The notes below the pieces were generated by a model. It saw nothing but the letters and a program-made list of their open reading frames with translations. It was not told where the DNA came from and ran no database searches. Source: Metaphire vulgaris (lineage: Eukaryota > Annelida > Clitellata > Crassiclitellata > Megascolecidae). Taken from it: DNA of 64,000 nucleotides. The first letter of the stretch is position 1. Each line of letters starts with the position of its first letter. This document shows positions 1 through 64,000 of the stretch, piece by piece. The DNA lies in the NCBI GenBank assembly GCA_018105865.1, contig CM030845.1, positions 16,098,776 through 16,162,775 on the forward strand, read 5' to 3'. A program made the translations under genes and the position numbers.

Positions 1-178
1 GTGGAAAGAACTTCAATATTGTGGATTGACCACATTAGAAAGGAGAAGAGAGAGAGAGAGAAGATTTGATGAGAAGATTTGATAGAAACATGAAAATAAT
101 GACTGGAACAGTAGATGTGTCGTACGAGAAATTCCTGACATAAGTACACTATAACAATACAAGAGGCCACAAGTGCAA
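1..178 (+). pseudogene. 3' tail of an old LINE reverse-transcriptase ORF, part of a repeated segment
   Basis: Decayed translation resembles the C-terminal tail of a non-LTR retrotransposon polyprotein (phrases such as DLMRRFDRNMKIMTGTVDV). The same DNA recurs with few changes at 42977-43155. Here it is cut at about 178 by a younger LINE and resumes at about 2983. No open frame remains; it is a fossil. Confidence 0.6.
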
Positions 179-199
179 GGCCACAAGTGCCACAAGTGG

Positions 200-883
200 C
201 ATAATGGATCGGACGATATTAATTTAAAGCAAGCCAGTGGAACTGGCTACTCTGTATCAGACTCTTGTCGCGGCACCCGGCGAGGAGGTGGTGTTGAGAT
301 TTTCCATAGATCTCACTACAAATGTACTGAAATAGATCTACCGGAAGCTACATCTTTTGAATTTGTTTGCAATCGGTATTTCACGGGAGCAAATACTTTC
401 GCTGTACTAGCAGTTTACCGGCCTGGCTCGGAGTGTCTTACTACCAAGTTCTTAGAAGAACTCTCCGAAACCCTCCAGATCCTGATCCTTCAATCCTGTA
501 CCATCATCATTGGGGTTAACATTCACGTACAGGATCTGACGGATACTGACACGATCCGCTTTAACGAACTGCTAAATACGTATGCGCTGAAGCAACACGT
601 AGACTGCGAGACGCACATCGCCCATTCCACCCTTGACCTTGTTATCACTTTTGCAAACTCCGAGGAACAAGTAACTATCGAGGTAGATCCTCTATCGATT
701 ATATCTGATCATTCTTGTATTACCTCGGTGCATGATTTTCCTCGGACAATCGCACCGACATCCTATAAGGAAGTGCGCAGCTGGCGTAAGGTCGATCGGT
801 CACTGCTAATTGAAGCCATCAAACAAAGCCCTTTAGCAAACATCCCGGAAAATTTTAGAGTCGAAGAGATGTTTACCCTATAA
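200..883 (+). pseudogene. LINE endonuclease domain (partial)
   Basis: The open frame reads like the middle and end of an exonuclease/endonuclease/phosphatase domain of a CR1/L2-like LINE: RRGGGVEIFHRSHYKC near the start, FAVLAVYRPGS, a strand ending IIIGVNIHV (the family usually has GDFN-like residues here) and SDHSCITS near the end, matching the SDH motif. The N-terminal strands of the domain are absent. A TAA at 881-883 closes the frame, but the same frame continues to about 1128 with LINE-like sequence before a frameshift into the RT part. It is a dead copy of a nicking enzyme that once made the insertion cut. Confidence 0.65.
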
Positions 884-1110
884 AACGAAACGCTACGGAA
901 CATAGCGGATCAGTTTGCTACTGCACACATTATCCGAACAAATCGCAGACCAATCCTGGCATGGTTCGACGATGAATGTCAAACTGCTCGCAGAACATGT
1001 CGTCTCTTGGAGCGCAAATACAAGAGAACTCGCACCAAAGTTGATTTAAATGAATGGGTCAAAACTTTGAGAAATAAATTTGACCTTCTACAGAGGAAGA
1101 AGGATGATTA

Positions 1111-2910
1111 TTGGAAAAAAGAATTTTAAGTGAAGGTCGCTCAAACTCAAAAGTATGGAAATCCCTCTCTCAACTTCTTGGAAAGAAAAAAGAAACTTTT
1201 GTAAAATCGACCGAAAGTCTAAATGCGGAATCTTTTGCAGATTTCTTCCATACCAAAGTCCTCAAGATTAGAAAAGATCTTGAAACCTTGCCTCCTCCAG
1301 TCATAACCAAGACGTTTTCGGCAGTAGATCTATCAGTGTTCACACCGTCAACCGAAACGGAGATTCGTAAGTTAATAATGGACTCTCCGACTAAATCGAA
1401 CCTGCTTGACCCCATCCCGACTTTCCTACTGAAGGATCTCCTCGATCCGTTGTTAAACTTTATCACGAGCATGATAAACATCTCGCTAGAGAAAGCGCAC
1501 CTCCCGCCGTCCGAGAAAACTTCGATTAATTTTCCTCGCTTGAAGAAACAAAGCCTGGATCCTTATGAACTCTCAAATTATAGACCTATATCAAATTTAT
1601 CCTTTATCTTACAGACCATTGAGAAAATTGTTGCAAACAAGATTCATTCGCATTTAATATCACATGGGCTACTCCCGAAGATGCAATCAGCCTATCGCAA
1701 ATTTCACTCGACCGAAACAGCGCTTCTTCATATCTTATCGGACATCTATGATGCAGTGGACAGTGGAAAAGTGACAACGATGTTGCTACTTGATCTGTCC
1801 GCGGCTTTTGATTGCATCGACCATCAGATTCTTATCTCAAGACGAATTGAGTTTTGGTATTAGTGGAATCGCACTTGAGTGGATAACATCATACTTAACC
1901 GATCGGACATCGAAAGTCATCTATGACTCTATTTCATCAAACTCCAGAGACATGCTATATGGCGTCCCACAGGGCTCGATCCTAGGCCCGTTACTGTTTG
2001 TGCTGTTCGTCAGCGAACCGGAAATGTTATTCGACCTCATCACCTGAACTCTCATTTCTATGCTGATGACATTCAGTTGTATCACTCACATCGCACTGGT
2101 GAAATGGAAGTAACTACTGATACAATTACGGCCTGTACATCGGACATTGACAAATGGCTTCGCACGAACTTACTCAAGTTAAACCCTCAGAAATCTGAAT
2201 TGATCTGGTTTGGTAGTAAAACTCATCTTGAGAAATTAAATTTCACCAGCATAAATCTGGGCTCGGTGCAAATTTTTAGATCGAAGCTAGTTCGAAATCT
2301 TGGAATCCTGTTGGATGAAAACTTAACCATGACACATCATGTCTCTCACCTGGTCTCGACATGTTTCTTTGAATTACGAAACTTAAGAGTGATTGCCTCA
2401 TCAATATCAAGTGATACCGCTGAAGCACTGGTCCATGCCTGGATTAGTACGAGGCTGAACTATTGTAATAGTCTCCTGTTCCAAATCACTGAAGCCCAAA
2501 TAAAACGTCTCCAGGCGGTGCAGAACTCGGCGGGGAGACTGATCACAGGTACCAGACGAAATGAACACATTACACAAATCTTGCGAGAACTGCACTGGCT
2601 TCCGGTCAGAAAGAGGATACACTACAAACTGATCTCTCTTGTCGACAAGTGCTTGCGAGGGGAATCTCCGGATTATCTAATCCAGGATTGTAAACTTCTT
2701 TGCTCGACAAATCGGAGCACACGCCTGCGGTCTGATGACACAAGGAAGATTGTCTCCCACAGGACATCCACTAAAATGGGAGACAGGTCGTTTAGGATCG
2801 CAGGACCAAACGTGTGGAACTCTCTTCCTCCAGACCTTCGTGATGCGTCTCCATCCCGTGTTGTCTTTCTATCTCAGCTAAAGACATATATGTTTGAGAG
2901 TTTTAGTTGA
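1111..2910 (+). pseudogene. LINE reverse transcriptase (frameshifted)
   Basis: Three overlapping frames together cover an RT: NYRPISNLSF and the STETALLHIL region at 1111-1800, the motif-A segment LLLDLSAAFDCIDH, then VPQGSILGPLLF in a second frame (1790-2047). The catalytic box FYADDIQLY at about 2054-2080 and the long tail with LQAVQNSAGRLITGTRR and LRELHWLPVRKR follow in a third frame (to 2910). At least two frameshifts (near 1830 and 2035) separate the pieces, so no full protein can be made, although the catalytic aspartates are preserved. The tail is typical of CR1/L2-type elements. Confidence 0.8.
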
Positions 2911-2982
2911 CTGCAGCGGCGCTTTGGTGCCACAAAGGGCCTAGAAGTATATTTATCTAATCTATCTAATCTAATCAATTGT

Positions 2983-3712
2983 TCAAAAAGAAAAATAACA
3001 AATTTTCTTTACCGCAAGAGTTGTGGACAAATGGAACAATTTGGACGAAGATGCAGCTGAATCAATAAACGATATTCAAAAGTTATCTGGGAAAGTTAGG
3101 TCGTTGAAGGGAAATTTCTCACAGTGATCTCTACGCGGGCTAATTTAGCCTCCTAAACCACTTCAAATCACATTAATATATTATGCATGGCGTAGCATTG
3201 CTCAACTCCGTCTTGTCCGCTCCTTAATATAAACACTGGCTGAGCCAGCCAGTCGGTGTTACTGCGCGGTCTGCCCTTGAGCGTTGCCAAGACACGGCTG
3301 ACCCACTTCGCACGACCGGGATAAGATAATAACGGATGCTGCTTCGGCATCTCTTTCCTAGATGGAAATTCTCCTCCTATTATTATTATGAGTCAGTGAA
3401 GTGCAAACACATTCGGACGTCTATAGTAGACGCTAATTAAAATGGCGATGTGTATTTACTGAGAATGATTAGTCAACCTCAGCAGAGGTCGTAACAGAGC
3501 AGACACAACTACGGCCTTGGTATACAGTTGAGAGCTGCGATTAAGGGCCAAGAATACAGGTAGGGAATGTCGTAATTCAGCGGTTGGGTCTGAATCATGG
3601 CGGGTTGGGTTTTTAAAATGGACCCATCTCCGTGCCTGACTTGTACCACAAAAAATGAACAACGTGCAAAATGAGTTCTGTAGAGTGCTGAGTGCAGAAT
3701 CCGATTGTACAT
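2983..3712 (+). repeat. Repeated segment, copy 1 middle block
   Basis: This block continues the segment started at 1-178 and matches about 43156-43885 with small differences. It contains the decayed end of the older LINE ORF and then non-coding sequence, possibly its 3' UTR. It is interrupted after about 3712 by a SINE that is itself split by a hAT element, and it resumes at 4816. Confidence 0.75.
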
Positions 3713-3781
3713 ACTTAGCATGACTTAGCATGATTTAAAGTGGCTTAGAAGGCATTACTGTCTGTGTGAAAGCCACTAGGG
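3713..3781 (-). mobile_element. tRNA-derived SINE, 3' part (minus strand)
   Basis: Absent from the copy-2 segment at 43 kb. Joined to 4735-4815 across the hAT insertion it forms one short SINE on the minus strand, ending in a small ATGCTAAGT repeat tail. The other half carries the tRNA-like head. Confidence 0.5.
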
Positions 3782-4726
3782 CTGTGTTTCTCAAAACTGT
3801 GTGCCGCGGCACACTAGTGTGCCGCGCGAGATTATCAGGTGCGCCGTGGGAAATTTTATTAAATTTAAAATGTCAGTGTTTTAAATGTCTGAGATCAATG
3901 ACTGTGCTCCAACACTCTATTTTGTACGAATAGCCAGTGATGGCCGTAGCGTCACCGACGAGCTGATGAATCTAGAGTCTTGATAATTTGCCCCCTGGGA
4001 CCTGGGAGGATGGAAGCGCAGCATCGCATACCAACTTGTGACTTCGCAGTTAAAACTACATCGGACGAAGTTGCTTAAGCCATTAAGATGCAACCCCTGC
4101 CCGGTGTCTGCATGGTTTGTGGCACCTAAGGGGGTTTTGTCTGCAGAGCGGCTGTGTACTGGCAGAGAGGACTTGCAGTCTGTTCTGAACCAAGCTATTT
4201 AAGTTGTGAACTTCATAAAATCCTGAACACTTAAATCTTGACTTCTTTCAAAGCTCTGTGAGACAATGGATTCCAAATACACATGCCTATTATACCACGG
4301 CGGGAAGTTAGAAGAGTGGTAACAACGCTGGACGATGGAGCAGAAGGTCGCGGGTTCAATTCCCGCAGGAACCACAGGGTCGACTCAACCTTACTTACTA
4401 GAGGGCGGTGGTAAACTGAGGAGCAGCGTTAAAGCTGCGAGGTAAAACGTGGGTCTGGGAAAAGTAATGGCAACCTACCCCAGATTAATGAATTGTACCA
4501 CCTAAGTCGCTGATTGCCCAGGCCGGAGATAAGCGCCGGAACGCTCGGACTCGAGTACGGGACCCACCCTTACCTTTATTATACCATTTTGATGTTCTCT
4601 GGCTTTAACGAGGGAAGGTTTTGATGCCTTTCATCAGCAAAAAATTGTGACGCCTTTTCAAGTGTGCCGCCGATGCTTTCGCGTATTTCTAGTGTGCCGC
4701 AAGACGAACAAGTTTGAGAAACACTG
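3782..4726. mobile_element. Non-autonomous hAT element with 8-bp target duplication
   Basis: The terminal inverted repeats (TIRs) read C(A/T)GTGTTTCTCAAA at both ends, followed by GTGCCGC-rich subterminal blocks. The flanking octamers CACTAGGG (3774-3781) and TACTAGGG (4727-4734) match at 7 of 8 positions, the hAT TSD length. No transposase remains. A SINE is inserted inside (4298-4576). The element is absent from the paralogous segment at 43-44 kb. Confidence 0.75.
4298..4576 (+). mobile_element. tRNA-derived SINE, complete, with perfect 10-bp target duplication
   Basis: The head carries an A-box-like AGAGTGGTAAC and a B-box-like GGTTCAATTCC. The body contains AAAGTAATGGCAACCTACCC and GGAGATAAGCGCCGG, and ends in TACCTTTATT. 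The direct repeat TATTATACCA lies at 4288-4297 and 4577-4586. A second long copy lies on the minus strand at about 62835-63122, and head-only fragments are at 38843-38915 and 61501-61545. Confidence 0.8.
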
Positions 4727-4734
4727 TACTAGGG

Positions 4735-4815
4735 GCACTAAGTTCCACTAACGAGACTTGAACCCGCTCCGTCAGCCTGACGCTCCCGCACGTAACCCAC
4801 TCTGCCATCTTCCGC
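4735..4815 (-). mobile_element. tRNA-derived SINE, 5' head (minus strand)
   Basis: Read on the minus strand it begins GGCGGAAGATGGCAGAGTGG and carries GGTTCAAGTCT, resembling the A and B boxes of a Leu/Ser-type tRNA. It is continuous with 3713-3781 once the hAT element is removed. It is a SINE promoter relic rather than a functional tRNA, because no proper acceptor stem closes. Confidence 0.55.
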
Positions 4816-5328
4816 CAATGTTATTTTCAGAGATTGGACTGAGACAAATGTGGAAGTGGTATTCAACTTCCTTTGGCAGAAGACGTTACGATAAAAGCGC
4901 AGTGCGAGGTGACAACTTATCAGCAATCGCACTCCTCGATAGAATTTTCTTGTCGGTTTTGTTTGAGTGTCTCAAGTATTCTGGGTTCGGAATAGGGGTT
5001 TCTGCCATCTGCACTACACCCATGGCTACGCTAATACTTATCAGCTATATTTAAAATCCATAAATAGCATAACTTATGACACCTGATATATAGGCCTAGG
5101 TGGGTTTAATTTTATGGTTACCAAAGGAACGATTGGCCTAACAGGAAGACAAGCTCTCGTTCCTTGTGCCCGGCTTACACTGGCCTGTATTGTAATATTG
5201 TTTACGGCTGTCACGATATTTTACCTGATGCAGTTATCATGCATATGCCGTTTCTTCTTTGCGATCGGTTAATTGCGTGGCTGATTTTCTGGATTTATTT
5301 GATCGAACATAGCTACAAAAGCGTAGAC
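4816..5328 (+). repeat. Repeated segment, copy 1 end block
   Basis: Matches 43895-44418 closely, apart from small indels. The similarity stops exactly at GCGTAGAC, where copy 1 continues with CAGTGGCGG, the start of a hAT-type short element. The element may therefore have inserted at the end of the shared region. Confidence 0.75.
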
Positions 5329-5839
5329 CAGTGGCGGCTCTAGGATTTGGCAAGTGGGGGCGTTGAGGTTCGTATTATACACAATAGTCTATATAGTATG
5401 AAGAAATTACGCCGATTATTTTAATTTTACTCAGACCTTTGAACTCAAAGTCGCATATTAGGGAAGATAACTGCAATATACCTTCACCTAATGTTCAGTT
5501 ATTTGACTGACATCAGATAACATTAATTGAGGATCAAAACAATCCGCGGCTAAATTAATTTTGACATTATACGTTATCACGCGTTTAGATTGAATCCAGA
5601 TAAGAAAATAGTTAGACAGATGGCTCTTTTTGCATGCAATGCGGCCGGCCTTATCTGGTAGAATCGTGAATCAAAAAGTGTTAGCAGATCTTTTCACCGA
5701 AGTGAATTGCATGGGAGAAGGTCGTGCTACAGTATAAGACAGTTAGTGTATTCTTCAAATAAGATCCTAACAGATTGAAAGGCTTTTCTTGTCACAAATG
5801 CTACACACTCTGAACACTGAAAGCTTTCTACCGTCTACT
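5329..5839. other. Non-coding stretch starting with a hAT-like terminus
   Basis: Begins with CAGTGGCGGCTCTAGG, the same terminus and following phrase (GATTTGGCAAGTGGGG) seen in the short element at 20689. Its other end was not found. The rest is AT-rich with no convincing frame. Confidence 0.4.
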
Positions 5840-6066
5840 TAATATGGTCTCAGACGGCTTCACTCAACTGAAACGACTCTCTTTAGAATCCTGTGTGATG
5901 TTTGCTCTGCCACTGACCTGCCTGAGGCTACATTGCTTGCCTGTTTTGATGCTTCGAGTGCCTTTGATACGGTTGATCGTGACATATTGTTGAAACGTAT
6001 AAAACTCATTTGGGATTTATGATCAAGCTCTTCTGTTGTTTGCATCCTATCACTCCAGTATCCAAC
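5840..6066 (+). pseudogene. LINE reverse-transcriptase fragment
   Basis: Open stretch with the RT signature RRLHSTETTL, then LLACFDASSAFDTVDRD (motif A). Stops follow at about 6020. At 6068 the sequence CAGTGGTTCCCAACC begins, a classic hAT-type terminus, suggesting that a DNA element interrupted this LINE. Related CR1-like RT sequence appears again at 6662-7210. Confidence 0.6.
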
Positions 6067-6661
6067 CCAGTGGTTCCCAACCATTTTTAGGCCATGCCCC
6101 ACCAAAGTCGTTTTAAAATCCTTATGTCCCCGTGACACATGCACTGAAGCAATCACAGAAATTGTATTATCGGAATAACATGAAATTATATGAAAAGCAG
6201 CAACGACAGATACAAAACATGCAAAACAAAACTGAATTGCATTAATATACGTTACTCATTTAGTAATGAAAGCTTCTTTTATAAATCTATATTCCCTGCT
6301 ATTGTCAACTGGCCGTGGTCGGTTTATAAAAGGAATGCGTTAAAACAAGTCAACAACAGCCGTTCGCATGATTTCATCTATCTGAATAGCTACTGTCCAC
6401 TGTTTACAGACTTCTGAATGCACTGCCTACGATGGGATGTAGGTTAACGTATATGGCGCCATTTGTAATGACATAATACAAGAATCTAATACTTTGTCAA
6501 CGCAGAAAACAGAAAACCTATATTTAACGTGGTTAACAGAATAACTGGTGCAGATTCACGAAACCTAACTCAACCCAACCCAACCCATCAATTTTTTAAA
6601 AATCTCGACCCAAACCCAACCCAACCCAACCCAACCCATGGGTTAACCCAACCCATGGACA
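6067..6661. other. hAT-like terminus and imperfect AACCC repeats
   Basis: CAGTGGTTCCCAACC at 6068 looks like a hAT end; I could not locate its partner. From about 6558 to 6660 there are imperfect AACCC units around a GGGTTAACCC palindrome. A similar ACCCAACC-rich block is at 49020-49200, so this is a dispersed element rather than a telomere. Confidence 0.4.
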
Positions 6662-7210
6662 ACTCTGCTCAATGAACTTTCTCTTAACCTTTCTTTCTCA
6701 AATTGTATCAAGAATCTTGGTATTTACTTAGACAGTAACTTTACCTTTAAACGTCATTTTGTCAGACTCTCTCGATCCTGTTTTTACCAGCTTAGGCAAA
6801 TTAGGGTTACTCGTTCTTCACTTTCTCTGTCTGCAGTCATGCTTTTGTGGCTATTAGGCTAGATTACTGTAATTACTCTTTATCTTGGCCAAAAGCCTGC
6901 TCTCCAATGAGCAATCTGCTCTAAATGCTGTGACTAAAGCTACTCGCTACTCTAGCATCTCAGGTTTAATGTTTAACACCCTCCTCTGGCTTCCAATTTC
7001 TGACCGCGTTAAATCCACACAAGCAATTATTGTTTCTGCAACCCTTCGAGTCAGGCCCCGTCTTACATTACTGAGCTTTTCAAATCATGGAAATATTATG
7101 ATTTTAAGCAATCATTATACTGTGGGCCTCAAGCGTTGTCTGGTCGGCTAGCGGTGACTGCCTCAGCTCATTTTGAGGACAATAGCCTCTGCCAAGCGAC
7201 CAGTCCATGG
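6662..7210 (+). pseudogene. CR1-like LINE RT tail, decayed
   Basis: Translates in shifting frames to IKNLGIYLDSNFTFKRHF, CFYQLRQIRV and a C-terminal tail ending near 7210, the order seen in CR1/L2-type RT tails. Several frameshifts and stops are present. It could be the continuation of the 5840-6066 fragment. Confidence 0.55.
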
Positions 7211-7309
7211 GGGGTATTGTTCTCGTTAGTTGAAATCATGCGCTAAAGATATAATAATTGTAAGCGTTGATAGACGTTAGTCATCAGGCATTTGATTGAC
7301 GAATCTACT

Positions 7310-7475
7310 GCAGGACCGCCGAGAGGGGGCAGGGGAGCAAATGCACAGGGGTCCGGCGGCCTGGAGGGGGCCCGGGCCGATGATGAATATGTGATATTAA
7401 TAGTAACGACACAAAAAGGAGGTCGCCATGTGATATGCACAGGGGCCCGACGAGCAAAAGGGGGCCCGGTGTAGC
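7310..7475 (+). mobile_element. Fragment of CAGGGCCGC-type short element
   Basis: Starts CAGGACCGCCGAGAG and contains GGAGCAAATGCACAGGGG and CTGGAGGGGGCCCGGGCC, the reverse complement of the right half of the complete element at 18933-19275. The other terminus is missing or degenerate. Confidence 0.5.
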
Positions 7476-7484
7476 ATATTATAA

Positions 7485-8040
7485 TGACTCCCATATAATA
7501 ATAACTCCCCCTCTCATTATTATATGTATAATAAAGACTCCCCCTCATTATTATTATATATATATAATAATAACTCTCTATATATTATAATAACTCACAG
7601 AAGAAGTAGGCCTAAAAATTGAAAAATAACCCCAATTTATAAAAAATGTCTCTAAAATGGTTGTATGAAATTATAGACCCATTTCCAATCTCCCAGTTTT
7701 CCTAAAATTCCTGAAAGGGCAATGCTTACCAGAATGTTAAACTACTTTGATGCATTTAATATGCTATCCACTGATCAATATGGTTTCAGCCCTATTTCTC
7801 CACTTAAGTGCCAATAATGAATTTAATTGATACCAAAACAACAAATTTTGAATCCCACAAGCACACTATTGGAACAATCCTCGATATAAAAAAGGTTTTG
7901 GTGCTCTAGACCATGGTATCTCAGCTGGCTTCTGAAAAACTAAGGGAGTTATAATATAGAGAGAGTTATTATTATATATATAATAATGATGGGGGAGTCA
8001 TTATTATATATATAATAATGAGGGGGGAGTTATTATTAGG
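7485..8040. repeat. AT-rich inverted arms around a LINE scrap
   Basis: Blocks of ATAATAACTCCCCC type at 7485-7600 are reverse-complementary to GGGGGAGTTATTATTATA blocks at 7955-8035. Between them lies an RT fragment. Outside them, at about 7255-7300 and 8155-8205, there is a directly repeated phrase ending CATCAGGCATTTGAT. Confidence 0.5.
7672..7950 (+). pseudogene. LINE RT N-terminal fragment
   Basis: Shifting frames give PISNLPVF-like sequence, then MLTRMLNYFDAF and MLSTDQYGFSPIS, followed by a motif-A-like ILDIKK.F.ALDHGI. The first half is repeated with few changes at 23510-23645. A broken RT palm domain. Confidence 0.55.
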
Positions 8041-8469
8041 GCATACAGGCTAATTAGGAACACCGTGAGCAATGCATGAGGATGTGAGGACGTGCACGTG
8101 AGCAATGCATGGGACATTGCTCACGTCGGCTTAAAATTTCGTGTTCTAACGATAAGAATATAAACGCTGATCGGCGTTAATCATCAGGCATTTGATCACA
8201 GAATGTATTCAAAGCTCAGTATCTCTATTATTTTCACTCACATTTCAGCATTTCCAAATCTCTATGTCATTAATTTCTGGTGTTGCCTAAATTAAACAGA
8301 ACAAATAAATAATTAATTTCATGTCAAACTCCTGGTCCTAGAAGCTAAATATATTTTTTTATCTAGGGTTGCATATGAAAATATCATAATTCACCTGACA
8401 CATATCCCATTTTAACCCATTTGTGCCTTGCATTCCCAAAACTGGGACAGTAACATATGTTCCTCTAAT

Positions 8470-8478
8470 ATATGTATG

Positions 8479-8512
<34 letters not shown>
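8470..8512. repeat. AT dinucleotide microsatellite
   Basis: TATATATA run interrupted by single C bases, directly before an RTE-type LINE fragment. Confidence 0.8.
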
Positions 8513-8513
<1 letters not shown>

Positions 8514-9560
8514 GGACTGCTTCATCGATTTCCAAAAGGCATTTGAGACCATAGATCAAAAATAACCTGGGCTGTACTCGAGTCATACGGAGCTGACCAA
8601 AATGTGGTTAGACTGTTAAAAGACATCAGTAATAACTCAAGTTCAGCAGTGCGAATCTGCGTAGAACTTGGAGAATGATTTAAGACGAGCAGAGGACAAG
8701 GCAAGGAGATAACATATCACCTATGGTTTTCATCACAGACCTGGAAAGAGTAATGGACAAAATCAAAGAGCATGTAAAAGGCATAACAGTTCTGTGACTC
8801 TAATTTAACAACCTTAGGTTTGCTGATGATATTGACATCCTAGAGGGAAATGAAGATGACCTGGAAAACGCGGTACAGACACTCAGCAATGAAGCTGAGC
8901 GCTATGGACTGTCGATAAACACTGAGAAGACAAAGACAATGGTGTTTGGCCACAACGAGATCGGAAGAAAAATTAAAGTAAATGGAATAGAAGTAGAGAA
9001 CGTAGGAAACTTCACCTATCTTGGAAGCAACATGACGCATGACTTAGACTGCAGACAAGAGGTCACAAGAAGAGCAGCAATGGCTCTGGATCAACTGACG
9101 GCAATGGACATGATCTAGAAAAGAAAAGCAATAAGCACTGAAACAAAAAAGAAAATACTCGAAACCTGTATCTTCAGCAGCTTTTTATATGGATGTGAAA
9201 CATGGACCATCATCAAAGACTTGGAAAGAAAAATACTAGCCTCTGAAAGAAAATGTTATAGAAAAATACTAAGAATCGGATGAGTCGAAAAAATCACAAA
9301 TGAAGAACTGTACAGGAGAATTCAGCCCAAACAAACCATGCTGGAAAGACTAAAACAAAGGAGATTCCATCTTTTTGGACACATATGCAGAATGAAAGAG
9401 GACAGAAAGATCAAAGCTCTAATGTTTGGAATAATGGAGGGTGCCATTAAGAGAGGGAGACCGCTTCTCGCCCACCAAGCCATCGCGACGTTGACAGAAC
9501 AATTAAACGTAAGCGTCGTCAAACGCTCGCCCACCAACGCATCGCGACGTAAGGACTAAA
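8513..9560 (+). pseudogene. RTE-type LINE reverse-transcriptase relic
   Basis: Decoding across frames gives MDCFIDFQKAFETIDQK (motif A), a degraded middle, then FLYGCETWTIIKDLERK, GHICRMKEDRKIKALMFG and a basic end. This is the C-terminal layout of RTE-type LINEs, with KRGR(P/L)-like basic tails. Many stops are present. Related RTE tails lie at 19800-20340, 28560-28985, 30315-30997, 51895-52365 and 59170-59425. Confidence 0.65.
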
Positions 9561-10350
9561 CCGTCTACCAATAGTCAACCAATCAGAACGCTTGAAGGTA
9601 ACAGAGAGACATACAGAGCAAGGATCTTAATATTATAGATGCCAGTGGTGTAGCCAGGATTCAGGAATAGGGAACACCAAGGCTTGCACAGTAATGGTGA
9701 AGTGAAAATATGAATGTTCGAATTGTCAAATCTAATACCTTTCAGAAGTTGTCACTTTCCAGGAGTAGGCTACTCCGCATCAAAATGTGCAGCCTTGATC
9801 CTAATCCGTCCAAGGTGGGTCCGTCGGACCCCTAACTGCGTTTGGCGAGTGACTGAGCCTAAACGCTTGCAAAAAAATCAGAAAAATTCTAATTCGTTAG
9901 AATTGCCGTTCCACACGTAATGCGTAAATAAAATAATTTAAACACAAAATTATTATTAATTAAAAAAATGGCTTTGAAAATAGTAACGCAGACGACCATA
10001 GTGGGTCTGGCGGACCCATATAATGACATTTCCGCTTGTTATCATCCTGAATGAGCTAGCTAATTATTAGCTTTTGTATGACGCTTTACAAGATTGAAGA
10101 ATTTACGTTACAATACATCTAAAATGCATAAAGCTTAGCAGCATATTTATTTATTTATCTTGAATAGCGTTATTCTGATGTAAACTTGTCACAGGTGATT
10201 CATTTGTGAACGATATTAGGTCTATAAGAAGTTCGTCTACTTTTGTTATTCTAGAGGTATTCTTTGGAAGGAATTGTCTGATTTATTATTTAGCCGATGG
10301 GTGTAGCTAAGTTTTTGAAGCCATGTTATGGAATAGTATTCTAAATGACA
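9561..10350. other. Non-coding stretch with possible piggyBac-like terminus
   Basis: GTGGGTCCGTCGGACCC near 9817 and a looser version near 10001-10020 resemble subterminal repeats of piggyBac-type elements, and a piggyBac-like ORF relic follows. A degenerate hAT end (CCAGTGGTGTAGCCAGG) is at about 9643. No gene otherwise seen. Confidence 0.35.
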
Positions 10351-10860
10351 ATGAGTAGTAAAGTACGTCTAACACGAAGCCAGTTACAAAAAGCTATTCA
10401 AAGCATTGTTGACAATAATACTGAAAGTGACAATGAGGACAATATCAAATGAACTGACTCATTCAGAAAACGAGGAAGATCATGAGAGTCATGCATCAAA
10501 GTATGACAGCGACACGCAGAGTATAGACACAGATGAAAGTAGTGATGCACCAAAATATGGCGAACACATCTTCAAAGCCAAAAGGCAAGAACGGTCACGA
10601 ATGGCATTCAATTTTTCCGCCAACTGGAAAGACTAGAGTACATAATATAGCAAAGACCACTCTAAACAAAGTCACTCTACCCCTGGTAAAGTATTCGAAG
10701 ATCCTGTCGATGCGTATTCCCTATTCATTACTGGCCAAATGATTTCTACCAAGAATTCACTTACAACGCCTATTCTCATTTAGGCTAAATTCAAAACGCT
10801 CGCTCACGAAACAGATTCTTATTGTTTGAAATAACTCTGTTTAGCGCAGTATTTTGGCTG
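10351..10860 (+). pseudogene. piggyBac-like transposase N-terminal relic
   Basis: Starts ATG with MSSKVRLTRSQLQKAIQ and an acidic serine-rich stretch. In another frame it continues KGKNGHEWHSIFPPTGKTR, then NIAKTT and a segment ending near PYSLLAK. The acidic N-terminus, the basic GHEW block and RTRxHNI pattern are the layout of piggyBac-type (DDE_Tnp_1_7) transposases before the catalytic domain. Frameshifts split it, and the catalytic part is not visible. An alternative is another DDE element with a similar N-terminus. Confidence 0.45.
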
Positions 10861-10881
10861 GTTCATCATTGGGGAAGGTAA

Positions 10882-11010
10882 GGGGCTGTCCATTAATTAC
10901 GTCAACAGTTTAGGGGGAGGGGCTTGAAAAAGTTTGACAGCTGTTGACAGGGGAGGGCGGGGGTCAAGAGAAGTTGACGTCAACGATTTCACTTTTTACA
11001 AATATTAAAA
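10882..11010. mobile_element. Half of a GGGGCTGTCC-type MITE
   Basis: GGGGCTGTCCATTAATTACG, then AAAAAGTTTGACAGCTGTTG and AGTTGACGTCAACGATTTC, almost the same as the left half of the complete element at 60293-60712. The right terminus is absent here. Confidence 0.6.
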
Positions 11011-11120
11011 AATAGGAAATTTATATATATTAGTTAACTGTTATGTATGCTATTAGTTCTCGAAAATGTTTGGAAGCGAATATAATATTTCCATTAAAAA
11101 ATTTTATATTGAAACTCGCG

Positions 11121-11452
11121 TCCCGTATATGAGACTGTGGGAACGTACGGGTAGGGGTAGATAATATGCATATAAGCACTTACTGTGTTTAGCTGTGTTT
11201 AGCTGAAGCATGCCAAAACTACAAATGGACAATACCTGTTGCAAACATGGAATTCTATACATCATACTGACTCTCTTCTGCCATTTCATGTTTTTGTATT
11301 GCACTGAATGGTGTATATTATCACATATTTTCAGATTTACATTAGCATGTATTCTGTTATCGCTGCTTAGTAATCTGGCCATCTTCACTATATTTACAGA
11401 TCATTATAGCACTTTTAAAATTCTGGAACAGTCAGATGAATGACAGGTAGCC

Positions 11453-11496
<44 letters not shown>

Positions 11497-12481
11497 GAGA
11501 TGACCATTTGTCAGTCGTGGAGACAAAGACAGTGCTGATGAGGAATGTGACCTTCCCCTGATGATACACAATATGTCAATATGTCCGCCGTTCAACCTCT
11601 TGCATTGGCTACAGCTACAATCAGGACTCGCAATACTAGAGGGCAGTAATGATGACAGCACAGAAGTCAGTTGGACATTTCTTATATTGTTTCTGAATCC
11701 CTAAGGCCTGGGATCAGTCCTGTAAGGACAAGACAGCAAAAACGAATATCAGCTGAAAAATACTACAGCCATATTTCAAGCAGATCAAGAAGAGGAATGG
11801 TCGAATGGAAAAGATCTTCAGTATGGTGATAGAGTTGCTCATCCGTGGAAGCCTGTTGTGTTATAGGGGGTGGCATCCGAAGCCATGCACAAACACTCAT
11901 TGGTGGTCAATGCCCTCCAAAGCAATGGATTCCATTATATCTTGTAATATAATCATCTGCTGACAATAACAAATAATTATTTGAGTGAATACAAGCTGGA
12001 AAAAGTGTTGCCATATCTGAACCAGCCAAATGAGAAGTTCTTTCCATGCGAACAAGACCTATCATTGTTGTTTTGTTCATGGTGTGTGTGTCGTCGGATG
12101 TGAGACAAAGTGGAACATGAGGCTGCCGAGAGTACCACCCACCGTCCCTGTGAATATTGTTCTGCAAAAGAACGAATTGTCTACTTGAAGTGCAACATTG
12201 AATTCACATTTCATGCTTCACCGTATATGAAAGGGGTAGAAGAGCTTGTGACACCTTGGAAAATCTTGGTCGTCAATCTTTTGTTATGGATCCATTATAC
12301 TCTTTCTTACTGCCTGGAGTCTTGTTCTTTTCAAATCAAATCCTTGATATTGCTGAAAATTAGTTATTAGTTCTCTATAAATTTTTCTGATTATATAGAA
12401 TCAGCATGTAATTGAACTTTGAGTCAAATGCTATAATTGAAGATCCCCTACCCGTACGATCCCACAGTCCCATATATGGGA
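11121..12481. mobile_element. DNA element with about 37-bp inverted termini
   Basis: TCCC(G/A)TATATG, then GACTGTGGGA and CGTACGGGTAGGGG occur at 11121-11157 and, inverted, at 12444-12481. The interior has an AT microsatellite (11459-11493) and short frames. One frame (about 12110-12280, +) contains CEYCSAKERIVYLKC, a cysteine-pair pattern that could be the end of a transposase zinc finger, perhaps piggyBac-like. No TTAA flanks are obvious, so the superfamily is open. Confidence 0.55.
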
Positions 12482-13975
12482 CACCTTGAAAAACCGAGTT
12501 ACCACTAAAATATTTCATAACTGGTCCGGATATGCTTTAACTTTAGCTTATACGCTGGACATATTGCATTAAATTTAATTTTGAATACAAGACTAAAGTT
12601 GGGATCAGATGGGTCAAATAAGACCTCGTATACCTGCGCCATCTTATCTTACAGTTCTTCCAAAAATGTGATCCAATTTTGGAATAGTCAAATTTCATAT
12701 GAAGTACGTTTGCAGAGTAACCTCTCATGACGTACTTGAAGGTCTCACAGAGTGGTTGGTTGTGGGAAATTGAGGTATGTCGTTGCTGCATGAACTTTGA
12801 ACTGAGTTGTTCTTGGTGTCTCTGCCAGTTAACTTGAAGCGGAGAATGGAATCATACCGGTCACCTGGCCATGACTTTCATCGGTGACACTGCAAACAAA
12901 TTTTGCCAAAGTTTTGCTTCCTGAAAATGTGTTCGTGATCGTGATAGGTACCGGGTGCAAAGACATACCGTAGTTTTGATTTTGATGCATCACCAAGGAA
13001 CTACGAGAAATAGATGGTTAACCGTTTAGCATCTTTCAGATCCGGTCTTAATGTTTTAGAACGGCGGTAGTACACGGTGACTCCTCAGACAGATGACATG
13101 GCGATAAAGCAGCACTGACGGCGCTACGCAAGAGGCTGACTAAGTAGGGTTAGTCGACCTGCGTTGCGAAACTAAACGGAAGACATCCTGAGGTGTAATG
13201 GAGTTAGTGCAGAGAGTAACTACTCCAGCCTTCATCTCTTTAATTAATCAATAAAGCTACCATATAGGACACATTCTGCGACATATAGGTGTCAGAGTAC
13301 AATCAGATCTCCGGTAGTTCCCGTAGACGTGCTGCTATGACGCCGTAGATTCCAGTAGCTGGTAACAATAGACGAAAAATGCCTGTACTGCGGGCGAAGC
13401 GAGCGAAGCGAGCATCTTTCTAGTCATTTTTATGCTTCTATACTTTTCTATATAATTAATTATACCACTTTTAAGGGCTTAGATAAATACAACTCAAGAC
13501 ACTCTTACCTTCAATTTTTGGAATTCTTTGATTGGTACTGTCATTTATAAATCACTAAACCAAATAGGTTGACCGTCTTACGGGTTTTATACCCCTTGTC
13601 CAACCCATTTCTCAAAGGAATTATATACGTTTTTTACAAATTATGATGTTCTTTTTGTTACATAGTAAGAAATGATTTAATTTTGTATGTTTAACTTGTA
13701 TAATCTTGAGAAATAAAAATTGATTGATTGACTGATTGATTGATTTATACCAGAGTTCTATTTCCGATCAACAATGTCTTCGCTTCACGTGTAAAGGCAT
13801 ATGTTGAGTGTCCAAAGCACGAACCTCCTGATTTGCAAACAGAGGTCTTCAGTTGGTCAGTCCTCTGCTCTGCGATGCTCTTGGCCAAAGATTACCTAAT
13901 TTGGCCACTCCATGATCATCCTCTTTAAACGATTTATGACTAAGTTTATGCAATAATCGTAGAGACAGGAACCTC
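12482..13975. other. Non-coding stretch with a LINE 3' end
   Basis: No convincing gene. At about 13695-13745 the sequence GAAATAAAAATTGATTGATT, with a poly(A)-signal-like AATAAA followed by GATT repeats, looks like the 3' end of a LINE. Upstream material has no recognisable frame. Confidence 0.4.
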
Positions 13976-14420
13976 AATCAATCAATCAATCAATCAATAA
14001 ACTTCTATGGCGCCACTATCATAATGCCCAAGGCATCAGCCGATGGCGCACCAAATCCAAATAAAATTAGAGCCAGGTCAATCCAGAAGATCAGTCAGAA
14101 CAGCGGGGGAGCAATCTAAGGGGATAAGCCAAGTCAAACAGGTAAGTTTTAAGACCAGATCTAAAAGATGATACATTTTTAGTTTTACGAAGTGATATTG
14201 GTAATGAACTCCAAAGCTTAGGGCCACACACTGAGAAACAACTAGTGCCAATGACGGTGCGAGAATAAGGAACAACAAATGAAAGTCCTGCCGAATACTT
14301 AGTGGATTGAGCATTAGGTCGAGGGATTAGTCGCATCTTAAGGTAATAGGGTTCATTATATAATATGGTTTTAAATACCAAACGACAAATTTTATCACCT
14401 CTGGGTGATTTTGCAGACAA
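13976..14420 (-). pseudogene. CR1-like LINE 3' end (minus strand)
   Basis: Minus-strand frame ends with VVPYSRTVIGTSCFSVCGP, KLWSSLPISLR, SFRSGLKTYLF, the standard last segment of CR1/L2-type RT proteins. It is followed by a CAATCAAT-type tandem tail at 13976-13999. 5' truncated, immediately upstream of the GT11 pseudogene. Confidence 0.7.
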
Positions 14421-14470
14421 TTCGCCTTCGTTACTTTACATTTCAGTGCGTACAATATTTTATTTCGTTC

Positions 14471-14984
14471 AGCTGATATTGACACGCGTCTAAGACGATT
14501 CTAGCACTTTTCTATGAGACGAAAATGGAAACGCCAGTTAACAGCGAAATTCATATCTCGAGGAAAACAATGTTTGTCCTGTCGTTTCTCGGAATCACCA
14601 GTCTGACATTAATCATTTTGCTATGGCCGGTCAAACAAAGTGATAATAAACTGCTTTGGGATCATCCCATAAATTCTACTTCGAACAGAACTCCCAAAAA
14701 TTCAAATCGAAGTCATCCTATAAATTCTCATTCAAACAGAACTGGATCCGGTTATGTGTAACCAGTCATCCTCTGTTAATGTGACTTATTCTGAGAAACA
14801 TTCAGCTGGACAGGATATGGCCATTCTGTCTCTCTGTGATCATGTCATCGTTTCAACTGGCACTTTCGGATGGATAGCGGCGTGGCTTGCGAACGGAACA
14901 ATTACCCTCGAAAAAAGATCCATTTTTTCAACGAAAGTAAATCGACTTGATTACTATCCACCGCATTGGATACCAATGGAATGA
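14471..14984 (+). pseudogene. Alpha-1,2-fucosyltransferase (GT11) pseudogene, catalytic core deleted
   Basis: ATG at 14525 opens a type II membrane protein start: short cytosolic tail, hydrophobic anchor (FVLSFLGITSLTLIILLW) and an Asn/Ser-rich stem with several N-x-S/T sites. At GGTTATGTG (about 14756) the sequence jumps directly to the segment equivalent to residue 259 of the intact copy at 33 kb. It then carries the conserved C-terminal block with QDMAILSLCDHVIVSTGTFG and ends with HWIPME at 14982-14984. About 596 bp are missing, including GRLGNQ and the HxRxGD motif, and the junction shifts the frame. The leader before the ATG, including a possible acceptor at TTCGTTCAG, is also shared with the 33 kb gene. 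Confidence 0.85.
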
Positions 14985-15185
14985 CGAAGCACAGCAAGGA
15001 AGAATGAATCGTCGTATAACTTTTAGCTTAAAACTATTTTTGCCCAGACTTGAGGCAGATCAAGTCCCTGACAGCAAGGCTTCCCCAATCCTGACAAAAG
15101 GGCACAATTACAGTAGCCTACGTGACTTTGTCTGAATATAATTTTACTGCAATGTGAACTATTTTGATCACCAAAGTACGATTCA

Positions 15186-15340
15186 TAGTCATTCTTTGTT
15201 GACGTGACTTATTCTAAGAAACATTCACCTGTACAGGATATGGCCATTCTGTCTCTCTCTGCGATCGTGTTGTTATTTCAAGTGGTACTTATTTGGTCTG
15301 CCACCAAACTCTTGGTGGCCAATGGCCATGGTTTGGTCTT
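15186..15340 (+). pseudogene. GT11 fucosyltransferase 3' fragment
   Basis: Contains TYSKKHSPVQDMAILSL followed, after a frameshift, by CDRVVISSGTY-like sequence and a scrap of the LVANG region. It corresponds to residues about 265-303 of the 33 kb copy. It lies about 200 bp after the previous pseudogene, so it is a second, more decayed tandem copy. Confidence 0.7.
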
Positions 15341-15614
15341 GGTCATGGTAGGGTATTGTTTACTGTGCTACTGCGACATGATAACGGCATATTCCACATT
15401 TACTGACACAGACTTCATTAAATTTGATAGCACTTTAGTAACTCTAAGCCAGTCTTCCCGCAGCTTCGATGTAATTTGAGATAAAACCATATAATAAAGG
15501 ATTATATTAATTAGGTATATCAAGCTACTTTTTCCATTGATTATGTCCAAAGCTATTAGTTCTGGTGTTATAGAAGTGCATAATTATTATAGTCTCATAT
15601 ATTATATACTGTAT

Positions 15615-15615
15615 A

Positions 15616-15706
<91 letters not shown>
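15615..15706. repeat. ATT trinucleotide microsatellite
   Basis: About 30 uninterrupted TTA units. Any leucine-run frame here is a microsatellite artefact. Confidence 0.95.
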
Positions 15707-15880
15707 GAACGTTAAGATTTATGTGATAAATTGTCATAGGAGGACTGCTTGAACACATTACATAGTTCATGAATAATATATAGGTCAGGTTTTAACAGAA
15801 TAGCTGATATATCGCTGATGATAACTAATGTATTGCCGAGGTCGTGACCAAGGCCAAGGTCTAGGGCGATTTAACAAATG

Positions 15881-16110
15881 TCACTTGTATGATTTATTAA
15901 ACAAGTAAGTCTCTAGATTCTTCCGAAACGATATAATGCAGCTAGCTTTCATGGCGTTCACGGGTAACAAGTTCCATATTATCGGATTACCGCGTGAAGT
16001 CGATCTGTCTCCAAACTTAGCGGTCTTGGCTGGTTTCCCGTTTTTCAAATATTCTACTAATCTACTGTATTCTACTGTGTGCATATGTGTGTGTGAGCGT
16101 GTCATAGCGT
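15881..16110 (-). pseudogene. CR1-like LINE 3' scrap (minus strand)
   Basis: Minus-strand translation GKPAKTAKFGDRSTSRGNP, IIWNLLPVN, SFRKNLETYLFNKSY matches the end of CR1-like RT proteins, as in the copies at 31.4 kb and 25.2 kb. Only the last 70 residues remain. Confidence 0.6.
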
Positions 16111-17332
16111 GTGCGTGTGTGTGTTTATCTGGATGAGTAAAATCATCCGATTTACAGTGTACTTATTTCTCATTCAAAAAATTCTGTCGATACATACAAT
16201 AGGTTTTGATATTGTTTCTTGTTCTTAAAATATTCTACTTATTTAGAAACTCTTTCTGTGACTCACCATTTGGCTTACTTTATTCTCTTTTTCTCATTGC
16301 TACCTCTGCTTATCTCTCTCCGACTCTGACTGCTCTTCTGCTTGTCTGAGAAATACAATATATCTAAAAAAGTCAATTCACTATAGGGCTATATAACACT
16401 ATGGCTTTATTTCGGTATAATGGTAGACGGTAAGAGTTCGCTTTACTGACTAATATTGCACCGAATAAATCTTTAACCGTTAGAGAGATTTACTGCATGA
16501 AATAAATTATTCGCAAGGAGCAGATAAAAAAATTGTATATATATATATATATGTCTATAGCGTCCTCCACTGAATAGCTTTCGCTACTACTCGTCAACGT
16601 GAAAGACAGATAATTGCTTAGTTGACAGATGGTTTGACGATGAATCGAAAGCCCTGCTTGACTGATCACCCGAAACTAGAGCAACTCGCAGATCTGAGGC
16701 AAATACATGACTCATTACGAGGTGGGAATTCCATGCGGCCCCCGAAATCATTTAGACGTATGCATGCGAGTGGCAGAAAGTAAAGTAAAGTAAAATCTCG
16801 TGGATTTCTATAGCGCCTTGGAAACCAGCACAGCAGTAGCTGCTTATTCTTAGGCGCTTGAAAGTAGGATAATTTGAAATATTTTATGGAAACATGAGGC
16901 TTTATTTGAAAATATTCTTCTTTGCTTTAAAATATTCTTTTTCTAGGTTCCCTGCAGGTTGACTGCGACGGAGGTCATGGACCTCCATTTCTGTCTGTCT
17001 TCTGTTGCATGGATGATATCAATTGTTCCGTAGTTTTCTTCTTGTAGATAGAATAAACTGTTCAGATATTTTCTCTTTTATCTACCTCTATTCTTTTCCC
17101 TCAACCATTCATGTTGTAGCAAACTTCTCTATTCCATCTTTAACCATTACATGACCAAAAGATCAATCTGTGTTGTTAGTATTGTTGCCATTAAGCTTTT
17201 TGTGTTCCTGCTTTCAATTCGTTGTTCTTCATCATGTCTTTTCCAGCCAATTCTCGTCATCCTTCTAAGAAACCACATTTCTGCTGCCGCGAGTTTTTCC
17301 ACCATGATTTTGGACACTGTCCATGTTACGCA
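16111..17332. other. Non-coding stretch
   Basis: No gene seen. At 16775-16870 there is a LINE/SINE tail family (AAGTAAAGTAAAGTAAAATC, then TATAGCGCC) also present at 57440-57620 and, inverted, at 21385-21545. A short AT run is at 16535-16553. Confidence 0.5.
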
Positions 17333-17333
17333 G

Positions 17334-17364
<31 letters not shown>

Positions 17365-17855
17365 ATTAGGGTGGGTCGAAAACTATATTTTTTGAAGTTG
17401 CGAAGCTCTAACATGTGTAGAAAGTTGCTCCTGAATATACTGATTCTGAAAAGCGTTAATTTTTTCCAATCGGACAATGTCTTCCACTCCCAACTTTCAC
17501 TTGAATAGGTAGCACCCTTTCGTAAAAGCTAGAGATTTTATTAAATATTTGAATTTAGAATACTTTAAAACAATCAATTATTTTTTCAAATCATATTTAT
17601 TTTACTTATATTTCCATGACTAAAATGTACTGTCACTTGTCGAGTAAACTCAGCGGTGCAGCAATTATAGGGACTAGAGGTTAGTCCTTCCAACATACCA
17701 CATGTGGCTACAACTATGAGAAAACTGACTAAACTTTTAAAAAGTAGCGGACAGGAACTTTTCAACATTTTCCCTTGAGAAACTGAATAAAGCACAACAA
17801 ATAGTCATAATTAAAAGGCATATATATATATTTAGAATGCCAGCAAAGCCGAAGG

Positions 17856-18898
17856 TTACTTTTCTTCTGTCATTGATTTACACGAGTCACGAGAAATCTG
17901 CTTTGCTATCAATCCTATAGGCAATTCCAGTTGCGACACTTTGCATTGTAATATCATGCCATGTCTCGCTTTGTGGCCATAAACTTTTGAACTGGCGGCA
18001 GTTATATCTTTGATTGCTCTTTCTACAGCTTGTGCATGGCACGTTATATGAGGCAGAAGGTTTGTCAGAAGTAAGTTGCTCATAAGCTGGATATCTGGAC
18101 TTGTATCACGACCTTCTTGTACTGCTAAGCATGGCTTTAGGAAATACAGCTGATCCCAGTTTAGGTCTCTTCCTAATAGTTTCATCAATATCCAAAACCT
18201 TTCCTGAAATGGGTAAGAAGTTAGCTATAGGCAGGTCTTTTGGATCACAGTAAAGAACTGATGCAATTACACCTGAAGACGATGAAGGACCTGTAGTAGT
18301 TCCGCCATCTAGTGATGCAAAGTACTTTCTAAAAGGAAAGTTCATTAAAATGCAGCATGCACACAAGCCACTGGAAGGGCCTTCCTAAACTCTTTTCCAA
18401 CCTTCAGATGATTCCATTAAATTTTCCAGTATTATTATTTGTACCATCGCATGCTAAAGCTGGAAGGCTTTCTGTTGAATCTGTATCATTTATAATAGTC
18501 AGGATCTCCTTAGCAACATCTTCTGATTTACTACTGCTAGGTACAAACATGATCTATATAGTGATCTCCTGGAAAAGATACAATGATAAAGTGTTCTTCC
18601 CTTATAGTCCTTCGGAACCCTGAAGCATTTACCCACGTAACATCCTGCTTTCCATCAAAACCAATTCATTGTAGTTTCTGCTTCGCATCATTATGCTCAA
18701 CATTAACATTCTTCCTCAAAAAATCCTTTGGCGTCGCAACTTAGCCACTGTTGCTGGAGACAACATGTTAAAGTCTTTAATAACTTCATTAGCAATAAGG
18801 CATGCATCGCGGTCACTTAATTTGCCGCGACCAACTGATTTCCAGCCTTTTCCAGCCTTGAGGTTTCCACAGTATGCTTTAAAAACATCCCCACCCAT
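17856..18898 (-). pseudogene. Uncharacterised transposon-borne protein, frameshifted
   Basis: Minus-strand pieces in several frames run in order. The first starts MGGDVFKAYCGNLKAGKGW and GKLSDRDACLIANEVIKDF, with SPATVAKLRRQRIF. Next come IGFDGKQDVTW, LACDGTNNNTGKFNGIIRRL and GRPFQWLVCMLHFNELSF. A segment with FASLDGGTTTGPSSSSGVIA and a tail to 17856 complete the order. To my knowledge similar proteins occur in many copies in invertebrate genomes without a named domain. Here the gene lies inside an inverted-repeat element, suggesting it is that element's own ORF. Multiple frameshifts make it non-functional. Confidence 0.55.
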
Positions 18899-18932
18899 AG
18901 GAATTTGTCGCTTAGGAAATTCTACTGCTAGT

Positions 18933-19275
18933 CAGGGCCGCTGAGAGAAATTTCGGGCCTCTGTGTATAAGAGCCAACGGGCCCCTGACAGCAAGTCGAC
19001 AAGTCTGAAAATTCCTCCCTTTTTTGCTTGTCACTTTTTACGAAACGGTGTTGCAACTCTCAACAACTAGTGATTACCTTTTTTTGCTTGTCGCTTTTCC
19101 CCGCTGTCCTCGGCGCCCGGGCCCCCTTTTAACTCGTTGGGCCCCTGTGCATATGACATGTCGACCTCCTCTTTTCTCTTATTCCTGTTAATAATTTATC
19201 TTCATCATCGGCCCGGGCCCCTCCAGGCCGTAGGGCCCCTGTGCATTTGCCTCTGTCCCCATCTCGGCGGCCCTG
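18933..19275. mobile_element. hAT-type MITE, CAGGGCCGC termini
   Basis: CAGGGCCGC(T/C)GAGA is inverted at the ends, and the flanking octamers CTGCTAGT (18925-18932) and CTGCTGGT (19276-19283) differ by one base. It contains TTTTTGCTTGTC twice (19021 and 19081). Confidence 0.75.
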
Positions 19276-19622
19276 CTGCTGGTCCGAGCACAGAGTGTTC
19301 TACAACACTCACTAGCTTATGCAAATCGATGCCATGTTGGCTCATAAAGAAATAAAAAATAATTTTTATAAATCAATGAAACCTAAAAGATAACAATAAT
19401 AAATGTTTATTGGACGTAATGAAAGCAAATAAATATATAAGTAAAACATATGAACATCACATATTGCATTATAACAATGTATAAGAAAATTGCAAATATT
19501 TAAGCCAAAGTTGGGACCTCGTAACGATATCAAAATTTACTTTCTTTTGCATTTTAGCAATACACTGATGTAAGAGCAACTTTTTAATCATGTTAGAACA
19601 AAAACAAAATTTTCGACCCACC

Positions 19623-19624
<2 letters not shown>

Positions 19625-19685
<61 letters not shown>
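19625..19685. repeat. TA microsatellite
   Basis: About 30 TA units, the right flank of the 17368-19624 transposon. Confidence 0.95.
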
Positions 19686-19687
<2 letters not shown>

Positions 19688-19799
19688 CAGTATTGGCCAC
19701 ACATCAGATTTCAGCACATTTATTCTGGTTGGCATTGTTATGTGTGTTTGATTTTCAGAATATTCGTAAGTTCGCTAAATGCTGACTTGGTAATGTCAA

Positions 19800-20340
19800 T
19801 TCTTTTTCTGATTTCTTCGTGCCATCATCTTCGAGCGCTCGTGAGTTGTAGGCCTACTCCTAGGTATTTCAACTGCTGCACCTGTTGAATTTCGTGTTGC
19901 TGAACATATGCTTTGCAGACAGAGGTTTCATTCGTTTGGAAATTACCACTGACTGTGTTTTGTGTGATTTATTCTTAAACCCTTGGTTTCCTGCCTCTTC
20001 TACCACTTTGTCAGACAGTCTATGAAGTTTATCTTTGCCGTCGGCTACTAGTGCCATATCATCGGCAAATCTTATGCTATTGATGTTTATTCCTCCGAAT
20101 TCCTCTTTCTATATCTTTGATCTTTTCCATTATTTTCTGCGTAAAGATGGAAACAGTCCGGAGAGAGGCCACATCCTTGTTTGGCTTCTTTTTTAATCTT
20201 CATCCTTTTCCCTATTTTCCCGTTAACTCTTACTGCTGCTTCTTGGTTCCAATAGAGCTCTTTGGAATATATGTAGTTCTTTTCCAGTAACTCAAACTTG
20301 TTCTTGACTTTTGCTTCGTAATTTTTCTTCAATACAGTGT
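19800..20340 (-). pseudogene. RTE-type LINE RT fragment (minus strand)
   Basis: Minus-strand pieces LLEKNYIYSKELYWNQEAAV, then NGKIGKRMKIKKEAKQGCGL-SP (fingers and QG motif) and, after a frameshift, MALVADGKDKLHRLSDKV, where the family has the F/YADD box just before. Both ends are missing. Confidence 0.6.
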
Positions 20341-20688
20341 CCTCTTATAGTAACTTCCAAAATCGTTTATAAATGGTTATTAAATATTTGATATTTGAGC
20401 GACCAATATTTAATATCGTGTTTGTTTCATTAATAACATTTATTTTGTATTTCAGCATCCCAATTGTAAACATTTTGGCTTTTTATGTGTGATCCGCCTA
20501 ATGTAGCATCAGATTTCATGCGACCTTTTGAAAAAAACGTTTGGCTAACACTGCTTTATTACACAATTTTAACATCGCACAAAGGATTTTTATTTGCCAC
20601 CAGTGTAAGTAATCAAATTACATCGAAGGCTTCTGCTGTCATTTACAGAATTGTAAAACTTAACAGCGACATAACTACTTTTTTGCTC
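20341..20688. other. Non-coding stretch
   Basis: Contains a short frame starting at 20485 (MCDPPNVASDFMRPF) without recognisable homology or splice context. No other signal. Confidence 0.3.
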
Positions 20689-20898
20689 CAGTGGCGGCTT
20701 CACAGGGGGCCCGGCGACTCTAGGATTTGGCAAGTGGGGAGGGGGCGTTGGGGTGGCAACTTCTAATCATGGGGGCCAACCATTTGTTGTTTAATGTATG
20801 TAGCATTAAGCATAGGGTCCCAACAGGGGGCCACTGGGGGCCAGGCACTCAATAGGAGGGCACGGGGCCCCCCTGACCCCTCGGTGCAGCCGCCACTG
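20689..20898. mobile_element. Short inverted-repeat element, CAGTGGCGGCT type
   Basis: CAGTGGCGGCTTCAC at the left and GTGCAGCCGCCACTG at the right are nearly inverted, around a GC-rich body with GGGGGCC blocks. The TSD does not match here. Confidence 0.6.
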
Positions 20899-20982
20899 TT
20901 CAGGAAGACTTCGAAGGTGCTTGAAAGGCACAAAAATGGAAATGTCATTCGGTATACGTATTATTATTACTTCTAATTTTAA

Positions 20983-21014
<32 letters not shown>

Positions 21015-21052
21015 GCTGACTATTTGTTGTGTGCCATATTGTTGCGAACCGC

Positions 21053-21174
21053 CCTTTATGCTGATCTACCAAGATGACTGACGTCGGCCGCTAACAGGAT
21101 TATCTTTCTCTACTAAGGCGGGTGGGTATTCGACTTAGCTTTTTGGCTAAGGTTTTATTATGATATGGCTGATT

Positions 21175-21239
<65 letters not shown>

Positions 21240-21410
21240 ATGTATTACCTCAATATCTTGGCTCAGGTACTACCTCGATATATCTCTCAGGTACTACCTC
21301 GCTCTTCTGTCAATTACTACCTCGCTATGCTTAGCGTCCTGCCCACTAGCTATAGCGTCCTGCCCACTAGCTATAGCGTCCTGCCCACTCGCCCTTTTGA
21401 TTAAATGACC
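21053..21410. repeat. Hairpin repeat, TC microsatellite and short tandem repeats
   Basis: CTTAGCTTTTTGGCTAAG at 21133-21150 is a perfect 6-bp-stem hairpin, also present at 40361-40378. A CT run follows (21176-21231), then degenerate AGGTACTACCTCG units, and then three 21-bp units beginning TAGCGTCCTGCCCACTAGC. Confidence 0.6.
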
Positions 21411-21545
21411 CGGCATGAATGACCCACCTTTGGCTATAGCTACTTCATTTGAGATTGAGCGCATAGGAATAAGGAGCTACTTCGGTGCATCTTTTGGAAG
21501 CGCTTTAGAAATTAACGAGATTTTACTTACTTACTTACTTACTTA
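21385..21545 (-). repeat. LINE/SINE tail family (inverted copy)
   Basis: Reverse complement of the unit at 57440-57620: AAGTAAGTAAAATCTCGTTA, then TATAGCGC-like sequence, GAAGTTGCTCCTTATTCCT and CCTTTGG, ending ATGCAGGGTCATTTAAT-like. Confidence 0.6.
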
Positions 21546-22060
21546 TGCTTCCACTTCAGGTACTGCCTCTCTGTCCCTTACTTCAGGTATTACCTCAGGT
21601 ACTACCTAGGGATATTCCGGACCTTCCACGAGCTCCTTCCCTATCCTAACGCGCCGCGGTCTTATATTTTGACGGGGCACAACCCTGCCTTTTGGGAACC
21701 GCTTCCGCGGTGGTTTGACACTTCCCTAGCGGAAATGTAGTATCTCGAAGGTACCTCCACCTATTCGGCATTCCAAGTCGAAACTCAGTATACCAGCCCT
21801 TTGGTCATCTAAGGGACCTCTATTTATAGGACTCTGATGCTACCTTTAAAGAGGTGTGCTAAACTACATCTGTCTATCGGGCTATAACTCAACAATACCA
21901 AGCGCCCTCTACTAGATATTCTATGCCTAACTTCCCTAGACCTTTTACTTATTTATTATATAGTCATTATTACTAAAGGTCCTTTATTATTATTATTATT
22001 ATTAATTTATTCCTAATTCTAACTACCTAACTGGCCATCAGCGCCACCTAGCGATTACCT
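21546..22060. other. Non-coding stretch
   Basis: No gene seen; a TTA run at about 21983-22006. Confidence 0.4.
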
Positions 22061-22605
22061 TATAAACTACCTTGTTATATTTTATTGTTGGATCTCAGGC
22101 TTGCTATTATCAATTTCGCTACAATATTACCATATGTCAGGAGCAAGGCCACATTACTGATTCCAGCTACAGAATTAACAGTACACTGTAGTTGTATACA
22201 AATAAAAATGAATGAAGTACAGTCTAATGGCAGAAAAATATGACTTTCAAACATATATGTCTTTAGATTTTTCCTGGAGTACGACAGAGAACTCAATGAT
22301 TTCACGGATATCTGTAGATCGTTGCAAATGACCAGGAACCGAGTGGTGTAGCACAGTGTACAGCGATGTCCTGTATCGGTATAGCATATTGAGCATCATA
22401 GCGCAGGGACATTTGCAGCTTTCATCAAATTTTATGAAGTTGCCGCTACAATATAGTCTTAGTGGTACTCTTGAGCAACCTAATTCGCGGATTTGAATGC
22501 GAGAAAAATTGTTATTTAAATACAATTCTCTCTTGAACTTTGAGACAATGAAACCGGTGAGTTGGTGGCGTGATGTGGTCCCGACGTCCAGGGACAAAGA
22601 CAAGC
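22061..22605 (-). pseudogene. Probable LINE 3' end (minus strand)
   Basis: Minus-strand frames give NDLQISVKSLSSLS-like sequence and RKNLKTYMFESHI, the closing pattern of CR1-like RT proteins. The part upstream (to 22605) is open but not recognisable. Confidence 0.45.
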
Positions 22606-23509
22606 CTTGCAGCTGTGTTCTGCGTCGACTGTTGAGTCTACATTCTGAGCAACGAACGTGTTCCTCATGCTTGTCGATGGAAGATTAAATCAGACTTACA
22701 AAGAAAACACAAATGAAGCAAATGGCTAGAATTAAAAGACCATTTCAGCCGTTAAGGCTGTCTATGTCAAAAATCGGTCAGTTATTGAGCACTATTCGTC
22801 TTTTGCTGAACTCGTGAGTTGCCGGATGAGCCGAAGTACAACTGGACTTTCTTTAGTCTACATCTTTTCAAAGTTTGCCTTGCTGCTTCTCCACTCCCAC
22901 TCTTGACCGATCTCTGGAATTGACTTTGCCCGACCGACCACAAATATTATTGTGTTAAGAATAAGTTTTTGATTCCTAACCATATGAGGCGTAGATCTTC
23001 CATTTACACTCCTTTGTAATAATTGGGTGTAACAAATTCCCATTTGAAACTGCGCCAATTCTTCTGGGGCCTTCTGTCCTATTTTCTATGTTACCTGAGC
23101 AATATTGGGGACCAATACGTGATGCCAAAGCGGATTCGAAAATAGTAATAGACCATCATTAGGGCCACAGTTCAGTATCAATATTAATTTTGAGACAAAC
23201 CACATTAAAACAGATAAAACGCATAGCATCTGATAGATATATTTGATTAAGCGTATAGGTTCTAGTACTCTCAGTCCCTAAATGCGTTAATGAGTATGCA
23301 TTTCACCGAAGTATGGACCCTTGAAACTCGTATAAAATGCATTTTCAACGTGTCTTCCACTTATGCCTTATCCAAAATTTCTTGGTTTGATTTTTTCTCT
23401 GTCCATGAGACCTTCATCCTCCTGACCTCCTCCTCATAATATAGCTAAGAGTGTTAATTCCTTTAATTCCTTCAAGGCAATACGATTAGGCCTCTCGTTG
23501 CGGGACAGA
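22606..23509. other. Non-coding stretch
   Basis: I see no gene, repeat or element boundary that I can defend here. Confidence 0.4.
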
Positions 23510-24460
23510 ATCTCCCAGTTTTCCTAAAATCCTGAAAGAGAAATGCTTACCAGAATGTTAAACTACTTAGATGCATTTAATATGCTATCCACTGATCAAT
23601 ATGGTTTCAGTCCTATTTCTCCACTTAAATGCCAATAATTAATTCAGCCAACTTAACTGGAATCTAACCTGTATGGTAGGTTTCTGCGGACTGGATGAGA
23701 ATCTCGTGCTGTCGATGGTCGGTGTCATCTACTGTGTTTACCTCGTCAGTCGCTGGACTCCTGTGGCGCTGTTGTTGGAAGAAGCGATGGAGTCGCCAGT
23801 TGATTTGATGATCTCAGTCATCAACTTCGTTGTCATCTACGTCGGAGGAAGAGATGCACGATTTCCTTACCTACGCGCGTACCCAGCTACTTGAACTACG
23901 ACCTCTGTCTCCGGGACGCCCATCGTCGCTCGTCCGTCGCCGGATCGGGAAGCTTCTTCATCCCTTACCTCACCACAGAGTGATAGGTCGCGGGTGCAGA
24001 GTCGGGTCATAGGGTCCAGAGATCGATCCCTGTGAGGATGACTAAACAGAGCGGGTTCAGCGCGTGTAGGAAATCCGCTCCTACCGACGTGAGCATCAAC
24101 CCCAGGGCTCAGCTGATCTACCGGAGACTCGGGCGTCATGCTGTCCTCCCGGACAGAAGACTTTGCATCGGGCTTCTTAACATTCGTTCTGTCTGTAATA
24201 AGATAGAAAATGTCCTTGAACTATTCGACGATTTTCGCCTTGCAGTAGCTCTCCTTTGAACTCTACTTCAAAAATTTCCCAGCCCCTTACATTTTATAGA
24301 CTTTATCGACGAGTTGTTCGTCACCCAGTTGATCTGGCGCCCAGTTGTTCGTCACCGAGTCGACGTCGCCGAGTCGCTGTGCGTTACTCTGACGCTTACT
24401 TACGCAAAAGTTCAACGGAAAGTCTCGTAGCAGGCAATCGCCCCAAAGGTCACTGATCCG
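23510..24460 (+). pseudogene. LINE pieces: RT scrap then 5' endonuclease start
   Basis: 23510-23645 repeats the RT scrap at 7690-7820. From about 24030 a frame carries LCIGLLNIRSVCNKIENVLEL, matching the first strand of the LINE endonuclease domain (GLLNIRS..NK), preceded by about 350 bp that may be ORF1 or 5' UTR. Stops follow at 24259. These are two different LINE fragments placed side by side. Confidence 0.5.
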
Positions 24461-25018
24461 AAACTTGATGTCTGCTAAATCGAGCTGGATTGACTAGAAT
24501 ATGACTCTCGCGCATGTCAGCGTGACTGCGCAATGACTGAACGTGCATTGCATATCTATAGCGTTAGAATAATGTTCAGTCACTTGTGATAATATTGCTT
24601 TTAACCTAAACTGAAGATCGAGCCCAGAGAGCTTCAGCGATCTCTGCCAGACAAAAAAGACTCTGTATTCGATCCATTCGTACGTCTAAATGTAGCCACT
24701 TAGACTGAAAGACGTGTTGTACAAAAACCGTAGTCGAATAAGCTATGCGTGACTTGTGGTCTGACAATGTCATAGCTTTGAAACCGTTGAATGTCTACGC
24801 TCTTTTGTAAAATAGCTTCTAAGTCTATTGCATATAGCAACTTTCTTTACTAAACAATAGTTGAACAGTGAAACGAGAATATTGATTGCGATAGAATTGA
24901 GTGATAATAGATTCTCATGAAATTCTTCCCATACGGATATTTTGGAAACTAAATCGTCTTGAGGTAAAGTACATTATAATTTTCTCCTTTGCCCTTGAAC
25001 TGGTAACATTTCATGCGA
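24461..25018. other. Non-coding stretch
   Basis: No gene or repeat structure recognised. Confidence 0.4.
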
Positions 25019-25019
25019 C

Positions 25020-25063
<44 letters not shown>

Positions 25064-25086
25064 CATCATCATCATCATCATCATGA
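25019..25086. repeat. AAT then ATC microsatellite
   Basis: About 14 AAT units followed by about 7 ATC units. Confidence 0.95.
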
Positions 25087-25149
25087 TTATGGTGGCATAT
25101 CGTACAAGTACTACTAGGACACCTTACAACTAAAATGCAAACAGTATAT

Positions 25150-26045
25150 CCTACAACGATCAATGTTCTGGATAACTACGAACAAAGAGAGCAGTTTTAA
25201 GTTCTCGTTTGAATGCTTCTATTGTCTCTGCCATAGTTGTTGATGGTGGCAGGCTATTCCAAACTTTGGCAGCCGCTACCGGAAACATGCGGTCACCAAT
25301 GGTAACGTGGCGTGTAGACGGAACAACGAGAGTAAGAGTAGACGCAGATCGCAATCGTTGACGAGAGTTGATGTCCGAAGTCTTGCAGAAACCAGCCGAC
25401 AGATACGATGGCGCCAGACCATGAAGACACCGATAAGCAAGGATCGCCAATTTGTATTCAATCCGCTGTGGAACACGAAGCCACCAGTGAAGTTCATAAA
25501 GAAGCGGTGTCACGTGATCTGATCTTCTGGCTTGATAGACAAGACGTGCTGCTGTATTGAGGACAGCCTGAAGTCTGTCAGTAAGTTGCCTTTGTAGCCC
25601 AGCCAAGAGCACATTACAATAGTCTAGGCGTGGCATAACCAGAGACACCACTAAACTCTTTACAACAGAAGGTGGAATTGAGTTCTGAATGCTTCTAATT
25701 CTTCTCAGGATTGAGAAGCAGCAGGATGCCGTTTTCTGAACATGCGTTGTCATGGAGATGTTACAATCAATGTAGACACCGAGGTTACGGACACAAGCAT
25801 CCTCCTTAGCAACGTCTTCCGAACCAACGTGGATGGTGGTGGGTGGGATCTGATATTGACGACGTGTGGTCGAGCACCTTGGTATCTCCGTTTTATTGAC
25901 ATTAAGTTGCAGATGATTCGATTTAGTCCAATCAGCTATCTCACTGATGCAGCAACTCATCTGATTAGTAAGAAGATCCGTGTCAGCTCGCTTGCAGACA
26001 CCATACACCTGTGTGTCGTCCGCATGCAAATGGGGTGACAGACCA
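25150..26045 (-). pseudogene. CR1-like LINE RT C-terminal half (minus strand)
   Basis: Nearly unbroken minus-strand frame. It runs from the catalytic region LHADDTQVYG (family norm is YADDTQ, so the first residue is changed), through LQLNVNKTE, LGVYIDCNISMTTHV and LQAVLNTAARLVYQARR to the closing KVWNSLPPSTT and FKRELKTALF. Upstream of about 26045 the similarity ends in a CATAATCATAATC run. 5' truncated. Confidence 0.8.
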
Positions 26046-26866
26046 TGCTGATTATGATTATGATTATGCATTATGATGCTGATGATGCATAAATAACCAA
26101 AATTAAACGACCAAGATGATTCAATATTGAAAACTGCTAATGTTATCTTATTGTGGATTGCTAAGACAGTCAAAATGATATTTAAGATATCGATTGATTA
26201 TTGTCTTTAAAACATATGCTATACGCCTTTGTGCTATTTACAGTATTTACCGCATATATAAATTTCTGGGACATTTCTCTCTTTTTTATTTTGTTGTAAT
26301 TGCATTCCATCTTAATCTTTGTATTGTACACGACACGACTCACAACAGCTTGGATCTACTGTAGGGCGCGTACCTTTGTGTACGAGACCTATTTGCATCA
26401 AATGAAGATAAGACGAATTGTATGTACCTCAAGAAAGAGTCGCAACTTGTGGACGTTCATGCGTAAACGGCTGGTAAAAACAAAGTTTAGTGAAACTAGT
26501 CTTGTATGTTATAGGCTATGCGCAGCGGCTGTCTACTCGGACGCCGTAAGCACAGTCATATACAGGTTCATGCTTTTGTCAAGCGCATATCTTTGTAAAT
26601 GGGTTATGACTGCTAAAAGACAGTAACAGACTTTGTAGCTCATGAACGATATGCAAGCGCACCCCTGTCACTGACCAAGTAGCCACGATAATGTCACTAA
26701 CTATGCAAAGCCATACCTGCAACACATGCAAAGCTTGTAGTAAAATTAATTAATTATTAGTATTTTATTCACTTTTATGTTGATATACACAAAATATATA
26801 CCTACTCAAAATACCTATGATTAAAAGTCGTAGTTGTAAGTACAGTATTAAAAAGTTTAGAATGAC
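26046..26866. other. Non-coding stretch
   Basis: A 108-codon frame at 26300-26626 has no recognisable features. Otherwise AT-rich and featureless. Confidence 0.35.
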
Positions 26867-26874
26867 GTGTCAAC

Positions 26875-27815
26875 CAGGGCGCGATTTGTAGGGGATGTGG
26901 GGAATCTTTTCCTCCCCCACTGCACAACTACATCCCCCACTGAGATGGCTACTGACATCCCAGCCAGGCAAGTCAATCTTACCAGTCACTGTGACTGTGA
27001 CAAAAAAATTCATTCACCGTCAGCAGAGGGAAAACATTTTCGGCGCTTCGCGCCCACCATAAGTAAAAGAATGAAACTTGATGTTCGGTGGTAACTGGGA
27101 GCAGATTTATTCTAACTTTTGAAAAAATTTACCTGTGCTGCTGATTAAACCATTTATACATCGTCATGGCCAACTAATAAAATTGACAGATCATTATTTG
27201 GTGACAGAGCAATAGTTTACCTAGCAGAACTGTGCGAATTAGATCCGTCACTAGCCTTGGATCAGTTCCGACAGTACAAGAATAACAATGCGAAAGTAAT
27301 CGGCAATGTGCTTGCTTCATTAATCAGTAGAATTCAAATTCTGCCTATCTCGTCAGCTGAATGTGAGCGGGGTTTCTCTTGTATGAATATAAATGATACA
27401 CCAATTAGAAATCAACTCGGTATTCATACACTTTCATCTCTTGGGTATGCGATGGGTGACATGCTGCCTCAGATGCACCAACTGACAAAAAAACTGACAA
27501 GACATCTGCGTCAATTCCTGCCATGGCAACTCTGTAATAATGTTAAATGACAGTTGCTTGAATTTAGTTGTAGATTTTCAATTGTTGCAACTTGCAGTTG
27601 CGCTATTACATTTATGGTTTAAATAAATGGTGTGTGGCGATGTATACAAATAATACTAAACGTTAGAGCAAAGTACTGTGCGTTAAACCATGCATTTTCC
27701 ATGTCACCCCACTGCTCGTCATGCCCCCACTGCTCATCGTGTCTCCCCACCCCCACTGATCGCCATGTTCCCCCTAATATTCTCCCCACTGCTCCGGGTT
27801 ACAAATCGCACCCTG
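26875..27815 (+). mobile_element. hAT transposon, deleted, with transposase C-terminus
   Basis: Termini CAGGG(C/T)GCGATTTGTA are inverted; flanking octamers are GTGTCAAC (26867-26874) and GTGTCAAG (27816-27823). The interior keeps only a remnant of the transposase. At 941 bp it is too short to encode a complete hAT transposase. Confidence 0.85.
27240..27550 (+). pseudogene. hAT transposase C-terminal dimerisation domain
   Basis: LPISSAECERGFSCMNINDTP followed by RNQLGIHTLSSL is the hallmark of the hAT C-terminal (hATC) dimerisation region, closest to the ZBED/KIAA1586-like branch. The RNase-H-like catalytic core and the BED finger are absent. Another decayed frame (26867-27094) lies upstream. 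Confidence 0.8.
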
Positions 27816-27823
27816 GTGTCAAG

Positions 27824-28559
27824 GGTTAGTCAACGAAGCTAAGTATAGGATTATTCAAGGCAAGATCAGTTGCGAACAAATTCTGACACAAACTAGACAC
27901 AGAAGGTGAAAATAAATTATTCAAAGTCATGCGTGTATTAAGTGAATTGGCGATGCATGGTGTGTCAATAAATGCAAGCAATGGCATGTCCCTGCTGCTG
28001 TTGCGGCGCCTCCGCAGTAGTTTACCGAGGGAAATGCGAGAGATATCGTGTAGTCAGTCTATAAAGGATATTATGAAAGTTGAATATTGACCAACCGACA
28101 GACAGCCTGGATATAGACTCGACTCGTCGACCCACGGTCTACCGTCAGTCAAATTAGAGTATTTAATTCTTCACTTAAGGCAATGCCCATAACGACATAA
28201 CAGCAGCAGCCGATCTCTTCAGCAGATGAGGATATTGTCGTCAACATGCCGTAGTTTTCTATTCCAATCCACTACTTGATGCCATCTAGCCAGGTTCTTC
28301 TTGGTCTTACTTTAATATTACGATCAACATTTCCGCTCTAGAACGTATTGGACCTGTTCATCATGTTAAGTTGTTCTTTAGGCTATATCTTTCTAGCAAT
28401 TAAGATACAGTATTAATGCTGTTATCGCTAAATACTCAGAAGCAGTAAGCAGACCTAATTACCACTGTATCTGCATTTGTATCTAGGTCTTCTTCACAGA
28501 AGAAGATTGCCCACAGTGATGAATAATTGATCTCCAAGGCATCCTGCACTGGCTGTGTT
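27824..28559. other. Non-coding stretch
   Basis: No gene or clear repeat recognised. Confidence 0.4.
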
Positions 28560-28985
28560 GATCAGACGCAAGCCTTCGAGTTTATTTAGTCCACTCGCCA
28601 ATGTTGTCGATCCAGGCTACTGCCGGTCTCTGTCTCTATTTCTTTTCCCGATGTTAATCCCGTTTTGATAGTTTGCTCGATGCTCATTTTCTCTTGATGA
28701 AGTACATAGCAGAGGTAGCGTAGTTTCACTTGTTGTAAGAGCACTGGTTTTTCTCCAAGCTTTGACCATACTGCTTCGTTGGTCATCTTAGCAGTCCAAG
28801 GAATCTGCAGTTTCTGGGCACATTTGTTTTCAAAGGCTAAATATCTTCTTCTCGTCTGTCTTCTACAGCGTCCAGCTCTCTGCCGTAGGTGGCTATTGGC
28901 CATACTAGTGCTTTAATTGGTTTCCAGCAGGTGTTCTTACTGATTCCTTTGTTTTAAAAGTGATTTTGAGTTCGTTGAGTGTTTT
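28560..28985 (-). pseudogene. RTE-type LINE 3' tail (minus strand)
   Basis: Minus-strand frame with RRRYLAFENKCAQKLQIPWTA, KMTNEAVWSKLGEKPVLLQQ and IEQTIKTGLTSGK is the RTE-like RT tail in which a cysteine-rich loop precedes WTAKMTNE. Truncated at both sides. Confidence 0.65.
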
Positions 28986-29041
28986 TGATGCTTAAGCAAG
29001 TTTTGCTTTTATTTCAGTCGAATAATCTTCTCACTCAGTAA

Positions 29042-31065
29042 CAGTGGCGTAACCAGACTCAAAATGTAACCCGGGCAGCTGACCAAGAGGCTGTCCGTAA
29101 ATTACGTAGGCCTACACAATTTTTGGCGAATTTTGACCCCTCTCCCTTATCAACACCTGTCAAACTGTTCAAACCCTCCCCATTTTTAACGTAAATTATG
29201 GACAGTCTCACCTCAACAAAAAATCATTAAAAATTAACACGGGGAACTTAACAATAGACATCAATCGGTCAGTTTACTTTGAGGAAGTTCAAGTTTCACA
29301 TATGCAGGTCATAAGAACTACAAAGCGACATAAGACATAACCAAAATAAACTTTGGAATTGTCAGGATCAAATAACGAAAAGTGTATAAGTATAACCAAG
29401 TAAGCGTCCAATTATATTAAATTATAAATGACTCTGAGTTAATGACTAATTATAATTTTAATAGATAAAGATAGCTTTAACTAATTGCCGATAAACGAAA
29501 CTACCCTGAAGTCAAAGCAATACGAGAAATCATGTCTTTAAACATCCGACTATACGCGAGATTATGAGTAAAACAATATATTCATTCTTGGCGCGAACTT
29601 GTAATAAACCGTACAAACCTCCACTCGTAAAGCACAACCGCTTGCTCGGATGGCATTATACACTGTACAAAACATGTATACGCCCTTGATTTTGGCCTCT
29701 GCTACACTGTTGTTACGGTGCTATATAAATTGTCATGAACAATAACAATAACAATCAAGGAATTTTAGCAGGGAAACGGGTGAAGAAGGTCAAATCTCAA
29801 AGCAGCTGCCATTTTGCTTCTAAGATTAGTAGCCTATTCCGAACACATTCGTAGCACGCACAGGTCAAAGAGATTTCAGATGTCCCTGCTTCAGCTATCT
29901 GCTATCCCTGCAATCACTGCCTATCAGTCACCAACTCATAAATCTTCAGCATCGGCGACGCCCGTACGTCGTACGCCCCAATTATCACTTTAAATAAAGT
30001 TTCAGAGTCAAATTCAGTAGAGCAAGATGCAGAGGGAAGAAATCATACATACGGACAGGCGATTACCACCGTAACTGAAATTCGATATGTCACGTAGATA
30101 CATAGACCAGCCAAACACAATGACTGTAGTAATTACTGCACTTCTAGCTGATGCCTGTGAAACACGTTTCGAAGAGACCGTACGTAGCGACTATTCAAAT
30201 ATTATTGCAACGGCGTGCATGGCAGTGCAAAATTAAGCAAAACCAAAAATTAAAGGTATAATTTTTAATTTTTTCAACCCAGAATTTTTTCAACCCAGGC
30301 AGAAAAGCAATTATATGATTAATATTGATAAAACCAAGGTAATGGCAACAAAATGCAAGAGCTGCAACATCAAAATTCAGAGTACAGTATTGGAACAGGT
30401 CAACTCCTTCCCGTATTTAGGGTCCATCATCATATCAGACGACACTTCAAGCAAAGCCGACATAAGAAGCAGATTGAATAAAGGACATGGGGCGGGAACA
30501 TCATTAAACAAAATATGGAAAAGTCACAACATCCCTGTGAGCACAAAAGTCCGATTACTGAGATCAATGGTGTGGCCAGTCGCCACATATGGCTGTGAAA
30601 GCTGGACAATAATGAAGGAAGATGAACGGCGCATACAGGCATTCGAAATGAAGGTTTAAGACAAATAATGAGAGTTTCCTGGAAAGCAAAAAAGACGAAT
30701 GAGTGGGTAATGGATAAAGCAGGAGTTCAAAGAACCCTACTGGAAACAGTAAAGAAAAGAAAACTGAAATACTGGGGACATATTATGCGAACAAAGCAGG
30801 ACTGTCTGGAGAAGGATATAATGCAGGGCACAATGCCTGGATCACGAAAAAGAGGCAGGCCAAGAAAAAAGCGGGAAGACAACATCAAAGAATGGACAGG
30901 ACTCACTATCGAGCACGCGATAAGAAGAGCAGAAGATCGTAACATCTGGAAGATGACAGTTCATAATGCAACCAAACTTCGGAGCGAAGACGGTTGAAGA
31001 CAAGACAAGAAAAGCAAAGTAACCCGGGCATTGCCCGTAATTGCCCGGGCGTGGTTACGCAACTG
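29042..31065. mobile_element. 2-kb hAT element with perfect 8-bp target duplication
   Basis: CAGTGGCGTAACCA at the left, inverted as TGGTTACGCAACTG at the right (one mismatch). CTCAGTAA is repeated exactly at 29034-29041 and 31066-31073. Both ends carry AACCCGGGCA blocks. No transposase is seen; the cargo includes an RTE LINE fragment and a GGCTGTCCGTAAATTACG-type MITE remnant at 29089-29203. Confidence 0.9.
30315..30997 (+). pseudogene. RTE-type LINE RT tail inside the hAT element
   Basis: Starts INIDKTKVMAT (just after the catalytic region), then VNSFPYLGSIII, RSMVWPVATYGCESWTI and, after a frameshift near 30655, IMRVSWKAKKTNEWV, LKYWGHIMRTKQ and RKRGRPRKK with DNIKEW. Order and motifs are those of RTE-like RT C-termini. 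The RT palm is missing. Confidence 0.8.
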
Positions 31066-31379
31066 CTCAGTAATGGTGTCACTCAAGATTGCGCGTGTCA
31101 GCTAATTACTGCTTCTTAGTTATTGACATGCCCACATTTAGATATTACATGGTGCACATTTCTGAAGACAGATATTAAGGCTTTAGAAGGAGTTCAACAT
31201 AGAGCAACAAAAATGATCAAAGGGTATCAGATACTACCTATGAAGAAAGGCCAAAACGCTGGCGATTAACAGCTTTGGAAAAGCAGAGTGAGAGTAGGTT
31301 TAATTGAGACACTTGATTAGTTAGGTTAGGTTAAAAAGTCAATATAGCGCAAAAACCTTGAACGAAGAGTCAAAGGCTA

Positions 31380-32830
31380 GAGCGCTTTACACTAATACGA
31401 GGTCTCGACGAAATACTTTTTAAGTTTCCTTGCGAACGAATCAAGATTGGACTCTCTAGTCACATGGCCAGGTAATGCGTTCCAAAGAATAGGGTTTCCG
31501 CACTTGAACGACCTCTCGCCGAATTTTGCCGTTCGAGACGGAGGAGGAACGACCAGTCTGACGTCACGACTGGACCTTAGTCGCAGACGCCTGTCGGTAG
31601 ACGATGGTCTCAGGACCAAAGACGCCAGGTAGTCCGGAAAAGCTGGATCGTGCAGGGCGCGGAACGTGAGAATACACCTCCTGTAGGCAATACGCTCCGG
31701 GATGCGAAGCCAATGTAGCTTCTCTTTCAGAAAAGGGGAGATGTGCTCTCCCCTTCGAACTCCAGAGAACATCCGGGCAGAGGCATTAAGAACCATCTGC
31801 AGCCGACTAATCTGGTAGTCGGGCAGGCCCCAGAGAATACTGTTACAATAGTCGACCCTTGTGATAATGAAAGCACGGACTAGGAGAGTCGCCGCCGAGG
31901 TTGGTAGGTGACGGCGAATCTCCCTGATCCGCCGCAGCTGATAATAGCAGGACCGGGAGACGTTTCCAATATGAACGTCAAACGTAAGCGATGCGTCGAA
32001 GTGGACTCCCAAGAGGGGCACATCGGAGGATGGAAGGACGTGCTCTCCATCGATCAGGAACGGGGCCCAACTGATCAGGTGCCCCCTCCTGGCAGTCGCG
32101 AGCCACAATAGTTCTGTCTTGCGAGGATTTAGCGCAAGACGATTCACGTCAGTCCACTTTTTAATCCTGGTGACACAGTCAGAGATGCGAGCGCGGAGTC
32201 CCTCAGTGTCAGAGTGGAGGCAAAAAGAGTAGATTTGCACATCTTCCGCGTAAGCGTGCGCCTCCAAACCGCAGGACCTGATTATGTCGCTAATACCTGC
32301 GACATAAAGAATGAAGAGCAAGGGCCCTAAAACCTACCCCTGCGGCACTCCGCTGAGGACCCGGCGCGGGGACGACGTTTGTCCTTTCCAGTAAACTGAC
32401 TGCGTTCTGTCCGTAAGGTAGTCGCGTAGCCAGGCGAATACCTTGTCTCCGATACCATAGGAGAGTTCGAGTCGACGAATGAGGATATCCTGGTCCACAG
32501 TATCGAAAGATCAAGCGAACAGAGGAGGGCCAGCTGCATGGCCGTTCGTAATCGTGTCTACGATGTCATTGTATATTCGCAATACGGCAGTTTCAGTCGA
32601 ATGGCCACGCCGGTACGCCGACTGATTCCTCGGCATGAGGCCATTAGACACCAGGTAACGGACCATTTGCAAATTTACAGCCCTCTCGAGCACTTTCGAG
32701 AAGAAGGGGAGATTGGATACTGGACGGTAATTGGACATGTCAGCAGGGTCAGAGCCAGCCAGGGCGCTTAAGAAGCGGATATAGACTGCCGCATGCTTCC
32801 AGGACGAGGGGACGGCAGGTCACGGCAAAA
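31380..32830 (-). pseudogene. CR1-like LINE RT (minus strand), near-continuous
   Basis: The minus strand reads DPADMSNYRPVSNLPFFSK and QSAYRRGHSTETAVLRIYND in the 32.5-32.7 kb part. After shifts it reads MLFILYVAGISD, the catalytic box AYAEDVQIYS (D to E at the second Asp position), LALNPRKTELL, LLGVHFDASLTF and LQMVLNASARMFSGVRR to the end ILWNALPGHVT. 5' truncated at about 32830. The altered YADD box and frameshifts mean it is inactive. Confidence 0.85.
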
Positions 32831-33173
32831 CAGTATGACGGAACCCGAGGACATAACATAATAACATAGGACATAACATGAAACAGTTTAAGAAACGGAT
32901 TGTGAGATACAAATATACTAGTTGCAATATCCCACACCTTGATAAAGTTACACTAATATAAAACTGGAATATTAGACCTATAGTCCTTAATTGTATTTTG
33001 AAATGTGGAAAAAAAATCTGGACCCTACGTGATTTAGAAATTGTGTTTTATTACGCTAAAGTTTATTTAGTTTAAAAGCTGTCATCGTCCGAATCTCTCT
33101 TTTTCAAACTAGAAATGTTAAGATTCATATCGATTTAATTGTATATATTGGAAAACTTATTTAACTTTTTTCA
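32831..33173. other. Non-coding, probable 5' intron of the GT11 gene
   Basis: AT-rich stretch ending in the polypyrimidine tract TTTAACTTTTTTCAG (to 33173), the likely acceptor before the GT11 coding exon. Confidence 0.4.
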
Positions 33174-33217
33174 GTTGATACTGACGATCAGCAGACGATT
33201 TATATTTTCACGATTTT

Positions 33218-34231
33218 ATGAGATATCAATCTGAAATGGCAGTTCTCAGCAATATTAATTTCTGCAAGAAAGCTATTGTTGTCTTGTCAACTTGTACAAT
33301 TGTCACCTTGTTATTAGTGGCCAGGAATGATTTAATTTCAAATTTTAAACTCATTAGGACTTCGAATTCAAGTGTGACTACATCTGGATATGTGACAATA
33401 GGAGCGGTTACTGGCAGACTAGGAAATCAGATTTTCAACTTCGCCTCTCTGTTCTATGTTGCGGTACAAACAAGGCGAGAAGTCGTTCTATTCAATGGTC
33501 ACGCTGCTCGTGAACTGGAGAAATATTTCAGTCTCGGGGTTAGAAGAATCAACAAACCTTGTCCATGTTTTCAAATCCCTACAAATTTGGCTAGCAAAGA
33601 CATAGAGGAAGCAATGAGAAGCCACAAAGCCACTAACAGCCAAACGATAATTGTATTACATGCAGCGTTTTCAAACTGGAAGTATATTCAAACCGTACAA
33701 GATTTAGCTAGGACTCATATAAAATTCCGTCAGAACATTGAAGACTCTGCCAGAGACTTTCTGAGAAAAAATATTCCAAAAAGATGGAATGAAGGACAAT
33801 TTATTCGCATTGGAATTCACAGCAGAGGCGGAGACTTCTTGGACGGCTATTGGCGTAATCGCGGTTACACGACAGCCACTGAATCTTATTACAAAAAAGC
33901 GATGAAATATTTTACTGATCGATACAAATTGGTTCAATTCAACGTCGCATCAGATGATGTGAAATGGTCTCGCCAGCATATAACGTACGATAACCAGTCA
34001 TCCTCTGTTAATGTGACTTATTCTGAGAAACATTCACCTGGACAGGACATGGCCATTCTGTCTCTATGTAATCATTCCATCATTTCAACTGGCACTTACG
34101 GATGGATGGCGGCGTGGTTTACAAACGGAACAACAGTCTAATATTCCAATTTCCCACGCAAAGGATCCCATAATGCAAGGCATTACCATCCTCCCGATTT
34201 CTTTCCATCATATTGGATACCAATGGAATGA
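33218..34231 (+). CDS. Galactoside alpha-1,2-fucosyltransferase-like (GT11), one in-frame stop near the end
   Basis: A single coding exon encodes a type II Golgi-type glycosyltransferase that would transfer fucose from GDP-fucose in alpha-1,2 linkage. Visible are a short cytosolic tail, a membrane anchor at residues 18-35, an N-glycosylated stem, GRLGNQIFNFASL at 66-78, the donor-binding HSRGGDF at 201-207, ASDD at 244-247 and the C-terminal DMAILSLCNHSIISTGTYGW at 277-296. The usual GT11 motif is HxRRGD; Gly replaces the second Arg here. A TAA (34139-34141) follows residue 307, but the same frame continues with 29 well-matching residues to PSYWIPME and TGA at 34229-34231, as in the 14.5 kb copy. 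Either a recent nonsense mutation, a polymorphism or a base error. Start at 33218; ATG 33236 is equally possible. Confidence 0.85.
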
Positions 34232-34429
34232 CAATAACTGACATGGAGTGGATATAATTAGTTAGTGCTTTTCAATGAAAAATTTATTTAATCTCTACTA
34301 ATGGTGCGATTAAAATAATTAATCGCATTTTCTTCTGAAACATTATTCTGGTTCCGAAGTAGTAATTATATTGAAATAAAGAAACAATACATCCCTTTGC
34401 AAAACAGAGTTTCAGAGTTTCAACTAATA

Positions 34430-35440
34430 GGTCTATTAATCTAATGTTGAAAGCAGGATATGTGCCAGAAGGTTTTGGTAATGGGATCATGATCCCTTTG
34501 CTAAAGAAATGCACAGCAGACCCTACAAGTTGTAATAGTTATAGGGGCATAACCCTGAGTCCAGTAGTGTCTAAGATTTTTGAGCATGTATTACTGGGGA
34601 AATTTGGGAACTTTTTGGTGAACTCTGACCTGCAGTTCGGGTTCAAAACTGGGGTAGGATGTTCAGATGTCTTATACACGCTGAGGGGGTAATAAGTTAC
34701 CTTAATAGAAATTCATGCACAGCTGTCATTTCTGCTCTTGACATTTCGAAAGCTTTTGATAAAATTAGTCACTATGGGCTGTTTTTGAAGCTGATACAAA
34801 GGTAAACCCCTTGGTATTTCATTGAAGTTTTACTCAACTGGTATGCCAAATGTATTGTCATGGTTAGATGGGGTAATGCCTTGTCAGAATCTTTCACTGT
34901 AGGGGCTGGGGTACGGCAAGGAGGGGTTCTTTCACCTTTGCTATTTGCTGTTTATATTGACGATGTAATTTTAAAGTTGCAAAATTCTGGATATGGCTGC
35001 TATATCAATGATATGTTTCTTGGATGTTTATTGTATGCTGATTATATTTTATTGGTGTCACACTCTATATCTGGCATGCAGCACATGCTCGATATTTGCA
35101 CCAATGAATTTGTGGAATTGGATTTAAAATTTAATGTGAAGAAATCTATGGTGATGAGGATCGGGACACGTTGTACTCTCGCATGTGCTGTTTTGGTCCT
35201 AGATGGTGTTGCCTTGCCATTTGTAGAGCAAATTAGGTATCTTGGAGTGACACTGAAAAAGGGCAGGCACTTCGGGTTATCTATTTCGGAAGTTAAATTA
35301 ATTTTTTTGTACATTTAACTGTTTGTATAGACAGAGTTGCTGCATCTGAACTGATGTGTGCTAACCTGGTAAAGAGCTACTGTCTACCCATTCTATTGTA
35401 TGGCATGGAAGCCACATGTACAAACAAAAATACTCTTAAT
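34430..35440 (+). pseudogene. I/Nimb-like LINE reverse transcriptase, first part
   Basis: IMIPLLKKCTADPTSCNSYR is followed by GITLSPVVSKIFEHVLL, VISALDISKAFDKI (motif A), VRQGGVLSPLLFAVYIDD and CLLYADYILLVS, where the catalytic YADD reads YADY. VKKSMVMRIG and IRYLGVTLKK come next. Stops and shifts occur at about 34690 and 35319. The frame continues to ILLYGMEAT at about 35405 and is cut at 35440 by a hAT insertion. It resumes at 37062. Confidence 0.8.
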
Positions 35441-35860
35441 CAGTGTTGTTAAGTATCTAAGATGCATGTATCTAGATACGTATCTTAGATACAAAAAGTA
35501 TCGTGTATCTTGTATCAAAATACATTTTTCAAAAGTATCTAGTATTAGTATCTTAGATACAAAAAAGAGTATTTGTATCTGTATATTTAAATTAGATACA
35601 AGATACTTTTAAACTCTCAATAGAGGTTGACTATATTGGATATTGGTGATGTATGGACATTTCAAATATACTTTAAGCTAAATTAATTTTTGGCCCGGAG
35701 TCATATTAAGAGATATATAATTTGATTAATATGACAACCTCTTTGGTTGTAAATTTGCATTGCATCTATGACTAATTTGCTCCGTACTAGGTTTATTTTG
35801 AAACAAACTCTTCTTGGAATTTTTTTTATCAATACTAACTTCTAAATAAAGTATCTTAAA

Positions 35861-36903
35861 CACTAGCGTCGCCACGGGGGGGCAAATGGGGGCAAGTGCC
35901 AACCTGCCCCAGACCACCTACCAGATTCGCGCAAATCCGGCGAGAAAGTTTTCTGTGAAGGGAGGCAGGGGTGGGTAAGGAATCTGACACGCTAGCCCCT
36001 TTGCCCCCCAACCAAAAGTTCCTGGCAACGCACTGCAAACAGGCTATCAATTATATAATATTTTTGTTTTCTATAGAATTGTCTTACAAGAAACCAGCTC
36101 TCTTAAACCCCTTCTTATCTCTCGTTCGATTTTTTAGACATTTGACAGAGAACAGATTTCTGAAAGATTTTGTATAGTGTCCTTTCAAATGGCTCACCAT
36201 TTTTCGGGGCATTTCGAATGCTCTAGAATAAAATTCAGGCAGAATATATTGAAAATTCTAGTACGGTTTGACTCAGCTAAGCTGGGGACACAAGAAAATG
36301 TGGTTCTAATTTGTTTCATCAATCTTCTGAATTTTGCATATCCTAATCCTTGCATTGTCATATGTTAAACAGGGTATAAATTATATAACATGTTTGTGGT
36401 CTATAGAACTTGAGATACAAGAAACCAGCTATCTCTAGACCCTCCTTATCTCTCATTCGATTTTTAGACATTTGACAGACAACAGATTTCTGAAAGACTT
36501 TGTATAGTGTCGTTTCAAATGGCTCACCATTTTTCGGAGCATTTCGAATGCTCTATAATAAAATTGAGGCAGAATATATTGACAATTCTAGTACGGTTTG
36601 ACTCAGCTAAGCCGGGGACACACGAAAATGTGGTTTTAATTTGTTTCATCACTCTTCTGAATTTTGCATATCTATAGCCTACTGTAGCAATAATCCTTGC
36701 ATTGTCCAATGTCAAACAGGCACTAGCGTCGCCACGGGGGGGGCAAATGGGGGTAAGTGCTCCCCCAACCTGCTCCAGACCACCTACCAGATTCGCGAAA
36801 ATCCGGTGAGAAAGTTTTCTGTGAAGGGGGCGCGCAGCGGTGGGTAAGGAATCTGACACGCTAGCCCCTTCCCCCCAACAAAAAATTCCTGGCGACGCCA
36901 CTG
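35861..36903. mobile_element. Composite element: two hAT-like MITEs bracketing two satellite units
   Basis: Left MITE at 35861-36035 and right MITE at 36721-36903 are closely similar (CACTAGCGTCGCCACGGGGG at one end, GACGCCACTG or AACGCACTG at the other). Outer flanks carry ATCTTAAA exactly (35853-35860 and 36904-36911). Inner flanks carry CAAACAGG exactly (36036-36043 and 36713-36720). The inner 680 bp are two tandem units. The outer octamers show that the whole block moved as one. Confidence 0.85.
36036..36720. repeat. Two tandem satellite-like units of about 330-347 bp
   Basis: 36036-36365 and 36366-36712 are highly similar (for example TTTGACAGA(G/C)AACAGATTTC and TAGTACGGTTTGACTCAGCT in both). 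The unit junction has TAAACAGG, the same spot where the MITEs have CAAACAGG. Confidence 0.85.
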
Positions 36904-37061
36904 ATCTTAAAAAGTATCTTGTATCAAGATACTTTCAATTTGTATTTGTATATTGATACTTTTTATGTCATGTATCTAGTATCAGTATCTTTGATACATT
37001 CTCTCACATGTATCTGTATCTGTATATAAGATACATTTGAAAAGTATCTTTAACAGCACTG

Positions 37062-37435
37062 CTCTTAATGCTCTTGATAGACTGATTCAAGTAGTTGTAT
37101 GTAAAATTTTTAAAACAAGTGAGGCAGATAATGTGGATTATATTAGAGCTTTGACGGGTTTGGAAAGTATGCATGTTGTTGTTAAAAAGCGACAAGCATC
37201 ATTCGTTAATAAATATGAGAAGAAGTCGCTGTACTTTGCTGAGTGCATTACTAGAACTTGTCTGAGGGAGGGCAGAAGCTGTACAGTGTAAAGTTTGTGC
37301 TTAGTTTCTTAGTTTCTTAGTTATTTTTAGTTTATTGCATTGAGTTTTTGTTCAATTGATTTGTGTTATTATTGGGTGTGTTTTAATTTTTTTGATGCTG
37401 TGCTTGTCACGAAATAAAGATTATTATAAACACTT
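37062..37435 (+). pseudogene. I/Nimb-like LINE RT, last part and 3' end
   Basis: Continues the interrupted LINE: ALNALDRLIQVVVCKIFKTS, VDYIRALTGLESMHVVVKKR, FVNKYEKKSLYF with a stop at about 37289. A short 3' UTR with GAAATAAAGATTATTATAAA near 37410 follows, consistent with a LINE 3' end. Confidence 0.7.
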
Positions 37436-37574
37436 GTTAATTATAATTATTCTTAAAACAGAGATTCAAAATTGATCTAACTATGATTGTGAATTAATTT
37501 TCTTTACTCTTAGGTCTTAGCACAGATATTCTAAGAGCATATTCTAAACATTAACTATGAACATTTGCCACTAG

Positions 37575-37763
37575 CAATAGCGTCGCCACGGGGATAAGGG
37601 GCAAATGAGGGCAACTGCCCCCCCCCCAACCTGCCCCAGACCACCTGCCAGATTCGCGCAAATCCGGTGAGAAAGTTTTCTGTGGAGGGGTGAGGAGTGG
37701 GTAATGAATCTGACACGCTAGCCTCTTTTGCCCCCAACCAAAAATTCCTGGCGACGCCACTGG
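37575..37763. mobile_element. Solitary copy of the same hAT-like MITE, perfect TSD
   Basis: CAATAGCGTCGCCACGGGG to CTGGCGACGCCACTG. GCCACTAG is repeated exactly at 37567-37574 and 37764-37771. Third copy of the family that flanks the composite at 35861-36903. Confidence 0.85.
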
Positions 37764-37771
37764 CCACTAGG

Positions 37772-38842
37772 ATATGAGTTTAATTATAATTCTTGTTAGA
37801 TCATCTAAGTTATTTAAAATTGAAAGTGCAATGTTCAATGTTCATTAGTTTTAAAGTTGTTTTAGCCAGTTATTATGATAGACGTTGAAAGTGAGGCACA
37901 TCTGCTGCTGACAATATTACCAGAAACTGAAAGCAGTTTTTCTCGCATGGAACAGTGGTGGAAGGCGTAGAAAGGTATTTGCGTGACAAAGTGGTCAGTG
38001 TTGGATAAGCACCTTCATGATCCTTGCACGATTCACTCGCTCATTGAGTTTACCTTATGAATTTTCATTGGACATATGATACCAACATCTGCTTGTAAAA
38101 ACATAGATCTTTGTTTGCGATATCTTCTCGGAAGACAAAAAGAAATGTCCCTGCAGATACGTAGATGGTGGCAGAGAAACAGAGACTACAGTGCATAATG
38201 TAATAAATGTCATTCCTCGACCGGGTTCAATAGACAATTCTACACTGTGGCTCAATAAATTCCGAAACATTTTTATTTTGGCCATAATTTTTTCAATTTT
38301 GACCAATCGTGATAAATCTCTGGAGGAATTTAGCTGAGAGAATTCCAAGAAACACATATGTTCGGGTTTTTTGCAACATTTGCTATTTGAAGGAAATGTA
38401 CGCCACGAATCAAAGGACTTCGTAATTATTCACTACATGTTGCAATTTTGGCAGCAGATATATTATGACAAACAATGACTAAATCGTGTACACAGTTAAT
38501 TAATTATATATATATATATATATATATAAGAAAAACGAGCGAATTACTTGTCATCCAGAAGGTATGGTAGATGCTATAGGTCTACACTACTGTACTGCAC
38601 TGAGAATGTGCAGTTATCATGTCGCAATAGCGCAAATAGGAATCGCCGGTCGTAGCCACCACTTGGTGCCATCACTATGCGATGAAAACAGTTCACATTG
38701 CAGTAAAATCTTTTTCAGATAAAGCCACGTGATTTTATCTGGATTGAGAGAAAGCTGTAAGCAGAAATCTGATCTGCCTCAATTGCGCGCAAAAAAGATT
38801 TTAAACCAAAAGTCATGAGATGATTCAGTCTTTTTATGTGAC
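37772..38842. other. Mostly non-coding; possible hAT C-terminal scrap and an AT repeat
   Basis: Around 37895-38020 shifting frames (LLLTILPETESSFSRMEQ, VERYLRDK) weakly resemble a hAT dimerisation region. AT repeat at 38503-38528. Nothing else. Confidence 0.3.
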
Positions 38843-38915
38843 CTCGAACCCGCGACCTTCTGCTCTATCGTTCAATGTTGTTACCATTCTGCTAACTCCC
38901 GCCCCTCAATAGGTT
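38843..38915 (-). mobile_element. SINE head fragment (minus strand)
   Basis: CGAACCCGCGACCTTCTGCT, then GTTGTTACCATTCTGCTAAC is the reverse complement of the tRNA-like head of the SINE at 4298-4576. Confidence 0.7.
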
Positions 38916-39000
38916 TATACCTCCTGAACAATTCAGCGTTCTTACATTCCTCGTAGGCCAATGCCTATTCAAATTGGTTTTCTATTTCCCATCTCCTGTC

Positions 39001-39334
39001 CACTGGCGTAGCATGCAAATTTACCTCCTCTGGCTCATTGCTAATCCGCCCCCCCCCCCCAATGCATTCATATCAGAGGCTGATCTATGGTGTCTTCAAC
39101 AAAAATTATATTTAAAATTTTCCGCCCCTTCTAAAAATTTATAAATTTCCCGTTCTCACTGAAAATCACCCGACAAGCAAAACAGTTCGTCAGTTTATTT
39201 GCCGCCCTTCCAAAGTTCACCGAATTCCTGACAAGAAAAAAAAATGTCGTTCCGAAAAATTTTCCGCCCCTTTATGTGCACCGCCCATGGCTAAGGCCAT
39301 ACTAGCCAGTAGCCATTGACACGCTACGCCACTG
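39001..39334. mobile_element. hAT-type MITE
   Basis: CACTGGCGTAGCATG at the left and ACACGCTACGCCACTG at the right; flanking octamers CTCCTGTC (38993-39000) and CTCCTGCC (39335-39342). Contains CGACAAGCAAAACAG. Confidence 0.75.
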
Positions 39335-40252
39335 CTCCTGCCCTTGATACTCTGCAGCTAATTTTTTCGATGTTAGCGACTTTTCATTAGTGGATTAGTA
39401 ATAGAGTCTATCTCAGATTCCAAATGGATCGAAAACCAAGGGCTTAAAATATCAGACGAAAAAGTCTAATGGCTGCAGAGATGAAGAGCTGCGTCTAAGA
39501 CAAGCAATGGGAGTCAACTATTTAGAAGCAAAGCTGTCAGACAACAAACAGGAGCCACAGAAGCAACCGTGGAAAAAGTGAGTGAAAGAGGATTAACTTG
39601 GTTTGATTAGGCCTATATCAGTAGAACGGAAAGCCAAACACAGACACGCACACACACGCAGAGAGAGAGAGAGAGAGAGATGCTTCGATGGAAAATTCGA
39701 GAGAATGTAAACGTAGGCCTGTTTTCTCTCGGACTTTATCTGCAGACATTTCTCGAATGACAGATTGCCGGAAAACCCCTGTATGTGGCGGCTTCACCGG
39801 TGGATGATTCACACCCGGATTATCCGCAGGTCTTTTCCTTCATGGAAAAACCTGAGTGCCGGTTTATCCATGCGTCAACAAAATCCCAGCCGGAAGAGTG
39901 ATACGACCCGTGCCGATTGCTTCCCCATGAGTCAGTTGCCGGAATCAGTGTTACCGGAGTGCTGTTACCAGATCATTAGCATAATCATCATCATCACCGC
40001 CAATGTCACCGCCAAAACGACCGATGTCGTGCAAACGAAGTCGCTACCGCCACATCGATGAGAGCCGAGGACGCCTCCTCCGTATTCTATAGGTAAGCCT
40101 GATAACAAGTCGCGGCATTTCGTTGCCAGTATCGTTGGTGTCCACGGCCAATTGGTCATCGCAGGAGATCTCGTATTAATTTCATTCACAGACTTAGATT
40201 TATCCAAGACGCTTTGTTGCTTCCAACGTTGACGAAATCTGCGATATTATTG
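39335..40252. other. Non-coding stretch
   Basis: Frames at 39765-40061 and in the next frame (AGKPLYVAASPVDDSH) are open for about 45-98 codons, but I do not recognise them. GA repeat at 39660-39680. Confidence 0.3.
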
Positions 40253-40830
40253 TGGCGAACCGGGCCTATCGAGGTTCCTACGCCTCCTAAATTCAAGATG
40301 GCTCCGCCCGGTTCGGCGCACACGGGGTTGTGACTCACTCTAAGGCACGTGGTCGTCCGTCTTAGCTTTTTGGCTAAGATCTCAGGCTCTCTTACTACCA
40401 CCTGTCACTACGCGCACTTTACCTGCACTCTGTTCCTATATTCCACACTTAATCCCTCTCTCAATGTATCCTCTTTCCTCTCCCTTAACTCTCCGTGCAC
40501 CTTACTCCTATCCGTGCACCTTACCTTTCACTGTGCACCTTACCTCTCCTCGTGCACCTTACCTCTTACCGTACCGCCTTACTCTCAGTGCCTTGCACCG
40601 CACCTCTCGCAATGCACCTCTCGCAATGCACCTCTCGCAATGCCCCTCCGCAATGCACCTCTCTCAATGCACCTTCACAATGCACCTCTCGCAATGCACC
40701 TTCGCACTGCACCTCTATCTCTGCACCTGTCGCACCGCACCTACGGTGCTTCTTCCAAAGGTGAACTTAATCTCAAGGGTGCTTCCTTAACCTCAGGGTG
40801 CACTCTTCCTAAGGGTGCATAGGGTGCATA
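40253..40830. repeat. Hairpin repeat followed by a GCACCT minisatellite
   Basis: The CTTAGCTTTTTGGCTAAG hairpin (40361-40378) is followed by degenerate 13-16-bp units of the GTGCACCTTACCTCT and AATGCACCTCTCGC type from 40493 to about 40750. Three CATAGGGTG units close it near 40820. The long frames across this array are products of the repeat. Same layout as 21053-21410. Confidence 0.7.
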
Positions 40831-42086
40831 GGGTGCATAGTGCATTATACAAAACACATATACGCACCTTCTTGCCATCACACGCCGCCTCGGCCATCGG
40901 TCCTGATCTGTGGCAGAACCGGCTATTTATAAGATTTCTGCCGCATGCACTCATCCTGCTAGCTCACACTCATCACCGCTCTCTAATTGCTGCGCGCCAT
41001 TCACTAATCGTCTACCACTCAGCCTGTCTTTCCTTTATGCAATCTATTATTATTATATTGGGCCTGACTACCTATGCGGGCGGCTACCTGTCAAAGGATT
41101 AAGCTCATGAATTATTAATGGCTCACTTGCGTCTATTGCTACTAAGGGTTCTACGCTATTATCTAAATTCGCTACATTATTATTTGCAAGACAGCTCCAG
41201 CAAAAACGTTTTACCTAACTGACCGTTCAGAGCTGTATTACCGGTCAGTATAGCGTGCAGAGCGGGCCGGTGGGGCGGTGGTCCCTGGAGCCGACCAGAT
41301 GGGGTTCGGGGAAAATTCACTCGGTTACCTCTTTTACTCGGCAATCATTTTTGTCGACTTGGCCCCTGGCACCGAACACTCTCTGAACGCTACTGCTACC
41401 GGTAGGCTAAACATATTGTATTATTGTAGTATTATGTACGTTAGGTCCTACGGTTACGCGTTACGAGGCTATTGTAGGCCTACAAGAACGCCTGTTGATA
41501 AGCATCTAAATTTTAAAAGCATCTTTGAAATAATTGCATTATTTCGCTTCGCAAAATTTCAATTTTCTATCAGTGGATCTCGCTTCGTAACCAACTTTGA
41601 ACTGATGTTAAATGATGCATTCAAACAATCAGTCTTTCATGTGTAGGCTAGAGGTGGCGGGCATTGTAATGCATTAGGTGCAAAGGCTGCATTCAACCTG
41701 GTCACCTACAAGTGTTAACCTTTTAAAAATGGTCAAGGAGATATTAATTTACGGAAAAGAGACTGGTTTTATCATCCAGGGTCTTGGTTGTGTATCTCAG
41801 AGTTCTCTGGACTAAGACGTGGATAGTCCAAGGCGTGTGAGGGGTTAGACCTCCAGTCGGCCATCGGATTGAATAGAAGTCGTATAGTCGTGTTGGGTGT
41901 TGTTTACAAACTGTTAAAATGAATAAAATCTGTAGGTTTTCGACTATACACCGGAGTAAGTAACCGTTTGATCAACAGGGATAGTCTCTGCGACTGTTGA
42001 TTTGTTCATTTGCCCAGATATTCGGATATCAGCCAATGGCGAATCTTCGGCGTTTTCGCGTCGACTCACACGCTGTCCTTTGCGCT
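40831..42086. other. Non-coding stretch
   Basis: A 122-codon frame (41278-41646) has no recognisable domain or splice context. No other features. Confidence 0.35.
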
Positions 42087-42204
42087 TTGACTGAACTGAA
42101 TTGAATGAGTAGATCCCTGTAGATGCTCAAATAGTCTGTATAATATTGACTGAACTGAATTGAATGAGTAGATCCCTGTAGATGCTCAAATAGTCTGTAT
42201 AATA
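42087..42204. repeat. 59-bp tandem duplication
   Basis: Two adjacent 59-bp copies, each starting TTGACTGAACTGAATTGAAT, essentially identical, so recent. Confidence 0.95.
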
Positions 42205-42302
42205 AATACATGGGTCATGGCTTTTGTCATCCGTAAAGATTCAAATAGATTTATAAGCTTCACATACCCATGGGCGTCTGGGCACTAATATGAGAGTGTG
42301 AG

Positions 42303-42577
42303 CAGTGGCGGTTCAAGGATTTCTTGGTGAGGGGGTGAAATGAATTCATAGGAAGTTGGTGGGGGATGAAAAAAGAAGGTAAAAAGCAAACATTGGCTGT
42401 GATTTGCCTACTCAATGTAAACAAAGTTTGGCCAAAAAAGACCACGACAAGCAAAAAGAGGTGATCCGCAGTTTTTCGTGTAATTTTACTAGACTTTTAC
42501 TCCAAAAATAGGCTGACAAGCAAAAACGTCCGGTGGGGGATGCATCCCCACTTATCCCCCGCGTGTAACCGCCACTG
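42303..42577. mobile_element. hAT-type MITE with perfect TSD
   Basis: CAGTGGCGGTTCA and TGTAACCGCCACTG termini; AGTGTGAG exactly at 42295-42302 and 42578-42585. Carries CGACAAGCAAAAAG and TGACAAGCAAAAAC internally. Confidence 0.9.
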
Positions 42578-42739
42578 AGTGTGAGCGAATAATTATATCA
42601 GGGATACGGCAATCATACACAACACGGGACCACAACATACGGGTACATGGTAATGGATAACTTTTTTGGGTGGGATGGTTCTAACCACCACAGGGAAAGA
42701 AATGGATTTGGGTACCGGTAATCATCCATAGAAGTAGGA

Positions 42740-43310
42740 ATCCATTTTAACAATGTATGGAGGCAGCAAAAAAGGGAAACCGAATGTTTGGAATGATGAT
42801 AAGAACAATAGTGAGTCAAGACAAAGAGATAATCGTAAAACTATATGTCATTGGTAAGGACCCATCCAGAATACTGTGTTCAGGCATGGAATCCATTCTT
42901 GAAAAAAGATATAGAGCTTTTAGAAAAAGTGCAAAGACGAGAAACAGAGATGGTCGATGGATTGTCATAATTTAAGCTGTGGAAAGGACTTCAATATTGT
43001 GGATTGACCACATTTGAAAGAAGAGAGAGATAGAGAGAAGATTTGATGAGAAGATTTGATAGAAACATGAAAATAATGACTGGAACAGTAGATGTGCTGT
43101 ACGAGGGATTCTTTACATAAGTACACTATAACAATACAAGAGGCCACAAGTGCAATTCTTCAAACAGAAAAATAACAGAAAAAATTTCTTTACTGCAAGA
43201 GTTGTGGACAAATGGAACAATTTGGACGAGGAGGCAGCTGAATCAATAAACGATATTCAAAAGTTATCTGGGAAAGTTAGGTCGTTGAAGGGAAATTTCT
43301 CACAGTGATC
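42740..43310 (+). pseudogene. Old LINE RT C-terminal relic
   Basis: [28 protein letters not shown], then across frames LMRRFDRNMKIMTGTVDVLY. This is the C-terminal layout of a LINE RT in which NRMLG..RTI precedes a YCxQAW-like block, here decayed. It is the uninterrupted version of the relic at 1-178 and 2983-3130. Confidence 0.6.
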
Positions 43311-44418
43311 TCTACGCGGGCTAATTTAGCCTCCTAAACCACTTCAAATCACATTAATATATTATGCATGGCGTAGCATTGCTCAACTCCGTCTTGTCCG
43401 CTCCTTAATATAAACACTGGCTGAGCCAGTCGGTGTTACTGCGCGGTCTGCCCTTGAGCGTTGCCAAGACACGGCTGACCCACTTCGCACGACCGGGATA
43501 AGATAATAACGGATGCTGCTTCGGCATCTCTTTCCTAGATGGAAATTCTCCTACTATTATTATGAGTCAGTGAAGTGCAAACACATTCGGACGTCTATAG
43601 TAGACGCTAATTAAAATGGCGATGTGTATTTACTGAGAATGATTAGTCAACCTCAGCAGAGGTCGTAACAGAGCAGACACATCTACAGCCTTGCTGTAAA
43701 GTTGAGAGCTGCGATTAATCAAGAGTCAGGAATAAAGGTAGGAAATATTGTAATTCAGCGGTTGGGTCCGGATCATGATGGGTTGGCTTTTAAAAGTGGA
43801 CCCATATCGATGTCTGACTTGTACCACAAAAAATGAACAACGTGCAAAACGAGTTATGTAGAGTGTTGAGTGCATAATCCGATTGTATATAAAACAATGT
43901 TATTTTCAGAGGCTGGACTGAGACAAATGTGGAAGTGGTGTTCAACTTCCTTTGGCAGAAGACGTTACGATAAAAGCGCAGTGCGAGGTTTAACATTACG
44001 TTTAACCTTTTAACATTTTCAGCAATCGTCCTCCTCGATAGAATTTTCTTATCGGTTTTGTTTGAGTGTCTCAAATATTCTGGGTTCGGAATAGGGGTTC
44101 CTGCCCCCTGCACTACACCCATGGCTACGCTAATGCTTATCAGCTACATTTAAAATCCAAAAAATAGCATAAATATCATAGCACCTGATATATAGGCCTA
44201 GGTGGGCTTATGTTTATGGTTACCAAAGGAACGATAGGTCTAATAGGAAGACGTGCTCTCGTGCCCTGTGCCCGGTTGACACTGGTCTGTATTGTAACAT
44301 TGTTTACGGCTTTCACGATACAGTTATCATGCATATGCCGTTTCTTCTTTGCGATCGGTTAATAGCGTGGCTGATTTTCTGGATTTATTTGATCGAACAT
44401 AGCTACAAAAGCGTAGAC
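42977..44418 (+). repeat. Repeated segment, copy 2 (uninterrupted)
   Basis: Aligns with 1-178, 2983-3712 and 4816-5328 in order, lacking the LINE, the split SINE and the hAT element found there. Either a segmental duplication about 40 kb apart or two copies of the same LINE with a long 3' UTR. Confidence 0.8.
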
Positions 44419-44670
44419 AACATAGTTTTTATTCGGTAGATTTTATTCTACTAGCTAAATACTTCTACTAGATCATAAGAAGTCTAAGAACTACTGTAAT
44501 GCGACTATATAGTACTGCAGGATTTACTAAGACATCGTATACACTATCTACTGCCTTAACTGCTCATGTCTGATTTTTGTACTTCTGACTACAGGGTCAC
44601 AGTCCGACTGCTCTTGATTGTTCAACTGACGTATACTCACACATGGTTTATCCCACTGGACCGCTTAAAC
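44419..44670. other. Non-coding stretch
   Basis: No features seen. Confidence 0.4.
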
Positions 44671-44672
44671 CA

Positions 44673-44727
<55 letters not shown>

Positions 44728-44851
44728 ACCAACAAATATTCTCATCCTTCAATCTCTAACAACGTCCTGTTCAACAGTCAACTACACTAAGTAAGTGACT
44801 CTGTCTGTCTGTCTGTCTATCTGTCTGTCTGTCTGTCTTTATGTCTGTCTG

Positions 44852-44882
<31 letters not shown>
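44671..44882. repeat. ATT and TCTG microsatellites
   Basis: ATT units at 44671-44727 and a TCTG/TGTC tetranucleotide run at 44800-44882. Confidence 0.95.
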
Positions 44883-45075
44883 GTATGTGCCACGAGGCAT
44901 AGTTTTCATCCTGATTCGTTGTCATGAAACTTAAGATTTTCGATCCATATATTATTCGCCATCGCCCTCTGTTGTGATTCTTTATCCACTTCCCCCTCTT
45001 CTTCTACGAAATGAACTTCGGTCTAGAGGTCATATCTGGTGCAGTCTTACAATTATTCTAAGCTCACGTTCATTA

Positions 45076-46643
45076 CACTGGTCAACAAGGTTTTTGTTTC
45101 CTGTGCAATTTCTGGTGTTCCAGGTAGATTTTGTCATGCTGATTACAGGAATAATTTTGAAATTTTCCTATCACGTAAGTTTTTTGAGAAAAAGCTGATT
45201 ATAAATTTTAAAATTATAAGAATTTTAACAACGTGGTTTTCGAGAGTTATCTGAGTTATGGGTATTCAGGTTAGGCAAGAATCCTATGTGACCACCATAA
45301 CAGATGTAATATGCACTGCTGGCTCACTTAACTACATGGATTTTGAAAATTAGTATAATTAGGCATGTCCAGACATGCCCAGACGCGCCCAAACCTGTCT
45401 TCAAGACTACATGCCTAGCATGTATTGTTGCTATGGTTACGCAGTCCTATATAAATACCAAGCAGCACTAGGAAGCAGCTGCAGTCTTTCTATTTGATGA
45501 GATATAACTGTTTAGTTAAAGGCTGTGAATTGAATTTATTAACTAATTTAATTAAAGTTTCTGAAATGTCGCGTCGATGTCGCAATAGCAGTGACATGTT
45601 CTGCTACATCTGTGGAGAGTTTACGTTGAAATCACAGAAGCGGAGTATGACAGCAATCATAAAGAAAGGATATGAGTTATACTTTGGATGCAAAATTGGC
45701 GACCAGGACAAAGTATGGGCACCTCATATATGTTGTTCATCTTGTGCTACCAGTCTGCGAGCTTGGCTTGCAGGTAAGCGTCCATCCATGCCATTCGCCA
45801 TACCAATGATATGGAGGGAACGGAATAATCATGCAACGGATTGCTATTTCTGCATGACGAATGTTACAGGATTTTCTTCAAAGAATAGGAAGTCTATTGA
45901 GTATCCTAACCTTGCCTCGGCAATGAGACCAGTTCCACACGACGAGAGTCTTCCTGTTCCAAACCCCCTCCCGAGTTTTGGACACTGGAGGACGAGGACG
46001 AGCATGCAGAGACAGATGAAATGCTGCAGATAGTTGATGATTCAGCTACGGAAGACCCAGAGTTTGAGCCATCGACATCCAGCATGTTGCCTGGACAGCC
46101 TTCAGGGATGTTGTTGCTAACTTTCTGGGCAACTACAAGGCGCCAAACTATGTTGAACAAGTTGGAAATCTGCTACAAGCTTACAAGGCAATGAAATGCA
46201 ACATGTCACTGAAGATACACTTCCTTCATTCTCACTTGGACTTCTTCCCGGACAATCTCGGCGCCGTCAGTGATGAACATGGTGAAAGATTTCACAAATA
46301 CATTGCCAGCATCGAGAAACGCTACCAGGGAAAGTGGAGTCCGTCTATGCTCGGAGACTACTGTTGGTCACTGATACGCGAAGCACAGGACAGTGACTAC
46401 AAATGAAAATCTACAGCAAAACATTTCTAATTTTCTCATGTCTTGTCATTATTGCCTAGATCCTTCTGTAGGATTATGTTGCAGAATACGTTACAATACT
46501 AAATGCTAAATTGTCGATTTCTTAAAAACCTTACGTGATACAGAAATTCTAATTACATATTTGTGTTCAGCAAGTCAAAATCTATTAGTTTCACCAAAAT
46601 TTGTAGAGGAAACAAAAACTTGCATAAAATTTGTTGACCAGTG
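45076..46643 (+). mobile_element. 1.57-kb inverted-repeat DNA transposon carrying a deleted ORF
   Basis: CACTGGTCAACAA is inverted at the ends, with similarity extending about 120 bp inward (TTTTTGTTTCCT and TATCACGTAAG at both ends). TTA at 45073-45075 and 46644-46646 fits a 3-bp TSD. The cargo is an internally deleted gene (45566-46406). Confidence 0.75.
45566..46406 (+). pseudogene. Uncharacterised cysteine-pair protein of a DNA transposon, internally deleted
   Basis: MSRRCRNSSDMFCYICGEF, then KKGYELYFGCKIGDQDKVWA, PHICCSSC, MPFAIPMIWRERNNH and TDCYFCMTNVTGFSSKNRK form an N-terminal part with three Cys pairs, likely zinc binding. After an acidic linker the frame shifts near 46100. The C-terminal part follows: RDVVANFLGNYKAPNYVEQV, MSLKIHFLHSHLDFFPDN, GAVSDEHGERFHKYI and MLGDYCWSLIRE, ending at 46406. 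From memory, intact relatives in other invertebrates have a long central region absent here. No domain name is known to me; its place inside an inverted-repeat element suggests a transposase-like gene. Confidence 0.65.
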
Positions 46644-46646
46644 TTA

Positions 46647-47242
46647 TTTAGCAAATGAATATCCGCAATGAAATTTTGCATCTACTCGATGGCAATAAAC
46701 TCCCTGCAGTTGATTAGAGTATTTGTTGTGTTGGTCAAATTGTTTGATTGGTGTGTTCCGTTGTATTTCATTGTAGAGTAATTACTGCCTTTATGTTCGA
46801 TTGATGCTCAAATATTAGTTTTAACAAGGCCTAACGGTCTCTGAAGGATAGTTTAGATATTTAATTGCCAATGACCTGTGGGTCATGACCCTCGTGGGTC
46901 ATGGGTCAAATGGGTCATAAGTTCAATGAGCAACATGGGTCATTTTGAATGACCTATTGCCATCTCTGGGAACAGTAACGAATGAACAGGAAAAGGTACA
47001 ATGGTAGATCATGACGTGAGATATGAGGTAAGAATTAAGGGAAAGGAGATATGCGAAAAAAACAGAAAAGCTTGTCGAAGATAAAATGAGGGCATGGGTC
47101 GAAAATGCAAAGGAAATAAGAAGAGCAAGAATAACTAGGAAGTGAAAAGAAAAGGGACTTGTCGTAATCCCAGGTTTGGTTGGTGTTCTTATTTTGCTTG
47201 GTTATGGATGTGGAAATAGCGCCAGCTTTTCTATGATAAGTA
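46647..47242. other. Non-coding stretch with GGGTCAT repeats
   Basis: ATGGGTCAT/GGGTCATGAC units at about 46875-46955. No gene. Confidence 0.45.
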
Positions 47243-47629
47243 CACTGAGTCCGAAAAAAGGAACCCCTAAACATCGTGCAATTACTATCGGTATTCCGAA
47301 TCTGCGCCGATTTAGACAAAATTTTATACACAAAAAGAGAAATCTAGTTGTGTCGTTAGCGCAAAATTTAATTAGAATCCGTTTACTTGTTTCAGCAGTT
47401 TGTAACTTTTACGGTCAGCTGATAGCAGATTACAGTTTTCTGCTAATTTATCGGCTGACGTAATTTTCTACGACATTGAGAGTGTTGACAAATAAACAAT
47501 ATGTTTACAAAGCAAGACCATATTCAATTTAATTGCAAAATAAAATTGAAATGAGGTCTGGAATAAAAAATATAAATTACTGACATTGGTTTTCATAATT
47601 ACCAGAGGTTCTTTTTTCCGGACACAATG
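47243..47629. mobile_element. Mariner/Tc1-like MITE with TA flanks
   Basis: CACTGAGTCCG then AAAAAAGGAACC at the left, and inverted CATTGTGTCCGG then AAAAAAGAACC at the right; TA on both sides (47241-47242 and 47630-47631). It ends 31 bp before the first CARD exon. Confidence 0.7.
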
Positions 47630-47660
47630 TATATTTTGACGTTTAGAAAATAGATTACAG

Positions 47661-47951
47661 TGGAACTGCTGGAGAGAGGTACAATGGCTAAATTGGATGA
47701 TTATTTCCATAAGAATCGTGCTTTTCTCGAGGAAATCATCGATCCTGACTTTGGATTGATTGACAATCTGCTATCCAAAGGAATCCTCAAAAGGAGAGAA
47801 ATGAAGGATATCGAAGTGAAAGATAACTACTACAAAAGAAACACGCTTCTGTTAGACATTATATCGGAAAAGAAAAGAATTTCAGAATTCTGTGACGCAC
47901 TCAAAAATACAGGACAAGAGCACGTCGCCAACTATCTCAAAGCAGGTGCAG
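47661..47951 (+). CDS. CARD exon a1 of the CARD/TRADD-N-like gene
   Basis: Encodes a death-fold CARD of about 80 residues: FLEEIIDPDFGLIDNLLSKG (helices 1-2), ILKRREMKDI (helix 3), RNTLLLDIISEKK (helix 4) and FCDALKNTGQEHVANYL (helices 5-6), the last being the standard CARD ending. The acceptor ATTACAG at 47654-47660 gives phase 1; it has a weak pyrimidine tract because a MITE ends just upstream. An internal ATG (47684) could instead be the gene start. Donor at 47951|GTGAAA or 47945|GTGCAG, both phase 1. About 30 percent identical to exon a2 (53.8-54.1 kb) by eye. CARDs mediate homotypic assembly of apoptosis or immune complexes; partners unknown. Confidence 0.75.
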
Positions 47952-50900
47952 GTGAAACTGCCTTTTGTTATCATAATGATCATAATGGTAATATTAAGAC
48001 ACGACTCTTCTCTCGATACAGTGGCGGACCTAGGGGACGGTCCGGCCTGTGTGGCACTTTTTCAGGGGTGGCATTTTTTGTGGTGAAATAAATACATTTA
48101 TGAAGGTTTATATTGTCTGCCACAAAAAGCGACTGGCAGAGGCGTAGCGAATATCCGGGCCTCCGGGGGCGAACATACGATGGCGAAAGAAAGGTCGTCA
48201 CTATCTACTATTTTTGGGGAGGGGCAAATGGCAAATTCTGTTACCGCTCCGGACGGCATAAAACCTTGGCATGCCGCTGTCTCGATAGATTTGCTAACCA
48301 TATCACAAGATATTCGGTAGGACTTTCATTTTGTTGTTGCCCCCCGTTCTTGTACAGCCATTGGCGCTAGTGTATAGTATGAAATGGCTGGGAGGCGCCT
48401 ATTTCGAAGCCTGTAGATCAAACTTGAGACGCCAATATTGATTATTCTTCCACGATTTGAAGCAATGAAGATGGATACACGCGAAACTGGTTTCGTCTGA
48501 AATTTTTTTTAATTCGCTGAAATTTTTACACATCTATACGCGGACTCTTCAATAGGTCCTCCATTGGCAAATGTCACACAGCGAATTAATTATAAAACTG
48601 TGTTTTTCTTAACTTCTATAAAACCTGTTGTACAATGAACTAGTAATCTTAATGGAAAAGTTGCAGTATTTCTTCAACAATAATTGTTTCGTGTTTGCTT
48701 CTTGTGAGCTAGTATTAATTTAACCATTTTCTCAGTTTAGAGAAAAGGAATTGCATGGAATTAACTATTATGTGGACGAACATCGCTTAGAATTTATTTT
48801 ATTACAATGAACTTAATAATAATTTCTGTTAATTTTAGTGACTTATTGACTTAGTGACTTCACAAGAACTGCCCGTCACTTTTCTCTGGATTTTCAATAG
48901 TTTTGGCAATTTTTATTTATGAAAAAGACTAAAAAAATCGACTGTGAAAAAACTTATTGGCTTTTTACGTAGCGATCAATACTTTATATGACACCGAATG
49001 TTTATCGCAAACATGGGCATGGGTCCATTTTTTAAAAACCCGACCCATCATCATTCAGACCAAACCCACGAAAGTAATAGAGTTACTTGACCCAACCTAA
49101 CCCACCGATATATATTCCAATTTACCCAACCCACCATAAACATGGAAATGTCTGACCAAACTCAACCCAGCACACGGGTGTACTCATCCCATGTCCATAT
49201 CTGGTTTATCCTTCGTAGAAGACAAATCCTAGTAGAAGTTGAATTATAACGAAAATATAATACGAAATAAGAACTATTTAAAAGCAGCACTCAATCAATG
49301 AAATGCTTATTGTTAATGTTTCTAAATTGCCAAAATCGTAGGCAATTGGGGGGCGGGGCGTAAGAACTTTGACAGTTATCGGGAGTCACAAAGTAAAGAC
49401 CCTGCCTGATCGATCCCGTCGTTTGGCTATGGCTCTTCCACAATGCACACGTACGGTAGACTAAGCGCCTTAAGAATTAGCTGCTACTGCGGATTCTATT
49501 TTCGAAAGCGTCATATATAAAGACTCATGAGCAGAGGCGGATTTACATTTTGGAGGCCCGGTGCAAATATTTCCATGGAGGCCTCCGGCGCCATCGTGGT
49601 CACTTAAAAACAGTGTTTATTCTATGCCCTTTTGGGGGATTCATCCCAAAATGAAAAATTCCTCCCAAAATTTTTTTTGGAATATGTTGCATGGGGAGAT
49701 GGAAATTTCCCCCCCCCCAAAAAAAATAAGTGGCGACGGGGAATTTTTTATTTTTTGGGAGAATGGAGAGGGGAAAAATAAGGAAGCTTGTCACAGAGCG
49801 TTTAAGAAAGGAAAACGGGCAGATGACCTTTTTTCTTTTTTTTTGTTTTTTTGCGCGTCAAGACTTTTGAGATGTCAAACCTTGTCTCTCCAAACATTTC
49901 AAAATCCCCCCAATGTCAAGGTGGCTAGAAAGGTGGCTAGAATAAACACTGCTTAAAGAAGTAAAAATACAACAAACGTCATTGAAAAATGAAACAATTA
50001 AATGCCATTAACTTCAACTCAAATAAACTTGCATTGAATTTGCAGTCGTGCAGCCAGTGTACAAGAACTGGGGCACGGTCGACCTGTCGTCTGTTTATAA
50101 TATTAGTAGTGTACTGGTAACACACCGTAATTGGTAATTAGTCTAAATTGTCTCAGCATGTCGCCGACGACTTTTTGTTGTAGCAAAGGCCTCCACTAGC
50201 TGTGCAAAGTCGATTGTCTTCACGAGTTCATTTTCAATGTTCAGTATGGCTAAGGATGACAGCTTATGATCTGTTAGATATTAATGCGCTAAAATCCACG
50301 TGTTATGGCGTATAAATTAATTTAATTTATTTAAGTGTTATTTTAACTTATTTCTTATGAATTTAATCATACACGAAGATGAGTTCCGTACATTTTTTCT
50401 ACAAAAACACTAAGTATAACTAAGATTTGTAATCGTTTGCCAAAAGGTCACCGTCACGGCGTTACGCATTTTACGGTAAGACAAATGAGTGATGGCGTTA
50501 GTCTCTAATAGTCTATATGCAACTATATGCATTGCCATTCCAAAGGTACGGAGGCATACAAATACACCTACTCCTCCCATTTCCCGCGCTTCTTGACCGG
50601 TGGTACCGTGGTAAGAATTGACCGTCGAGACACACTGTACAGGCACTCAGGTTGAGTCATGCAGTACCCCTAATCTGCATAATAATGCAAGAGGCCGGGC
50701 GGCTACGACCGCCGGTGGCCCGGTGCAACCGCCGCCGGTCACTCGGCCAGAGTCCAGCCATTATGAGCCATACCATTAATTGAGGTCAGCTAAACCGGGG
50801 TATATGAGATATAAGCTTTCTTAACATAGACTCATAGAGCATGCATTAAAGTGCATTTCAATACTAAATTATTACTAATCCATGTCCAAACATTACTAAT

Positions 50901-51121
50901 GTCAAACGCTACAACATTCATGTATATATATATATCCGAAAATAAATAACTTTAAAGAAACTAATAATTAAAAGTCTTTAAAAAATTATTATTAGAAAAG
51001 GGAGGCCCCTAAATTTGTATTTTGAAGGGAGGCCCGGTACCGATGCACCACCTGGTACCGTGGTAAATCCGCCTCTGCTCATGAGGTTTTTTACTTTCTG
51101 TTGCTTACTTATTCTACTCAG
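47952..51121. other. Intron 1, filled with mobile elements
   Basis: Holds a CAGTGGCGGAC hAT-like end (48019), a CAGAGGCGTAGCG end (48134), an ACCCAACC-rich block (49020-49200) and a complete hAT element (49532-51077). No exon recognised in between. Confidence 0.55.
49532..51077. mobile_element. 1.5-kb hAT element, perfect TSD, 44 bp before exon b1
   Basis: CAGAGGCGGATTTAC and GTAAATCCGCCTCTG termini; CTCATGAG exactly at 49524-49531 and 51078-51085. The interior has GGAGGCCCGGT blocks near both ends and no transposase frame. Confidence 0.9.
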
Positions 51122-51427
51122 AGCGCAGTTCGCAATTGAACGGAGAATGGCCTTTGACGGAGAGAGAGATTCAGCTCATGGACAGCAATTATGAATCTCT
51201 GGTTGATCTTTTGGATACGTGTGATCTAGTCGGTCGTCTCTATTCAAACGGAGTCATAAACAGAAGACATTTGGATTTCATTTCGTCGAAATCAACGACG
51301 AATGAGAAGAACAAAGCTCTGTTGGAGATCCTCTCCAGATGCAGTCTACGATCCTTTGACAAGACGATCATCTGTCTTCGCGAGTCCAATCAAGACCACA
51401 TCGCACAGATCCTGGAAACAGGGGAAA
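51122..51427 (+). CDS. CARD exon b1
   Basis: 102 codons with a GEWPLT opening, YESLVDLLDTCDLVGRLYSN (helices 1-2), GVINRRHLDFISS (helix 3), NKALLEILSRCSL (helix 4) and TIICLRESNQDHIAQIL (helices 5-6), a CARD pattern. Acceptor TATTCTACTCAG (to 51121) and donor GGAAA|GTAAGC, both phase 1. Exactly the same length as exon b2 (306 bp) and about 46 percent identical by eye count. The frame runs on into an ATC/ATT microsatellite (51439-51501), which is intronic. Confidence 0.8.
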
Positions 51428-51456
51428 GTAAGCACGATTTATCATCATCATCATCA

Positions 51457-51502
<46 letters not shown>

Positions 51503-52791
51503 AATTTATATATCACAGTAAACATGGCGAAGACCAAAGTCAAGAGCACTTTCACAGAACACTTATATACACTATATACCAGTGTCGATATGTAGTCGGG
51601 GCAGGATGGATCATGTAAGGCGCGGAACGCAAACCAACATCGTACGTATTGTACGTATTTTATTTCCGATAATAAAATACGTATAATACGCGTACGGTAA
51701 AAACTCGTATATTCAACTACTGTACGTTGCCACACATTATTAACATGGCGTAGCTACAGATGTTTATAGATAATAATTATTAGAGAACCACGGAAGTATG
51801 TTCGCCTTTGACGCCGCTGTCATCTAATTTTTTCGTGCATTGCGCGTGTTTTATTCTTGGACATAAAATGCGTCATCATCAAGTAGTTGCTTTATGTCAG
51901 CTCATTAGCGACAATAGCTAGACACAAAACTTTTCCATTTATCTTTTTCCGTTGTTAATCTCATTCCATCTATTATTGTCATTTGATATCTTTCAAAGTC
52001 TTCTTTGATGTTATCTATCCACTTTTTCCTGGGTCTTCCTTTTCCTCTTTTGCCTTCTTTGTATGTGTAGAGTGCTTTATATGGGAGTCTGTTGCTTTTC
52101 ATTCTATTTACGTGTCCATACCATCTAAGTCTTTTTGTTCTGATTTTATCTATTATTGTCTATTTTCTATTATTGTCTATTTCATCTTTAGTCTTTTCCT
52201 GATGTCTTCATTTCTTATTCTTTGTAATCTGCTTACTCCCAATATCTTTCTCAAGCAACTCATTTCTGCCGCCAACAGCCTGTTTTCATCTGCTCTTTTT
52301 AATATCCATGTTTCTGATCCATAAAACATTTGTGGAACAATGATAGTGTCAGCACAAAAATTCAAATATACAACGCTATCAATAACACTATCATAAAATA
52401 CGTATATTGCGAGTAGTTTATTTCGTTATTAACGGTAGTATTTTGAAAGTATGAAGAACCAAAGCACTATTATGTATGATATACATCGTCTGAATGGGTT
52501 CTCGTATAAACCTCAAGTAAAGATATAACAGAAAATAGATGAATTATGAAGATGAAACCAGTCAAACCACCAAAGGAACTTTACAGTGATAGGCGAAAAT
52601 AAAATCGGTCTTGAAACTCAATTGTTTGCCTTCTCAATTAAAATAGTAATTCTAAGGTCAATTGCATAGTCTGGGCGAACTACATGTACCATCCAATTAG
52701 CGACTGATTTGGCCGATGATTCTATGTCCGACATTTAAGCTCTATAATCTTCGCCTTCGTTGTTCTTATCGCTTGGAGTTTGTTTCTGTAG
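51428..52791. other. Intron with microsatellite and RTE LINE relic
   Basis: ATC/ATT run at 51439-51501; an RTE-type RT tail on the minus strand at 51895-52365. No exon seen. Confidence 0.6.
51895..52365 (-). pseudogene. RTE-type LINE tail (minus strand, intronic)
   Basis: Minus-strand pieces MFYGSETWILKRADENRLLA, LRKILGVSRLQRIRN and, after shifts, KRGKGRPRKKWIDNIKED give the RTE tail order. It is opposite to the host gene, as tolerated intronic insertions often are. Confidence 0.7.
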
Positions 52792-53151
52792 CAATAGTAC
52801 GCGTTCATGCAACGCTTGAATGCGACAGATTAGACGAAACTGAGACACAGATAGTCAACGAAATGACCGAATTGCTGATGCAGAGGAATGTCTCCGCGGA
52901 GCAAGCTAACCGTCTTTTGGCCGCGGCTCAACTGAACATCATCGCCGTCAAGCGTGGACAGAGCATCGTTCTGTACGTCCGCTGCTGCCGAGAAGGCCAA
53001 TTGACTCGTCTGTGTCAGTTGATTGACAGTTTAGAGATGACGACAGTTCTAGAACAACTCTTCGCTCTTTTCGTTCAAAATAGGAAGGTCAAAGTTATTT
53101 CGGTAAAAATCTACGAGAGCGACCTCGCAAAAGCAAGGCAATCACTCGAAG
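52792..53151 (+). CDS. TRADD-N-like exon 1 (alpha/beta module)
   Basis: 120 codons with alternating strands and helices: IVRVHATLEC (strand), ETQIVNEMTELLMQRN (helix), LNIIAVKRGQSIVLYVRC (two strands), LTRLCQLIDSLEMTTVLEQL (helix), KVKVISVKIYESDLAKAR (strand, helix). The order and spacing match the N-terminal domain of TRADD, a ferredoxin-like fold. This is remote similarity that needs a profile test. Acceptor TTTGTTTCTGTAG (to 52791) is strong, phase 1. The matching end is GAAG|GCAAGC, a GC donor (53152-53153). The frame itself continues to 53194, so a GT donor at 53177 is possible but breaks the phase-1 pattern. Confidence 0.65.
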
Positions 53152-53778
53152 GCAAGCAATCATTAATTATTTCCAGGTATTTAGCATTCAGATAGGTTTC
53201 AGCAGAAAGTATCTTCATTGCTCTTTAGCTCTAATGGGCATAACAGCAGGCCTGTGGATAGGGGTACAGCCGGTACATTGTTCCGAGGCTCGTGGAGCTC
53301 AGTGGGGGCCCATAATGGGAAGAATCTTCTAAAATTAAAAACAATTTTTAATAGAAATACAATACTGAATGTATACTTCATGCGCTGTGTATAGGCCTAT
53401 ATGAAAAACGCTTTGTAGTCTTGTTTGACATAACCTTTATTTAAATATACATAAATTCGTGATAAACTTTGTATAAGGGCCCACACATCTTTGTACCTGG
53501 GCCCGAAGTTTCGCCCGGCGGTGATAGTGTTGCCGCTGTTGCGTGTATTTAAAGACACGTCCGTCTGACTTCTCCTTTCTAATCCGGGCAGTTCATGGCA
53601 GATAAAGTGCTTACTTTCACGTTGTATTCGGTAGGAGTATCATCAGTTTCATTGGACTGTATCAATCAGAATTCCTTGCAATGCACTGATCGTTGTTTGT
53701 AATACTCAAAAGAGATTTTCACTTTTACACTTAAACGATGTTCGATTAGAAGAATAAAAATTATCTGTTGTCATTTAG
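53152..53778. other. Intron
   Basis: Contains GC-rich GGGGGCCC blocks (about 53250-53560) like those of the short inverted-repeat elements elsewhere. No exon seen. Confidence 0.5.
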
Positions 53779-54132
53779 GATCAATGGTGACTATTTCAGT
53801 TGCCAATCTTTATCATCCTAATGGAAACCAAGAATCGGAAGTTCGGGATAAGAAATTGGATTCAGAGGAAGATCTGAGCAATGTATTTGACCGTCATCAC
53901 GATTTCATCGTTGATCGCATTCATCTGGATTTCTGTCTCAAGGAGACCCTGAGAACGCGTCTCTGTCTTACGAATAAAGCCATCAACAGAATCAAAGAGA
54001 AAAGGACCATTCGACAGAGGAACGAACTGATCATCAAATTTCTAACGCAGAAGCAAAAACTCAAGGAATTATCCGACGAACTTAAATTATCCGATCAAAA
54101 GCATTTGGCAAATTACTTGGAAAATGACGGAA
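53779..54132 (+). CDS. CARD exon a2
   Basis: CARD pattern: FDRHHDFIVDRIHLDFCLKE (helices 1-2), CLTNKAINRIKEK (helix 3), RNELIIKFLTQKQ (helix 4), ELSDELKLSDQKHLANYLEN (helices 5-6). Equivalent to exon a1; the closing LANYLE versus VANYLK is especially alike. Two phase-1 acceptors are possible: GTCATTTAG (to 53778) or GACTATTTCAG (to 53799). The second removes the in-frame ATG at 53784. Donor GACGGAA|GTAAGA is phase 1. Confidence 0.75.
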
Positions 54133-55403
54133 GTAAGAGCTTTAAAAATAGGCATTTTGTTTTCTGAACCGCATTACATCAAATTCCTGAATTCACAACA
54201 TTAAAAACTGACTGTTTGCCAGTCAAGCATGACGGAAATGCCGTGGCTGTTTTTCTTCAACACGCTAGACAAGGTTTCCTGGTTCTTCGCTATTCAAGCG
54301 TAAACGCTTAGCGGGCGCTATAATAATAATAATCACTTTAAGATATAAAGAGCGCAGGCGCAAGCTCCGTCAAACGTCTTAACAGAATCCAATCAAAAAC
54401 GATTATAAAAAAATCTCGTGACGAAGCCTTTTCGACTTGCCAATCACGTCGCCTTTTTAGCGTTCCAGACATACATATCTTCAAAATGATATCTATAATT
54501 AATGAACGTCATTATAGCAACGCACAGGGCATCGACTCATGACCAGTTAAAGCAATCGTAGTAAAAAAATAGTATGTATGCTAGTGGTAAGCAGTAAGCA
54601 CGTTGCCAGTCAAAGGTGACATAGGAGAGGATGGATAACTCTCTCTTTGGTGAGACCAAGATGACAATCACTTAGGTCAATATTGGTGGTACTCAAGGTG
54701 TACAACTTATTGACTGAAATTTACAATTCTCCACTTTTTATAAAATCAGGAGCATGGAAAACCTATTAACCAATGAGTTGGTAGATTTAATGCCAGTTAC
54801 TCGACGCAAAACACCGAATATGTTTAGCCGACAAAAAAAGAGATGTTGTGGAAATATTAAAGCCTATTCAAACTAAGTAAGTATTTAATACTCTTTAAGT
54901 ATTACAAAGCACGCTGAATGAAATAACACGTTTGAAAAAGGCGTTCGTCGAAAGTTATCTAATTTTTGATAGGTCTTTATACTTTTCGTAAAGTCTTTTT
55001 GGCATTAAGTAAAGCCAAACGTTGCCTCAAACCAGATAACAACAACAGAATTTAAGAGTGGTTTAGTAGGATCTGCCCTGTGTGAAAACCACTATGTTAT
55101 ACCCGGACATTCTTTGACATTATGGTCTTGCTGTGTAATGTTGTTCTTTGTCCTCTTGTCCTCTTGCATGTTTGTTCCTGTATTCTCCTTCTTTGTCTTA
55201 CGCAATGTCATAAATGTCGCATTCACTTCTTATACTCACTTCTACTTATACAGTACTATATTCTATACTGTCTACTCTAATCGAAACCAATCTAGTATCC
55301 TGAAGTACTTGTTTTTTTAAAGCGAATACAGCCACAATAAAGATGCATGCGGATATCAACACTAGTACGTAAATGATATAATTATTTATGTTTTCAATTT
55401 CAG
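54133..55403. other. Intron
   Basis: No exon, element boundary or repeat that I can support beyond a short AAT run at 54321-54333. Confidence 0.5.
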
Positions 55404-55709
55404 AATATAGCATAAAGTTTGGCGGAGAGTGGCCATTGACAAATAAAGAGGCGCTAACCATTCGCCGGAATTACAAAGCTCTTGTTGACGTCATGAAGTT
55501 TCACGACCTAGCTGTTCTTCTCTATCAGACGGGGGTCATAAACAAAGAACAGAGAGAATACGTTTTCTCACAGTCGGCGAAATGCGAGAAAAAGGAAGCC
55601 CTGCTGGAGATGCTCACCAGAAGCAGTCTACGTTCCTATTGGCAAACGATCCGATGTCTTCATCAGACGAATCAGAGCTACATTGCAGACTTATTTGAAA
55701 AGGGAGGAG
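55404..55709 (+). CDS. CARD exon b2
   Basis: Equivalent to exon b1: GGEWPLTNKE opening, YKALVDVMKFHDLAVLLYQT, GVINKEQREYV, KEALLEMLTRSSL, TIRCLHQTNQSYIADLF. Acceptor TTTTCAATTTCAG (to 55403) and donor GGAG|GTAAGT, both strong and phase 1; 306 bp like exon b1. The frame at 55388 opens a few codons early, inside the pyrimidine tract, which is not coding. Confidence 0.85.
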
Positions 55710-56281
55710 GTAAGTGCTGCTGTGTAGCTCTGTTCTGATATATACTATATATAGTTAGCCTAATTGGCTATACAGATGCATCTGTTTCTATTGACATTGT
55801 AGCCAATTAAATATCAATTATCATGGCCGTGGACAAATATATTCATCAGTATATAAAATCGAATTATTTCGAATGTAATAGATGATCCCAAAAGTAGACC
55901 CATCTACTCTTTATATCGCCCACAGTCATTAATGGATCAAACGCTGCTGCAATGAACTGCAGTGAACCGTTTGCTGATTACCCGAACCAGGGACACGACT
56001 AGAACGCAACCAACATTTCTTTAGCTCAACTCCACATATACCCATGTATACACGCACAGAGCATACTGTATATGTATGCATGTATATATTGTAGCCTATG
56101 TATATCGCATACATAGGCTACAATAAGCTATATATTATATATACATGTGTTTTAAAAGAATCCGTTAATATTAAAGCCTTCGATAAGAGCAGTCATTTAA
56201 CGTTTTTGCATTATACTATATATATATATATAATATATATATAATTATATATATAATATATAATTATATATATAGACCCTA

Positions 56282-56326
<45 letters not shown>

Positions 56327-56475
56327 ATCTGACACAATCCAATCAGAGTGTCTGCCCCAACTTTAGTATCCTCAATTCTATTCCTGGTATATTTACTGTA
56401 AATAGCAAAGAAACGTCAAAGAATTATGACCTAACAAATATTGCTTATATTATTGTTTGTCGAATGGTCGCATAG
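55710..56475. other. Intron with AT repeats
   Basis: Imperfect TA runs at about 56215-56322 able to fold on themselves. No exon seen. Confidence 0.6.
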
Positions 56476-56841
56476 TTGTGGTTCGTGTTGATGCGAAACT
56501 GCAGCGAAAGAAGCACTTCGACGCTAAACTTCTCGCATCCAACATTGTCTCTCAGCTCAAAGCAGTCCACAAAGGGCTGCATGGACTGGTCGATCTGCAG
56601 ACATCCGAACATTCATCACAGCCGAAGTTAATCGGAGCCAAGGAAAGTCGAGACATTTCGCTGTATTTTTCCTGTAATCAATCGAGAGAAATCGACTTAC
56701 TAGAACAGTTGGCGAAAGACGGGAATCTAGAGAAATCAATTGAATCTCTGTTTAATCAGTTGATGTTGTCCGAAGTCAGGATCAAAATAGAACTGAAATG
56801 GACATCGAAATCCTTTGCCAGAAGTCGAGAAATAGTCGAAG
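56476..56841 (+). CDS. TRADD-N-like exon 2
   Basis: 122 codons: VVVRVDAKLQRKK (strand), DAKLLASNIVSQLKAV (helix), LIGAKESRDISLYFSC (strands), EIDLLEQLAKDGNLEKSIES (helix), EVRIKIELKWTSKSFARSRE (strand, helix). Same secondary-structure order and same ends as exon 1 (opening VxVRV; closing ARxxxEG). Acceptor CGCATAG (to 56475), donor GAAG|GTTATT (weak but in the matching place), phase 1 on both sides. 366 bp, equal to exon 3. Confidence 0.65.
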
Positions 56842-57912
56842 GTTATTTTACGCTTTTCAGTCTCTCTGTCTTTGAGTTCAATAATTATTACATGCCTCAC
56901 GCACATTCATCAGAACTGTTAAAATGCAATGATTTTCAACTCTTTAAAACTATCTAAATTTCAGCTTTCAAGCAGTATCTTCAGCATTGGCGTAACCACG
57001 GTTGGTCCGCGGGGCCCGGTCTCCCTACTTGGGCTTGAACTGGTTCTGGAAATTGTACAAAACTGTTCAGTAGTTGGGTGGGGGGGTTAAGGGTAGGCAG
57101 CATGAGGTCGAGGAGAATGTACGAATGAATTTGAAACTTGAAAGGGCTCGACACTTGATTTGACGTTTTTTGCTCGTCACAGTATTTTTATTTGGGAAAG
57201 TTGACGTGTCCCCCCTTGTTCCGGAATCCCTGCTACGCCACTGATTTTCGGCCAGCATGAGACAAAACAAGAGAGCAAAGGATAACTGTTTCAGGTCTAG
57301 ACTTCAAAGGAGTCAGTCCATTACGGGTTTAGCGGATCCCAGTATTCGCGATAGCCTACATGTAGGCCCTATATAAGTAACAATAGCTATATGGACTTTC
57401 ATAGCAAGAATATTCAAAGGTGTCAAACGATCGTAAGTAGGTGAGTAAGTAAAATCTCGTTAATTCCTATAGCGCTTTCAAAAGTAGCACCGAAGTTGCT
57501 CCTTATTCCTAGGTGTTTAATCCTAATATGAAGTATAGCTATAGCCAAAGGTGTGGATCATTCATGCAGGGTCATTTAATTCGAAGGGTCATTGTGTATG
57601 GGACGTTACAATTATGGAGGAAATGATTTTTTAAAGAGAAATGCTTTGAGTTTGGATAGAAAAACTTGAAGAGATTTTGCAAGAAGTGAATGAAGTTGTA
57701 ACTTAGAAGTTGTTGTTTGACCATGTCATTCAATCGTCATTCAAATCCATCCGCCGAATTTATTTCGGCAAATGACTTAGCATAAGAAATGACAAGACAT
57801 ACTCTGGAGGTAGATATTGTATACAGTCTCGCATTCCCTGCTTTTGCATATTATTATCCAAATTGAGATTGCGTTGAAACATGTTCATTTTGCGTCATTT
57901 TTGCAAATTTAG
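56842..57912. other. Intron
   Basis: Carries a hAT-like pair of ends (CATTGGCGTAACCACGG at about 56985 and CTGCTACGCCACTG ending 57243, TSD not matching) and a LINE/SINE tail unit (57440-57620). Confidence 0.5.
57440..57620 (+). repeat. LINE/SINE tail family copy (intronic)
   Basis: AAGTAGGTGAGTAAGTAAAA, then TCTCGTTAATTCCTATAGCG, CCGAAGTTGCTCCTTATTCC and TGCAGGGTCATTTAAT; inverted copy at 21385-21545 and a shorter one at 16775-16870. Confidence 0.65.
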
Positions 57913-57956
57913 CGATCAGTTCGGAAACTCGGATTTCACAGCTGACACCAAACACA
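57913..57956 (+). CDS. 44-nt micro-exon (predicted)
   Basis: Framed by TTTTTGCAAATTTAG (to 57912) and ACA|GTGAGT (57957 on). Read after the phase-1 end of TRADD-N-like exon 2 it gives ISSETRISQLTPNT with no stop. It turns phase 1 into phase 0, exactly what the next exon needs. Supported only by splice consensus and phase arithmetic. Confidence 0.5.
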
Positions 57957-58693
57957 GTGAGTGGCTATCTCATGCATGCCCTTTGTATTTTGCCTATTAC
58001 AGTATGACAGCTAATCGAATACTAGTTTAGTAGATTGGCAGTTTATTGTTTTAGTATTTAGCTTACTTTAAGTATACATAGAACCTAATTATAAAGCACA
58101 GAGATGTTCTTGTATTGTATATATCTATTCAAAGCTGTTGATTGACACATTGAATAGTTCTGTCCAGGCCAATAGATTATACCAGTACATGACTGACAAG
58201 CAAAAAAAGGTTATCTCGAAAATCGGTGGGCCTATTTTCATGATGGGCCGGGGGGCTACAGCCCCCTTAGCCCCCGTCTTCATACGGCCCTACACTCGAG
58301 GTGAAAGGGCCTAGGAAAGTGTAACAGTTTGTGGCGGAAGATGAGGACCCCACCGTGACGTCACACTTTAAGCATATATAAAACCATAAATATACCTCAT
58401 AGGAGGTATAGTAAAAGCGTTTGAGAGAGGACTTTTTTGTTCATTAACACTATTTTGCCCGAGATACATAACATTTAAGGACTCACTTCTATTTGCTATC
58501 ATTGGCGGAAGTTCAATATCTGTTTTGCAGCTGAAAATTGAACGAGAAACTCGAATGTATTAAACAGAAAACCTTTCAGTTGTTTGCTGTATTTGTGAGA
58601 GTATAATGTGGATTTTGAAACTTTGCAGTCGATCAATTAATACGCTAAGGTCCGGTTTCTTCGTTAGTTTCTTCAGCAAATTAATTATTTCAG
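57957..58693. other. Intron
   Basis: Contains a TGACAAGCAAAAAAAGG motif at 58194 within GGGCC-rich element sequence. No exon seen. Confidence 0.5.
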
Positions 58694-58886
58694 ATTGATG
58701 TTCTACCGCTAGAAATACTGGAAGTGATAATACAGAAGTCGCTCGCTCTCCTCTTCGTACAAAGAAGGACGAGAGGAGTCGTCCGAGATGAAGACGTCTT
58801 CAGACATTTTGCAGAAGTCGATTACTGTTGGTTCAAAAGAATGACAAATCGGAGATTAAAGAAAAATCGTTGGACTTATCTGTCAA
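58694..58886 (+). CDS. F-box-like exon (predicted)
   Basis: Acceptor TTAATTATTTCAG (to 58693), phase 0; donor TCAA|GTAAGA, phase 1. Encodes IDVLPLEILEVIIQKSLALL, then a basic loop and VFRHFAEVDYCWFKRMTNRR. LPxEILExII, followed about 35 residues later by a V/A-x-x-x-W-centred helix, is the pattern of an F-box (SKP1-binding). The insertion between helices is long and the match is weak, so the name is tentative. Micro-exon plus this exon total 237 nt, keeping the overall frame. Confidence 0.5.
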
Positions 58887-59080
58887 GTAAGACAGATGAG
58901 TTCCTATGTTATCTTTTTTTCAAAAGCTATGAATATAATAGCTATCATCACAACTATTAAGTGGGTCCTAGATTTGTTGTAATAATTAATTAATTGATAC
59001 AGCCATTAATAATGTTAATTTGAAACTATTGCAAAAATTAAGCAAAGAATAAGTGCAACTGTGCGATAGTGCATCATCAC

Positions 59081-59135
<55 letters not shown>

Positions 59136-59607
59136 TTCATCTTCATCATCATCATCATCATCATCGTGCTCTATGTCAACTCTTTAGAGTCAATAGCCAT
59201 AGACAGAAAACGTTTCCAAGAAGTCCTGTTTTCTGCTAATCTTCTTCTTTTTGTGATTGAAATTTCTTCCATGTTCTTATCTTATCTGTTTCCGTCCATC
59301 CACTTTTTCCTGAGTCGTCCACTTCCTCGTATTCTCTTCCATTTGTACGGTTGCCTACTTTCATTCATTCCATTGACGTGTCCATACACCAGGTAAGTCT
59401 TTTGCTTCTAATGTTGCGATAGTGCAATTAAGTGATTTGCACTTAAATTATTCTTATGTTACATTTGAAAGGCAATTATTGTCTGATTGCACTTCTATAT
59501 CACTTTATTTTGTAACGCTTTTACTTAACTCAATGGCTCAAGTTTTAATGCTAATGGGCTTGGCGACAAAAATTCTGCAGAATTCGAAGCCAATTCAGTT
59601 ATGCATT

Positions 59608-59694
<87 letters not shown>

Positions 59695-59711
59695 ATTTTC
59701 ATCATTTGCAG
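58887..59711. other. Intron with microsatellites and an RTE scrap
   Basis: ATC run at 59078-59165; minus-strand RTE LINE tail at 59170-59425; CT then TA runs at 59610-59691. No exon seen. Confidence 0.65.
59170..59425 (-). pseudogene. RTE-type LINE tail scrap (minus strand, intronic)
   Basis: Minus-strand translation with GRLRKKWMDGNR-like and KTSWKRFLSMAIDSKEL-like ends recalls the RTE tail at 51.9-52.4 kb. Short and decayed. Confidence 0.5.
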
Positions 59712-60041
59712 GCATTTGTAAAAGTCATGGTCATGGTCAACTACTGTTATCGTACAAAAGAAATCGACAATTCTTTGACGAGAATTTGATTCTACTTCGA
59801 GACGACGCTTTAAGGCGCCTGAAACTCTTCGACCATTTGAGTGACATTGAGTGCGCCATGATGGCAAGAAAGTCTTTCGTCGCTGTGAAGAAGAAGAAGA
59901 AAACGCACCCTGCAGCGTACGAATTGGACCCGTCGTTCGTTGTGAATGCCGGGGATGACGATAGGCAGAGTGACTTCATCAGATGCTTCGTCCAATCTGA
60001 GCAATGTAACAGAGCGGCAAAGGTCTTGGAATACGGCGGAG
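59712..60041 (+). CDS. Divergent CARD exon 3
   Basis: 110 codons. SYKRNRQFFDENLILLRDDA (helix 1), LRRLKLFDHLSDIECAMMAR (helices 2-3), a lysine-rich insertion (KKKKKTHPAAYELD), then DFIRCFVQSEQCNRAAKVLE (helices 5-6). This is a CARD-like layout with an extra loop of about 25 residues between helices 3 and 5. Acceptor TTCATCATTTGCAG (to 59711), donor GGAG|GTCTGT, phase 1 at both ends. In the module order it takes the place of the two CARD exons of the earlier units. Could be another death-fold type. Confidence 0.6.
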
Positions 60042-60946
60042 GTCTGTTCTCCCCTTTATAATCGACTATAAATTTTGATGTGATATTTACTGAAATCGAT
60101 GTATACGATTAATAGCGATTAATAGAAATATTACGATTATTTCTGTAGTTGAGCATTAATTTGCCATTCATTGGAGATGCAGTCGTCTTTTTAGTTCATG
60201 GCATGATGCTGGTCGGCTTGACATTAATTGCGTAAACGTAGCACAGGTTATATTTCAATGAGAGCTGGTTGACATTAGCTATGGGGCTGTCCATTAATTA
60301 CGTCAACAAAATAGAGGGAGGGAGTTTGAAAAAGTTTGACAGTTGTTGACAGGAGAAGGGGGGTCAATAGAAGTTGACGTCAACAATTTCATTTTTTACA
60401 AATGATAAAACAGGAAATTTAAGGGAATACTGTTTAATTAAATGGAAAAAGCCTGGCAAGCAAAAAGCAAGGTCATAACCACCACAGTATGACACTTGAT
60501 GAACAAAAGAAAGGGGAAGGGGAAGAGGTCTCATCGCTGCAAAAATAATAACTTTCTAAACTTTTTAGGGGGAACCGTCACTGGTCTTAGTGGAAGGGGG
60601 GTCAAAAGTTTTTGACATAATTATAGGGGGTCACTGAAAGTTGACAGTTGTTGACAAGAAGGAGGGGGTCAAACATTGCCCAAAATTGTTGACATAATTA
60701 ATGGACAGCCCCCATATTGTATCTCTAGCGATATTTTGCAGCGATTCCTAATTCATTTCATCGTATTTTGACAAGAAATATCCCAGATCTAGATTTATTT
60801 TAATTGTCTAAATTTATTTCTTTACACTGCTTTGCCCAGAAGACTTAAACAGAAGGGTTTTTATAAAAGGGTTTAGCTTTAACTAAAACATTTCTCCATT
60901 ACGTATAGGCCTAATATGTACACGGTGTATATGTATCTTAATTCAG
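60042..60946. other. Intron with a complete MITE
   Basis: Contains the GGGGCTGTCC MITE at 60293-60712. Nothing else recognised. Confidence 0.6.
60293..60712. mobile_element. GGGGCTGTCC-type MITE, complete
   Basis: GGGGCTGTCCATTAATTACG, then TCAACA at the left and its inverse at the right (TGTTGACATAATTAATGGAC, then AGCCCC). Contains repeated GTTGACAGTTGTTGACA-type strings. Half copy at 10882 and remnant at 29089-29203. Confidence 0.8.
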
Positions 60947-61312
60947 CTGCTGTTCGAGTCGAAATTAAGTGGCGAGTTTCAAACAGACCCGAACAGAGAA
61001 GACAATTTCTGAAATGGTTGAACGAACTGGAGAAAGACGCGAATTCCAGGTCAAAAGAAAAAACCGAGACACTCGTGAGGAGACTGAAGGTCGATGAAAT
61101 CGAGATTCTTAATTCAACGGACGACAGAGACGCCGTCGTTTGGTTTCGATGCAAATCGTCAAAGGCTCTGAGACGGATGAAGGACATGACACAGTCATCG
61201 GCTCTTGCTCGTCTCCTACGGCAACTGACCGACGAAGAATATCTTCATCCTGAAACCAAGAAATCCGTAAATTTGGACGACGATCAGTTGGAAACAGAAT
61301 TAGGTGACATCG
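60947..61312 (+). CDS. TRADD-N-like exon 3
   Basis: 122 codons: AAVRVEIKWRVSN (strand), EQRRQFLKWLNELEKDANSR (helix), VDEIEILNSTDDRDAVVWFR (strands), ALRRMKDMTQSSALARLLRQ (helix), then an acidic tail ending ETELGDI. Exactly as long as exon 2. Acceptor GTATCTTAATTCAG (to 60946) and donor ATCG|GTAAGC are good and phase 1. The gene continues downstream, but a gap begins 88 bp later. Confidence 0.65.
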
Positions 61313-61400
61313 GTAAGCGTCGATTCCAGGGTCATTCTGATGCTGATTCGATCTTATAGGGGCTGTTTAGTAACCACCTTTGAGATCCACCTAGGGGTGG

Positions 61401-61500
61401 NNNNNNNNNNNNNNNNNNNNNNNNNNNNNNNNNNNNNNNNNNNNNNNNNNNNNNNNNNNNNNNNNNNNNNNNNNNNNNNNNNNNNNNNNNNNNNNNNNNN
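61401..61500. other. Assembly gap (100 N)
   Basis: Exactly 100 Ns, probably a placeholder of unknown true length. Confidence 1.
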
Positions 61501-61545
61501 CCAGCGTTGTTACCACTCTTCTAACTTCCCGCCCCTGCAGTATAT
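61501..61545 (-). mobile_element. SINE head fragment beside the gap
   Basis: GTTGTTACCACTCTTCTAAC and TTCCCGCCCC match the SINE head on the minus strand. The gap may have formed because this repeat blocked assembly. Confidence 0.55.
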
Positions 61546-62521
61546 TCATAACTTAACTGAAACTCGTATAGTGCACAATAATATAACTTACGGGACAAAT
61601 TTAGCAACACTACAACTGACGACATAGGCAAAAGGAACATCATAGTCCACGGACGTCACACAAGCTCTGGTAGGTGGCAGAAGACATTAAGTCTCAAGGG
61701 TCACATTTTGCAAATACGTTATATTGTGCCATACACAACTTTTGATAACAAGTGCTTTTGAGAATTGAAGAAAAAACTTTTTCACTCCACCTTAAATTGG
61801 ACAACTCTGGGACACGTATGTGAAAATATAGACATATCAGTAGATTTTTCAATAATTTAAAGAGAATAGAGTTATTGCTTATTAAGAAAAAGCATCAAAA
61901 TTTCGTTAACGTGTTCAATGGCGATTAACTGAAGATAACTGAAAAATAATTAACTGTAACTGAAACTGTAACTGAAAAATGACAATAACTTTAACTGTAA
62001 CTATAACTGAAAAATAATTTCAATAACTTTAACTGTAACTGAAAAATAATCAATAACTGAATCCACACTGGGCGAAGGATATGGCCGGCGCTAAAGGTTC
62101 GCTGCAGTTTCCCAACTGGAATTCGCTGAGCTGTGCCGCCAATAAATGATTCTCTCATTCATTCTTCGGAATTAATTATAAGTGTAAAATACGTTCAATT
62201 TTGCGGCAACATAGCATTGCGGTATTAATAAAAATATTTAGTACTATGTGACGTCAAATTTCTGGAACGGAACCCCCCGCGTCGTCACACATCGTCACAA
62301 ATGTTTGAACTCCCACTAAGTGCGTGACGTCATTTATGGATGATTCCAAATGAGTAGCTTTACATGCCTGATTAATATGGTTGTTGAATGACATGGTATG
62401 GTTTTATAAAATATATAATAAACCAAGTTGAAGAGTGAGAAAGATTGACTTTGGGTGACTGAAATGCTGTCACATTTAATAGAACTAATGCAATTAAATT
62501 TACTGATATTGCATAGGTTCC
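61546..62521. other. Non-coding stretch with degenerate AACTG repeats
   Basis: TAACTGTAACTGAAAAATAA-like units between about 61920 and 62055. No exon recognised. Confidence 0.45.
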
Positions 62522-62560
62522 AAGAAGAAGAAGAAGAAGAAGAAGAAGAAGAAGAAGAAG

Positions 62561-62590
<30 letters not shown>
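62522..62590. repeat. AAG microsatellite
   Basis: About 22 pure AAG units; the leucine-run frame on the opposite strand is an artefact. Confidence 0.95.
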
Positions 62591-62591
<1 letters not shown>

Positions 62592-62769
62592 TTTGGAGCA
62601 AGGTCATAAGTGAACATCCCAGATTGAACTGTTCACAGAGAAATGCTGTACATATATTTTCCAGTGAGAATAGTGAAGTCTTGTCATCAGCGGCAATGAT
62701 TAATGTGTATCGTCAGGTTAGAAATGTCAGTAGAAAAATGCCAAAGAAGCGATCCAAAGGAGGTCAATA
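62591..62769 (+). other. Short open frame after the AAG run, function unknown
   Basis: In the lysine frame of the repeat, sequence stays open for about 58 codons (FWSKVISEHPRLNCSQRNAV, HIFSSENSEVLSSAAM and a basic KMPKKRSKGG end) to TAG at 62767-62769. An alternative reading is a short exon between TTTTCCAG (62663) and CAG|GTTAGA (62711). No homology recognised. Confidence 0.2.
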
Positions 62770-62834
62770 GGCCTATGTCCCATGTTAGTCTACTGAGTAA
62801 AACGTTTAGTCTATTTTGTCATCACTGAGAATAG

Positions 62835-63122
62835 GTAAAAAGGTAAAGGTAGGTTCCGTACTCGAGTCCGAACGATAGGTTGCGGCGCTTATCTCCGGTT
62901 TAGCGATGTAGGTGGTACAAGCCATTAGGTTAATCTGGGGTAGGTTGCCATTACTTTCCCCAGACCCACGTTTTATACCCCACAGATTAACGCTGCCCCT
63001 CATTTTGCCACAGCCTTCTAGCGAGCAAGACTAAGTCGACCTTATGGCTCCTGTGGGTATCGAACCCGCGACCTTCTGCTCTATCGTCTAGTGTCGTTAC
63101 CACTCTGCCAACTTCCCGCTCC
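62835..63122 (-). mobile_element. tRNA-derived SINE, near full length (minus strand)
   Basis: Reverse complement matches the SINE at 4298-4576 throughout. AGAATAG on each side (62827-62833 and 63125-63131) is a plausible short TSD. Confidence 0.75.
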
Positions 63123-64000
63123 ATAGAATAGAACTATGCAATAAGCGCAAATGAAATTGTAAAATTTCTCGTAGGCCTCTATAAAATGCAGTATTTTGCG
63201 GTGCTATGCAGAATTGTTGTGGTTTCTTTTTCCCACTTACCTTTTTTATCTTTTCAAGCTGATGCTCGGGTAGTCTAGGATCGTTGACGCTTGCACGATC
63301 GTCTATATAGTCAAAACAATGCAAGTTATGCAATGCTGTATTTATTTAGTTATTTAGCAATATTTTTCTTCTTAAGTCGCATTGCGCTATAATAACCCTC
63401 GAGCAATACCGGAAAATCCTTCGTCATAGTAATATTTTCCTAAGAAATGCTTACCATTTTCACTTTCGAATCTGCAAACCGCCAGTATAATCAGATTCAA
63501 TACAAAATCTTTGTCCGTCCATCGTCAAAATTGTTCACAATAAGTGAAAATAAACCTTCATTTTGCAAATAAAAAACTATGGCTATATTGTCTTACATTC
63601 ATGAGCGAAAACATCTTAAGTTTGGCAATCATCGATTAAGCCTATAACCAAGGTCTTGCAAAAGGTCATAGTCCACTCTCTTTCTTACTTAATCAAATAC
63701 AACCAAGATCCTTTCTAGGATTAACCTTAGTTGCCGAAGAGATAGCAATTTATTCAATTCATTCCATTAGACGTTTCTTTAATCTATAAATTAATTATTA
63801 TCATCATGCTCAATCTACTTACCATCATTAGCATCCGGGTGTGGGAGCCAACGATCGCTTAGGCCTTATGATCAATAGAAACTTTCCAGTCCATGCTATT
63901 TTAGTTACGGGAATTACTAGCACAAGCATACAGTATATTTAGACGTTCTGAAGCGTTTTATGACATGACATCTGTATTTCTTTCTCCATAATTTCTCCAC
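63123..64000. other. Non-coding stretch
   Basis: AT-rich, no gene, repeat or element end recognised. Confidence 0.45.

Follow-up and report, generated by a model that had tools for sequence, protein, structure and literature searches.

Organization of the locus

The window, a 64,000-nucleotide stretch of the Metaphire vulgaris genome, contains eight plus-strand exons that encode two successive units of CARD, CARD and TRADD-N-like domains, followed by a helical exon and a third TRADD-N-like exon. The first CARD exon, a1 (47684–47951), includes the start codon and ends in a phase-1 donor, GTGAAA; the ATG at 47684 is the best candidate for the start, position 47660 being only a possible acceptor. 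The second CARD of unit 1, b1 (51122–51427, 306 bp), precedes T1 (52792–53151, 360 bp), a TRADD-N-like exon with a turn serine in KRGQS and a GC donor (AAG/GCAAGC) that a near-identical copy of the gene also carries. Unit 2 comprises the CARDs a2 (53779–54132, 354 bp) and b2 (55404–55709, 306 bp) and the TRADD-N-like T2 (56476–56841, 366 bp), which has Asp in the serine position. Downstream lie a3 (59712–60041, 330 bp), helical by prediction and only possibly a CARD, and T3 (60947–61312, 366 bp), a divergent TRADD-N-like exon that also has Asp in the serine position and ends in the phase-1 donor GTAAGC. The exons and usable splice sites of the initial annotation are thus all present, as are the shared 306 bp length of b1 and b2 and the 360, 366 and 366 bp lengths of T1, T2 and T3, and every junction of the model is phase 1. 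Since T3 ends in a phase-1 donor, the eight-exon model is incomplete.

The near-identical copy, ~118 kb away and 92–98% identical, establishes that the eight exons are real: all are open, in frame and spliced alike there, with lengths equal to the window's except for one in-frame 3-bp loss in a3. Over the eight exons the two genes differ by 27 non-synonymous changes in 2059 sites and 21 synonymous changes in 569 sites, giving a dN/dS of 0.35, with no stops and all splice sites kept. Exon a1 shows 1 non-synonymous and 5 synonymous differences, and b1 shows no non-synonymous difference at all. A third locus, C14:15960151–15982672, carries a full set of nine modules, a propeller in addition to the eight, arranged in order and strand as in the window gene. 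Its T1 is divided over two reading frames, so this gene may be damaged.

The last exon beyond the assembly gap

The gene continues past T3, and an assembly gap of 100 N (61401–61500), which falls in the last intron, separates it from its final exon. This exon encodes an NHL-type β-propeller and lies outside the window on the minus strand at the end of another contig (C95:198252–199207). Window position 61400 corresponds to position 18685 of the copy, and base 1 of the reversed contig corresponds to copy position 18684, from which 95.8% identity continues for 2 kb. In the copy, the propeller lies 885 bp downstream of T3 and has a matching phase-1 acceptor. The propeller exon gives a dN of 0.0110 and a dS of 0.0586, a ratio of 0.19. 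The NHL score was taken from the copy's exon, to which the C95 exon is 97% identical: it reaches 22.1 bits against PF01436 (cut-off 20), with one repeat recognised. The propeller of a relative on C2 scores 16.1 bits, under the cut-off, again with one repeat recognised, and in two relatives on C29 no convincing propeller was found in the stretch examined, and none after T3. The complete protein, ~1203 residues long, has the look of a sensor rather than a bare scaffold. The multivalent scaffold first proposed for the locus leaves the C-terminal propeller beyond the gap unaccounted for.

Identity of the domains

Pfam and PDB profile matches bear out the CARD identity of the a and b exons. Against Pfam CARD (PF00619, cut-off 23.9 bits), a1 (E 2.3e-7, 31.1 bits) and b1 (E 1.5e-7, 31.8 bits) score above the cut-off, b2 falls slightly under it (E 1.6e-4, 22.1 bits), and a2 stays under it with 14.1 bits, VPS28 scoring higher at 17.1. 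Among the aligned sequences, 9/9 a-type and 9/9 b-type exons match the model at E ≤ 0.1. The a and b profiles match each other at 97.5%, and the profiles of these exons retrieve chains of CARD8, Apaf-1 and CED-4 from the PDB. No Pfam model matches exon a3 at E ≤ 1; the exon has 50 matches in the genome, and a structure model of it was discarded (pLDDT 46). Of the third, reduced unit suggested in the initial annotation, the TRADD-N-like part stands, in that T3 resembles T1 with a probability of 72% over 93 columns. The comparison of a3 with the b exons reaches 58% over 52 columns, half the length of a3.

T1–T3 are probably TRADD-N domains, judging from fold ranking and profile matches. T1 and T2 match each other with a probability of 98.5%. 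Members of the TRADD-N superfamily have an RRM-like α/β fold, and the solved fold ranked first for T1 is TRADD, tied with others that include HMG-CoA reductase domains. The Pfam model TRADD-like_N (PF20694) matches 3/15 family members at 5e-4 to 5.3e-3, all under the cut-off, with the best relatives at 20.3 bits against 23.7; none of the window's T exons matches it, and over the whole genome it has matches at two other places only. Against this reading, the T2 of one relative matches DUF3696 above the cut-off (24.6 bits against 22, over 39 residues), with a second relative under it. Searching the PDB with the T profile returned no TRADD but three weak arginine kinase chains, and a single-sequence search of the PDB returned no match. 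TRADD-N remains the likeliest identity for these exons, as first proposed, despite the DUF3696 match.

A turn serine distinguishes first from second units

PMC8195603 predicts that a turn serine of TRADD-N acts as a switch. In the superfamily this serine follows a tiny residue in the β2–β3 turn; in T1 it lies in GQS, after a residue that is not tiny, and both T2 and T3 carry Asp. The serine is kept in 24/24 aligned TRADD-N domains of first or stand-alone units, and 17/17 second units whose first unit can be seen have Asp or Gly there, never serine. The same division appears in the genomic neighborhood: 17/19 Asp-group T2 loci have a T1 upstream with no intervening propeller, the other two lying near contig starts, compared with 0/25 serine-group loci. 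These counts cover 44/51 T2 rows (the seven weakest were omitted), T1 rows from six contigs and a portion of the propeller rows. On C29, C113 and C18, what scores as T1 is a cross-match to the T2 loci. The groups were initially assigned by match group, with residue letters then read in 17/19 and 11/25. Because the TRADD-N domains of second units form a single clade, the serine may have been lost a single time long ago, with no consequence for function.

The family and the origin of its units

Relatives repeat this layout across the 728 Mb genome. The propeller has 135 matching rows, a number of them pieces, and it comes after a3 in 36 adjacencies and after T3 in 32; T1 is followed directly by a3, T3 or the propeller in 20, 11 and 9. 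The adjacency count took 127/149 T1 rows and 107/135 propeller rows, omitting the second parts of split matches, rows that cross-matched T2 loci, and weak rows, some of which contain stops; some stop-containing T1 rows, of which the genome has several, were retained. Two-unit chains number 10 at 12 kb spacing and 17 when 40 kb is allowed. Phase-1 modules also occur in the relatives: 29/40 donors are phase 1 and the remaining phases account for 4/40 and 4/40, the 40 rows including two exons twice. One-unit and two-unit genes coexist in the genome, in keeping with the earlier proposal that units can be gained or lost. A T1 match inside a 1938-aa open frame was considered as a retrocopy, but the frame proved to be a run of N, leaving no spliced genomic copy. 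The protein from a1 to T2 matched 0/8000 scored candidates among public proteins, in a database perhaps without animal proteins. Judged by title and abstract, none of the papers listed in literature searches describes CARD-CARD-TRADD-N or TRADD-N combined with NHL.

The initial annotation explained the repeated order by duplication of a whole CARD-CARD-TRADD-N unit; identities and trees do not support a local duplication. Exon b1 is 70–71% identical to the CARDs of one-unit genes, compared with about 45–46% to b2 of its own gene, and T1 reaches as much as 66% identity with other T1 exons, compared with 24% for T2. T1 is 21% identical to T3, and a1 is 28% identical to a2. The trees place each unit nearer to stand-alone units of other genes than to its sister unit. 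Furthermore, in a comparison of 12 genes, the CARD-b tree and the TRADD-N tree each reject the other (delta lnL 144 and 123); in this set the C14:15.96 Mb gene is represented by a 64-residue piece of its T1. The gene's modules were probably exchanged among related genes, and phase-1 exons would permit such movement among paralogs with the frame intact.

A model for function and its alternatives

The gene would then have nine coding exons, for CARD, CARD, TRADD-N, CARD, CARD, TRADD-N, a3, TRADD-N and an NHL-type propeller held in one exon. On balance, we favor a large family with movable modules whose members probably act inside the cell as sensors in immunity or cell death, the first TRADD-N being a regulated hinge; the role in immunity or cell death is inferred by analogy with the systems of PMC8195603. 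The propeller would bind ligand, and the TRADD-N domains would serve as hinges joining sensor and adaptor parts. The paired CARDs, once released, would nucleate or enter CARD assemblies and draw in partners that carry CARDs, and a second unit would raise valency. In two-unit proteins only the first TRADD-N keeps the proposed switch serine, so regulation would fall to it as the hinge, and the remaining TRADD-N domains would act as fixed spacers. A more tentative extension, which we hold to be possible but doubtful, is an animal receptor family of ~100 genes new to the literature, whose phase-1 CARD, CARD, TRADD-N and propeller exons are traded among paralogs. Its multi-TRADD-N proteins would keep exactly one switch serine, while Asp or Gly would fix the additional domains, allowing valency to be tuned independently of switching.

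Four other explanations bear on this model. The locus might hold two head-to-tail genes, a1-b1-T1 and a2-b2-T2-a3-T3-propeller, with no joint protein. Both kinds of unit are found alone elsewhere, as the serine-group T2 loci show, and T1 directly precedes a3, T3 or the propeller in the adjacencies given above. However, the phase-1 donor of T1 fits the phase-1 acceptor of a2, no terminal exon was found between them, and nearly all Asp-group T2 loci have their T1 upstream with no propeller between, which makes this arrangement unlikely. Comparably improbable is that the T exons form another ferredoxin-like α/β domain, such as an ACT-like domain or a DUF3696-like piece; the tie with HMG-CoA reductase domains, the DUF3696 match and the lack of TRADD among PDB profile matches speak for it, and the architecture would hold while the switch reading would fail.

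A scaffold without a sensor, ending shortly past T3 and merely gathering partners, would agree with the absence of the propeller exon from the window itself and from the region past T3 in the C29 relatives. The copy's propeller with its phase-1 acceptor, and the exact resumption of the window's counterpart at the contig end, render this quite improbable. Least credible is a pseudogene, a decaying duplicate whose exons are still open through recent shared descent with the copy: some members are damaged, as the divided T1 of the third locus and the stops in genomic T1 rows indicate, but the dN/dS of 0.35, zero stops and retained splice sites argue against decay here.

Comparison with known systems

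The sensor model shares features with several known proteins. CARD8, Apaf-1 and CED-4 have in common with it the CARD by which the a and b profiles find their PDB chains. Apaf-1 ends in propellers. Unlike in these proteins, no NTPase domain was found between CARDs and propeller in the modelled exons, and TRADD-N stands there instead. The vertebrate adaptor TRADD likewise couples TRADD-N to death-fold domains, and its TRADD-N fold is the top-ranked, though tied, match of T1; the window gene, in contrast, has CARDs in place of a death domain, repeated TRADD-N and an added propeller.

The closest likeness is to the lineage-specific TRADD-N expansions of marine invertebrates, such as Branchiostoma DED-TRADD-N-WD40, described by Kaur et al. 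(2021, PMC8195603). Common to both are a large family in a single genome, a constant part of death fold and TRADD-N, and a C-terminal propeller as the likely sensor. The window gene has two CARDs per unit, whereas the systems described there usually have a DED, and the propeller here is NHL or Kelch, words absent from the paper's main text. According to the same paper, TRADD-N tends to occur only once, flanked by two other globular domains; this is a tendency, not a defining feature. Family proteins here have two or three TRADD-N domains, the window gene model having three TRADD-N-like exons, so the family departs regularly from that published single-hinge tendency. It also supplies natural variants, namely serine units that stand alone and two-unit genes that pair a serine-type with an Asp/Gly-type TRADD-N. 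With these and with the conflict between CARD and TRADD-N trees, the family makes it possible to test, within one genome, both the switch model and the idea that innate sensors exchange modules.

Gene structure and probable continuation

All eight exons claimed by the initial annotation can be found in the window (C14:16098776-16162775 of the 728 Mb assembly), bounded by splice sites and joined in phase 1. They run a1, b1, T1 (unit 1), a2, b2, T2 (unit 2), a3 and T3, where a1 and b1 encode CARDs, a2 and b2 probable CARDs and the T exons TRADD-N-like domains. The preferred start codon is the ATG at 47684. The T1 donor (window 53152) is GC instead of GT, as it is in a near-identical copy of the locus about 118 kb farther along; the T3 exon at the C8 locus (stretch L027) probably ends in a GC donor too. 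Exon-carrying blocks of window and copy are 92–98% identical. All eight exons are open in the copy and their splice sites, including the GC donor, are kept, with a3, 3 bases shorter, the sole exon to change in length. The exons differ by 27 non-synonymous and 21 synonymous substitutions (dN 0.0132, dS 0.0379, ratio 0.35), numbers that become small exon by exon, as in a3 with 6 and 0. This ratio, together with the open exons and kept splice sites, shows that the eight exons are under purifying selection as coding sequence and are not chance open frames.

T3 is closed by a phase-1 donor, and the gene should therefore run on past it. In the copy, a single propeller exon of about 316 residues lies 885 bp after T3, with a phase-1 acceptor and an NHL repeat scoring above the Pfam cut-off. 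This exon is absent from the window because of a 100-N assembly gap at 61401-61500. Window base 61400 aligns with position 18685 of the fetched copy, while reversed contig C95 begins at position 18684, is 95.8% identical over 2 kb onward and carries a propeller 97% identical to that of the copy (dN 0.0110, dS 0.0586). Because these ends match adjoining positions and the propellers agree so closely, the gene most likely continues on C95, giving a predicted protein of about 1203 residues by arithmetic from the exon model. Beyond the gap (61501-64000), the window matches the copy in one short 78% stretch only, and the scaffold may be misjoined there. The exactly round sizes of C95 (200000 bases), C43 (800000) and C69 (300000) suggest that the assembly was cut into round-sized pieces.

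ORFs at window 33185-34138 (+) and 9524-10000 (−) of the downstream stretch L026 match glycosyltransferase family 11 (6.2e-25 and 5.1e-26), and putative fucosyltransferase-like genes therefore flank the locus on both sides. On the opposite strand, 12 kb beyond the window's end, L026 also holds an ORF for an NHL-type propeller (2099-3037 (−), C14:16174874-16175812), segments of which share about 43–48% identity with the propeller of the copy. A 330-bp tandem unit occupies window 36037-36672 in about two copies (90%).

A family across the genome

Searches of the worm's own genome returned 129 matches for a2, at least 150 each for b1 and b2, at least 149 for T1 (149 among the best 150 scored), 51 for T2, 42 for T3, 50 for a3 and, for the propeller, 135 rows. 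Read by coordinate along one strand, a precedes b 91 times, b precedes T1 in 78 cases and T2 in 43, and a propeller comes after a3 in 36 and after T3 in 32; 127 T1 and 107 propeller rows entered these counts. All nine modules stand in order at C14:15960151-15982672, where T1 shifts frame. The C2 locus and that at C8:3.29 Mb read b-T2-T3-propeller, each also with an a exon, and two C29 loci read a-b-T2-T3, with no convincing propeller found in their fetched stretch. A C23 paralog (C23:13052001-13062000, −) has a T1-type TRADD-N and a CARD, with a Kelch propeller (Pfam 1.5e-27) after them, so the predicted C-terminal sensor type differs among family members.

Elsewhere, C90:89927-97686 (+) carries a run of five b-type CARD matches at spacings of 1.8–2.2 kb, and no match to any other module falls in between. 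TRADD-like_N scores above cut-off at C25:12761461 (open frame of 1131 aa) and C40:11190157 (948 aa), both (+) and both outside the CARD-TRADD-N-propeller clusters. The TRADD-N-like T2 exon at C45:350514 gives a DUF3696 match above cut-off over 39 residues, possibly a remote link or a chance match.

Origin of the units

The initial annotation had proposed duplication of a whole CARD-CARD-TRADD-N unit; a recent local duplication is not borne out. b1 shares 70–71% identity with CARDs of one-unit genes versus 45% with its own gene's b2. In trees built from 29 b and 32 T domains, unit-1 types split from unit-2 types (support 98 and 100), and the second units of two-unit genes cluster together, beside stand-alone T2-type units. 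By these identities and trees, unit 1 and unit 2 are old paralogs. In 12 genes compared, the b domains reject the T tree and the T domains the b tree (delta lnL 144 and 123; AU p 1.9e-5 and smaller), so CARD and TRADD-N exons have swapped partners, by recombination or gene conversion. A phase-1 donor was present at 29 of 40 exon ends, versus 4/40 for each other phase, and a phase-1 acceptor at 25 of 40, versus 11 and 8 for the others, an excess that fits exon exchange keeping the frame.

Distribution of the turn serine

Kaur et al. 2021 (PMC8195603) report that TRADD-N tends significantly to stand as a single copy between other domains, and suggest that a conserved serine in its beta2-beta3 turn acts as the switch. 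In an alignment of 38 T domains, which sets the equivalent positions in T2 and T3, this serine is present in all first units (8/8), in one-unit domains (T1-type 6/6, T2-type 9/9) and in the Kelch paralog. It is absent from second units (0/8; 7 Asp, 1 Gly) and from T3 (0/6, all Asp). In T1 the motif reads GQS, and the tiny residue that precedes the serine in the published motif is thus not strictly conserved. T2 loci were first placed in an Asp and a serine group by hit group. In the Asp group, 17 of 19 lie downstream of a T1 at a distance of up to 40 kb, with no intervening propeller (turn letters 15 Asp, 2 Gly), the remaining two lying near contig starts, versus none of 25 in the serine group, where all 11 letters read are serine. 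Since second units form one clade, their serine loss may have been a single old event.

Comparison with known proteins

By analogy with TRADD-N proteins described as constant-plus-variable, sensing would fall to the propeller, TRADD-N would pass on or hold back the signal, and the CARD pairs would launch signalling; the present data describe anatomy alone, and we infer the sensing, switching and CARD recruitment from those proteins. Paired CARDs with repeated TRADD-N, an NHL propeller and one serine per multi-TRADD-N protein were not found in the literature searched. The gene belongs to a known kind, the TRADD-N expansions with propellers.
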